Positions 1-41,929 of a stretch of DNA of 41,929 nucleotides are shown here, in pieces (the stretch's first letter is position 1; every line of letters starts with the position of its first letter). This stretch comes from a virus. The stretch spans positions 1-41,929 of the IMG/VR virus record IMGVR_UViG_3300020377_000012, one strand, 5' to 3'. The notes under the pieces were generated by a model. It had not been told where the DNA came from, ran no database searches, and saw only the letters and a list, made by a program, of their open reading frames with translations. The position numbers were made by a program, and so were the translations under genes.

Positions 1-3000
1 TTTTCTTTATAAATGCTCCACTTGGTGCATCACCGATACCAAATGTTTGAGCGATTGGGTCTCCCCTTCTTATAGGTGGATGGTGAATAAATGTTGGTGA
101 GGTAACATCAAGTCTGGCGTTTAAGTCTGCATTGAGAGTCATTTCGCCTGGCTGAAGGTCTACATCTGTAACCATTGTTCCTTTCTTTTCAAGTACTGGT
201 TCACCTACAGTAGTTGAAGTAGTCATCGCGTGTTGTTCGTAAACTATATCTGTTTCCTTTTGGAAAACATTCATGGCAAAAGCAGAGTAAATATTTTCTG
301 CTGATGTTGTTACAAAATTGTATCTATCTTCTGGGTCATCTGTTACTCGCATCCTTCTTGTACCTACGGCAAATGTAGGTAGTCCAGCAGCTTCCGCTGA
401 ACCATCATTACCTCTTGGTAACCAGTAAACAAAAGCAGCGTCACCGTTTGAGTCAGTAACAATAGGTGAACCTATATCAGCAGGAGCAGAAGCACTAAAC
501 AGATAGTTTTTACTTTCATCTTCAACACCACCCAAAGGAGCGGCATTTAATCTTGCACCTAAGAATATGTGTCCTGTTCTGGAACCAGATGCTTTCCATG
601 CTGGAATCAGAGCGTCAAACCCGCCTGGGTCACAAGGACAACATCTATCATCTTGTCTGATATCATCAAAGTAGAAATATAATCTTGTGTTGGGTTTCAT
701 TCTGCGAACCCTAACACCTATTCTGTTTCCTCTCATGTTTGGTAGTAGAGAAACATCCGTAACAAAGTTACCTAATGGGTGTACTTGAGTGTCTACAGCG
801 GATGCTGTCGCGGTGGTTATTATGGAAGTAGTTTTCTGTACAATGTCTTGAACCTCCATAGTTTGAGTAGCAGTTGCACTCGCAGAAATTGTACCGCCAA
901 TATCACCAGTTACCGAACCATCTCCTCTTTGTTCAAACCATCCATTTCTTGCACCGCCATTTAGTGTTGTAATACTTTGTGATACATCACCAGTAATTGT
1001 TCCAGTTGCGTCAGTTTCACCAGAAATTGTAATCGCTTCTTTTTCAACTGGTCGGGTTCCCCCCTCAACAAAACTTCCATCTGAATTTAACAAACCAGCT
1101 TCAAAACTAGTTTCAAATCTAACAGCATTATCACTATTATTAAAAGAGTCAACTTGAGCTTGAACAGCGGCAGCATTTGATAATGTAATTACATTTTTCT
1201 GTTGTTGAGTTTTAAAAGTAGCACCCGAATCTGAACGAGGGAATAAATCCATTTCACCGTCATAGTTAAACAACAATTCACCTACACAGTTTCTTACCTT
1301 AGTTGCGAATCTATTTTCTAATCCAGCTTCTAAAACAAAAGGTCTTGTAATTGAACTACCTTGTTGAACCCACCCAGAAGTGCCATGTGTGTCATTTAAT
1401 TTTAAGTCTACTTGATAGTCATCAAAGTTAGGCCCTAATCTTTTCTTCTGAGAATCATAAGAAGCAGCATAACTTGGGTCTGATAAATCACTTAGTAGGT
1501 CTCCATCAAATGAGTTTACATAGATACCATTTTTAAATCTATCATTTCCGTTTGAGTCTAGAATAACTTGGTCTTTTGCTTGCATTTCCATTAGACTTAA
1601 AGCAAGATAATATTCTAGTCTATCAATTCTTTTTGAGATTGCACCAATGTCTCTCATGGTGAATCGTCTATGTTGTCCCTCTAGTTTATGAAAGACAGCA
1701 TTTAATTCTTGTCCAAATCTAGCAGCAAGTCCTGGCGCCAATGATGGGAAAGGTGGAATTTGTATTTCAGCAATCTGCATTGCATCATCCATAGATGGCC
1801 CTTTAGCAGGCAGAGCAGATATACCCTCGACAATCTTCATCTGACCAGATTTACTTATAACAAGTTTATCTATTCTAGGCAGATAGTATTCTACATCTGT
1901 TGTAAAATTACTATTAGGTGTCGGGAATTGAATACCGTTTGAAGGTAAATCAAAATCATCTGTAGGATATGGATTTTCAGTAGCAACTTCTAATGTTGTA
2001 GCAGATACAGCAGTCTGTTTACTTCTTGGTCTAAAATCAATCGCATCCCTAAGATTAAAGTTACCTAGTTTTTTAGAATTGTGATAAGGAATTTCAAATG
2101 TGTATATACCAGTAGCACCAGTATCGTCTACTGGATAAGAATCTTTTGCAAAGTATGTTCCATTTGAACCACCATAGTTAGCGGTAAAGTGACTCAATTT
2201 AACTGTTAAAAGTTTGTCTGTTGTGTTGAGAGAACTTGTTGCTTTTTTAACTATTTTTGAGTGACCATAGAAGTTATCGTTCTGTCCAGTATCTAAAATA
2301 AAATCTTTTTTATGGTTAATTTTATTATCTGAATCGTCTAAGTATGTGTTTAAGTCTGAAGAAACATATATCGCTTCAATTTCCTTAACATCTACTATAC
2401 CAAGAGGCCATGGCCCGTTTGCACCGCCGACATTATCTCGCGTGTCAATCTTGACATATCTACCAGTATTGAGTGCTTTTGGTACTGGAACAGCATCAAC
2501 TACTTTTACTTCTACTTGTAAGTAAGCGTCATATGTTCCACTAGGTGTACCAACATCAAACTCCATTGTTTGACCGTTAGCAGCAGCTGTAACCATGCTT
2601 GGGGTAATTCTAATAACTCGACCTTCAGAACCAGAAATAGTAGTACCATCACCAATGTCTGTGATACCAGAAGTCTTACATACCATGTAAATTTTATTAT
2701 CTAATATTGTCTGTGTCAAACCAGCAACACTATATGGGAATATTACTTCTGAACCAAGTGATGCAGTACTGATACTAAACTGACCATTAGCAGGAACACT
2801 TACATTGAATTCTTCTGTATAAAAATATTGAGTATCATATGTTCCACCACCAGCAGCTGCAAGGGTCTTAGTTGACTGCCAAGGTGCTTGATAAACTAAT
2901 TTGTTGTAATCTGTTCCGTGTACAAAAGCAGTATCACCAGTTCCATTTCCAGTTGTATCATCGAGTATGATGTCAGCGAAACCACTATCAGTAGAATTTG

Positions 3001-4834
3001 GGAATTGAATACATCTCGCGTCCCCAATTTTTCCATCTCGTATTCTTACATCATATACAAAAAGTCTGTATTGTGTAGCAGCAGCGCCTGGGTTTCCAGA
3101 TGCCCTCTTTAAGGCACGAACCCTACATGTACCAATAGTTGTTCCTAAAGCAGCATGTCCACCAAATGTTCCATCTGAGTGAGCGGCTGCACCTGTCTGT
3201 GAACCTATACTTCCAAAGAATCCAATATTACATACCCCACCATTTTCTATATCAAATGTACCAACAACTTCTTTAACATTAAAATAGTTACCATATCCTA
3301 ATGTGACATCTCTAGATTCTTTGGTTTCTGTAGATGTTCCTTTTCTAATTTTTATTGGTTGGTTTTTGAAATATTCTCTTCGGAATCCATTTGCGTATGC
3401 AATGCCTGGCGAAACAAGTGCCATAAGCGCATTTGCATCGCCTGGGTCTGTAGCGTTTGTACTAAATCTATATCCTTCGTTATCTATTCTATATGATACA
3501 CCTCTGTAACCAAAACTTACTGTGCCACTAAGAACATCTCCACTTGTATGTACTGGTGGAGTACCAGAATTAGAGGTTCCAGCAATATTCACTTCATAAA
3601 GATTACCTAAGTGATTTACATATTGACCCACACTATAATTGGTATTTGTTGATGTATTAAAAGTTACACCTTTTAATGTTTTTAAATGCTCTACTATTTT
3701 TATAGTAAACGGTTCAATTACATAATCACCATCTGTTTCATTTTTCTCTACAGCAAGAGCTTTACCGAGTTCTGCAAGTTCATTTAATCTGGTATCATAT
3801 TTCTTTTGTATCTGTCCTTGTTTTACTTTATAAAGAGCAGTAAACCCAGTTGGCATTTCAAAATATTTAAATACCACAGTACCATCTGTCGCGTTACCTG
3901 TAGTATGAGTTGGGCCATCACCAACTGAATTAGTTGTACCAGAGGTAGTAACTTCGTAAATGTTATCACCGTTTGATATAAACTCACCGATTTCATATAT
4001 TGTTGAGTTAGCGTAATCTTTTCCGTATGGAACTTTTGTAATTACGGTGTCTATTTTAGTTCTATCGGCGCCTGGTGCATTAAAGTTGAAAGCACCTGTA
4101 GCGGGGTCTAGAAGACTTGAATCATCATCTGAAGTTACAATTGACTCATTTACTTTGATACCAACAAAGAAGTTGACATTCATATTGAAATCGTCAAGTC
4201 TTAGTGTCTGAGTATCATGAGCAATAAATTTACCTTGAGCGTATATAATACCTTCTTCTATAACAAAGTCTATCGCGTACCCATAAAAGTTTTTGGTAAA
4301 ACTAGCAATGTCTGTATTATTATCTACAACAAAGGTATCTCCGTTTCTTCCAGAGTCAGTACTAGTTACAGTTAATGTTTCTCCTGCCTCAAATCTTATT
4401 GAAGATTCAATAATACCAGATTCTAATTCATTACCTTTGGTGTAGTTAAGATAAAATGTTTTCTTTTTAACTGCATCTGTGTCACTTCCAGTTTTACAAT
4501 CTTTAATTTCTGCTTTGATTCCTGTCGTAGAACCAGTTATTGTGTCGCCAATATAATTTGCAAGAGTGTCATTTGATACGGCAGTACCAGAAGAATCAAC
4601 ATCGTTAATTTTAATATAAGGGACAAGGACAGGATATCCAGAACCACCTCTTACTGTAGCACCATCGGTGAATACAAAATCACCAAATTCTTTTATGGTG
4701 TTTAACACATAATCTTGTAACTGGGTTAACTCTCTGGCTTGTACCGCAACTCCAGGCTTGAAGACTACGCGATTAAACTTTTTCGCTGCTGAAAAATCGT
4801 TATAATAAGGTGTTACATTTAAATCAATCGCCAT
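1..4834 (-). CDS. Very large virion structural protein, DUF4815-like (3' part off the left edge)
   Basis: The reading frame is open from an ATG at 4834 to the window edge, at least 1611 codons, so the C-terminus is missing. A GGGAAAAGAA purine tract precedes the ATG. The N-terminus contains VVFKPGVAVQARELTQLQ, and near residue 1060 comes MRDIGAISKRIDRLEYYLAL. Both are hallmarks I know from the huge DUF4815-type structural proteins of marine T4-like phages. Two Gly/Thr modules of the form YEVxxxGTxNSxxxPxHTxG lie near residues 290-320 and 410-440. Near the end seen here is HPPIRRGDPIAQTFGI, typical of the C-terminal part of this family. It lies directly downstream of gp8, so it is probably a baseplate periphery or fibre-connector protein. 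The family assignment is fairly sure; the exact role in the virion is not. Confidence 0.85.
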   Translation of the reverse strand, partial: MAIDLNVTPYYNDFSAAKKFNRVVFKPGVAVQARELTQLQDYVLNTIKEFGDFVFTDGATVRGGSGYPVLVPYIKINDVDSSGTAVSNDTLANYIGDTITGSTTGIKAEIKDCKTGSDTDAVKKKTFYLNYTKGNELESGIIESSIRFEAGETLTVTSTDSGRNGDTFVVDNNTDIASFTKNFYGYAIDFVIEEGIIYAQGKFIAHDTQTLRLDDFNMNVNFFVGIKVNESIVTSDDDSSLLDPATGAFNFNAPGADRTKIDTVITKVPYGKDYANSTIYEIGEFISNGDNIYEVTTSGTTNSVGDGPTHTTGNATDGTVVFKYFEMPTGFTALYKVKQGQIQKKYDTRLNELAELGKALAVEKNETDGDYVIEPFTIKIVEHLKTLKGVTFNTSTNTNYSVGQYVNHLGNLYEVNIAGTSNSGTPPVHTSGDVLSGTVSFGYRGVSYRIDNEGYRFSTNATDPGDANALMALVSPGIAYANGFRREYFKNQPIKIRKGTSTETKESRDVTLGYGNYFNVKEVVGTFDIENGGVCNIGFFGSIGSQTGAAAHSDGTFGGHAALGTTIGTCRVRALKRASGNPGAAATQYRLFVYDVRIRDGKIGDARCIQFPNSTDSGFADIILDDTTGNGTGDTAFVHGTDYNKLVYQAPWQSTKTLAAAGGGTYDTQYFYTEEFNVSVPANGQFSISTASLGSEVIFPYSVAGLTQTILDNKIYMVCKTSGITDIGDGTTISGSEGRVIRITPSMVTAAANGQTMEFDVGTPSGTYDAYLQVEVKVVDAVPVPKALNTGRYVKIDTRDNVGGANGPWPLGIVDVKEIEAIYVSSDLNTYLDDSDNKINHKKDFILDTGQNDNFYGHSKIVKKATSSLNTTDKLLTVKLSHFTANYGGSNGTYFAKDSYPVDDTGATGIYTFEIPYHNSKKLGNFNLRDAIDFRPRSKQTAVSATTLEVATENPYPTDDFDLPSNGIQFPTPNSNFTTDVEYYLPRIDKLVISKSGQMKIVEGISALPAKGPSMDDAMQIAEIQIPPFPSLAPGLAARFGQELNAVFHKLEGQHRRFTMRDIGAISKRIDRLEYYLALSLMEMQAKDQVILDSNGNDRFKNGIYVNSFDGDLLSDLSDPSYAASYDSQKKRLGPNFDDYQVDLKLNDTHGTSGWVQQGSSITRPFVLEAGLENRFATKVRNCVGELLFNYDGEMDLFPRSDSGATFKTQQQKNVITLSNAAAVQAQVDSFNNSDNAVRFETSFEAGLLNSDGSFVEGGTRPVEKEAITISGETDATGTITGDVSQSITTLNGGARNGWFEQRGDGSVTGDIGGTISASATATQTMEVQDIVQKTTSIITTATASAVDTQVHPLGNFVTDVSLLPNMRGNRIGVRVRRMKPNTRLYFYFDDIRQDDRCCPCDPGGFDALIPAWKASGSRTGHIFLGARLNAAPLGGVEDESKNYLFSASAPADIGSPIVTDSNGDAAFVYWLPRGNDGSAEAAGLPTFAVGTRRMRVTDDPEDRYNFVTTSAENIYSAFAMNVFQKETDIVYEQHAMTTSTTVGEPVLEKKGTMVTDVDLQPGEMTLNADLNARLDVTSPTFIHHPPIRRGDPIAQTFGIGDAPSGAFIKK
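3500..3985 (-). repeat. Two YEV-GT-HTSG modules in the large structural protein
   Basis: Two copies of a roughly 37-residue module lie at about 3860-3985 (NIYEVTTSGTTNSVGDGPTH) and 3500-3610 (NLYEVNIAGTSNSGTPPVHT). A third, diverged copy lies in gp7 at about 9205-9320 (IYLATNQGVTNGVGTGPNH). The pattern, ending in a DGxVxFxY or similar strand, is a common add-on in phage tail and fibre proteins. A carbohydrate-binding role is possible but not shown. Confidence 0.6.
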
Positions 4835-4844
4835 TTCTTTTCCC

Positions 4845-6443
4845 TTAGAAAGTAAATATTATTTTTACTGTCTCTACTTGACCCTCTTCTCTTGTAATAG
4901 GTTTTCTATTATCAAAGTAAACTATGTCTCCAGAGTTGTGGTCTATTTCTGGATTTGTAAGACTATTTATAGGTAAACTAGAGAGTCCTTTTGTTAAATT
5001 TGTAATTGTGTCACTAATGCCTATTCCTGCCACATCTTCCTGTAAATAAACACTATCGTCCGTTCCATTTCCTGTTGTATCTCTTAACTGTGCTACTGTA
5101 AAACTACCTCCACTTGTCGCGGTTAGTTTATCGTCTGGGCCATAATTGTTGGGGTCACTTATTCCTATGATGAAATGAGGAGAACCAGTTGCATCATCGA
5201 ATAAGGTACTTAAACTATATTTAGTAATGTTTTTCATCAACCCAACTTGTCTATAGTCGTTTCCTGTAATTAAATCTCTAGAATCATTATCAAAAGAAAC
5301 TGTTACGCCCACCCTCTTACAAAACAATTCTTTTTGTGGGTGAGCTCCGTGTCCGTCAATAGGTGATATGATAACTCTAAAAGCAGCATTAATTCCACCA
5401 CCAGATGCCTGAGTAAGTTCAACACTTGCATTTGTATATCCAGAGCCTGGATTTGTTATGGTTACCCCTGTGACATTTCCATTTGTATTTACCACAGCGG
5501 CTGCAGTAGCACCAACACCATCACCTAATATTTTTATACTTACATCACCAGCAGTATAATCTGAACCTTGATTTGTAACTACTATTTTATCAATGGTTCC
5601 TTTTACAGCAGTACCTTCCACATTTGTTTGTAAACTTGGTGTGTCTGTACTTCCAAGAACAGCATCTGCTTTCGCGTTAGCACCAGCACCACCAGTTATA
5701 ACTATGTCTGCAAAAGTATATCCAGAACCAGCACCAGTTATGGTTATAGCGGTTACTGCTCCACCACTTATAGTAGCAGCTGCAGTAGCACCAACACCAT
5801 CTCCGTTTATGGTAATAGTAGGTGGTGAAGTATATCCACTTCCCCCATTACTAACTGTAATACTATCAATCTCACCGTTTACATCAAACGATGGTTGACC
5901 AGCACCAGATACTTTTCTGACTGGCATAAATGCTGTAGATAAAAACTTAGTTCTATCTGAAGCACCTATTTGAAATAAAAATTTCCATTTATAACCATCT
6001 GAGGTTGTAAATATTTCAGTTCCAGTACTGTTTGGTTTTACGGTACTTTGTCCATTACTGTTATTATCAATACATTTGTAAACATTAAAATCGTCTGTTA
6101 AGGCATAAAAGTTTGCAGTATGTAATGATGTAGCACCAGAATTGGATGGATTTGAGGAACTATAAGCATCATCATACCTATCATAAACCGTACCAGTTAC
6201 CCAATCAATCCTACGAGCTAACATAGCCGTATCAGCAGACTGTACTCTTTTTACAAAAAGTATCTTGTCTCTGAAGTTCTGCACATCGACACGATTATCT
6301 ACCGATGTATCAGGCGCAGTATCATCCGTCCATGTTTCAGTACGCGAGGCCGCAAGATAAAATTTATCATTGCCGTTATAGATGTCTCTATAGAAAGACC
6401 TCGCCTGATGAAACCTTGCCTGTTCTAGTAACAGAATGGCCAT
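4845..6443 (-). CDS. 8: Baseplate wedge subunit gp8
   Basis: A 532-residue baseplate wedge protein. The ends align with T4 gp8 (334 aa): the N-terminal ARSFYRDI...[12 protein letters not shown] block, a central [11 protein letters not shown] like T4 DGYVWEYLFEI, and a C-terminal [12 protein letters not shown]...IIFTF like T4 GEMIYMENRPPI...ILFTF. The roughly 200 extra residues are mostly an insertion at about 190-365 made of repeated GSGYTxxxxxITxxGGxGAxAxA units, a beta-rich repeat also found in gp7 of this phage. In T4, gp8 dimers bind gp7 and gp10 in the wedge. The gene ends 10 bases before the large structural gene and starts 23 bases after the 149-aa gene, so they share a transcript. The ATG is preceded by AAGGAGTTAG. 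Identity is very likely; the repeat insertion has no counterpart in T4 gp8. Confidence 0.9.
5370..5878 (-). repeat. GSGYT beta-repeat insertion inside gp8
   Basis: Four degenerate copies of a roughly 40-45 residue unit run in tandem through the middle of gp8. Each has a form of SGYTxPxxxI, a Gly-rich turn such as [10 protein letters not shown], and a short strand like VTxITITGAG. Two copies share the exact residues [10 protein letters not shown]. Related units occur in the N-terminal and central parts of gp7. They are probably a beta-solenoid-like decoration domain; that is inference from composition and periodicity. Confidence 0.65.
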
Positions 6444-6466
6444 GCACTAACTCCTTAGTTTAACTC

Positions 6467-6916
6467 TTAGGAGTCAGATACAGTAACCGTCCAAGTGATC
6501 TTTAGTGTATCAGCAGCGGCTTTGTTTACCACAGAAAATACAGTTCTACACAGTAGCGTACCACCAGAACTAGCGTTTAAGATTCCTGCCTCAACAACCG
6601 CACCTGTACCAGTACCAGCGGGGAAGTCCCCAACATAAGCGACTGAATTTGAAGTGACAGTAGTAGAAGTAAGAGCAACCCTACCAAGTTCTGTACCTAA
6701 TGCGGTATTACCAGCAGCGGCAGCAGTATTATCTGAACCGATTGCCATATGTGACATCGCGGTAGCAGATGCATCTTTCATACGAGATGCGATATAGTTA
6801 AGACCGTTGTTTACAACGACATTTTTTATTTCTTGGGTTTCTTTTAAGTTCCCAAACTCATCAAACAACTCAAGAGTCAATCGACCCTTAGCGTCTAAGG
6901 CATTTTTTTGCAACAT
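6467..6916 (-). CDS. Small conserved virion protein between gp7 and gp8
   Basis: A 149-residue protein of unknown function. The N-terminus (KGRLTLELFDEFGNLKETQE, then KNVVVNNGLNYIASRM) has the look of small structural proteins found in many marine phages. The middle (MAIGSDNTAAAAGNTALG) and VVEAGIL resemble tail-fibre or collar-associated proteins that attach or cap fibres. There are no cysteines apart from one in LLCRTVFS, no signal peptide and no membrane segment. The ATG has a strong GAGGAG site 7 bases upstream and is the first gene after a late promoter at 6958-6965, so gp8 and the large structural gene behind it are probably read from the same start. A virion role is inferred from position between gp7 and gp8. 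Confidence 0.7.
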   Translation of the reverse strand: MLQKNALDAKGRLTLELFDEFGNLKETQEIKNVVVNNGLNYIASRMKDASATAMSHMAIGSDNTAAAAGNTALGTELGRVALTSTTVTSNSVAYVGDFPAGTGTGAVVEAGILNASSGGTLLCRTVFSVVNKAAADTLKITWTVTVSDS

Positions 6917-6957
6917 TGTTATCTCCTCTAAAAATTAGTTATTGCCTTGTTATTCCT

Positions 6958-6965
6958 TATTTATA
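6958..6965 (-). promoter_or_regulatory. T4-type late promoter TATAAATA before the 149-aa gene and gp8
   Basis: On the minus strand the exact octamer TATAAATA lies between gp7 and the 149-aa gene. It leaves a leader of about 35-40 bases that contains the GAGGAG ribosome site. T4 late promoters consist of this single -10 octamer recognised by gp55 with gp33 and the clamp; gp33 is encoded at 27521-27811 here. Confidence 0.75.
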
Positions 6966-6982
6966 AGAATTAAAATTAGTTT

Positions 6983-9900
6983 TTAAAAATTCACTACCGT
7001 ATCAGCAACATAATCTTCGGCAAAGTAAGTTAAATCGACTGTATATGATTGTGAGATAAGACTACCACTATCACTTATAGCAGCATCTTCATCTACAGAA
7101 GAACCTGTGAGGTCTATCTCTATATCAAGTTTAGTAATTGAATCAGCAGTATTTGAAGTATCTGTTGGGCCAGTTGTGATATCAAAATTATTTATACTGT
7201 CAGCAGTAGCACTTGTATCAGTTGGATTGACACCTATATCAAACTTATTCACACTATCTGCGGTAGCTACTGAGTCAGTAGGTCTTGGTTGTGCCTCTAC
7301 AGATGGAGTGTCTTGCGTTAGTGTTGTATCAGTACTAATCAATTGTGGTTCTATTGATAGTGTATCATCACTTGTAAATGTGTCAGCTCTACCAGCGGTT
7401 ACATCAAATGCTGTTGAATCATCCGCATTTGGTGTATCTGTTGGGTTAACTCCGATATCAAATTTATCAATCGCGTCAGCAAACAGAAGAGTCTCAACAG
7501 CACCAACACCTCTTTCTACACTTACTGAATCTTGCATTGTAAATGAGTCAGTCGGATTTCTGAAGAATACGAATGATATCAATACAGACTCACCCATTTC
7601 TACACTATCCGTTGCGACAGCCTGAACTTCAAGTGATGTTAGTGTATCATTAGCAAAGAAGAATTCTGTACTTCTTTCGGTATCATCTGCAATAAGAACC
7701 GTATATCTACCAGCATCGTTAGCAAAGTAATCCAATGCGTATTCACCAGTATCCGTTGAATTGAAATTCATCTCTACTAGTTTTTGTGGATTACCAAGTT
7801 CTACATACGGGCCACCGTCATTTAAGAAATAGTCACCAACACCAAATCTTTCTACATAGTCATCTGATGCAGAACTGTGTTGTTCAAAGTATGGGTCACC
7901 AGTTTCAGTTCCATCTGAAGTCGCGTAGAAAACTCTTACGGATGTACCAACAAATGTATACGGGCCTTCTTCAGATTGAATTCCAACACTCTCTGTTTGA
8001 GTAGTTGTGACATCAAATGTATTGATGGCATCGCCTGGGAAAATTGAATCAGGCCCTGCTTCTGCAATCTCAACTGCCTTAACCACACTTTCATCAACAA
8101 GAATTTCCTCAATGTCTGGATACTTGAAGAACATGTAAACATCTGTTTCAACTGTAAATCCAGCAGAGAAATCAATATCCTGTTTAATTTGTAGGTCACC
8201 ATATAATGCAAAACCAGCTGGGTGAGCAGCTCGTTTGACATAATCTTTCCATTCAGATGCTTGTAATTCTGATTGTATCTGATAGGCGAATGGTTGATAA
8301 ACTATGTTATCGAATAGTCTGTTTGCATCTGATAGGAATCCACCAGCGTCACCAGCAACTCCACCTAGAACTGCATTATATCCTGTATTAAAGTCAACTA
8401 AAGCAATCTGACCAGTAGGTGATTCCAATTCTATTTGGAAATCCTGTCTGTTAAATCCTTGTCCTACCGCGAGAACTTCAAATGTAGCAGGATATCCAAC
8501 ATCGTTCAATGATGTAATTCTTACATAGGCATTATTAGATACGCCTGTTAGTGTATAATCCTCTCCAAAATAATCTATAGCATAGACACCCAGAATACCA
8601 CCACTTTCATTGATAACATAAGAATCACCAATTTTAAATCCACCAGCGGTTGTGCTTGACCCATCTTTTATTGAGTTAAATTTAGCAGTATTTAAAACCC
8701 TAGTTACCATACCTTTCATAGCAGAGAAGACATCACCACTAGTGGTGTCTGGGAATACTTCTCCCGCTAAACTAACAAAGGTAAGAGTTAATCCTGTTGA
8801 TATTCTAAGGTCTGGTAAATTATTATATCCTGCCCCTTGTTGGTTATTTGTAAATAAAATTTGGTCTACAACACCATTTGTGGTTCTAGTTTCTATTAGC
8901 GCTTCTTGAGTAATAGTATCAGAAGCATTTTCGCTTACGATAATTTGTGGGTTAGCAGCAAATCCAGTACCACCATCAATAATAATAACTTTCTTTACTT
9001 TACCATTTGTAATAGAGGCAACTTTTATTTTAACCCCTGTTCCTGTTCCACCAAATTCAGTAGCAGGAATTTCTATTATTTCATTTGGATAATAATCAGT
9101 ACCATTATCTGTCACCGTAACACTAGATACCGCGTTGCCAGCAATAACTACTGTAAATGTCGCACCAGAACTACCACTAGAATAATGTCCTGTAGCACTA
9201 GTTATTTCAATAAATCTAAACTTAACATTACCATCTATAGCGTCACCCGACTCATGATTTGGCCCAGTTCCAACACCATTGGTAACTCCTTGGTTAGTAG
9301 CAAGGTATATTTTATTATTTGCTTTTACATATGTTCCTTTAGATATTGCTAAAGAATTATCGTAGTCAATATCAATGTAAGAAGTAAAGTCTGAATCAGT
9401 AATACTATATGTACCATCAACTACTGAGGGGTCTGGTGTGTTAAAAGAACCTCCCCCCTCTGTTCCTGTAATTGTACCTATGTCTCCTGCTACTTCTGGT
9501 TGAAGCATTTCATCATTTGAAAGACTACCAGCGCCTGGGCCTGGCAAACTAAAAGTATTGTTTATTCCAGATAGTACAAGTTCATATGCTTGGGGGTTAG
9601 TGTAAGCAATTTTTTTGACAGATTGGACACTTGCTCTTTTAGTAAAAGCATTTGTAACCGAACCAGTTGATTCATAGTAATGAAGGTCTACTTGTTGACC
9701 AACAAAATTCTGTGGGTCGAAATCTTCTGTATCCGCGTTGATAAAAGTTTTTCTTTCATAAACTTTTACAACATAATCTTCTTGCCATTTACTTGAAGAT
9801 GGTCTAAGTACAAACTCCTGTGCATTGAATAGTTCTACTTCTTCATTATAAAGTATTCTGAATAAAAGTTTGATTGCTTCTCCACTACCTTTCGCAGTAT

Positions 9901-10777
9901 AGAAGTCATTAATATTTTTTAAAACAAGACTTAATTTAGCAGTCTGACCTAAAGGTAAATCTTTTACATAGTCCTTATAAAACTCTTTAAGAAAATTATC
10001 GTCTGTATTGATACTTCCATCATCGTTAAAATCAACATCTAGTTTAGCAAGAAAATCTTGTAATACTTTAAGTGGGCCGTGTTTAGAAGAATCAGTTTCA
10101 TTAGTGAGTTCCATGAACTCAAAATACTTTTCAATAAATGTTTGAAAAAGAGCGTGGTCGTTTCTAATAAATTCTGGTAATTGTTGACCAACAAGTTTTG
10201 AAATTTTAGGTTGTGCGTATACATCTGCTTTCGCAATGATGTCAACTTCTGCTGTTAGGATTGCCCCCTGCCCACCATTGATGTGAGTAATAGTACCAAC
10301 AACAGTTAATTCTGAACCAGTACCACCAAGAGCGGTAGGTAAAAATGAAACAGTATCACCTTCTACATAATCATTACCATTTGAAACTGGTGTTATAGAA
10401 GTTACATCACCATTGCCATTGATAACAATAGTAAATGTACCAAATTGACCAACCCCACTCGTAGAAGTAGGTTCAACACCAGTATATGTTCCAGCGTCAA
10501 GTCCTGTGTTTGTAGTAGTACTAGTAACAGTTGTAGCACCACCAGATACTTTTACTGAAGGAGTTAGAACATATCCATCACCACCCTCAGTAATATTAAT
10601 CGCGGTTATATCACCAGAACCAGAAAAGTCAATCGTAGCAGTAGCTGCGGCTTGTATCGGGTTATCACCAGTAGGTGCATCTATTAAAAGGGTGACTCCC
10701 GATGTATATCCAGAACCAGCGCTGGTGATAGCGATGGTTTTGATATATTCTAGATATGATGGTATTCGATTAGTCAT
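6983..10777 (-). CDS. 7: Baseplate wedge subunit gp7
   Basis: A 1264-residue protein, longer than T4 gp7 (1032 aa). The diagnostic region is near residues 190-310: LVGQQLPEFIRNDHALFQTF, FIEKYFEFME, then GSGEAIKLLFRILYNEEVEL, a block conserved in gp7 of marine T4-like phages. The first 180 residues are GSGYT-type beta repeats like those inside gp8. A YLATNQGVTNGVGTGPN module lies near residue 490. The C-terminal 250 residues are an acidic Asp/Thr/Ser repeat array with no cysteine. In T4, gp7 starts wedge assembly and contacts gp10, gp8 and gp6. The order gp25, gp6, gp7, gp8 fits. The start overlaps the end of gp6 by 8 bases, indicating coupled translation. Confidence 0.88.
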   Translation of the reverse strand: MTNRIPSYLEYIKTIAITSAGSGYTSGVTLLIDAPTGDNPIQAAATATIDFSGSGDITAINITEGGDGYVLTPSVKVSGGATTVTSTTTNTGLDAGTYTGVEPTSTSGVGQFGTFTIVINGNGDVTSITPVSNGNDYVEGDTVSFLPTALGGTGSELTVVGTITHINGGQGAILTAEVDIIAKADVYAQPKISKLVGQQLPEFIRNDHALFQTFIEKYFEFMELTNETDSSKHGPLKVLQDFLAKLDVDFNDDGSINTDDNFLKEFYKDYVKDLPLGQTAKLSLVLKNINDFYTAKGSGEAIKLLFRILYNEEVELFNAQEFVLRPSSSKWQEDYVVKVYERKTFINADTEDFDPQNFVGQQVDLHYYESTGSVTNAFTKRASVQSVKKIAYTNPQAYELVLSGINNTFSLPGPGAGSLSNDEMLQPEVAGDIGTITGTEGGGSFNTPDPSVVDGTYSITDSDFTSYIDIDYDNSLAISKGTYVKANNKIYLATNQGVTNGVGTGPNHESGDAIDGNVKFRFIEITSATGHYSSGSSGATFTVVIAGNAVSSVTVTDNGTDYYPNEIIEIPATEFGGTGTGVKIKVASITNGKVKKVIIIDGGTGFAANPQIIVSENASDTITQEALIETRTTNGVVDQILFTNNQQGAGYNNLPDLRISTGLTLTFVSLAGEVFPDTTSGDVFSAMKGMVTRVLNTAKFNSIKDGSSTTAGGFKIGDSYVINESGGILGVYAIDYFGEDYTLTGVSNNAYVRITSLNDVGYPATFEVLAVGQGFNRQDFQIELESPTGQIALVDFNTGYNAVLGGVAGDAGGFLSDANRLFDNIVYQPFAYQIQSELQASEWKDYVKRAAHPAGFALYGDLQIKQDIDFSAGFTVETDVYMFFKYPDIEEILVDESVVKAVEIAEAGPDSIFPGDAINTFDVTTTQTESVGIQSEEGPYTFVGTSVRVFYATSDGTETGDPYFEQHSSASDDYVERFGVGDYFLNDGGPYVELGNPQKLVEMNFNSTDTGEYALDYFANDAGRYTVLIADDTERSTEFFFANDTLTSLEVQAVATDSVEMGESVLISFVFFRNPTDSFTMQDSVSVERGVGAVETLLFADAIDKFDIGVNPTDTPNADDSTAFDVTAGRADTFTSDDTLSIEPQLISTDTTLTQDTPSVEAQPRPTDSVATADSVNKFDIGVNPTDTSATADSINNFDITTGPTDTSNTADSITKLDIEIDLTGSSVDEDAAISDSGSLISQSYTVDLTYFAEDYVADTVVNF
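7107..7500 (-). repeat. Degenerate Asp/Thr repeat array in the C-terminal region of gp7
   Basis: The protein reads as imperfect repeats of about 20 residues built on FDIGVNPTDTxxxADSI, for instance KFDIGVNPTDTPNADDS, KFDIGVNPTDTSATADS and NFDITTGPTDTSNTADS. KFDIGVNPTDT occurs twice identically. The repeat is visible at DNA level because the same codons recur, so it can vary by slippage or recombination. The array is acidic and low in hydrophobics, suggesting an extended stalk; that part is inference. Confidence 0.75.
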
Positions 10778-12704
10778 CCTTTACCCTTGATATCATAGTA
10801 ACAGCAACACCTTGTTTGACATTATTGGTGGTATCTACTTGAGAATCATCAAGGGATAGGATTATGTTTCTTGCTGGCAAAGCAGTAACAGCATAACTTT
10901 GTTCTTCGGTTGCACGAACTAAATCATCTGTAGAAATATTTTTAGCACTTTCATGTGGTGTTATGTAAACCCTAACATCATTATTTCCTGCCCCACTTAT
11001 AGCATCTATTCGCAAAGATGTTATATCCAATGACCCTGTGTCATAATCGATAGTCCCTACAGTACCCCCTATAATTGTATTTGTTTCTTTTGTTTTTAAA
11101 ATAAGGTCACCTTTTGCAAGGTTAAATCGTTGACCGTTATATTGTTGTGAGGCAGTAAATGTCTCATCTGGTTTATCTGTAATATAAACTTCATCTTGAG
11201 AACCGTTTATATTTACAGTAAAATAATTTGTTCTAACAGAACTAGCTAATAGTTTGTTATTGTACTTCAATTGATATCTAGTAGGAGTTTCAAGAGTAGG
11301 CGTCAATTTTTTCATTAACCTCATCTCTATATTATTTGCCAAAATAGAATCACTTACTGAATCTAATTCTTTACTTAATTTTGAGAAGAAGAAGTTTTTC
11401 TTTAATTCGTTAACATTAGTATCAAAGTGAGATGTTACTTGGTCTAGTACTTTTGTCTTAATAGCATCTGAACTTTCCGTAGTTAGTTTCGGGTCATAAG
11501 TTACAGCAATATTGAAACCTATGAATAAAGTTTCCGCGTCAACAAATTCAGTAACCAATGATACTGGAAGTTTTGGTTTGATAACATTATTAGCAATCTC
11601 ATTTTTTTCTGTATCAGTTATAACAAATCCAGTTTGAGGTTGAAGTGATATATAAACTGTTCCATAGACAGGCGGTACATTATCTTCTCCGCCCCAGACT
11701 GTTACAGATTTAATATTTGGATTTGATTGTTTGATTGCAGTTTCGTAGTCAGTAGATGTCACAACCCTACCTTTAGCAGAATTAAATCGCGGTGCATTAA
11801 AACGAATACTGTTTATGTTTTCTAACTCGAATCCACCTGTAGCTGCTGAAACAGTTTTACCTGTAAGGTTTTCAGCTGAACCTGTAATACTTGATGGTGG
11901 AGAAAATTTCCTAGCACCATTTCCTTTTGTGGCATTTCCTAGAATGTATTCGCATATGACAATGTTTCCTACATCTAATTGTTTACCAAGAACACCGTCA
12001 CCAAAAACAACTTGGTAAAATCCATCTGTTCTTTCTTCTAAGTAAAATACAGTAGACTTAGATGTAACTCCAGTAATTTGTTCTGACAACGCGAATGGCG
12101 TAGCATTTAAGTTAGTACTAGAAGTCTGTACTCTTACTGACAAAGTAGTTGTATCAACATTATCATTGGGTAATATTACTGGGCCAGACCTATTCGTACT
12201 ATTAATAACCTCAGAAGTGGTAACTCTTGTTCCTTCCACCAAAGTTATATTAGTAAATCTAAAAGCAGCCACACCATTAATAACTGATTTGTCTACGGTG
12301 TAATCTTTATCTGGTAAAAAGTTAAAGTTTCTTCCGTTTACATTAGATGTAAATATCCTGTCTTTTGTTAAAGTAAGACTCGTTGATGTAAAAGCTGGGT
12401 CTGGTACTATTGTAAGGTCAATAACAGCCTTAGCAGAACGGGCAGACCTTGGTGTGTATCCCATTGTTTTTGCAATCGATACAACTGAATTTCTTTTGAC
12501 AGCAGAATCAATAAATGCTTCATTGGATACCATATGAGCAAGGACGGCATTGTAGTGTGTATTATATGCGAGTAAATCTATAAGTTGCGAAATACCAGAT
12601 GCTTCAAAGTCGTAGTCTGCAAACTCAGTTTGATTTTTTAAGTGTGTTTTTAGATTTGTTTTTATAGTATCGAAATCTAATTCTGTTACATTCTTGACTG
12701 CCAT
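10770..12704 (-). CDS. 6: Baseplate wedge subunit gp6
   Basis: A 644-residue protein close to T4 gp6 in length (660 aa). The N-terminus LDFDTIKTNLKTHLKNQTEF, then YDFEASGISQLIDLLAYNTH and MVSNEAFIDSAVKRNSVVSI, is the conserved gp6 signature of marine T4-like phages; the LLAYNTHYNA pattern is shared with the gpJ/gp6 baseplate family. The centre holds FYLEERTDGFYQVVFGDGVLG, and SFxTATDYExA is represented by RVVTSTDYETAIKQSNPNIK, both typical of baseplate_J proteins. In T4, gp6 dimers form the ring that joins the six wedges. The ATG follows the gp25 stop directly and its ribosome site (GAGAGG) lies inside the end of gp25. Its 3' end overlaps gp7. Confidence 0.92.
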   Translation of the reverse strand: MAVKNVTELDFDTIKTNLKTHLKNQTEFADYDFEASGISQLIDLLAYNTHYNAVLAHMVSNEAFIDSAVKRNSVVSIAKTMGYTPRSARSAKAVIDLTIVPDPAFTSTSLTLTKDRIFTSNVNGRNFNFLPDKDYTVDKSVINGVAAFRFTNITLVEGTRVTTSEVINSTNRSGPVILPNDNVDTTTLSVRVQTSSTNLNATPFALSEQITGVTSKSTVFYLEERTDGFYQVVFGDGVLGKQLDVGNIVICEYILGNATKGNGARKFSPPSSITGSAENLTGKTVSAATGGFELENINSIRFNAPRFNSAKGRVVTSTDYETAIKQSNPNIKSVTVWGGEDNVPPVYGTVYISLQPQTGFVITDTEKNEIANNVIKPKLPVSLVTEFVDAETLFIGFNIAVTYDPKLTTESSDAIKTKVLDQVTSHFDTNVNELKKNFFFSKLSKELDSVSDSILANNIEMRLMKKLTPTLETPTRYQLKYNNKLLASSVRTNYFTVNINGSQDEVYITDKPDETFTASQQYNGQRFNLAKGDLILKTKETNTIIGGTVGTIDYDTGSLDITSLRIDAISGAGNNDVRVYITPHESAKNISTDDLVRATEEQSYAVTALPARNIILSLDDSQVDTTNNVKQGVAVTMISRVKDD

Positions 12705-13100
12705 TTATCTCAACCTCTCTAAAACTATTCCGAGTTCTTGCAACTCCCTAATCCCTCTTACGAAAAAGAACACTTTACATGAAAATGAATTTTCATTTTG
12801 ATCTGGGTAAACCTCTACCTCTTCTACTACAACCCTTGGTTCAAAGTTAACAATCGCTCTTTTTATTTCTGTCGCAAGACTCGTACCAGTAGCCACATCG
12901 ACTGGTTCAAATAATAGTCCTCTTATTGGAGAACCATATTGCGGTTTAAATGGTTTTTCATAGTATTGAGTTAACAACAATGACTTCAACGATTGTTTAA
13001 CCGCTTGAACATCTACTCTCCGAGCAATATCCTTTGTATTTGGGTTTTTTGTAAAACTCAAATCAAAATCTTTATATATTGTAGTAGGTCGTTTAAGCAT
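12705..13100 (-). CDS. 25: Baseplate wedge subunit gp25
   Basis: The T4 gp25 / lysozyme-like baseplate family protein of the wedge core, conserved as far as type VI secretion TssE. I place the start at the ATG at 13100, giving 131 residues beginning MLKRPTTIYK; a longer frame from a GTG at 13124 would run through a late promoter and has no ribosome site. Visible motifs are DIARRVDVQAVKQSLKSLLL, a strong GSPIRGLLFEP and the family signature NFEPRVVVEEVEVYP (the EPR loop). It abuts gp6 with no gap. T4 gp25 joins gp6, gp7 and gp53 and triggers sheath assembly. Identity is very likely; the start is likely. Confidence 0.92.
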   Translation of the reverse strand: MLKRPTTIYKDFDLSFTKNPNTKDIARRVDVQAVKQSLKSLLLTQYYEKPFKPQYGSPIRGLLFEPVDVATGTSLATEIKRAIVNFEPRVVVEEVEVYPDQNENSFSCKVFFFVRGIRELQELGIVLERLR

Positions 13101-13105
13101 GTGAC

Positions 13106-13113
13106 TATTTATA
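13106..13113 (-). promoter_or_regulatory. T4-type late promoter TATAAATA directly before gp25
   Basis: Exact TATAAATA on the minus strand, followed by GTCAC and then the gp25 ATG. The usual start point 5-7 bases after the octamer would fall on or next to the ATG, so a transcript from here would have almost no leader. The same geometry occurs at 19649-19656. Confidence 0.6.
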
Positions 13114-13123
13114 ATACTTTGCA

Positions 13124-13750
13124 CTAGGCAAATGCGTTCTTAGTATCTTTATCTACTTTAGATTCTTTTTGTACAACTTCCAATCTTAAATTCTTGAGAA
13201 AGTCCTTTAACCTTTCTATCGTGGGTGAAACCCCTTCGTTTATTAATTCTTCAGCATCTATCTCTCCAGCATCAAGATTAAACTTGGCAGAAGTTACTTT
13301 AATCTTACCGTTTTTTGCCTTTTCAAAATTTGGCATTGCCTCACATAGACTTTCCAAATCTGAACCAAGACTATCAAAGAATCCAACTGGGTCTCTCATG
13401 ATGTTGTTTATGGTATTGTTCTTATCACCATATTTTTCTTCAATCTCTTTAGCTTTAGCAATAAACCGTTCTGTTTGTGCCGCTAATGCCACCAAATCAC
13501 CAAGTTCATCCGCGAATGGTATACCATCTCTTAATTGTTTAAGAAAGTTTTCTAGGTTACCAAATTCTTCTTGGAACAAGGCCTCAAACTCTCCTTGCAT
13601 AGCAAGAAATTTTGCTTTAAGAAAATTGATACCCAGTTCACTCGCAATCGCATCAACAGTAGTATCAACTGCTAGGTCAATTTGGTCTTGTAGTTGGTCA
13701 ATCTTATCCGCGATTTCCCCAAATGCTTTTCCTATACCTTTACAACTCAT
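13124..13750 (-). CDS. Unknown protein between gp5 and gp25, helical
   Basis: I do not recognise a function for this 208-residue protein. It is mostly charged, predicted-helix sequence: IADKIDQLQDQIDLAVDTTV near the start, then EFEALFQEEFGNLENFLKQL and TERFIAKAKEIEEKYGDKNN with heptad-like spacing, which suggests coiled coils. Cysteines are only C3 and one in LESLCEAMPN. There is no signal peptide or membrane segment. It lies between gp5 and gp25, 11 bases after gp5, a place where marine T4-like phages often carry an unannotated gene. A baseplate assembly or hub-associated role is plausible from position only. The ATG follows an AATGGAGAAATAA ribosome site. Confidence 0.7.
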   Translation of the reverse strand: MSCKGIGKAFGEIADKIDQLQDQIDLAVDTTVDAIASELGINFLKAKFLAMQGEFEALFQEEFGNLENFLKQLRDGIPFADELGDLVALAAQTERFIAKAKEIEEKYGDKNNTINNIMRDPVGFFDSLGSDLESLCEAMPNFEKAKNGKIKVTSAKFNLDAGEIDAEELINEGVSPTIERLKDFLKNLRLEVVQKESKVDKDTKNAFA

Positions 13751-13761
13751 TTATTTCTCCA

Positions 13762-15870
13762 TTAAAGCGGTGGTGTCGTTTGATATGTACCAGAAGAAGA
13801 CCCGCCAGGTACAGGTGTGTTATGAGTATGAGTCTGAAGTACGGTGCTACCACCAGTAACCAATCCAGTAACAGTAAGAGTACCAGTAATTCCAGTTGCA
13901 CCAGTAATGGATGTTGCACCCACTATGCTTGTTACACCAGTAATATTTGTAATCGCAGTAATATCAACTATCGGAGTAACCGTCAAGAGTGAAGCATTCG
14001 TCATTATCGTACTTGATGTTCCAATAGGTATGGCACTTGGTGTTCCAAATGTTGTTGGAAGAGCAGCACCAGTAGTATCAATAATAGTACCAGCACCAGC
14101 AATCGCGTTATTAATAAATCCAGCACCTGTTACGAAATTATTAATAGCACCAACCCCTGTAATGTTATTCTCAATTACACCAGCACCAATCAAGGTATTT
14201 TGAATACCACCAACTCCACTAGGATTCACAACATAAGTCCTTTTGTTTCCGATAATTTGAGCTGGGAAGGGAACCGAAACTGGGCCAACTCTCTCTACAT
14301 AGTCAACTCTCGCGGTTGTGTTAATTCTATCAGAAACTATGGAAACAACACCACCAAGAGGCGAGCCAGGTACTTTCGGTAAATCAGTCGGAGCAGCTGC
14401 AATGTCAACTTTCTGAATTGCCTCTAATTTGATTGAACCACCTTGAACAAGTGCATCTGGAGATGGAGCTGCCCCAGCCGAAGCAGCTTCTAAAGCTGCA
14501 GTTGGGTCAAGCCCTGTTCTAAGCGCGGTAGTAAACCCTATGTCACCTTTGACAATGTGTTTAAAATCATTACCACCCATTATTTTATGTTTACCTTGAA
14601 CTGTTTCGTTCATTTCTCCCAAAACACGCAAACGATAATTACCTATTTTCTTTTGGTCTTTATCAGACTGTCCTACTTGACAATTGAAGTTACCAGCAGT
14701 CATTAATAGATATGAACTTTGAGTATCAACTAACTCATGTCCTTGTATCTTGTTTAACCTATTACCCATTACAGTATTGTATGAGTGACCACTTATATGT
14801 TCGTATTTGTTTCCCTTGACATTAATATTGTAATCGCCCTCTACCATAAGGTTGAAGTCGCCTCTAACATACATGTATCTGCTTTTTAAATCAATGACAT
14901 AATCTTCACCAACAATTTTTTCTACTTTGGTTCCGTCTGGTTGAATTTCTCTAAATGTTCCAGCAGTATGATATTCGTGTATTCTTTCCGCGTCTGGTGT
15001 GTCATCAACCTCAAAGACATGTCCACTCTCTGTTTCCCTTACATGGTTGTATGGGTACTGAGATTTAGAAATTTCAGAACCTTGTGGGTGGGGTTCCTCC
15101 CAGAAAGTTGGTTCGTATAGGCCTGGAAATACTGGAATGTCTTCACCACCATTATCATGTTCGTATGGTAGTTCTGTATTATTCCACCCAGATATTTTAG
15201 TTGCAAATCCTCGTGGCACACCATCGTCTTTAGCTCCTATTCTCGTTTCTCTTTTTCCCTTTAACGAATAGTGATTTTCTGACATATCACCCCTAGCAAG
15301 TCTAGAGGATGATGCTTCTCCCAGAACATTCTTACCTACATCAACTTCATCAACACCTTCTGCGAGACCAGTAAGTTTATTGCCTTCCGCGTCTAATATG
15401 CCACCAAGTCCATCACTAACCATTCCTTTGACTTTATCTGCAAGACTCTCGTCTTCTGATATCTTTAATTCTTTTCTGCGTGGGAATTTTCCATTTGGGT
15501 CATAGAATCCTCTTTCTGCCAATGACTCTGGTGATTCTGGTGTATCTTTATCGTCTATCGTGGGTACATTATCTTCTACACCAAAAGAACCCATGATAAC
15601 TGGTATTTGACCATCTTCACCATCAACAAAGAATCCGATTACAGTTGAACCCTCTACCAATCCAGTAGGTGATGAACCAACACCAGATATCGCTGCTGAG
15701 GTAACTGGTTGCATAGGAATAGACCAAGGCAAAGACTCTGTAGGTAATATATTCTTATCAAGTGTGTGATAACCTATTATACGAACACGATATCTACCAA
15801 ACTGTTCTGGGTCATTTCTGTCTTCTACGACACCCTGCCACCAAGCAAAATTGGGGTATCTATTCATCAT
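13762..15870 (-). CDS. 5: Baseplate central spike/hub gp5, without a lysozyme domain
   Basis: A 702-residue spike protein. Residues 1-120 form the gp5/VgrG-type OB fold: WWQGVVEDRNDPEQFGRYRV, then LPWSIPMQPVTSAAISGVG and GFFVDGEDGQIPVIMGSFG. A beta-helix follows near residues 310-420 (MVEGDYNINVKGNKYEHISG and similar). Then come short tandem repeats such as GVGAINNFVTGAGFINNAI and TGVTSIVGATSITGATGI. The tip carries HTHN about 25 residues from the end, the HxH form that binds iron in some spike tips. I find no T4-like lysozyme domain between the OB fold and the helix. The start codon overlaps the stop of the gp27-like gene (ATGATGA), and GGAG lies 8 bases upstream. Confidence 0.9.
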   Translation of the reverse strand: MMNRYPNFAWWQGVVEDRNDPEQFGRYRVRIIGYHTLDKNILPTESLPWSIPMQPVTSAAISGVGSSPTGLVEGSTVIGFFVDGEDGQIPVIMGSFGVEDNVPTIDDKDTPESPESLAERGFYDPNGKFPRRKELKISEDESLADKVKGMVSDGLGGILDAEGNKLTGLAEGVDEVDVGKNVLGEASSSRLARGDMSENHYSLKGKRETRIGAKDDGVPRGFATKISGWNNTELPYEHDNGGEDIPVFPGLYEPTFWEEPHPQGSEISKSQYPYNHVRETESGHVFEVDDTPDAERIHEYHTAGTFREIQPDGTKVEKIVGEDYVIDLKSRYMYVRGDFNLMVEGDYNINVKGNKYEHISGHSYNTVMGNRLNKIQGHELVDTQSSYLLMTAGNFNCQVGQSDKDQKKIGNYRLRVLGEMNETVQGKHKIMGGNDFKHIVKGDIGFTTALRTGLDPTAALEAASAGAAPSPDALVQGGSIKLEAIQKVDIAAAPTDLPKVPGSPLGGVVSIVSDRINTTARVDYVERVGPVSVPFPAQIIGNKRTYVVNPSGVGGIQNTLIGAGVIENNITGVGAINNFVTGAGFINNAIAGAGTIIDTTGAALPTTFGTPSAIPIGTSSTIMTNASLLTVTPIVDITAITNITGVTSIVGATSITGATGITGTLTVTGLVTGGSTVLQTHTHNTPVPGGSSSGTYQTTPPL

Positions 15871-17321
15871 GATATATCTCCTACACTATCTCTTACTACT
15901 TCTAACTTCATTTGATGACTATTAGTTGCAACTGATATGTGATGTCTAATAGATGTAACACTATAGATTCCAGATATTCTTTCATCAAACAAATCTTCTG
16001 GTTTGGGGTCACTACCTTTTTCAGAAGTGTTTGGAAAGTTTAGATATACTAACATACCCAAGTCAAGGTCTGTTCGGCCTGGAACCTCAAAATCAATTTG
16101 TAATCTTTGCAATTCTGCTAATGCCGTATCTCTATAAGCGGTATCTAATAAAAATCTCCAATCATATCCAAAACTTTGGTCAGTCCACATTTGCGAGGAA
16201 CCTATTTGCACATTTAATGCAGACCTCGGATTTGTCAATGGCACTTCTCTTATTGGACTATTATTTTCTATATGAAAAAAGTCATTGTATCCTGCCCCTA
16301 TTGTCCTTTTATTTTGTTTTACTCTTGTTGGTTGGAGTGGTGTATAATCAAACTCCATGTGATAAGGAATTCTGGTAGTCATATCAAACCCTATTGTCAT
16401 GTTTCCTTGATACCCAGAAAGTTGGTCATCTAAGTCATTTGTAAAATGGGGAATATTTAATCCAGACATTGTATTTTGTTTCTTTGATAAGAAAGGACTA
16501 AGATAACTATAACCACCTCTTTCTCTTCTTTTTTCAGACAATTGAAATGCATCACTACCTGTGGGAATATAAAAGAATTCATCATATATTGCATTTTGTT
16601 CTTTATAAAACGCAGCCATTTTAGAAAGACTAACTGCATAAGTTCCCTTATCAGATTGAAAATACCTAACATTGGGCATCAACTCTTTACCACCAGCTGC
16701 AGTTGGAGCGCATTTATTTGAAAGAAAGTTAAGACACTTATATGGAGTCCAATAATTAGAGATGAAACATATATTTTCTTTTTTAAATCCTTGACTTCCA
16801 CCAACATCCATGAAGTTGAGGTCGGGCCCATCTCGCGTGCCACCCTTGTTACTAATTACTTTTGGTTCTTTTAAAAACCTAGTGTAAATATCTGTAAATA
16901 TTTCTTTTGGTGAACCAGTAAACCTTTCGTTAATAACAACCGTATTGTTTTTATATCCCTCTGGTGTTATACACCGTAATATATAAAATTGTTCCCTATC
17001 ATCTTTGAATTGTCTTTCAGAAATAGAATGAACAACAAATGATTGTTCTATACATTGCGATGGATTTGTATCATTTAAATGTCTAGATACAAATTTTACT
17101 GTAATAATCTCTCCACCCATGATAGGCAGATTACCTAATAAATTTCTACTATCACCTATGGACATCTCCATCGTAAAATAGTTAGTAAATATACTTTCTT
17201 TAATAACAACATCACCAACATAATTTCTTATGTCAATAGTCTGACTTCCCGATTCTGGGGATGTTAAAAGGTCTATAGCATCTATACTTATAGAACCTGC
17301 TGTTGGGACTGAACTATCCAT
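15867..17321 (-). CDS. 27: Baseplate hub protein, gp27-like
   Basis: A 484-residue protein directly upstream of gp5 and translationally coupled to it. The N-terminal part (DVVIKESIFTNYFTMEMSIG, then IMGGEIITVKFVSRH) and the C-terminal part (GRTDLDLGMLVYLNFPNTSE, then ISGIYSVTSIRHHISVATNS) have the layout of the gp27/gpD tail-hub domain family, which forms the trimeric ring that holds the gp5 spike. T4 gp27 is 391 aa. The middle contains an unexplained region around VSLSKMAAFYKEQNAIYDEF. Overall similarity to T4 gp27 is too low to see by eye, so the name rests on domain pattern plus its place next to gp5. The ribosome site is AAGGAAG. Confidence 0.72.
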   Translation of the reverse strand: MDSSVPTAGSISIDAIDLLTSPESGSQTIDIRNYVGDVVIKESIFTNYFTMEMSIGDSRNLLGNLPIMGGEIITVKFVSRHLNDTNPSQCIEQSFVVHSISERQFKDDREQFYILRCITPEGYKNNTVVINERFTGSPKEIFTDIYTRFLKEPKVISNKGGTRDGPDLNFMDVGGSQGFKKENICFISNYWTPYKCLNFLSNKCAPTAAGGKELMPNVRYFQSDKGTYAVSLSKMAAFYKEQNAIYDEFFYIPTGSDAFQLSEKRRERGGYSYLSPFLSKKQNTMSGLNIPHFTNDLDDQLSGYQGNMTIGFDMTTRIPYHMEFDYTPLQPTRVKQNKRTIGAGYNDFFHIENNSPIREVPLTNPRSALNVQIGSSQMWTDQSFGYDWRFLLDTAYRDTALAELQRLQIDFEVPGRTDLDLGMLVYLNFPNTSEKGSDPKPEDLFDERISGIYSVTSIRHHISVATNSHQMKLEVVRDSVGDIS

Positions 17322-17327
17322 GATGTA

Positions 17328-17840
17328 TTATCTTCCTTTTATCAATCGTTTAAATTGTCCTGCTATTTCTGCAATGAATTCTACTCTTGGTACTTTAATT
17401 CTTCTTTTTTCTTCATTAACTTTTTCTTCATGTTCAATATTACTTACTGCTTTAATAGCACCAGTATTAAACTTAGTTTGGTCAAAGTCAACTCTAATAT
17501 TTTCATTTGTACTATCGACATAATGATGTACTTTTTGTAAGTTAAGTTCACCATACCTTTGTTTTGCAAAGTTGTTTAAATCAATATTAGATTTAGGCCA
17601 ATCATGGTATGGGTCTATAACTTGATTACAAAGTAATATGACCCAGTAATAGTCTACAGTATCATATAAGTCATAAGAAAGATGTTCTGGTCTTTGTCCA
17701 TCTTGAACATCATACTCATCCATATAGGTGAGATTATCAAAAATATCTTTTGTTCCCACACGGCGAAACAGGTCTGGAATGTTAACAAGAGTTCCATCTA
17801 TTACATACGCGGTTCTAGGAAATTGTCTAAAAAATGCCAT
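17328..17840 (-). CDS. 53: Baseplate wedge subunit gp53
   Basis: A 170-residue protein of the T4 gp53 family (T4: 196 aa). Characteristic residues are the aromatic core YDTVDYYWVILLCNQVIDPY followed by HDWP, and the C-terminal basic segment RRIKVPRVEFIAEIAGQFKR. In T4, gp53 clamps gp6, gp7 and gp25 in the wedge and permits wedge association into the baseplate. It overlaps the gp48 stop by one base and precedes the gp27-like gene by six. Like most genes here it has no signal peptide. The assignment is secure from sequence and neighbours. Confidence 0.88.
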   Translation of the reverse strand: MAFFRQFPRTAYVIDGTLVNIPDLFRRVGTKDIFDNLTYMDEYDVQDGQRPEHLSYDLYDTVDYYWVILLCNQVIDPYHDWPKSNIDLNNFAKQRYGELNLQKVHHYVDSTNENIRVDFDQTKFNTGAIKAVSNIEHEEKVNEEKRRIKVPRVEFIAEIAGQFKRLIKGR

Positions 17841-19165
17841 TATCCATTCTCTCCTGCTGCTTGTGCGGAACTAGTTTCTGTTATTGTTTCTGGTGTTTCT
17901 GGTTCTTCTGCTGGAACCTCACCCGATACACTTGGGCCTAATCCTTGGAAACCACCCATCACATCTTCTTGGTCGGTGAGATCAACAATAGCATCTCTGT
18001 GAAGAAGTGTTAGTTCTTTGAAGTTTAAAGACATAGTAATTTCTGATGGAGCACCTTCTGTTCCTTGGAATGAAGTATAATGTCCACCTTGACCATAGTC
18101 TACCACAAAATTTACCAAAGCAGTATCATTAAAGAAGTTAGTAAAGTAAGCATTTTCTTTGTTTTTATACTGGTAGATTATCTCAAACTCAGCAGGATAC
18201 TGTAAAAATAACTGGTGTTCACTTTTTTCTGGTGTCATATATCTTTCAAATACATTAACTATTTTTAAAGCTTGTAACAATTCATGTCTATTCTTGGGTG
18301 CAAATTTAAATGTAAAAGGAAAATTCCTAAAGTTCATCGTTTTAAACAATGTCTCTGTAAATGGGTTTTGTACTTTACGCGACATTAACTCTATACTGGA
18401 TTGAAGTGGTAAGTTTACTCCTAGTTGTTTTGTTATGTTTAATGTACCAGCTGCAGTTCTAAGTAATGCTTGTCCAGCTTCAGTTGAACCATCAGCACTT
18501 TTCAACATATCTGTTACACCTCTAGTTCCACCTTCGGTTACCAATGCACCCATAATAGAACCAAAATCTGTAACATCCCATTGTGCTTGCATTTCATTTT
18601 TTGGAGACATTGGCATAGCCATTCTAATACGAGCAACACATTTTCTGGTAGTTTTAGTTTCTACTAATCCAGCTGCTAATTTACCAGCCTCTCCAGAAAG
18701 TAAAACACCAGCAGCGCCCGCTGCCTTAGTAGTAGCACTCCCAGTTACAACCGCAGCTGCACCAACGCCCGCAACTAAACCAGTTGTTGTATCTTGAACT
18801 ATTTGATTTGCTTGGTCATTACTAAGATTACTCATTAAGTCTTCTCCACGGCCCGCATTTCCTAGATGAGTATTGGCAGCTGCTTCTGCATCTGTCTGTC
18901 TTATCAAAACATTGAACATTATTTGATGGGGGAATTCATCTGTATTATCTAATCCATTTGGGTAAGACAAAGACTGAAATGTAATTTTTTGTTTTGTTGG
19001 TTTTTCTTTTTTGGTGCCTCGTGCTTCTTGAGTGGCACCAGCTGCTGTTGCAACTGCGTCTTCGGTGTTCGTTGGGTCACTTCCTTCTTGTTTACTGCCT
19101 CCGCGTGGGATGCCGCCTGGCAACCAACCACCAAGCTTTTCATCTAACCAATTGTAAACACTCAT
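17840..19165 (-). CDS. 48: Baseplate tail-tube cap gp48
   Basis: A 441-residue protein, longer than T4 gp48 (364 aa). The C-terminal half is the conserved tube-like domain: TMNFRNFPFTFKFAPKNRHE, LLQALKIVNVFERYMTPEKS, then ITMSLNFKELTLLHRDAIVD, equivalent to ITMREIITLNRA at the end of T4 gp48. The N-terminal 60 residues are Gly/Ser/Lys-rich and probably flexible, and an Ala/Gly-rich stretch near 125-165 (GLVAGVGAAAVVTGSATTKA) is hydrophobic enough to look membrane-like but is more likely a buried helix. gp48 closes the hub and seeds the tube. It is the first gene of the leftward operon; a CGGAG ribosome site and a late promoter at 19207-19214 precede it. Confidence 0.85.
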   Translation of the reverse strand: MSVYNWLDEKLGGWLPGGIPRGGSKQEGSDPTNTEDAVATAAGATQEARGTKKEKPTKQKITFQSLSYPNGLDNTDEFPHQIMFNVLIRQTDAEAAANTHLGNAGRGEDLMSNLSNDQANQIVQDTTTGLVAGVGAAAVVTGSATTKAAGAAGVLLSGEAGKLAAGLVETKTTRKCVARIRMAMPMSPKNEMQAQWDVTDFGSIMGALVTEGGTRGVTDMLKSADGSTEAGQALLRTAAGTLNITKQLGVNLPLQSSIELMSRKVQNPFTETLFKTMNFRNFPFTFKFAPKNRHELLQALKIVNVFERYMTPEKSEHQLFLQYPAEFEIIYQYKNKENAYFTNFFNDTALVNFVVDYGQGGHYTSFQGTEGAPSEITMSLNFKELTLLHRDAIVDLTDQEDVMGGFQGLGPSVSGEVPAEEPETPETITETSSAQAAGENG

Positions 19166-19177
19166 GTAAGAACTCCG

Positions 19178-19185
19178 AATAAATA
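19178..19185 (+). promoter_or_regulatory. Probable late promoter AATAAATA for the rightward operon
   Basis: AATAAATAGTAA on the plus strand matches the octamer except for the first base. Start point near 19191 would give gp4 a leader of about 25 bases. It overlaps the 5' leader of gp48 on the other strand, so the divergent promoters share one 50-base region. Confidence 0.5.
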
Positions 19186-19206
19186 GTAATTATGTTATTA
19201 ATGGAC

Positions 19207-19214
19207 TATTTATA
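19207..19214 (-). promoter_or_regulatory. Late promoter TATAAATA for gp48 and the leftward baseplate operon
   Basis: Exact octamer on the minus strand, TATAAATAGTCC. The resulting leader of about 37 bases includes the CGGAG ribosome site of gp48. The octamer lies three bases before the gp4 ATG on the opposite strand. Confidence 0.75.
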
Positions 19215-19216
19215 AG

Positions 19217-19657
19217 ATGCCGTACCGAAAAGATATCCACCAAGGAAAATTTATTCCAAAAAACACAAAAAAATATCGTGGAGACATTTCAGAAGTTATT
19301 TATAGGTCTGCCTATGAACTAAAATTTATGAATTGGTGCGACAAGAACCAAGATGTTTTAGAGTGGGCATCTGAACCTATAGCGATACCCTATAGGTCAC
19401 CAATCGATAGAAGAATACATCGTTACTTTGTTGACTTTTATTTGAAGACAGTTGGTGGTACATATCTGATAGAAATCAAACCAGAACGGTTTACAAAACC
19501 ACCAGAACCAAGAAAGAAAACAAAAAAGTATTTACAAGAGATTGCCCAGTATGGTATCAATGAGTCAAAGTGGAAGTCAGCAAAAGAATTTTGTCTTGAT
19601 AGAGGATGGGAATTTAAAATAATTACTGAAAAAGAATTGGGAATGTATTATAAATAG
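19217..19657 (+). CDS. 4: Head completion nuclease-fold protein gp4
   Basis: A 146-residue protein of the T4 gp4 (gp50/65) head-completion family. The N-terminus KFIPKNTKKYRGDISEVIYR, then SAYELKFMNWCD, is the family signature. The PD-(D/E)XK (TnsA-like) nuclease residues are visible: E34 in YELKF, D73 in FVDFYLK, and E86-I-K88 in YLIEIKPE. In T4, gp4 acts at the packaged DNA end before tail attachment. It is the first rightward gene; no strong ribosome site is seen (only AAG directly before the ATG). Adjacent baseplate genes repeat the T4 neighbourhood of gp4 and gp53. Confidence 0.92.
   Translation: MPYRKDIHQGKFIPKNTKKYRGDISEVIYRSAYELKFMNWCDKNQDVLEWASEPIAIPYRSPIDRRIHRYFVDFYLKTVGGTYLIEIKPERFTKPPEPRKKTKKYLQEIAQYGINESKWKSAKEFCLDRGWEFKIITEKELGMYYK
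19649..19656 (+). promoter_or_regulatory. Late promoter TATAAATA at the end of gp4
   Basis: Exact octamer on the plus strand at the last codons of gp4 (its TAG stop overlaps the final bases). The next ATG begins 7 bases after the octamer, where transcription would be expected to start. It may make a nearly leaderless message for the 189-aa gene. A chance occurrence of Tyr-Lys-stop codons cannot be excluded. Confidence 0.5.
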
Positions 19658-19662
19658 TCGCT

Positions 19663-20232
19663 ATGGCGAATCCATTTCTACAAATAAGACCTAACTCTGA
19701 CTCTGGAAGAAAGTCATTTAATTGGTACATGAACCAAGTAAGGCAGATTATGCGTGGCGTATCTACACCTTCAAGTGCCATAGCAAATGACATTGGTAAA
19801 CCAGTAAGTCAATTTGATATAGGTTCAATGTACTTGTTTAGGTATGACGCGAAATGGAAAGATAAACTACCATACTTTGATGCGTTTCCTCTTTGCCTTC
19901 CATTTGAACCTACAAAAGATGGATTCTGGGGATTGAATTTGCATTATCTACCTTATATGATGAGAGCTCAGTTATTAGGCAAATTAATAGAAACAACAAA
20001 CGATAGAGCGATAGATGATAAAACTACAATGAGATACAACTGGGAACTATTGTCAAACTCTGCACAATTTCCAGAAGTAAAACCATGTGTAAAAAGATAT
20101 TTAACAAAACAAATAAGGTCTAGATTTTTTGAAATCAATCCACAAGATTGGAAAGGTGCTATATTTTTACCAGTAGAAGACTTTAATGTTAGTAAAAACA
20201 CCGTATTCCAAGCGTCTAGGAGAATGATTTAA
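19663..20232 (+). CDS. Conserved T4-like phage protein, unknown function
   Basis: A 189-residue soluble protein. The recognisable core is DIGSMYLFRYDAKWKDKLPY, FDAFPLCLPF, then GFWGLNLHYLPYMMRAQLL, a block I associate with conserved but poorly named proteins of T4-like and other marine phages. Basic residues are common in the C-terminal half (KRYLTKQIRSRF). T4 keeps genes 2 (DNA end protector) and 4 together, and a gp2 role is possible by position, but I cannot match it to T4 gp2 from sequence. It overlaps the next gene by one base (TAATG). No signal peptide or membrane segment. It probably acts in head completion or tail joining. Confidence 0.8.
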   Translation: MANPFLQIRPNSDSGRKSFNWYMNQVRQIMRGVSTPSSAIANDIGKPVSQFDIGSMYLFRYDAKWKDKLPYFDAFPLCLPFEPTKDGFWGLNLHYLPYMMRAQLLGKLIETTNDRAIDDKTTMRYNWELLSNSAQFPEVKPCVKRYLTKQIRSRFFEINPQDWKGAIFLPVEDFNVSKNTVFQASRRMI

Positions 20233-20864
20233 TGGCATATTTTAAAACAAAAGATTTCATTGCGAAAGTTAGAAAGAATGACCTTGCGAGGTCTAATAGG
20301 TTTGAGGTGGTTATTAATTCGCCAGGCCGATTTGTAGAGGATAGAGACATATCATTAATGTGTGAAGAGGCACAAATACCAGGCTTACAAATTCAATGGT
20401 CGCCAACAAAAATATCTCATTGGACAGAACAAAGAGCGCATGGTATAGAATACTTTGGAGACACAGCCGCGTTCACATTTTTCTGTGACGATAATTGGGA
20501 TGTAAGAACATATTTTGAAAACTGGATGACCACTATCGCTGACCCCCTTTCAAAAGAAGTCAGTTTTCCAGACGAACATGTGGGACAGGTAGAAGTATAT
20601 GCTCTTGACAGAGAAGATAACATAGTAACAAGATGGAAACTATATGATGCATTTCCAAGACTCATGAACATTCTACCAATGGGTCAAAGTGCTGAAGGTA
20701 TAGTGAGAGTTAATGTGACATTTGCTTTTAGAAGGTGGACTTCTAGAGGTGTTGTAGCGGGTGATGCAGAAAGGTTGTTTGGAATACTCAATTTCCGTAA
20801 GAACGGTATTAAAAACGCTATCAAAAGTAAAATTGCTCATAATATTAATGATTGGATTGATTAA
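20232..20864 (+). CDS. 54: Tail-tube-fold baseplate protein, gp54-like
   Basis: A 210-residue protein with the tail-tube (gp19-like) pattern: an N-terminal ARSNRFEVVINSP, CEEAQIPGLQIQWSPTKIS, and a C-terminal beta region with EGIVRVNVTFAFRRWTS. T4 gp19 has the similar ARPNLFQVEI and a CKATALPAG segment. T4 gp54 and gp48 also contain tube-like domains, and gp54 starts the tube on the baseplate; gp19 itself normally sits with the sheath gene gp18 rather than here. I therefore favour gp54, although this protein is much shorter than T4 gp54 (320 aa). A second tube protein or a tail terminator remain alternatives. It precedes the assembly-factor pair by 17 bases. Confidence 0.65.
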   Translation: MAYFKTKDFIAKVRKNDLARSNRFEVVINSPGRFVEDRDISLMCEEAQIPGLQIQWSPTKISHWTEQRAHGIEYFGDTAAFTFFCDDNWDVRTYFENWMTTIADPLSKEVSFPDEHVGQVEVYALDREDNIVTRWKLYDAFPRLMNILPMGQSAEGIVRVNVTFAFRRWTSRGVVAGDAERLFGILNFRKNGIKNAIKSKIAHNINDWID

Positions 20865-20881
20865 ATTATTGGAGGTTTGTA

Positions 20882-21565
20882 ATGACACTACCAAAGGCGA
20901 AATATCCTTTGACAGACATTTTTGTCTATTCGTTAGATAAAAAAATTCCGTTTAGACAATTCTTAGTAAAAGAAGAAAGATTATTTGAGAGCCCAGACTC
21001 GGACAGACATGTTCTAATAAAATCAATATCAGATTGTATCACTAGTTGTTCTCTGGGTAAAGTGGATGGAACTACTTTACCTATCTTTGACTTACAGAAC
21101 ATATGGATTCAATTATCTAAAATTTCTGAAATAGAAATACCAGACTGGGCATTCATGTGTGGAGACTGTGGAGAGTATAATACACAGTCAATAAATTATG
21201 ATGACTTTGGATTCAAACTAACTGATTATCACACCGACATACTTCCACTAAGAGATGATTTGATAGTAAAAATGAGATATCCTACCGCTGGTGAATTATT
21301 TGAATTTGATAAAGAAAAAATACCGTATTATGATATAGCTGCTACATGTATCGACTCAATTAAAATAAAAGGGGAAAAGGTAGAGAATATATCAGAAGAA
21401 GAAAAAATAGAATTTATAGAAACTTTGACAAGTTCAGAGTTTGAAATGATAACATTATTTTTTGCATCAATGCCTGTGGTGCAAAATGTAATAGAGTTTG
21501 AATGTGGAAAATGTGGAACTGAAAATCAGGCAGTAATGAATGGATTTTTCGGTGAATCAGAATAG
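20882..21565 (+). CDS. Baseplate hub/tail assembly protein, gp26/gp51 type, copy A
   Basis: A 227-residue protein of the T4 baseplate assembly family that includes gp26. It begins MTLPKAKYPLTDIFVYSLDK and has IPFRQFLVKEERL, like the RPFVVKEEK of gp26. Two CxxC pairs (CGDC near 90 and CGKC near 214) could bind one zinc. The ATG has a perfect GGAGG site. Copy B follows directly, with the same layout: PFLVKEE, the Cys pairs and a KMRYP/KMKYP segment. In T4 these factors are needed to build the hub around the tape measure but are scarce or absent in the virion. This copy has GGA TTT TTC near its end, but a -1 shift there would meet TGA within two codons. Confidence 0.82.
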   Translation: MTLPKAKYPLTDIFVYSLDKKIPFRQFLVKEERLFESPDSDRHVLIKSISDCITSCSLGKVDGTTLPIFDLQNIWIQLSKISEIEIPDWAFMCGDCGEYNTQSINYDDFGFKLTDYHTDILPLRDDLIVKMRYPTAGELFEFDKEKIPYYDIAATCIDSIKIKGEKVENISEEEKIEFIETLTSSEFEMITLFFASMPVVQNVIEFECGKCGTENQAVMNGFFGESE

Positions 21566-21579
21566 GTTTGGAGGATAAT

Positions 21580-22281
21580 ATGGCACTACCACAAACTGAA
21601 CATCCTCTGATAGATGTTCATATACACTCTCTTAATAAGAGTGTTAAATTCAGACCTTTCCTAGTAAAAGAAGAAAAATTGCTTGTCTTAGCAAATGAAA
21701 CTAAAGACCAAGACGAAATGATTAGAGCCACTCAACAAGTGGTAACTAATTGTTCTTTTGGTAAAGTACAGGGAGATGAACTTCCCATATTTGACATGCA
21801 AAAAATCTTTTTAGAATTAAGAAAGGTCTCAGTATCAGACACAGTAGACATAAGGTTACTATGTGGACATTGTGAAGCACCAATAGATATTCAAATAGAA
21901 TTGGATACCTTTAAACTTCATGAAACAGAAGGACACGCGATGGACTTTCAGATTGCTGAGGATATATCAGTAAAAATGAAATATCCTAATGCTAAAGAAC
22001 TTACTGCTCTAGGACAATCAGAGACAGAAGGTGACATCTATAAAGTCGCTGAGACTTGTATAGAAACTGTTTTCTATGGAGATGCAATCATTGAGTTTAA
22101 AGAACTAAGGGAAGAAGAAAGAAGTGATTTTATTGACAACCTAACTTCAGAACAGTTCTCACATATCAAAAACTTTTTTGAGACAATGCCAGTAATAGAA
22201 AACCATGTCGAATATAAATGCAACAAGTGTAAAAAAGACAATGTTGCTTACTTGAATGGGTATTACGATTTTTTCGTATAA
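21580..22281 (+). CDS. 26: Baseplate hub/tail assembly protein, gp26/gp51 type, copy B (probable frameshift donor)
   Basis: A 233-residue paralogue of the preceding gene. The start is the ATG at 21580, with GGAGG seven bases upstream; the longer frame from a TTG at 21568 would include that site. Signature parts are MALPQTEHPLIDVHIHSLNK, VKFRPFLVKEEKLL, KYPNAKELTALG and two CxxC pairs, CGHC and CNKC. The last codons are GAT TTT TTC GTA TAA, containing TTTTTTC in the correct phase for a -1 shift. A shift would add 63 residues from the next frame, giving a 295-residue product. That is the organisation of lambda G/GT tail chaperones just before a tape measure gene. The family call is solid; the frameshift is inference. 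Confidence 0.85.
   Translation: MALPQTEHPLIDVHIHSLNKSVKFRPFLVKEEKLLVLANETKDQDEMIRATQQVVTNCSFGKVQGDELPIFDMQKIFLELRKVSVSDTVDIRLLCGHCEAPIDIQIELDTFKLHETEGHAMDFQIAEDISVKMKYPNAKELTALGQSETEGDIYKVAETCIETVFYGDAIIEFKELREEERSDFIDNLTSEQFSHIKNFFETMPVIENHVEYKCNKCKKDNVAYLNGYYDFFV
22269..22275 (+). promoter_or_regulatory. Canonical -1 slippery heptamer T TTT TTC
   Basis: In the frame of copy B the bases read GAT TTT TTC GTA TAA, so the heptamer has the X XXY YYZ phasing needed for tandem slippage. After a -1 shift the next codons CGT ATA AGC stay open for 63 codons up to 22466, into the downstream 44-codon frame. The normal stop is only two codons after the site. Confidence 0.7.
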
Positions 22282-22466
22282 GCCTTTTCCATGAAAATTT
22301 AGAAAATTACTTTAAAACTAACTTTCTACTAATGCAAGAACATAAATACAGTTTAACAGAAATAGAAAGTTGGGTTCCGTGGGAAAGGCAAGTATACATT
22401 TCGATGTTGGTTCAACATTTGAAGAAAAAAGCGGACGCAATCAAAAATAATAAATGGAGACAATAA
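22275..22466 (+). CDS. Frameshift extension / 44-aa frame before the tape measure
   Basis: An ATG at 22332 gives 44 residues beginning MQEHKYSLTEIESWVPWERQ and ending KNNKWRQ. No good ribosome site precedes that ATG. The same frame is open upstream to 22275, where it would be entered by a -1 shift from copy B, and the extra stretch ISLFHENLENYFKTNFLLMQ reads as natural protein, with a helix-like pattern continuous with what follows. This argues that the true product is the C-terminal extension of copy B rather than a free small protein. In lambda-like tails the equivalent T part binds the tape measure. The frame ends 1 base before the tape measure ATG. Confidence 0.72.
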   Translation, partial: RISLFHENLENYFKTNFLLMQEHKYSLTEIESWVPWERQVYISMLVQHLKKKADAIKNNKWRQ

Positions 22467-22467
22467 A

Positions 22468-24264
22468 ATGGCATTCTTTATACCCGCTTTGATGGGAGCA
22501 GCAAGATTTGGAGGAATGGCTCTAGCTAGAACTGCTGGGGTTGCAAAATCTGGATTAAGAGCGGCGGGTTCTTTGGGTAAAGGTGCGCTTGGATTTGGTG
22601 CTGGAGCAGCTTTGGCAGGAGGCGGTCAAGGTATGCAAACTGCCGTACCTTCCTCTAATGAATCAATGGACAATGTTATTCCGTTTCCAACATCTGCTGG
22701 TGGTGGAAATAGAGGCGGAGGTTCAGGCGGAGTATCGACAGCTCAAGCTACTTCCGCGTTACAGGATGGAGATTCTTCAAACCCCACAGTTAATGCTTTA
22801 AATGAAATAAGAGAAGTCTTAGTAAGTATAAAGGGTGATACCGCTACTATAGCAACTGGATTCGCCGCCCCTAAAGCAGAGTCACCAGACGAAAATAAAT
22901 TAAATGCAATGTTTGGTGGAAAGGGTGGTGGTAGGTCATTACCAGTAGGTAGTGCTGGATTAGGAACTGCTGTCGGTGGTCTTGCTGCTCTGGGTGCTAT
23001 GGGTATGTTTGATACTGAAACATCTGAAAAAAGAGCCAAAGAAGTTCAAACGAAACTTGAAGATGGCACAGATAATTTCATAACAAAAATAACACAATCA
23101 CTAGTAACACAAGGTAATAAATTAATTGCCGCTCAGACTTTAGGACAAGGTGCAAAATCTGCCGTCAAAGCTGGAGCAGGAATGATTGCAAGTGGAGTTA
23201 AAAAAGTTACAACCCCTTCACTTGATAAAGCTGGGACGCCCTCGATAGACAGTTCTAAGGTAGTTGGTACTACACCAGATGGCAAAAATGTAGTGCAATC
23301 ACAAAAAGGTAATTTTACTGTACAAGGCGCGGATGGTAAACCAACCACGAATATGGTAAAACCAGAAAATGTGAAACCACTAAAAGTTAAAATTGATGGG
23401 CCAACCAAAGCAAAAACAAGCGCATTGGCCAAAACTGGTGATTTAGCAGCTTCATTGATGAAAAATATTGGTAAGTATGGTATTAAACAAGTACCCTTAG
23501 TGGGTGCAGTTGCTGGTCTTGGAATGGCAGCACATCGATTATTCAAAGGAGATTCGGCAGGGGCAGCTGCGGAACTGGCTGGTGTCGCGTTAGTTGGGCC
23601 GTTAGGTGGTGTATCAATAGATGCTGGTCTTCTTGCTAGAGATATGTACAATGATGTTTATGGTGACCCAGATAGTGATGATGCATCACTTAAATTTCCA
23701 CATGATAGTGATGTATTGAGTCCAATAGAAACTAATTACTTTGAAAAGTATGGAGCTATAATTGATTATGTGAAAGGCAAACTTAAAGAAATGAAAGATA
23801 ATCTTGGTAAAGGTGAATTGGAAAAACCAACATCTGCAAGACCAACAGAAAAAGGATTTTTTCAGACTGATAAAGGATTGGCTGCCGAACAAAAACGATG
23901 GGACGAAAAATTTGGTGCAACTCACAATGAGGATGGAAGTCTAAAAGTTCCGTCACCAGAAATGCAAATGCAAGCGGCAGAATCTACTACCCCAACAGAT
24001 TTAATTGGAGACTCCGCTCCAGCAGAAACAGAAAGTGGTTCTATAACAATAGATTCAGCATCCAATCAAGTAGCAAACGCTCAAGCATCTGCAAGTGAAG
24101 AAAAGGCAATGCAAGTTGCAGCTATACAAAGTGATGCAATGCAATCATTACAACAAGTAGTTGGTGGTCTTGGTGGAAAAGTAGAATACTTGCCTGTCCT
24201 AGTAACAGATAAGACAGTTGTAGATACTGAAGTTAATAAACTTATGGTTCAAAAGAACAATTAA
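22468..24264 (+). CDS. Putative tape measure / hub protein, gp29-like
   Basis: A 598-residue protein, nearly the length of T4 gp29 (590 aa), the tape measure. The first 60 residues are Ala/Gly-rich and hydrophobic (MAFFIPALMGAARFGGMALA). A Gly/Ser-rich linker follows, and a second hydrophobic region occurs near 340-395 (GIKQVPLVGAVAGLGMAAHR). The rest is low-complexity, Lys/Asp/Ser/Thr-rich and helical. This composition and the position directly after the assembly pair fit a tape measure. At the usual 1.5 angstrom per residue it would specify a tail of about 90 nm. I see no direct alignment to gp29, so the call rests on context, length and composition. The ATG has GGAGA 9 bases upstream. Its end overlaps the convergent radical SAM gene by 23 bases. 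Confidence 0.68.
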   Translation: MAFFIPALMGAARFGGMALARTAGVAKSGLRAAGSLGKGALGFGAGAALAGGGQGMQTAVPSSNESMDNVIPFPTSAGGGNRGGGSGGVSTAQATSALQDGDSSNPTVNALNEIREVLVSIKGDTATIATGFAAPKAESPDENKLNAMFGGKGGGRSLPVGSAGLGTAVGGLAALGAMGMFDTETSEKRAKEVQTKLEDGTDNFITKITQSLVTQGNKLIAAQTLGQGAKSAVKAGAGMIASGVKKVTTPSLDKAGTPSIDSSKVVGTTPDGKNVVQSQKGNFTVQGADGKPTTNMVKPENVKPLKVKIDGPTKAKTSALAKTGDLAASLMKNIGKYGIKQVPLVGAVAGLGMAAHRLFKGDSAGAAAELAGVALVGPLGGVSIDAGLLARDMYNDVYGDPDSDDASLKFPHDSDVLSPIETNYFEKYGAIIDYVKGKLKEMKDNLGKGELEKPTSARPTEKGFFQTDKGLAAEQKRWDEKFGATHNEDGSLKVPSPEMQMQAAESTTPTDLIGDSAPAETESGSITIDSASNQVANAQASASEEKAMQVAAIQSDAMQSLQQVVGGLGGKVEYLPVLVTDKTVVDTEVNKLMVQKNN

Positions 24265-25771
24265 GTTTTTTCTGAATATATCCATCAACATGGTCTAGAA
24301 TAAAACTTTCTCTTCTTTCCATGTGAGTTTGTGTCTGAAAATCATTCCAAGTTACACTAGGGTCAATGAAAAACTTATCATACATGAATGGGTCTAATAC
24401 ATTTTTTAGTTTTGCTTTACTAAACTCTTCCACGCAAAATTTAAAACACTCATACATGCTAGAGTAGTCATTTTCCCACATAATGTACTCGCCAGAGGTC
24501 GCCACATAGTCGTAGAGGACTTTATAGAACGGATTGATACTCATATCCCACTTTATATCATCTTCGGGGAATTTACCCTCTCTATATCCATATTCTTTCC
24601 AATTTAAATCAAATTCTGAACTATGATTGAGAGATGGTTTACCTAGTAACTTAATCATCAATATATTCATATGATAACTCTGGTCTGCCCAGTATTCAGA
24701 ACACCATTTTACTGTATCGCGTAGACTATCAATGGTTTCGTATGGAAGTCCAGATATTAATGATATATGACCTTTGTAGAATCCAGCATTTTTCTGAAAG
24801 TATTCTTTTACTTCTAATAGTCCGTCCTGTATCCTACCAGTATTCATTCCCTTACCAACAGATTTAGCTGCCTTGTGGTTCATACTTTCAATACCATAGA
24901 AGTGAGATGTAATTCCCATCTTAATTAGGTTATCCCAATCTTTAGGACGCGAAGCTATTAAATCACCACGGATATACGCGGTCATCTTTGGTTGAAATGG
25001 AAGTTTTTCTATTACATTAGCAAACTTCTCAATCTTCTGTGGACTGTCATTGAATGTTTCATCTAGGACAATATAATGTTCTGTTCCCCACTTATCATAA
25101 TTCTCTAACATCTCATCATAGACGCTTTCTGCTGTACGAGAGTAATCACCCTTGACGCCTAGTATCGGGAAACTACAGAACTTACATTTGAACTTACATC
25201 CACGAGCAAACTCCAAAAGAAGTATTTCCCTTGGGTTCATAAAATCTGTTTCTTGGTAAGATACTGTTAAATCTTCTTTCGGAAATGATTTGTAATTTAC
25301 ATAACAGTTAATTACTTTATTGAAGTGTATCGGTTCTGGCCCACCATCGAAATGTTTCATCAATTCCAACATGGCGTTTTCACCGTAACCATAGACATAC
25401 CAATCCATGTCCAGACTACGCATACTATCATTTTGACTACCAGCAACACGCGGTATATTTGGATATTCTTGTTTTAACCATTCAACCAGTTCTTTAACAA
25501 CTGGACTATCTAAAAAGAATGTAGAACCAAATCCAAAGAACTTACACTTTTCTGCTCTAGGTTTTAAATATTTTTTAAGTTGTTCTATTTTCCATCTGTG
25601 GACATAATCTATTACATCTATATTATAACCGTTCTGCCTCAAAAAAGTGGCAATCTTGTGTCCGCCTGAACTTCTTCTTATTGAGATGTTTTTTGAATCT
25701 TCTTTATGAATTGACCCAGCAAAGTCTTCTAGTTGTCCACCAAATATAATTCCATCCATAATTTTCGCCAT
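24242..25771 (-). CDS. B12-binding-type radical SAM enzyme
   Basis: A 509-residue enzyme. Residues 1-160 look like a Rossmann-type B12-binding domain (SSGGHKIATFLRQNGYNIDV, ending WYVYGYGENAMLELM). A radical SAM core follows with the iron-sulfur motif in LEFARGCKFKCKFCSFP (C-x3-C-x2-C) near residue 195, then MTAYIRGDLI and FYGIESMNHKA. Such two-domain enzymes do methylations, ring formations or methylthiolations. The substrate is unknown. It is the only non-core gene between the tail operon and gp32. Its ATG comes directly after the T-run of the gene 32 terminator, with no ribosome site; an alternative ATG lies four codons in. A late promoter in the terminator loop probably drives it. Confidence 0.82.
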   Translation of the reverse strand: MAKIMDGIIFGGQLEDFAGSIHKEDSKNISIRRSSGGHKIATFLRQNGYNIDVIDYVHRWKIEQLKKYLKPRAEKCKFFGFGSTFFLDSPVVKELVEWLKQEYPNIPRVAGSQNDSMRSLDMDWYVYGYGENAMLELMKHFDGGPEPIHFNKVINCYVNYKSFPKEDLTVSYQETDFMNPREILLLEFARGCKFKCKFCSFPILGVKGDYSRTAESVYDEMLENYDKWGTEHYIVLDETFNDSPQKIEKFANVIEKLPFQPKMTAYIRGDLIASRPKDWDNLIKMGITSHFYGIESMNHKAAKSVGKGMNTGRIQDGLLEVKEYFQKNAGFYKGHISLISGLPYETIDSLRDTVKWCSEYWADQSYHMNILMIKLLGKPSLNHSSEFDLNWKEYGYREGKFPEDDIKWDMSINPFYKVLYDYVATSGEYIMWENDYSSMYECFKFCVEEFSKAKLKNVLDPFMYDKFFIDPSVTWNDFQTQTHMERRESFILDHVDGYIQKKLNCSFEP

Positions 25772-25804
25772 AAAAAAAGGGGCGACACTATTTATGCCGC
25801 CCCT
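25772..25804 (-). terminator. Rho-independent terminator of gene 32
   Basis: On the minus strand the hairpin has a GGGGCG arm, a 13-base loop and a CGCCCC arm, and is followed by seven T. A flanking A-T pair can extend the stem. It begins about 20 bases after the gp32 stop. It would stop the transcript of the gp33-gp59-gp32 block before the radical SAM gene. Confidence 0.92.
25789..25796 (-). promoter_or_regulatory. Late-type promoter CATAAATA inside the terminator loop
   Basis: CATAAATAGT on the minus strand matches the late octamer in seven of eight positions and the GT that follows it in other copies of this window. It sits wholly in the loop of the gene 32 terminator. A transcript starting 5-7 bases on would lack the upstream GGGGCG arm, could not form the hairpin, and would read into the radical SAM gene. 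Confidence 0.55.
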
Positions 25805-25824
25805 CGCATAACTAATCTTAGATA

Positions 25825-26730
25825 TTAACTATCGTCAGCAAGTTTTGCAAAGTACGACATTGCATCGTCATCACTATCTGAACCATTGGAGACTACCTTT
25901 GTTTCAGCGTTTTTGTTAACAAACAAGTCATCTTCAATGTCGCCTGTCTGGGCTGCGACAGTTGAAGCATTAGGAACCTTGCTTGCACCTTGAAGAACCA
26001 TATCCAATTTGGATTTAAGGTCTTCATAAGACTTGAAGTTAGATGGGTCTACAATCTCTGCAAGAGAGTGTTGTTTCGCCCAAATTGCCTCAATTTCATC
26101 ATCAGCGGCAACTGGTGATGGAGCAGACTCAAACTCCGACTTGTCATAGTTTCGGAATCCCTCAACTTGACGAATCTTCAGTTTGAAGTTTCTGCCTTCC
26201 CAGAAATCAAAAGGATTTACTGGAGTTTCATCTTCAAATTCTGGCTTTAACAAGTCTTGAATTTTGTCGAAGATTTTTTTACCATAACGATAAAGGAATA
26301 CATTACCTTCATTGTCTGGATTTGATGGGTCTTTCACAACAAGAATGTTGGAGTAAAAAGACTGTCTACGCTTTTGTTTGCGAGCAATGTCTTTGTTAGA
26401 CTCAACACCGCTATTCCACAATTCGCTGTTCAATTCTGAAACAGGGTCTTGTTTTCCTAGAGTTGTGAGAGAGTTTTCGATGTACCACTTCCCAGTAGGG
26501 CCTTGGAATCCATGAGTCCAGAGTCGTGCCCAATATTGGTCTTCACCTTTTGCTGGGGGCAAAAATCGGATGACTGCATACCCATTGCCAGCTTGGTCAA
26601 CAGTTGGTTTCCATTCCTTACCATCGTCATTAGACTCGGTAGTGGTGGTAGACATCTTCTCAACTTGGTTAAGAAGGGTGTCAAAATTGCCACGCGACTT
26701 GCGTAGCTCTTCTATAGTATTAAACGACAT
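25825..26730 (-). CDS. 32: Single-stranded DNA-binding protein gp32
   Basis: A 301-residue protein, the same length as T4 gp32. The N-terminus has the basic self-interaction segment (IEELRKSRGNFDTLLNQVEK). The OB-fold core includes YAVIRFLPPAKGEDQYWARL, then KQKRRQSFYSNILVVKDPSN and NVFLYRYGKKIFDKIQDLL. The C-terminus is the acidic tail SDSDDDAMSYFAKLADDS that contacts replication partners. There is no cysteine anywhere, so the zinc site of T4 gp32 (one His, three Cys) is absent. It coats ssDNA in replication and recombination. AAGGAGA lies 7 bases before the ATG. It is the last gene before a strong terminator and lies behind gp59, as in T4. Confidence 0.95.
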   Translation of the reverse strand: MSFNTIEELRKSRGNFDTLLNQVEKMSTTTTESNDDGKEWKPTVDQAGNGYAVIRFLPPAKGEDQYWARLWTHGFQGPTGKWYIENSLTTLGKQDPVSELNSELWNSGVESNKDIARKQKRRQSFYSNILVVKDPSNPDNEGNVFLYRYGKKIFDKIQDLLKPEFEDETPVNPFDFWEGRNFKLKIRQVEGFRNYDKSEFESAPSPVAADDEIEAIWAKQHSLAEIVDPSNFKSYEDLKSKLDMVLQGASKVPNASTVAAQTGDIEDDLFVNKNAETKVVSNGSDSDDDAMSYFAKLADDS

Positions 26731-26747
26731 ATATTTCTCCTTGTGCG

Positions 26748-26930
26748 TTATATTGGTTTATGTTTGCGTTGTATTTTACTTTTTTTGTCTAAAGCGTCCA
26801 AGAACTCTTCAGACTCATACATATCCTCATTATACATGATGTGTCGGTATTTGTCAAGTCTAGTTTTATCTTCACTAGGTACTCTCCGCACACGCTTCTC
26901 ATCATCATGAGGTCGTAGTTTCCTACTCAT
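26748..26930 (-). CDS. Small basic protein between gp59 and gp32, unknown
   Basis: A 60-residue hydrophilic protein, MSRKLRPHDDEKRVRRVPSE onward, with many Arg, Lys, Asp and Glu and no cysteine. The ATG at 26930 is chosen because GGAG lies 8 bases upstream; a GTG nine bases further up has no such site. It sits 17 bases before gp32 in the same transcript. I do not recognise it. Its place in the gp33-gp59-gp32 block and its charge suggest a replication-related role, but nothing in the sequence proves that. Confidence 0.7.
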   Translation of the reverse strand: MSRKLRPHDDEKRVRRVPSEDKTRLDKYRHIMYNEDMYESEEFLDALDKKSKIQRKHKPI

Positions 26931-26942
26931 TATATACACTCC

Positions 26943-26950
26943 TATTTATA
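26943..26950 (-). promoter_or_regulatory. Possible late promoter TATAAATA at the end of gp59
   Basis: Exact octamer on the minus strand, overlapping the gp59 TAA stop. The GGAG ribosome site of the next gene lies immediately after it, so a start 5-7 bases downstream would leave that site out of the message. It may be a chance match or a weak promoter that adds late gp32 supply. Confidence 0.35.
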
Positions 26951-27524
26951 CAGGTTGAGTAAGTGTTTTGGCGACTTCCTTCATTGAGTCGGTCACCTTT
27001 ATGAAAGGACGATATTTTTTAACCAGCAGTACAACATCTTCTAGTAAAACATCATCCGTTTCTTCTACAAAATCGAAAATCTTATCTAATATAACAAGAG
27101 TTTCAATTTCGATCATTCTACCAAAGTACAGACGAAAAGTCAAGCCCTGTTTTCCATTTTTTTCAAAAAAAGCGCCAACTTTTTGTTTTTCCATCTCTAG
27201 TAGTATCTTTGAGACATCCCTTTGAAAGAGATATTCTCTCTGATTCTTTTTTGCCTTCCAATCTTCGTATCTCTTGGATGCTTGTATATCAAACAATCCA
27301 CCCCATCGTTCTCCAGATACAAAATTTGCGACTAAAAAATCTATTATTTCCTCGCGTTTATAATCCCTAGCAAGTTTCTTTATAGATACCATGTCTTTCC
27401 GTTTACGAAAAGTCTCTGGTTTTACTCTAACTTTACCCTTATACTTCACTACATCATATGACTTGGTAGTAAAATGAAGTTTAATAGCTAGGTACAGTTT
27501 ATAAACTTCATAGGGTTCAATCAT
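26946..27524 (-). CDS. 59: Replicative helicase loader gp59
   Basis: A 192-residue protein (T4 gp59: 217 aa). The N-terminus EPYEVYKLYLAIKLHFTTKS, then YDVVKYKGKVRV, matches T4 SVYKLYLMIKQH...KYDVIKYNWCMRV, and the helical pattern continues (IIDFLVANFVSGERWGGLFD, like T4 ALIFISNLVANQDAW). It loads the gp41 helicase onto gp32-covered fork DNA. It starts four bases into the end of gp33 (ATGA overlap) and lies upstream of gp32, repeating the T4 order 33-59-32 with one extra small gene. Basic residues near the start (KGKVRVKPETFRKRKDMVSI) fit DNA binding. Confidence 0.92.
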   Translation of the reverse strand: MIEPYEVYKLYLAIKLHFTTKSYDVVKYKGKVRVKPETFRKRKDMVSIKKLARDYKREEIIDFLVANFVSGERWGGLFDIQASKRYEDWKAKKNQREYLFQRDVSKILLEMEKQKVGAFFEKNGKQGLTFRLYFGRMIEIETLVILDKIFDFVEETDDVLLEDVVLLVKKYRPFIKVTDSMKEVAKTLTQPV

Positions 27525-27811
27525 ATGGGTAACTTACAAGACTTCTGTCCCTTAACTAAGTTAAGACCAATTGCTTCTGCTTTGATTTTTTCTTTAAGCG
27601 ATGCTGTAAGTAATTTTTTAACACTTTCTATTTCTATATCATTCCTGCCACAGTATTCTACTAAAACATCGATATAATTACCAGCAGAAACAGCTTTTCT
27701 TTCTATGTGTTGAGAGAACTCAGCGGATGTATGAAATTCTTTCGTAACCATGAATACATCGCTAACCTTCTCTTCTTTTTCTGTGTCATTGTCCACTATC
27801 AATTTTGGCAT
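27521..27811 (-). CDS. 33: Late transcription co-activator gp33
   Basis: A small protein (96 residues from the ATG at 27811; T4 gp33 is 112). Recognisable parts are FSQHIERKAVSAGNYIDVLV, EYCGRNDIEIESVKKLL, SLKEKIKAEAIGLNLVK and the final CKLPI, matching the T4 pattern of a conserved helix, IEKM-like segment, SGIIEKIQSEAIDENLL and a hydrophobic C-terminal tail that binds the sliding clamp. With gp55 it lets the host polymerase use TATAAATA promoters. I prefer the inner ATG (GGAACGA upstream) to the one five codons earlier, which is only two bases after a GAGG. Its start lies inside the 3' end of the epimerase gene. Confidence 0.88.
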   Translation of the reverse strand: MPKLIVDNDTEKEEKVSDVFMVTKEFHTSAEFSQHIERKAVSAGNYIDVLVEYCGRNDIEIESVKKLLTASLKEKIKAEAIGLNLVKGQKSCKLPI

Positions 27812-28709
27812 ATTTTCGTTCCACATTCCTCAAATCCTTGTTTACATTTCTTAAAATCCGTTCTTCCTCATAATCACTTTTCCATTTCTTAACATAACTA
27901 ATAACATTATATTCTGTTTCAATATATGGATTTTCACATTCGGTTACTTCTGCCTCACCCTTCTTGTCAAATTCATAAACAATAGGGTGGTCAAATGCCT
28001 TTGCTAGTTCCGATATACTAACTGGATTCCCAGAACCAAGATGTACATTTTTTGGTTTACTTTTTGTTGTTAATAACTTCAGTATACCATCTATTACATC
28101 ATGGATATGAGTAAAGTCCCTTTCTTTTTTACCACTACCAAATACCCTTAGAGGTTTGTTTTCCTCTACGCATTTTTTAAATGCTCGGATTACAGTACTA
28201 TGTTCTCCATAGTCTGCTTCTCTTGGCCCATACACATTATAAAAATATAACAAGTGGTATTCCAAGTTGTATTGTTTGCGATAAAGTTCTAGTAACTCCT
28301 CATTTATACACTTTGAAAATGTATAAGGATTGTCATGATGGTGAAGAAACTGAGTACTTGAAGAAGCAGCGAAAAACAAGGGTATTCGTTCTCTTCGTGC
28401 ATACTCAGCAACGACCATTGTTGAATTAAAGTTATTCGTAATAGTCCCAAATGGGTCATTCTGAGATAACCTAATTCTAGGCGTGGCGGCTAGATGAAAT
28501 ATTGCGTCATACTTTCCAACTGGAATTGCTGATGCAACATCTTTATGTAGATACTTCACATTTGGGTTATCTTCGACTTTGAAGTTGCCTTTCCTCATAT
28601 CATCAATAACAAGAACATTCTGCCCATGTAAAAGCAATGCTTCTGTTAGGTGTCCACCAATAAATCCGCATCCACCTGTGACGATAAAATTATGAACTTT
28701 CTCAGTCAT
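27786..28709 (-). CDS. NAD-dependent sugar-nucleotide epimerase/dehydratase
   Basis: A 307-residue extended short-chain dehydrogenase. The NAD site is TGGCGFIG at 11-18, with D36-D37 after the second strand. The catalytic set is S117/S118, Y129 and K133 (NPYTFSK). The C-terminal substrate part has YNVYGPREADYGEHSTVIRA and RDFTHIHDVIDGIL, typical of UDP-glucose 4-epimerase and GDP-sugar relatives. It would make or convert a nucleotide sugar in the host cytoplasm. It sits apart from the sugar cluster at 31249-41929, between the hydrolase and gp33, and overlaps both neighbours. The exact sugar cannot be read from the sequence. Confidence 0.9.
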   Translation of the reverse strand: MTEKVHNFIVTGGCGFIGGHLTEALLLHGQNVLVIDDMRKGNFKVEDNPNVKYLHKDVASAIPVGKYDAIFHLAATPRIRLSQNDPFGTITNNFNSTMVVAEYARRERIPLFFAASSSTQFLHHHDNPYTFSKCINEELLELYRKQYNLEYHLLYFYNVYGPREADYGEHSTVIRAFKKCVEENKPLRVFGSGKKERDFTHIHDVIDGILKLLTTKSKPKNVHLGSGNPVSISELAKAFDHPIVYEFDKKGEAEVTECENPYIETEYNVISYVKKWKSDYEEERILRNVNKDLRNVERKYAKIDSGQ

Positions 28710-29250
28710 TGTATACCGTGTAAAAAATGTGACTATCTATTTTTGTTGTCATAGCCATATGTTGTGCCCATGCTGGTTCCACATAATCCGCGTGATAAAA
28801 CAAACTACCATTTGTATTATCTTCGTATCTACTAACCATTACATCAATTGCCAATTCTATGATTTCTTCATATGAAGTAAAATCTCGTACCATGTCTGGC
28901 TTACCGTCACAGTACCAACTAAATTGACAACCATGTCTGATTGGAACCAACTCATTTTCATCTCTCCAAGACGGTCTGTGTTTGCCTTGATAAACAACAC
29001 CACAGATTGTGTCTGGATATGCATTGTGTTTAACACGATTAAGGGTAACGAAAGCAACTGCAATTTTACCTTGAGAGCTTTCGCCCCTAGCTTCGTGATA
29101 AATGTTAATTGCGAGACAAGCAATTTCTTTTTGGTCTATAACCTTAACTGGGTCATAGACATGAATTTCCTTGTCGTAATAGTTATCAGCACTAGCGGGC
29201 CACAATATAAGAGACACCGCTACAAAGGCTGTTAAAAACCAAGTGTACAT
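28702..29250 (-). CDS. SleB-like cell-wall hydrolase with signal peptide
   Basis: A 182-residue protein of the Hydrolase_2 (SleB/CwlJ) family. A signal peptide covers about residues 1-21 (hydrophobic VAVSLILW, then PASA before the likely cut). The catalytic region is INIYHEARGESSQGKIAVAF with E53, followed by VTLNRVKHN, TICGVVYQ and CQFSWYCDGKPD, all typical of the family. It would cut peptidoglycan from the periplasmic side, as an endolysin for lysis or during infection. The phage's gp5 has no lysozyme domain, so this may be its main murein hydrolase. The 36-aa membrane protein upstream could help its release; that is inference. It overlaps the epimerase by 8 bases. Confidence 0.88.
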   Translation of the reverse strand: MYTWFLTAFVAVSLILWPASADNYYDKEIHVYDPVKVIDQKEIACLAINIYHEARGESSQGKIAVAFVTLNRVKHNAYPDTICGVVYQGKHRPSWRDENELVPIRHGCQFSWYCDGKPDMVRDFTSYEEIIELAIDVMVSRYEDNTNGSLFYHADYVEPAWAQHMAMTTKIDSHIFYTVYND

Positions 29251-29261
29251 AGTGTACTAGA

Positions 29262-29372
29262 TTAGAATGGTAACTTGTCAAATACTGTGTCAAGAAAATC
29301 CAACCAACCTTTTCGGTCTTTAATCCATGCTCCAATTACTATCCCAATAACGAGTCCTGTAATTAACCACAT
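29262..29372 (-). CDS. 36-residue single-pass membrane miniprotein
   Basis: The frame MWLITGLVIGIVIGAWIKDR and on to DKLPF has a perfect GGAGGAG site 8 bases before the ATG. Residues 2-16 form a short hydrophobic helix with GxxxG-like spacing, followed by a charged, soluble tail. It begins about 30 bases after the tmRNA hairpin and ends 11 bases before the hydrolase ATG. Position next to a secreted murein hydrolase suggests a holin- or pinholin-like helper, or a small regulator of the hydrolase. It is too short for family assignment. Confidence 0.7.
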   Translation of the reverse strand: MWLITGLVIGIVIGAWIKDRKGWLDFLDTVFDKLPF

Positions 29373-29405
29373 ATCTTTCTCCTCCTTCTCTTTGAGAATT
29401 TGTTA

Positions 29406-29434
29406 GGACAGTATTCTGGTGCTAGGAACTGTCC
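29406..29434 (-). other. Hairpin at the 3' end of the tmRNA region
   Basis: GGACAGT and ACTGTCC form a perfect 7-bp stem around a 15-base loop, about 17 bases after the tag stop. No T-run follows, so it is not a classic terminator. It may be a structural element or processing site at the end of the coding piece, or protect the 5' end of the miniprotein message. Confidence 0.6.
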
Positions 29435-29450
29435 GAAACCCCGAGCGATT

Positions 29451-29495
29451 CTACGCCGCTAAAGCGTAGTCCTCATAAGCAGTATTATTTTCTGC
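29451..29495 (-). other. tmRNA tag reading frame, AENNTAYEDYALAA-stop
   Basis: The resume codon is probably GCA at 29495, giving 14 residues ending ALAA and a TAG stop. The hydrophobic ALAA end matches the tag ends of E. coli-like and many proteobacterial tmRNAs, recognised by ClpXP and ClpAP. This frame is why a longer meaningless protein frame spans the RNA. The exact resume codon cannot be fixed by reading alone. Confidence 0.85.
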
Positions 29496-29604
29496 ATTTA
29501 TGGTTTTGTTGCACTTACGGCAGCTTCCTCTCCGAACTCTCCACGCACCTATTAAGTTCCAGTCGATCCTGTTCGCCCCCTTAGTCGGGTCTATAAGAAT
29601 TGAT

Positions 29605-29665
29605 TGGTGGAGGCGGGGGGAATCGCACCCCCGTCCTGTAAACCTTTCGACTTGTTTCATCGAGT
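29605..29665 (-). ncRNA. ssrA: tmRNA acceptor piece
   Basis: About 60 bases ending in the encoded CCA at 29605. It holds the P2 strand, the T-arm (29632-29616) and the 3' strand of the acceptor stem (29615-29609). The 5' end near 29665 is inferred from the promoter. After removal of the 24 bases at 29604-29581 it should stay joined to the coding piece only by base pairing. Confidence 0.82.
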
Positions 29666-29670
29666 TAAGT

Positions 29671-29678
29671 TATTTATA
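29671..29678 (-). promoter_or_regulatory. Late octamer TATAAATA overlapping the tmRNA promoter
   Basis: TATAAATA on the minus strand shares bases with the TATTAT -10 hexamer of the bacterial-type promoter just upstream. Together they could keep the tmRNA made early (host sigma factor) and late (gp55/gp33). Start would fall near 29665. Confidence 0.5.
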
Positions 29679-29704
29679 ATACTACAAGATAGGCCAAAAG
29701 TCAA
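29676..29704 (-). promoter_or_regulatory. Sigma-70-type promoter for the tmRNA (TTGACT, 17 bp, TATTAT)
   Basis: The -35 hexamer TTGACT (29704-29699) overlaps the stop of the nuclease gene; the spacer is 17 bases; the -10 is TATTAT (29681-29676). Five of six bases match consensus in each hexamer. The expected start is close to 29668, just before the acceptor piece. Confidence 0.75.
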
Positions 29705-30360
29705 GCGTTATTTTCGTACAAATCTCGACACTCTAGCAAATACTCCGTGTAATTGTCACGATGTTCTACGAATAATTGTGGTTCTTCGTTCGCTACACCA
29801 ATGATAATTACTGATTTTGTGATAGGTATTCCTGTTCTTTCTTCAAACATAATCGCGTAACCAGCACATTGAGCAAAATAGTTCTTTATATATGACTTGG
29901 TTTTAGGTTTAGCAGAGGTCTTAAAGTCAATAATAGACAATTGTCCCTCAAACTCAGCGATACAATCCGCCTGGCCAGCGAGTCTTAGGTGGTCGCTGTA
30001 CAAAAATTGTTCAATCGCGTGTATGTTATCTATCTTATCAAGGTAAAGGCGCATGTTATCGAACATGTCTTCCTCTACAAAAGACAACATTTCAGTATCA
30101 AGTTCCTTATTATTAAGATAATCCTCGCAAACACCATGAATTTTGGTTCCTCGAACAGACGATTGACGCGATATTTTGTTCGCTGCCTGTTCTCCTACCT
30201 TTTTTCTCCATGCTTTTATGGCTGGTTTTATCTTATATCCAAGAACGGTGGTGATAGAGGGATATCTATCACCGCTTTCCGTTACATATGTCCGTTTTCC
30301 TTCAAAATTCTCCCTCATCAACTGAGGGAAATCGTGTTTTTTGTCAATATGTGTAAACAT
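29701..30360 (-). CDS. PD-(D/E)XK nuclease, RecB/Cas4-like
   Basis: A 219-residue nuclease. The motif order of the RecB-like exonuclease branch is visible: RGTKIHGVCEDYL with H75, E117 in IEQFLYSDHLRL, D132 in LAGQADCIAEF, then D145-F-K147 in LSIIDFKTSA, and a QCAGYAIMFEE motif with Q164-x-x-x-Y168. There is no cysteine cluster of the Cas4 type. Such genes are common in marine T4-like phages and probably serve recombination or host DNA breakdown. It follows a perfect-consensus promoter (30388-30416), suggesting early expression; AGGA lies 11 bases before the ATG. Confidence 0.85.
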   Translation of the reverse strand: MFTHIDKKHDFPQLMRENFEGKRTYVTESGDRYPSITTVLGYKIKPAIKAWRKKVGEQAANKISRQSSVRGTKIHGVCEDYLNNKELDTEMLSFVEEDMFDNMRLYLDKIDNIHAIEQFLYSDHLRLAGQADCIAEFEGQLSIIDFKTSAKPKTKSYIKNYFAQCAGYAIMFEERTGIPITKSVIIIGVANEEPQLFVEHRDNYTEYLLECRDLYENNA

Positions 30361-30387
30361 TATGTAAAAATCCTATATTATGCGACC

Positions 30388-30416
30388 ATTATACTAGCCT
30401 TTAGAGCAAATGTCAA
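30388..30416 (-). promoter_or_regulatory. Perfect consensus sigma-70 promoter TTGACA, 17 bp, TATAAT
   Basis: Both hexamers match consensus exactly on the minus strand (30416-30411 and 30393-30388) with the ideal 17-base spacing. It lies between PhoH and the nuclease gene. Expected start near 30381, about 20 bases before the nuclease ATG. A strong early promoter of this kind is characteristic of T4-like phages. Confidence 0.9.
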
Positions 30417-31174
30417 GTCCCATATTGTTCTTCGTATCGAATTCTTGATATTAAGTACTCTTTTACTAGGTCAGAACGAACAATATCACCCTCATTGAAC
30501 TCAAAAGTCCTAAATGAAGGCATATTTTCAGCGATTACCATGAATTTCTGCAATCCACTCAAATCACCCTTCTTATATAGGTCAGTTTGGCGGAAGTCTC
30601 CACAGAATATAATCTTGGAATTGTGTCCTACGCGAGTTATGATAGAGTTAATCTCCATGTCGTTCATATTTTGACACTCATCAACAATAATAACAGAATT
30701 ATCTAGTGTAATTCCTCTTACGAATGATGTAATCATCCATTCTACATATTTTTGTTCGATTAGTCTCTGGAATGCCTGTTGTTTTGTTGGGAATAAGACG
30801 GAACACATGTCGATATATGGTTGCATGTATACAGCAGTCTTTTCAGTTTCATCGCCTGGCAGATGTCCTATTTCTCTAGATGGGACAGCTGACCTAATAA
30901 CGACTACTTTTTTGTATGGGTTTCCTCTTTGTAAAACCTCTTCTAATGCTCTGTACAAGGCAATATATGTTTTACCTGTTCCAGCACAACCATGCAACAA
31001 CATTGCTTTACAATCTCTCTTGTATTCTGCGAAAAAGTGTCCTTGGGTTTCTGTTAGTGCATCGATTGTAATTAAATCTTCAATACGCATTTTTAAAGTT
31101 GATTTTTTCTTTACCTGTTGTATATCAGAATTTAAATTCTCAATTACTTGTAGGTTGCTTTTGCGTCTTGGCAT
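30413..31174 (-). CDS. phoH: PhoH-like ATPase
   Basis: A 253-residue P-loop ATPase of the PhoH family. Walker A is GCAGTGKT at 62-69 and Walker B is NSVIIVDECQNMND near 165. Other family features are KVVVIRSAVPSREIGHLPGD and SKIIFCGDFRQTDL. PhoH is encoded by very many marine phages; its role is not settled, with RNA helicase-like or phosphate-stress links proposed. A basic N-terminus (PRRKSNLQ, then QVKKKSTLKM) could bind nucleic acid. The ATG has GGAGAAATACC before it. The stop overlaps the -35 region of the promoter serving the nuclease. Confidence 0.93.
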   Translation of the reverse strand: MPRRKSNLQVIENLNSDIQQVKKKSTLKMRIEDLITIDALTETQGHFFAEYKRDCKAMLLHGCAGTGKTYIALYRALEEVLQRGNPYKKVVVIRSAVPSREIGHLPGDETEKTAVYMQPYIDMCSVLFPTKQQAFQRLIEQKYVEWMITSFVRGITLDNSVIIVDECQNMNDMEINSIITRVGHNSKIIFCGDFRQTDLYKKGDLSGLQKFMVIAENMPSFRTFEFNEGDIVRSDLVKEYLISRIRYEEQYGT

Positions 31175-31248
31175 GTGGTATTTCTCCAGATGGGTTAGTT
31201 AAAAAAAATGATATCCATCATAAAGATTTCTATTACATATCTTCTCCT

Positions 31249-31545
31249 TTAGTTATAAAGCGCTGAAAGTGGCAGAACCTCAGCAGATTGAATGATTCTG
31301 CGAATCTGTTTTTTGCATGGTTCTGATATTATTTGATTATCCAGACAATCGGACATTTTTTCAATGACGAATTCTGGTTCTAATGTGCGAAGATCTTGGC
31401 GTACCCATTTCTTTGGGTCATCCAAATCATCGGTTAGATTAAGACATAAAAGGACGATATAGATATCCTCTTCTGTGTATAGATTTATTCTGTATCCTGT
31501 TGGTTCCCATTTATGCTTCTTCGGGAACTTCAGTATATTACTCAT
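31249..31545 (-). CDS. Small unknown protein at the end of the accessory operon
   Basis: A 98-residue protein, MSNILKFPKKHKWEPTGYRI onward, that I do not recognise. The segment EDIYIVLLCLNLTDDLDDPK is hydrophobic then acidic; there are three cysteines and no signal peptide or clear membrane helix. Its ATG overlaps the upstream stop (ATGA). It is the last gene of the gapless leftward operon; a 74-base gap follows before PhoH. No function is proposed. Confidence 0.72.
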   Translation of the reverse strand: MSNILKFPKKHKWEPTGYRINLYTEEDIYIVLLCLNLTDDLDDPKKWVRQDLRTLEPEFVIEKMSDCLDNQIISEPCKKQIRRIIQSAEVLPLSALYN

Positions 31546-32417
31546 GTTAATAACTTTTCACCAACCTTTGTACCGTATAACTTATGACTTTCGGCACAAG
31601 GATGGCCCCTTGGTAATCTCTCTATGATGTTAGCACCCAGAGGGTCTAACTTTGTTCCTTCTATAATATACTTATCTATTTCAGATTCTAGAAATTTGAT
31701 TTGAGATGCAAATTGTGGTGTATCAAAGTCCATTTCATATTGTTTTTTATACCATTCTATGTTAAATACATCTAACATTGGTATAATATAGAACTTTATG
31801 TCGTTAATTTTACAGAGATTGATGATACTGTAGATTTCATGGAGAAAATGCCAAAACAGAGTATATACTCCCTTTAGACGCATATACTTTTTAGCAAAGT
31901 CTGGGTCACCCCTTCTTTCAAAGTCAGTAGCAACTACAAGACTCCTCGCGGAACCATATTTTCCCAAAGTATTATTTGTATTATCTTCATATTCTGTAAA
32001 TATCATTTCTCTGGCAAACCCAGTAAGACCAATTACAATCGCCTCTTTGTTTTTATCTATCTCATATTCTTCTCCCATGATATGTGATAGTATTTTAGCT
32101 TTCATATAGGTCATCGATGCTCCGTGGGCTCCATGATTATAAGACCTAACTCTCAAAAGATTGCACATGTGTTGTGCCCACGATAACTGATTTTCTAATT
32201 TCATTTTTTTCTTAAAAAGAAGTTCTCGTGACAATTTTCTTTTGTAATATCCCTCTACGGTTTCTCCCTTCTGTCTTTTCATTTCCTTTACTGGAATACG
32301 CATGGGGTCAGGCATTTCTTTATCCATAAGTTCTTGCCCAGCAACATAGGAACACCCATAAAAGTGAAGTCCATCTACCTTTATGGTTTCACCGTTGTGG
32401 TACTTTATCTCACGCAC
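31542..32417 (-). CDS. SGNH-like protein A (GCSYVAG motif)
   Basis: A 291-residue protein. It begins with a beta strand and the turn FYGCSYVAGQEL, the block I pattern of SGNH/GDSL hydrolases with Ser in GCS. It ends with RGHPCAESHKLYGTKVGEKL, where a His could be the block V His; a central segment EAIVIGLTGFAREM can be the Gly block. The same architecture occurs in protein B (33801-34610) with GCSHTAG and HAGNHYYTETQ. The two lie on either side of the carbamoyltransferase. Such proteins can be sugar O-acetyl esterases or acyltransferases. That is inference, since the remaining catalytic residues are not certain. Confidence 0.7.
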   Translation of the reverse strand: MREIKYHNGETIKVDGLHFYGCSYVAGQELMDKEMPDPMRIPVKEMKRQKGETVEGYYKRKLSRELLFKKKMKLENQLSWAQHMCNLLRVRSYNHGAHGASMTYMKAKILSHIMGEEYEIDKNKEAIVIGLTGFAREMIFTEYEDNTNNTLGKYGSARSLVVATDFERRGDPDFAKKYMRLKGVYTLFWHFLHEIYSIINLCKINDIKFYIIPMLDVFNIEWYKKQYEMDFDTPQFASQIKFLESEIDKYIIEGTKLDPLGANIIERLPRGHPCAESHKLYGTKVGEKLLT

Positions 32418-33820
32418 ACTTTAACTCCATACTTCTTCTCAAATCTAGCTGCATCTTTTTCATCATTTACTATTGGTTCGCCTTTGATGTTCAAACTAGT
32501 ATTTAGTAAGATAGGGTGACCACTATGTGTTTTCCATCTTCTTAACAACTGAGATAATCCGCTGTGTTGTTCGTCATTGACAGTCTGAACTCTACTGGTT
32601 CCATCTTTGTGTACTATGGCAGGAAATAGTTCTGGTTCTTTGCATCTAACTACATGTTGCATATATGGTGATTTAAATCCTTCTGGTACATCAAAATACT
32701 TGTGTACCTCTGATTCTAATATAACTGGTGCAAAGGGTCTAAACTCTTGTCTCTTCTTAATCTTATTAACAACATCTTTCATCTCTGAACCTTTTGGGTC
32801 TGCAAGTAAACTTCTATTACCCAAAGCTCTAGGCCCAAACTCTGCCCTACCATTTGCAACACCAACTATTTTCAATGCGACAAGATTTGCCAGTAGGTCA
32901 TTCGTTGGATATGTGCCTTCTATATTGTATCCAAGATAAGGCGTTTTCCAATTTAATTTTATATGTTCTCTAGCTGCAATCGCACCAATGGAAGAACCAG
33001 CATCGCCTGGATTGGGCATAATCCAATGATTAGAAAAATATTCTGGAATAAGTCTATTTGCCAAACAATTTAAGGCACACCCACCCATGAAAACCAAATT
33101 GGTTTCATCTGTCAATCTTGCAGCTGTAAACAATAACTTTCTAAACTCCCATTCGTAGATTTTTTGTGTAGCAGCTGCGACATCAAAATAATCCTCTTCT
33201 TTTAAATCTGGGTTCCACCACTTACATCCTCTATGTAAGTTTTCTTTTAGTAATCGTTTAATATCACGATGAAATCTACTTGGGTCACCATAAGCAGCCA
33301 TACCCATAAGAATATACTCATCTTCATTTGCCTTCAGTCCAATTCTATCTGTCATCGCGGAATAGAACAATCCCAATGAGTCTGGATACCTAGAAGTCCA
33401 AATACACTCCATATCCTTCCATATAGATGTGGTAGTCCACTCTCCAATAGCATCAATAACTAATATAGCAGAACTTTTAAATGGTGAAGTGTAATATCCA
33501 GCAGCTGCATGTGATTTGTGGTGAGTAGTATAGTGTGGTGATTTAATTCCAAAATGTTTTAAATATTTTTTAGGACTCACCCACGGTCTTTGTTGTTTAG
33601 CGTATTTTTTCCTTGTCCATTTTAACCAAGGATTTTCATACCAATAAACATGGTCTGGTTCTCCATATTTTTTTGCCTCCATGATAATTTCTGGATTAAG
33701 AAATGCATCATTTTTTATACCACTAAATCTCTCACTATGAGAGGCAAACAATATCTCATCATCTCTAACAACCGCTAAAGAAGCGTCATGTGTACAAGCA
33801 CTAATTCCCCAACTTATCAT
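32405..33820 (-). CDS. NodU/CmcH-type carbamoyltransferase
   Basis: A 471-residue enzyme that transfers a carbamoyl group from carbamoyl phosphate to a sugar or other hydroxyl via a carbamoyl-adenylate. The N-terminal domain begins with WGISACTHDASLAVVRDDEI, has the metal-binding THHKSHAAAGYYTSPF and SAILVIDAIGEWTT, and MGGCALNC. The C-terminal domain has GVANGRAEFGPRALGNRSLL, KKRQEFRPFAPVILE and ILLNTSLNIKGEPIV. Known members carbamoylate Nod factors, cephalosporins and other metabolites. It is somewhat shorter than typical NodU (about 560 aa). It overlaps both flanking SGNH-like genes (13 and 20 bases), so all three are co-translated. Confidence 0.9.
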   Translation of the reverse strand: MISWGISACTHDASLAVVRDDEILFASHSERFSGIKNDAFLNPEIIMEAKKYGEPDHVYWYENPWLKWTRKKYAKQQRPWVSPKKYLKHFGIKSPHYTTHHKSHAAAGYYTSPFKSSAILVIDAIGEWTTTSIWKDMECIWTSRYPDSLGLFYSAMTDRIGLKANEDEYILMGMAAYGDPSRFHRDIKRLLKENLHRGCKWWNPDLKEEDYFDVAAATQKIYEWEFRKLLFTAARLTDETNLVFMGGCALNCLANRLIPEYFSNHWIMPNPGDAGSSIGAIAAREHIKLNWKTPYLGYNIEGTYPTNDLLANLVALKIVGVANGRAEFGPRALGNRSLLADPKGSEMKDVVNKIKKRQEFRPFAPVILESEVHKYFDVPEGFKSPYMQHVVRCKEPELFPAIVHKDGTSRVQTVNDEQHSGLSQLLRRWKTHSGHPILLNTSLNIKGEPIVNDEKDAARFEKKYGVKVCVR

Positions 33821-34610
33821 TTAAATGTTCCGCTATTTCTTTCTGTGTCTCTGTGTAGTAATGATTACCAGCGTGTCTAGGATTAGGAGTAAACTCATCG
33901 TTTGTTGGTATCGCATTTTCTCCAATCCATTGCCAATATTTGTTAAAAACCTCTTTTCTGCGTGTACCGTCTGTTTCCAATGTATCTGGATTGTCTGCCT
34001 TAGTTTCTAACTGCAATCTCCATGACGGTGCTTCTATGAAAAAATATTTAACTCCTAATAATTTCATATGTCTCAATAAGTGATAATAGTTCCAAGATAT
34101 ATTCCAATAGTTTCCCCACTCATATGGAGCAACGGTTTTGTGCATACTGTCAAACTGTAGTTCTAACCATCTATAGGGATGAGGCACCTGTAAAATTATT
34201 TCATCTTTTGTAATATCAATGGAACCGTCCATGATATCCTCTTCCAATGAATACAAACAAAGTTCTAATGAACCACCACCAAAAGCACGATTCATATAAT
34301 GTGTATGACCGCGAAGTTCTGCTAGATACCTTACCCATGTTAAAGACCTACATATATCCTCGCCACTTTCTAAATGCGATATTTCTTTTAAAGAAACACT
34401 ACGAAAGATGTTACCAAATTTAGAATATGGGTCAACTTCATGTCCGTATAGTTTCCAAATCTTTTTCCAAGCTTGCGGTAGTGTATCACCACCAGAGATA
34501 TACTTAGATTTTAATTTATTAACAGTTTCTATGTCTGTCCCCAACATTATGTGGTCAGCTAATTCTGCACCAGCTGTGTGGGAACATCCATATGCTACAA
34601 GTCTAGTCAT
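33801..34610 (-). CDS. SGNH-like protein B (GCSHTAG motif)
   Basis: A 269-residue protein starting MTRLVAYGCSHTAGAELADH, with Ser in the block I position. A loop AFGGGSLELCLYSLEEDI can act as the Gly/Asn blocks, and EIILQVPHPYRWLELQ is a central strand. It ends with NPRHAGNHYYTETQKEIAEHL, where His follows Asn in the usual D/N-x-x-H region. The protein is enriched in Trp and Tyr in its middle (EWGNYWNISWNYYHLLRH), compatible with sugar binding. Similarity to protein A is confined to the first and last blocks. A role in esterification or de-esterification of the surface product is likely but unproven. Confidence 0.72.
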   Translation of the reverse strand: MTRLVAYGCSHTAGAELADHIMLGTDIETVNKLKSKYISGGDTLPQAWKKIWKLYGHEVDPYSKFGNIFRSVSLKEISHLESGEDICRSLTWVRYLAELRGHTHYMNRAFGGGSLELCLYSLEEDIMDGSIDITKDEIILQVPHPYRWLELQFDSMHKTVAPYEWGNYWNISWNYYHLLRHMKLLGVKYFFIEAPSWRLQLETKADNPDTLETDGTRRKEVFNKYWQWIGENAIPTNDEFTPNPRHAGNHYYTETQKEIAEHLNDKLGN

Positions 34611-34827
34611 AGATGAAAGGGTCTCGTTCTCGCATCTTTTTCATTTTCTTTTCTAGTTCTTCTTGTTTTTCTTTTTCTTTTTGTTCTATCTCATCAAGTT
34701 TCTTGTTCAAGGACTTATCAAGAGAGTCGGTCTTCTCCGAGACCTCCAACAACACCTTCCTGATCACTTTGGTTAATCTCCCAGCTTTCATGAATTTGTG
34801 TAGTTTCTTTTTTGTTCGTTGTTTCAT
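34603..34827 (-). CDS. Short coiled-coil protein overlapping the dehydrogenase gene
   Basis: From the ATG at 34827 (GGAGATACGAGAA upstream) it encodes 74 residues, MKQRTKKKLHKFMKAGRLTK onward, ending MRERDPFIYD. The part around NKKLDEIEQKEKEKQEELEK is a long amphipathic Lys/Glu helix, so a coiled coil. A frame nine codons longer is possible. It overlaps the last 110 bases of the dehydrogenase gene in another frame and touches SGNH-like protein B by 8 bases. The overlap plus its ribosome site argue that it is real; function unknown, possibly a scaffold. Confidence 0.65.
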   Translation of the reverse strand: MKQRTKKKLHKFMKAGRLTKVIRKVLLEVSEKTDSLDKSLNKKLDEIEQKEKEKQEELEKKMKKMRERDPFIYD

Positions 34828-35956
34828 TTCTCGTATCTCCGTAGTGTACAACATTTATTCCCACATGACTTCTCCAAGGGTCAAACACAACTCCCTCATA
34901 ATCGGTAGGTATCAAATCCGACTCGTGTACCTTTACGATGACATGTGGGTTTTCATCTACAGGTACAATAAATCCATATCTTTTTACATAGTGTTGGACT
35001 AATAGACTGTAACTACCGTTTGTATATGGAACATCTGGTTTATATGAATCAGATGTAAATGCAATTTTATTTCCGTGTTTTAAAATTGCCATTGCCATAT
35101 TATCTGCTTGTATGTCTCGTGCCTTCATTATTTCAGCAAACAAGTCATACCCTAAATTTAAATCTTGTGCCATGTATCTAAGTGCAATATTGTCTCTTGG
35201 ATGACACGCGCCACCATCACCCATACCAGCTTTCATGTAACTAGGCCCCATGATTCTCTGAGTACTTTTTTTCAATGCATTTGTTACTACATCAACATTA
35301 ATATTACCCTGTCTTTCTGCAACATCCTGTATCATGTTTACAAGACCAATTTTTGCGCTAATGAAGGTATTATAAAACACCTTAATACATTCACACTCAT
35401 CCCAAGTACCAACTTCATAACGCGGTTCGTTTTCCATTATCTCATTATAGAAGTGTATGAGACTATGTGCTTCCATAGACTCTTCTCCATTCTCTGTTCC
35501 TATCATTACCATCTCTGGATTTACCATATCCCACGCGACTGTACCCATGGCAATCAAATATGGATTATAAACAAATTTAGGATTGGTTATAAGAGGCACT
35601 ACTTCTTTTCTTACGGTGCCTGGCAATACCGTACTGATAAGAACCAATATCTGTTTCTTTGTCATATGTTTATTTGCTTCAGCGATTACTTCTTTTACGG
35701 TATCATAATTAAAGTCTTTTGGTGGCAAATGGTATGTAGGTTCTGAACCATCATAAAGTGGGTCATGCGGTGTGGGTACTGCAACAAATACAAATACTCT
35801 ATCTTTTACAACTTCTTCTATTGTATCTTTAACATTACAATATTCGCTTTCTACTTCGCGTGTATCATAAACACTAACATCGTGTCCTTTTTGTGCAATA
35901 ACTTCAGCACATGGTTTACCTAATTTACCAAATCCAATAAATGCAACATTGGTCAT
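34718..35956 (-). CDS. UDP-glucose/GDP-mannose dehydrogenase family
   Basis: A 412-residue NAD-dependent nucleotide-sugar dehydrogenase. The NAD loop is GFGKLG at 8-13. STVLPGT (109-115) and AKIGLVNMIQDVAERQG are family motifs. The catalytic cysteine is C251 in GDGGACHPRDNIAL, the GGxCxPxD motif with R for the usual variable residue. The C-terminal NAD/sugar domain continues to NVVHYGDTRN, and the last 30 residues are a polar tail that overlaps the coiled-coil gene. It would oxidise a nucleotide sugar to its uronic acid. Substrate is unknown. It supplies precursors to the glycosyltransferase-like proteins upstream in the operon. Confidence 0.88.
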   Translation of the reverse strand: MTNVAFIGFGKLGKPCAEVIAQKGHDVSVYDTREVESEYCNVKDTIEEVVKDRVFVFVAVPTPHDPLYDGSEPTYHLPPKDFNYDTVKEVIAEANKHMTKKQILVLISTVLPGTVRKEVVPLITNPKFVYNPYLIAMGTVAWDMVNPEMVMIGTENGEESMEAHSLIHFYNEIMENEPRYEVGTWDECECIKVFYNTFISAKIGLVNMIQDVAERQGNINVDVVTNALKKSTQRIMGPSYMKAGMGDGGACHPRDNIALRYMAQDLNLGYDLFAEIMKARDIQADNMAMAILKHGNKIAFTSDSYKPDVPYTNGSYSLLVQHYVKRYGFIVPVDENPHVIVKVHESDLIPTDYEGVVFDPWRSHVGINVVHYGDTRNETTNKKETTQIHESWEINQSDQEGVVGGLGEDRLS

Positions 35957-36996
35957 AACTTACTAATCTCCATAATATTATTGTAGTTTTCATTAATTAC
36001 CTCTAAGACTCTTTTTCTATTGTACATGAGTCTATCTTCTAGTTTTGCGTATAGATTGTTTAATTCATCCAATCCGTAATTCAATTGGAACTGGGTCATA
36101 TCTTTTAAAGCATTCTCTATTCGCCAGTATTTATCGGGTTCATCAAGATGAATATTTGGAAACAAGTCTTCAAAAGTATCAAATTTCCATTCTTTTAATT
36201 TTTTATATAGATATCTATCACCTATAATAATAAATGGTCTAAGTCCTATCAAGGGTTTAAAGGTTTTTTCACTTAAAAACACATCAGTATGCATAACGCT
36301 TTCTGTAACAACCGTACAAAAGTGTTTGTTCCAATACTGTGGTTCACCTAAAGATATAATATCATTTGCTAAGTGTGTATCACTTAATTTTTCCCAATCA
36401 TAAGCCTTTTCCATTATATGTGGTGGTCTGTTTTCCTTTAATATAATAGGATTTTCAAATATATAATCTTCATGTGGTTTTACAGCAGAAACTATAGTAT
36501 CTTTAAAATGTCCCATAGTAAATAAATTATTTAAAAAATGAATCCTGTGGTCATGTGGTTGGTGATTCAAAGTCATAAAGTGTTTCTGTATGTTCGGCAT
36601 CTCAGTATAACATTCATCAAAGAAAGTGTCAAGGTGATTATGAATAAAAGATAACCAAAAACTAAAATAATGACCTTTTCTACTGTTTCCTATATTGATA
36701 ACCTCCCACCGTTCATTTAAAAATTTATGTGCCTCCACACATTCTGGCACACAATCAGTACTTTCCCAATCCATACCAGAGTACACCAAAATTCTTGGTG
36801 TTTCACCAGCTTTAAATTGACTCGCGTTGAACCATTGCTTTAATTGCGCTACATTATCACCAACTGACCACCATGTAGAATTTATCAGAATACAATCATC
36901 TGGTTTTAGTTGTTTTAGTTCACTAACAAACTTTCTTTCAAATTCTGTTATATGTTGACTGCCGCTTTTTATGTCTGCGCCTTTACTCCAATACAT
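35953..36996 (-). CDS. Glycosyltransferase-like protein with SEKTFKP motif (short)
   Basis: A 347-residue protein of unknown family. Its C-terminal half contains VFLSEKTFKPLIGLRPFIII, then GDRYLYKKLKEWKFDTFEDL. The next gene upstream has LFLSEKIFKPIAYRHPFMVV and RHLRYLGYETFPEMF in the same place. This E-K-x-F-K-P pattern resembles the nucleotide-sugar part of GT-B enzymes such as fucosyltransferases (EKLFKAL). I call it glycosyltransferase-like on that basis only. The N-terminal part (NSTWWSVGDNVAQLKQWFNA) has no match I know. It overlaps its neighbours by 4 bases and 1 base. Confidence 0.65.
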   Translation of the reverse strand: MYWSKGADIKSGSQHITEFERKFVSELKQLKPDDCILINSTWWSVGDNVAQLKQWFNASQFKAGETPRILVYSGMDWESTDCVPECVEAHKFLNERWEVINIGNSRKGHYFSFWLSFIHNHLDTFFDECYTEMPNIQKHFMTLNHQPHDHRIHFLNNLFTMGHFKDTIVSAVKPHEDYIFENPIILKENRPPHIMEKAYDWEKLSDTHLANDIISLGEPQYWNKHFCTVVTESVMHTDVFLSEKTFKPLIGLRPFIIIGDRYLYKKLKEWKFDTFEDLFPNIHLDEPDKYWRIENALKDMTQFQLNYGLDELNNLYAKLEDRLMYNRKRVLEVINENYNNIMEISKL

Positions 36997-38732
36997 TAAT
37001 TAATCTCAACTCCATGTGAAGACAACTGACTCAATATACCAACCGTGTGTTTTTCAAAGTCTGGTCTAGAGTTTTTAAATACCTCAAAATTATGTTTTAG
37101 TTTATCTCTAACTGAATTATATTTGTGAACTTTTTCATCATGAGTTAACTGTTTCCATTGTTCAAGATTTTTAACTAAAATACTAAATCGTTTTTTAGCA
37201 TCATATTCTTGGTCATAACTTTCATCAAACATTTCTGGAAAAGTCTCATAACCAAGATACCTAAGATGTCTTAATGTTCCCATACTACCAACAACCATAA
37301 AAGGATGTCTATAAGCAATGGGTTTAAATATTTTTTCTGATAAGAACAGAGCGTCTGGGTCATCGTGGAAAAGTGTTTCTGAAACAAAACTAAAAAAAGA
37401 ATCTTTATACATCTCAGATGTTATCAATCTATCATCAGCATCAACATCATTTGTGCTTGCGTCTGCAATAACCCTGTCTCTATCTTTCCAGAACTTATAA
37501 ACATTTTCTATCTGTACATCATAAGAAAAGAAAGAAACATAACTATTTTCTTTCCTAGCAGTAAAAGCAGTTATATCACGACCATTATACATTTGTTTTT
37601 TCCATTCCGTTTGTGGAGCGCCTGTACTATCTTCATCAATAATGGCATCCCTAGCTAGGAAACTAATATAAGAATTATCATTATTATACCCTAGTCTATG
37701 CAACTCCGCAACTAACCCAGGCCTATGAGACCTTGGTCTCGCGTTCAAACATATTAAGTCTTTTTTCTTGTCTCCGCCAGTAGGTACACCTACAAGAACT
37801 TCATCTGGTTTACATCTTTCAAATGAATCCCTAATAACTTGATTGGGCGCTGTATCCAGTAGAGTAGAATCAAAATCCTCATATGGTATTACAACATGGT
37901 CAGTAAATCCACCAGTTAAATCTGAAGCGCCATAATGATTCTGGTGCATGTATTTTGGATTCTGTAATCTATGTACATACACGCCAGTTCGTTCTGAATA
38001 TTCTTTCCAATAATCACAATGGAAATAATCGTAAGATATTACCTTTGTAAACTCAAAGGTTGTTTTATCCATACCGTGTCTGGTTCTTAACCATCGGTCA
38101 TAATTATGTTTTGCCTGCAAATCACCAAAAACAAAATAACATATAGTTTCTTCTAGTTGATGAGCTCTCATTTGCATATGAAAATGATGTAACCATCCTT
38201 CAGCATGGAACCCTTGATAATAATTCATACCTTCATGCGGAAACCATAATACCATGGCTAAATGTCTGTGTCGTAAGTGATGAACTATCTGTTGAGGAAT
38301 AGCATTGAGAGCGGTTATCCACTCTTGACTGAATATAAACTGGGGTTCTAAGAAGTAAAGATTGTTTGTATTTTTATGAATACCATTTGGGTCAAAGTCA
38401 CCCACATCAACCAACTCGTAAGGCCAGTCAACGCTTTGATAATGTCCAATGACAGATGTAATGTAATTAAAAACACCGTGAGCTTCTGGTGAACCAGAAC
38501 CATTAGCTAGAGGCCAAGACATGCAGTCTTCGTGGTCTACCTTTAGTCTTTTCCTATCAAAGATAAGGTAATGTGTTTCTTTGGGAGTGCTTTTTCTAAC
38601 TAAGTATTTTTGCAATACGCTAGTGTTGATTCTTTTTAAGTCTGCTAATTCACTTCTAAGACCAATTACTTCATTAACTAATCTGTCCAAAGTACTGTTT
38701 AGGGTTCCAAGGTTCTCGTCCGATTCCGCCAT
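36996..38732 (-). CDS. Glycosyltransferase-like protein with SEKIFKP motif (long, coiled-coil start)
   Basis: A 578-residue protein, starting at the ATG at 38732 with AGGA upstream. Residues 9-50 form a coiled coil (LVNEVIGLRSELADLKRINT), suited to oligomerisation. The rest is rich in His, Tyr, Trp and Asp. Near residue 470 come LFLSEKIFKPIAYRHPFMVV and LRYLGYETFPEMFDESYD, shared with the shorter neighbour. A region with VLVGVPTGGDKKKDLICLNA and RPRSHRPGLVAELHRLGYNN (about 310-345) looks like a GT-B nucleotide pocket. It is the largest gene of the operon. The first 59 bases are inside the end of the upstream radical SAM gene. Function is inferred from motif and context. Confidence 0.68.
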   Translation of the reverse strand: MAESDENLGTLNSTLDRLVNEVIGLRSELADLKRINTSVLQKYLVRKSTPKETHYLIFDRKRLKVDHEDCMSWPLANGSGSPEAHGVFNYITSVIGHYQSVDWPYELVDVGDFDPNGIHKNTNNLYFLEPQFIFSQEWITALNAIPQQIVHHLRHRHLAMVLWFPHEGMNYYQGFHAEGWLHHFHMQMRAHQLEETICYFVFGDLQAKHNYDRWLRTRHGMDKTTFEFTKVISYDYFHCDYWKEYSERTGVYVHRLQNPKYMHQNHYGASDLTGGFTDHVVIPYEDFDSTLLDTAPNQVIRDSFERCKPDEVLVGVPTGGDKKKDLICLNARPRSHRPGLVAELHRLGYNNDNSYISFLARDAIIDEDSTGAPQTEWKKQMYNGRDITAFTARKENSYVSFFSYDVQIENVYKFWKDRDRVIADASTNDVDADDRLITSEMYKDSFFSFVSETLFHDDPDALFLSEKIFKPIAYRHPFMVVGSMGTLRHLRYLGYETFPEMFDESYDQEYDAKKRFSILVKNLEQWKQLTHDEKVHKYNSVRDKLKHNFEVFKNSRPDFEKHTVGILSQLSSHGVEIN

Positions 38733-39855
38733 CAATCAATATCCTATAAAATTCTGAAAATATTTCACTATAACATTCATTTCTCAATCCATCTAATCTT
38801 TCTGTAACAGGTAAAAACCCAAGGTCTAATTTATCAAAATTGGGTTCTTGATTCATAAACGATATGATATCGTCCATGTTTGGAATATTTATAAGTTTAT
38901 CTTCAACCTGTTTTTTACATACATCTGGCATATTTCTAACACAATACTGTCTAGGGAAATGTAAAAGATTCAGATATATGTTTTCTCTTCCAAACATGTC
39001 TATAAATTCATCTAGATAATATATGTTATAAAGACTTACAGTATGACATACTTGGACATACATCCAATCAAGTGATTTGAAATGACTATAGTTATCCCAC
39101 ACTTCATCCCATTTTGCTGGGTGTCTAATATATTCAAATTTCTTGAATATTCCATCAATACTAAACATTACTTCACAAGACTTGAACTCTTTCCATAAGT
39201 CAAATATTTTTTGTGGTGGACGAATAGTACCATTCGTGTTATAATGCAAGGATATGTGTTCCGCGTGTCCTGCCTCAACCGTTTTACGCAATAACTCAAA
39301 GTGTTCTTCTATCATAAATGGTTCACCACCTGTGAAGTCCATTTGTTCTACCGTATGCATAATCTCAAAAAGTTCATCCCATACACTTGGGTTCTTAACA
39401 ATCCACAATGGGTCTTTTTTGTTTAGGATTCTACCGTATAATTTTTTCTCATCCGTTTGCCACTTTGAACTGTTTATGCTACCACAAGTTCTACATTTTA
39501 AATTACACAATGTACCAAATTTTAGGTCAAGATATTTGGGGGTATCAGTAGCAATAAAACTTCCCCTTTCTTTTATGTCTTCGAGTTCTTTGGCAAATCT
39601 TTGGTTATCTTGTAATCTCTTTGATTGATATCCTGCTGCTTCTCCTTCCCAACACATGGCACATCCAGCTGGTTGTTTGCCTTCAAGAAACTCTCTTCGT
39701 AAATTTTTATATGGTTCTCCATTCCAGACATCAAGAAAGTTTTCTTGTTTTAGATTTCCCATAGGATTACCTTTATATAAACAACATGGGTTAGCAGTTC
39801 CATCTGTAGTGAACTCTGTATGAACCCAAGGTAATACACAAATCTTATCAGTCAT
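38674..39855 (-). CDS. N-terminal-twitch radical SAM enzyme
   Basis: A 393-residue enzyme. An N-terminal cysteine cluster (C6 in ICVLPW, C24-C25, C65 and C68 in GCAMCW) resembles a twitch/SPASM auxiliary iron-sulfur domain, here before the core. The radical SAM motif C117-x3-C121-x2-C124 (CNLKCRTC) follows, then MDFTGGEPFMIEEHFE, the SAM-binding GGE. Relatives modify peptides, proteins or sugars by hydrogen abstraction. It overlaps the unknown 374-residue gene by 8 bases, and a second enzyme of the same family lies beyond that gene. The substrate is unknown; the shared operon suggests the unknown protein or a glycan. Confidence 0.87.
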   Translation of the reverse strand: MTDKICVLPWVHTEFTTDGTANPCCLYKGNPMGNLKQENFLDVWNGEPYKNLRREFLEGKQPAGCAMCWEGEAAGYQSKRLQDNQRFAKELEDIKERGSFIATDTPKYLDLKFGTLCNLKCRTCGSINSSKWQTDEKKLYGRILNKKDPLWIVKNPSVWDELFEIMHTVEQMDFTGGEPFMIEEHFELLRKTVEAGHAEHISLHYNTNGTIRPPQKIFDLWKEFKSCEVMFSIDGIFKKFEYIRHPAKWDEVWDNYSHFKSLDWMYVQVCHTVSLYNIYYLDEFIDMFGRENIYLNLLHFPRQYCVRNMPDVCKKQVEDKLINIPNMDDIISFMNQEPNFDKLDLGFLPVTERLDGLRNECYSEIFSEFYRILIDGGIGREPWNPKQYFGQIS

Positions 39856-40972
39856 GCAAATACCTTAAAAATCTTTCTTTATAATCATCATCAAATCTAC
39901 TATAATCGTAATAATAATGTTTACCTTCAACTGTAATTCTGTCTATATCATCATACTTACCAGAAATGTTATTTTCTACAAACTCCAAATCAGCATCAAC
40001 AACCCTACCCAGTTTAGCAAATCCATATCTACCTTTTTTATCTTCTGGGTCTAGTCCCTGTTCAACTAACCACTCATCAAATCCTTTTACCCAACTTTCA
40101 TGTTGGTCTGTAGCAAACTTAATTAACATGTCTCCAGATAAAAATTTAATTGGTTCTACATGTTCATCTTCCAATTCTTCATCATCTTCCGCGTATGCTT
40201 CTATATGTGTCTTTCCAATCTGAGGATACCCAAGTAAGACATCACCAAATTTAGCATATTTTGTAAACAGGTCATTGAAACAATCTGGTAGTTCTGGTAA
40301 CTTTTTTGGAGCTCTTTGCCATGACACATTAATATGCATGTTAAAGTCTGCCTGTTCATCATTCTGCAATGTAGTATGAAGTTCGTGAACTTCTAAATTT
40401 AAACGACATATACTTGCTTGGACATCTGGGGAAGCAACATATAAGTGTGCGCTAGTTTTTTCTGCTGGGCCAGACAACATAGGAAAATAGTTATGGACAA
40501 CATTCATTTTCTTATTATCATTACCATCCTTAAAGTCTTCCATACTTAACCTTTCTGTTATATCTGGATTATTTTTAATAGGTTGGTCAAGAACATTTCT
40601 TTGGTCTGCCTTAACATATTCTGGCCACCTTGTCCATTGTTCAGCAACAAAATCAAACTTGGATATATGGTCTAATGTATTATTAACCTTTTCTATCATG
40701 TCTTCTGTAGTAAGAGTACTTTCTCCCATAAAGACATGTTCTTTTCTTAGGAAAGCTTTGGTTTCTAGTTCGTGTTTAAATCTCTGATACCAAATGTCTA
40801 CCGCGTGATTATCATCTAACGATACATTCAGTTCCATAGGTTCAATACTACTATCTCTACTATTGCGTAGTCTTAGGGTTATTATAGCGTCCTTACATTC
40901 ATTAACACCAGCATAATCCTCCGCAAAGAAATAATCATCATCTCTAGGTCTATCTTTTTCTTTAAACGGCAT
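39848..40972 (-). CDS. Unknown acidic protein between two radical SAM genes
   Basis: A 374-residue protein that I do not recognise. It is rich in Asp and Glu (EDDEELEDEH near 272, YSRFDDDYKERF at the end), contains several His and Tyr, has few cysteines, and no signal peptide or membrane segment. Parts such as NMHINVSWQRAPKKLPELPD and LLGYPQIGKTHIEAYAEDDE look like ordinary beta/alpha protein. It overlaps both radical SAM genes (11 and 8 bases), so the three are co-translated. It could be a substrate, a partner or a third enzyme of the pathway; nothing in the sequence decides this. Confidence 0.78.
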   Translation of the reverse strand: MPFKEKDRPRDDDYFFAEDYAGVNECKDAIITLRLRNSRDSSIEPMELNVSLDDNHAVDIWYQRFKHELETKAFLRKEHVFMGESTLTTEDMIEKVNNTLDHISKFDFVAEQWTRWPEYVKADQRNVLDQPIKNNPDITERLSMEDFKDGNDNKKMNVVHNYFPMLSGPAEKTSAHLYVASPDVQASICRLNLEVHELHTTLQNDEQADFNMHINVSWQRAPKKLPELPDCFNDLFTKYAKFGDVLLGYPQIGKTHIEAYAEDDEELEDEHVEPIKFLSGDMLIKFATDQHESWVKGFDEWLVEQGLDPEDKKGRYGFAKLGRVVDADLEFVENNISGKYDDIDRITVEGKHYYYDYSRFDDDYKERFLRYLHD

Positions 40973-41929
40973 TATATAAATCCTCTAGTTCGGGGAATGT
41001 CTTTTGAAAGTCCTCACCTCTTAACTCATCCAACTGTTTCATCTTATATTGAAACACTTTAAGGTGTTCTCTATCTAATTCTTGCATCAAATGATTTCTC
41101 AGAGTATCGAATCCTTGTTTTACAGGCCAAGCACTTTTTTCTGACAAGAAGTCAATGTGTTTTTGGTAGAGTTTTTCTAATTCTACTTTGTGGTGTTGCG
41201 GTAAAATTCTCATATCAAGATGTTTCGGTTCTGTAACTATGTTAACATTAAACGCATTGTAACTATCAATATATCCGCCATCTACAAGCGCGTGGTGGAA
41301 TGGTATTACATGATATGCATTTTGAATACTAATAGTAGAACTAACATAAAAGTTTACATGAGAACATGTTTCTTTCATTCGGTTTCTATTTTCTTTGAAC
41401 TGTTCCCAGTTAAATCCACTACGAATAAATTCACCCTGTTCTTCCATCCCATCTATACTAGCACCAACCTCTATATTCTTAAACTTTGGCCAGAACTCCA
41501 ACACATGCAAATCCTTATATCGCATCTCACTAAAGTTTGTGTTGTATCTAATAAGCACATCGTGTTTACCCATCGCGTCTAGTTTCTTTAATATGCGATA
41601 GTGTTCTTCCATTATAAGAGGTTCGCCACCAGCAAAATATATTTCTTCTACAGATTCAAAGTGTGGTTCTATCTGTTCCCATAAGTCAAAAGTATTTTTC
41701 TTAGGCACATCGTCTGGTAGGAATGACCTACCTGTTTCCAAAACAGCAATCTTCTTTGTATCTGGATACCACCCAGTACTCAACTGAGGGCCACAACTAC
41801 GACATTTGAAATTACATATATTAGAGAATCTAAAATCCCAGTAGGGTAGTTTCATTTCTTCTATCGTACCATCATCCTCTGTAGTTTCAATTAAGTTTTC
41901 ATAATGTTTCCATGACTTGTTTGCCCTGT
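40962..41929 (-). CDS. Radical SAM enzyme, 5' end beyond the window
   Basis: The frame is open past an internal ATG at 41855 to the window edge, and the upstream part (SWKHYENLIETTEDDGTIEE) aligns in position with the same region of the neighbouring radical SAM protein, so the true start lies outside. Visible parts are FSNICNFKCRSCG with C-x3-C-x2-C and EIYFAGGEPLIMEEHYRILK. It ends with FPELEDLYNAV. Over the core it is clearly a paralogue of the enzyme at 38674-39855 (both have NLKCRTCG or NFKCRSCG, and GGEP-MIEEH or LIMEEH). The N-terminal auxiliary cluster is probably present upstream. Same pathway as the neighbours. Confidence 0.88.
   Translation of the reverse strand, partial: RANKSWKHYENLIETTEDDGTIEEMKLPYWDFRFSNICNFKCRSCGPQLSTGWYPDTKKIAVLETGRSFLPDDVPKKNTFDLWEQIEPHFESVEEIYFAGGEPLIMEEHYRILKKLDAMGKHDVLIRYNTNFSEMRYKDLHVLEFWPKFKNIEVGASIDGMEEQGEFIRSGFNWEQFKENRNRMKETCSHVNFYVSSTISIQNAYHVIPFHHALVDGGYIDSYNAFNVNIVTEPKHLDMRILPQHHKVELEKLYQKHIDFLSEKSAWPVKQGFDTLRNHLMQELDREHLKVFQYKMKQLDELRGEDFQKTFPELEDLYNAV

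Follow-up and report, generated by a model that had tools for sequence, protein, structure and literature searches.

The window analysed here, a virus contig of 41,929 bases, carries a complete circularly permuted tmRNA gene on its minus strand at about 29666-29405, detected by both ARAGORN and Rfam. ARAGORN reports a single permuted tmRNA in the window, at 29360-29700 (-), with the tag AENNTAYEDYALAA followed by a stop. The Rfam model RF04321 (tmRNA_permuted) matches over its full length at 29666-29451 (-), scoring 117.1 bits with an E-value of 2.3e-22. RF01849 (alpha_tmRNA) also matches over its full length, at 29708-29405 (-), with 93.8 bits and an E-value of 2.1e-24. The curated covariance-model cut-offs of both permuted-tmRNA families are exceeded (gathering scores of 47 for RF04321 and 50 for RF01849). 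We consider it highly probable that this is a functional phage ssrA of the permuted alphaproteobacterial type, that it has been passed down inside a marine T4-like myophage clade to which Melnitz and HTVC008M are related, and that it acts by the rescue mechanism proposed below. The case for a tmRNA lies in the covariance models and in conservation, not in folding energy. The minimum free energy of the tmRNA strand alone is unremarkable (z -1.4), and whole-strand folding energy was dropped as uninformative. A chance match is ruled out by ARAGORN, the Rfam models and conservation.

The gene is laid out with the acceptor piece (29605..29666, minus strand) ahead of the coding piece (29406..29580, minus strand). 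The acceptor piece, identified by ARAGORN, by Rfam and by P2 and T-stem covariation in 35 distinct phage sequences, opens with the P2 strand AACTC (29666-29662). It continues through the T arm (about 29632-29616) and the acceptor 3' strand CGCCTCC (29615-29609), and ends with A73 and an encoded CCA (29608-29605). An intervening segment of 24 nt (29581..29604, minus strand), which holds no ORF, is presumably removed on maturation. The coding piece begins with the acceptor 5' strand GGGGGCG (29580-29574), followed by AACAGGATCGAC, the mRNA-like part and a 3'-terminal hairpin, GGACAGT/ACTGTCC (29434-29406). Its exact 3' end is an estimate from the RF01849 match, which runs to 29405, and from the hairpin. 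The tag frame, AENNTAYEDYALAA and a stop, occupies 29451..29495 (-), as found by ARAGORN and by direct inspection. The acceptor stem, likewise inspected directly, carries the alanine identity pair G3-U70 in addition to A73.

A preliminary description of this DNA had proposed a phage-encoded, two-piece permuted tmRNA. In that proposal the acceptor part with an encoded CCA precedes the tag part across a 24-base gap, a seven-base GGGGGCG/CGCCTCC stem pairs across the permutation, a sequence element follows, and the tag frame ends in ALAA-stop. Each of these parts is present, on the minus strand, which the description had not named. The permuted-tmRNA covariance model, run over the locus, gives the significant RF04321 match, and the predicted ends, 29580 and 29605, coincide with those proposed earlier.

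The gene is conserved. The relatives compared are metagenomic contigs, and all those with an exonuclease 72-100% identical to that of the window (L128-L155, L014 and L048) carry the tmRNA, as detected by ARAGORN or else by Rfam. ARAGORN gave no result for five of them (L130, L131, L141, L142 and L143); reading this as gene absence was wrong, since Rfam detects the tmRNA in all. Across 35 distinct phage sequences the T stem is 100% paired, compared with 75.6% in shuffles, a figure that, like that of the acceptor stem, is partly biased because pairing there was demanded at extraction (at least 4 of 5 T-stem pairs). The outer part of P2 is 77% paired, against 61% in shuffles, and two-sided changes occur in 5 of its 5 pairs. 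G3-U70 is invariant in the same alignment. The 3'-terminal hairpin is supported among the stems evaluated, which were nested stems only.

To judge from its substitution pattern, the tag frame is under purifying selection. Change among nine close variants is mostly synonymous (pN/pS 0.36), and the ratio is 0.35 over 84 distinct 14-aa phage tags. A1 and the final two A are invariant in 84 of these 84 tags, and the mRNA-like part is retained in every copy examined. These results bear on the possibility that the phage RNA is a decoy or inhibitor which, once charged or SmpB-bound, mainly titrates host SmpB, displaces the host tmRNA and blocks host rescue. The tRNA-like-only tmRNA of mycobacteriophage DS6A does inhibit tmRNA (PMC4131195; PMC11915505). 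A search of five related virus records, including one of 137 kb and one of 161 kb, found no SmpB, which fits such a role and also means that host SmpB would be required. A decoy needs no tag frame, however, whereas the one here is selected and LAA-ended and sits in an mRNA-like part that no examined copy has lost. The conserved tag thus argues against a pure decoy, which we judge very improbable.

The same tags bear on whether the phage gains something beyond added rescue capacity, namely a tag that changes what becomes of the proteins bearing it, for instance through evasion of the host SspB adaptor. In E. coli, SspB is contacted by the N-terminal part of the tag. Tags in the window's small clade open A-E (AENN, AEDN or AEED, that is, A-E-N/D/E at positions 1-3), whereas 75 of the 84 distinct phage tags open A-N and most open A-N-D-N. 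This A-E opening might change adaptor recognition. Against retagging, the LAA end and the purifying selection are the ordinary pattern, and the difference is limited to one small clade. We think retagging unlikely, though it keeps some plausibility, and favour ordinary ribosome rescue.

The neighbouring genes are T4-like (baseplate, tail, head closure, DNA end protector, gp32, gp59, gp33, PhoH and exonuclease). Upstream lies a PDDEXK-type exonuclease gene (phrog_298; 29701..30360, minus strand), whose stop abuts the tmRNA region and which is the same neighbour in relatives and in Melnitz. The conserved downstream flank includes the genes for the late-transcription coactivator gp33 (27521-27826, minus strand) and the helicase loader gp59 (26946-27524, minus strand). 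The order exonuclease, tmRNA and then, further on, gp33, gp59 and gp32 is common to the window, Melnitz and many IMG/VR contigs.

Two other parts of the window drew attention. Directly after the tmRNA, a 36-aa ORF, MWLITGLVIGIVIGAWIKDRKGWLDFLDTVFDKLPF (29263-29370, minus strand), has an AGGAGG Shine-Dalgarno sequence and a membrane-like N terminus. A PF07486 cell wall hydrolase gene comes next (28702-29250, minus strand), and the two may form a lysis pair transcribed together with the tmRNA. Farther away, 31249-41855 (-) and 24242-25771 (-) hold radical SAM, carbamoyltransferase, UDP-glucose dehydrogenase-like and several large unassigned genes, a run that looks like a phage sugar or surface-modification cluster.

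The tmRNA is preceded by a composite promoter (29671..29704, minus strand) that is phase-locked in relatives. Its -35 box, TTGACT (29704-29699), is separated by 17 nt from a -10 box, TATTAT (29681-29676), which overlaps an element of the T4 late consensus, TATAAATA (29678-29671). Transcription is predicted to start at the P2 5' strand, roughly where the mature acceptor piece begins. Within the window TATTATAAATA occurs 3 times against 0.12 expected, and TATAAATA alone 10 times against 5.2 expected. The bare TATAAATA motif is therefore weak by itself, and the comparative evidence is the strong part. Both promoter elements are kept in 18 of 18 distinct close relatives, including the L132 group, in which the -10 box and the late element have shifted with respect to one another. 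The late-type element is found, at a fixed distance from CCA, in 166 of 213 distinct phage tmRNA upstream regions, where 10.9 would be expected; it is missing in the other 47, and none of 51 alphaproteobacterial genes has it at that position. A TTGAC box lies upstream at fixed spacing in 98 of 165 phage regions (2.4 expected), and two exact spacings, TTGACN-N17-TATAAATA and TTGACN-N17-TATTATAAATA, cover almost all of these cases.

By its motif this is a T4-type late promoter, with the element at the start site and gp33 encoded by the phage. Late use is read from the motif, since the ATAAATA late element doubles as a sigma-70 -10 box. The gene had been credited beforehand with its own promoter and with residence in a T4-like phage. 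The promoter proves to be TTGACT-N17-TATTAT overlapping TATAAATA, in an arrangement kept in relatives, and the gp32, gp59, gp33, baseplate, head-closure and DNA end protector genes bear out the phage type. ARAGORN, the two Rfam models, the T4-like neighbours and the conserved promoter all concur on a phage-encoded permuted tmRNA. A perfect sigma-70-type promoter, TTGACA-N17-TATAAT (30388..30416, minus strand), also stands in the short gap between PhoH and exonuclease, upstream of the latter. Read-through from it could provide an extra early tmRNA transcript.

Lineage was assessed with a tree built from 35 phage and 51 bacterial tmRNAs. Of the phage sequences, 32, among them the window, Melnitz and HTVC008M, form a clade with no bacterial member (support 0.916); the deeper branching is untrustworthy because the alignable stretch is short. 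What the tree shows is limited to the absence of a recent donor among the sampled alphaproteobacteria. Grouping apart from the sampled alphaproteobacteria marks the phage copies as phage-owned, and recent host capture was rejected because none of the sampled bacteria falls in the phage clade. The suggestion in the preliminary description that a host origin could be traced thus holds as far as the alphaproteobacterial type and fails beyond it, the phage copies forming their own clade with no recent donor in the sample. A shared string, AGGATCGACTGG, with matches mostly in Methylobacterium, was considered as a sign of a host link and judged convergent, because the placeable copies sit on the bacterial side of the tree. 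No named phage was found near the window at the DNA level. Distant blastn matches in Caulobacter, Streptomyces, Pseudomonas and one Moorella phage were set aside, as they cover only the conserved T-arm/acceptor stretch.

A captured host relic has points in its favour. ssrA is a common integration site and prophage exchange has been discussed (PMC9004378), so a host ssrA could have been gained by transduction or integration and now be decaying or neutral. Such a relic is already contradicted by a gene that is complete, has covarying stems and an open tag, and is present in every close relative found. A phage-specific promoter, a fixed place inside the replication/transcription block and a phage clade of its own speak against it too. 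Given the conserved stems and promoter, we lend the relic reading almost no credence.

For the functional phage ssrA that we prefer, we infer the following course from transcription to tagging. RNA synthesis would be driven by the composite promoter, located at the acceptor piece's 5' end. Host sigma-70 RNA polymerase would use it in the early or middle phase, and the phage T4-type late apparatus, of which gp33 is encoded in the window, in the late phase. Host RNase P would cut at 29581/29580 and 3' processing would leave CCA at 29605, removing the 24-nt spacer. Pairing in the acceptor stem and in P2 would then join the two pieces, and the tmRNA would be charged by host AlaRS through G3-U70. 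With host SmpB and EF-Tu, the charged RNA would rescue ribosomes stalled on broken mRNA and append AENNTAYEDYALAA, whose LAA end should be recognised by host ClpXP. Two-piece processing and the alanine and SmpB steps are established in bacterial homologues (PMC11915505). The benefit is likely to be ribosome recovery in late infection, while host and phage mRNAs are cut.

A further feature of the phage genes is the spacer between the two pieces. Spacers are 12-186 nt long in phages, which were not chosen by spacer length, compared with 5-48 nt in the extracted bacterial sample, which excludes 27 unextracted loci; a few bacterial matches are long, so long bacterial spacers exist. The window has the short, ORF-less form. 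In L048, L139 and L140, the spacer measures 120 nt (L048:4058-4177 in the first) and is exactly taken up by a Shine-Dalgarno sequence plus the ORF MVNGAGKWMLRMYILWSIIADITLVSGIIYLVFF, which stops a single base short of the coding piece. Even so, L048 and L139 match the window at 95-97% identity in their acceptor and coding pieces, so the spacer behaves as a swappable cassette. In several relatives an inverted repeat brackets the spacer and extends the acceptor stem (L077, z -5.5).

The spacer ORFs fall into homologous families. A 34-aa membrane-like ORF, MV..AGKW..RMYILWSIIAD.TLVSGIIYLVFF, is the one seen in L048, L139 and L140 and has an in-frame pN/pS of 0.24, with variants in L145, L146 and L147. 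A 39-aa ORF, MWIYKC..GTYTEDSF..LLYVIF.HRFSHLLKGEGFRD, is represented by nine distinct copies in spacers of 145-146 nt (L347, L396, L342, L359, L375, L442, L444, L412 and L382), and its in-frame pN/pS is 0.24 against 1.0-1.1 in shifted frames. Proteins of a third family end in HRLHTTKYEDLCK/M or in KYLSG/KYLGK (L077:8600-8785, L002, which is Melnitz, at 11078-11219, and L524-L603). This widespread family is also encoded outside tmRNA genes, by free-standing small genes in contigs of marine phages, and 24 of its 80 best IMG/VR matches lie inside tmRNA spacers. Among named phages it is found inside the Melnitz ssrA only, where the spacer protein contains MFKWLSKTRLVVITRDYF and the frame continues into the coding piece. 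Spacer-protein family A has no match in named phages, and comparison of the spacer proteins with Pfam and PHROG gave no convincing family match.

In five spacer-ORF groups the in-frame pN/pS is 0.22-0.28, against 0.36-1.7 in shifted frames. Codon by codon, then, the small spacer proteins of several relatives appear to be under purifying selection. The shuffle test on a mixed set gave only a twofold excess (35 versus 17.6), and it is their homologous families and the selection at codon level, not that excess, that make the case for the spacer ORFs. We lean towards viewing the permuted tmRNA gene as a phage-owned transcription cassette. In such a cassette the composite early/late promoter would initiate at the 5' end of the mature RNA, the spacer would serve as a coding compartment, and the tRNA-maturation cuts in the relatives would also release a small mRNA; the window would represent the ORF-less form. 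As contents of tmRNA spacers, the 2025 paper on the tmRNA database names a tRNA gene and a repeat, and not protein genes (PMC11915505). Provisionally, coding spacers are new relative to the freely accessible literature searched. Protein-coding spacers within a structural RNA gene would be an unusual gene arrangement.

The tmRNA itself is not of a new kind, and the novelty implied by the preliminary description was set too high. Marine T4-like phages have been known since a 2022 publication to carry permuted two-piece tmRNA, which was described for the Methylophilales OM43 phage Melnitz and at the same locus. That work reports permuted two-piece tmRNAs in Melnitz and Mosig and counts 53 phage tmRNAs of the two-piece form (PMC9004378), and the current tmRNA database holds 79 phage tmRNAs (PMC11915505). 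The Melnitz gene (MZ577097 gene 86), which is annotated in its record, is likewise a permuted alpha-type two-piece tmRNA of a marine T4-like myophage and lies, as in the window, between the PDDEXK exonuclease and gp33. Its promoter, TTGACA-N17-TATAAATA, is of the same type as that of the window. The two differ in tag (ANDNYVPVDYALAA in Melnitz, AENNTAYEDYALAA in the window) and in spacer, 142 nt with an ORF in Melnitz and 24 nt in the window. A glutamine riboswitch has been reported in the 3' domain of the Melnitz ssrA (PMC9004378), whereas in the window Rfam finds no riboswitch family above its gathering score, glnA and Downstream-peptide RNA included. The Melnitz ssrA was placed under an early promoter, and expression in the early phase alone was inferred for it (PMC9004378); the conserved late-type element argues against early-only action of such tmRNAs.

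HTVC008M, a Pelagibacter (SAR11) phage (NC_020484), also has a permuted tmRNA between exonuclease and gp33. It differs in its tag, ANFNEYALAA, in a 49-nt spacer with an inverted repeat, and in having no TATAAATA at the position occupied elsewhere. This tmRNA (L471:4121-4462, about 145120-145461) has no annotation in RefSeq, where a CDS listed as hypothetical covers some of its 5' part. Alphaproteobacterial two-piece tmRNAs (RF01849 / RF04321) share the gene order, acceptor stem, encoded CCA, AGGATCGAC and ALAA tag end. They differ in lacking the late-type promoter element (0 of 51), in standing apart in the tree and in their 5-48 nt spacers, against 12-186 nt in phages. One-piece tmRNAs such as those of mycobacteriophage Bxz1 and Bacillus phage G (PMC4131195) are also phage-borne, but belong to other phage groups and are not described there as permuted. 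What the present analysis adds to these known systems, as far as found, is a composite promoter, a clade of phages only at one fixed locus, and spacers that code for protein. Viruses of abundant ocean bacteria keep a ribosome-rescue RNA of their own as a lineage, at one locus and with a phage-type promoter, and not as a sporadic borrowing from the host.
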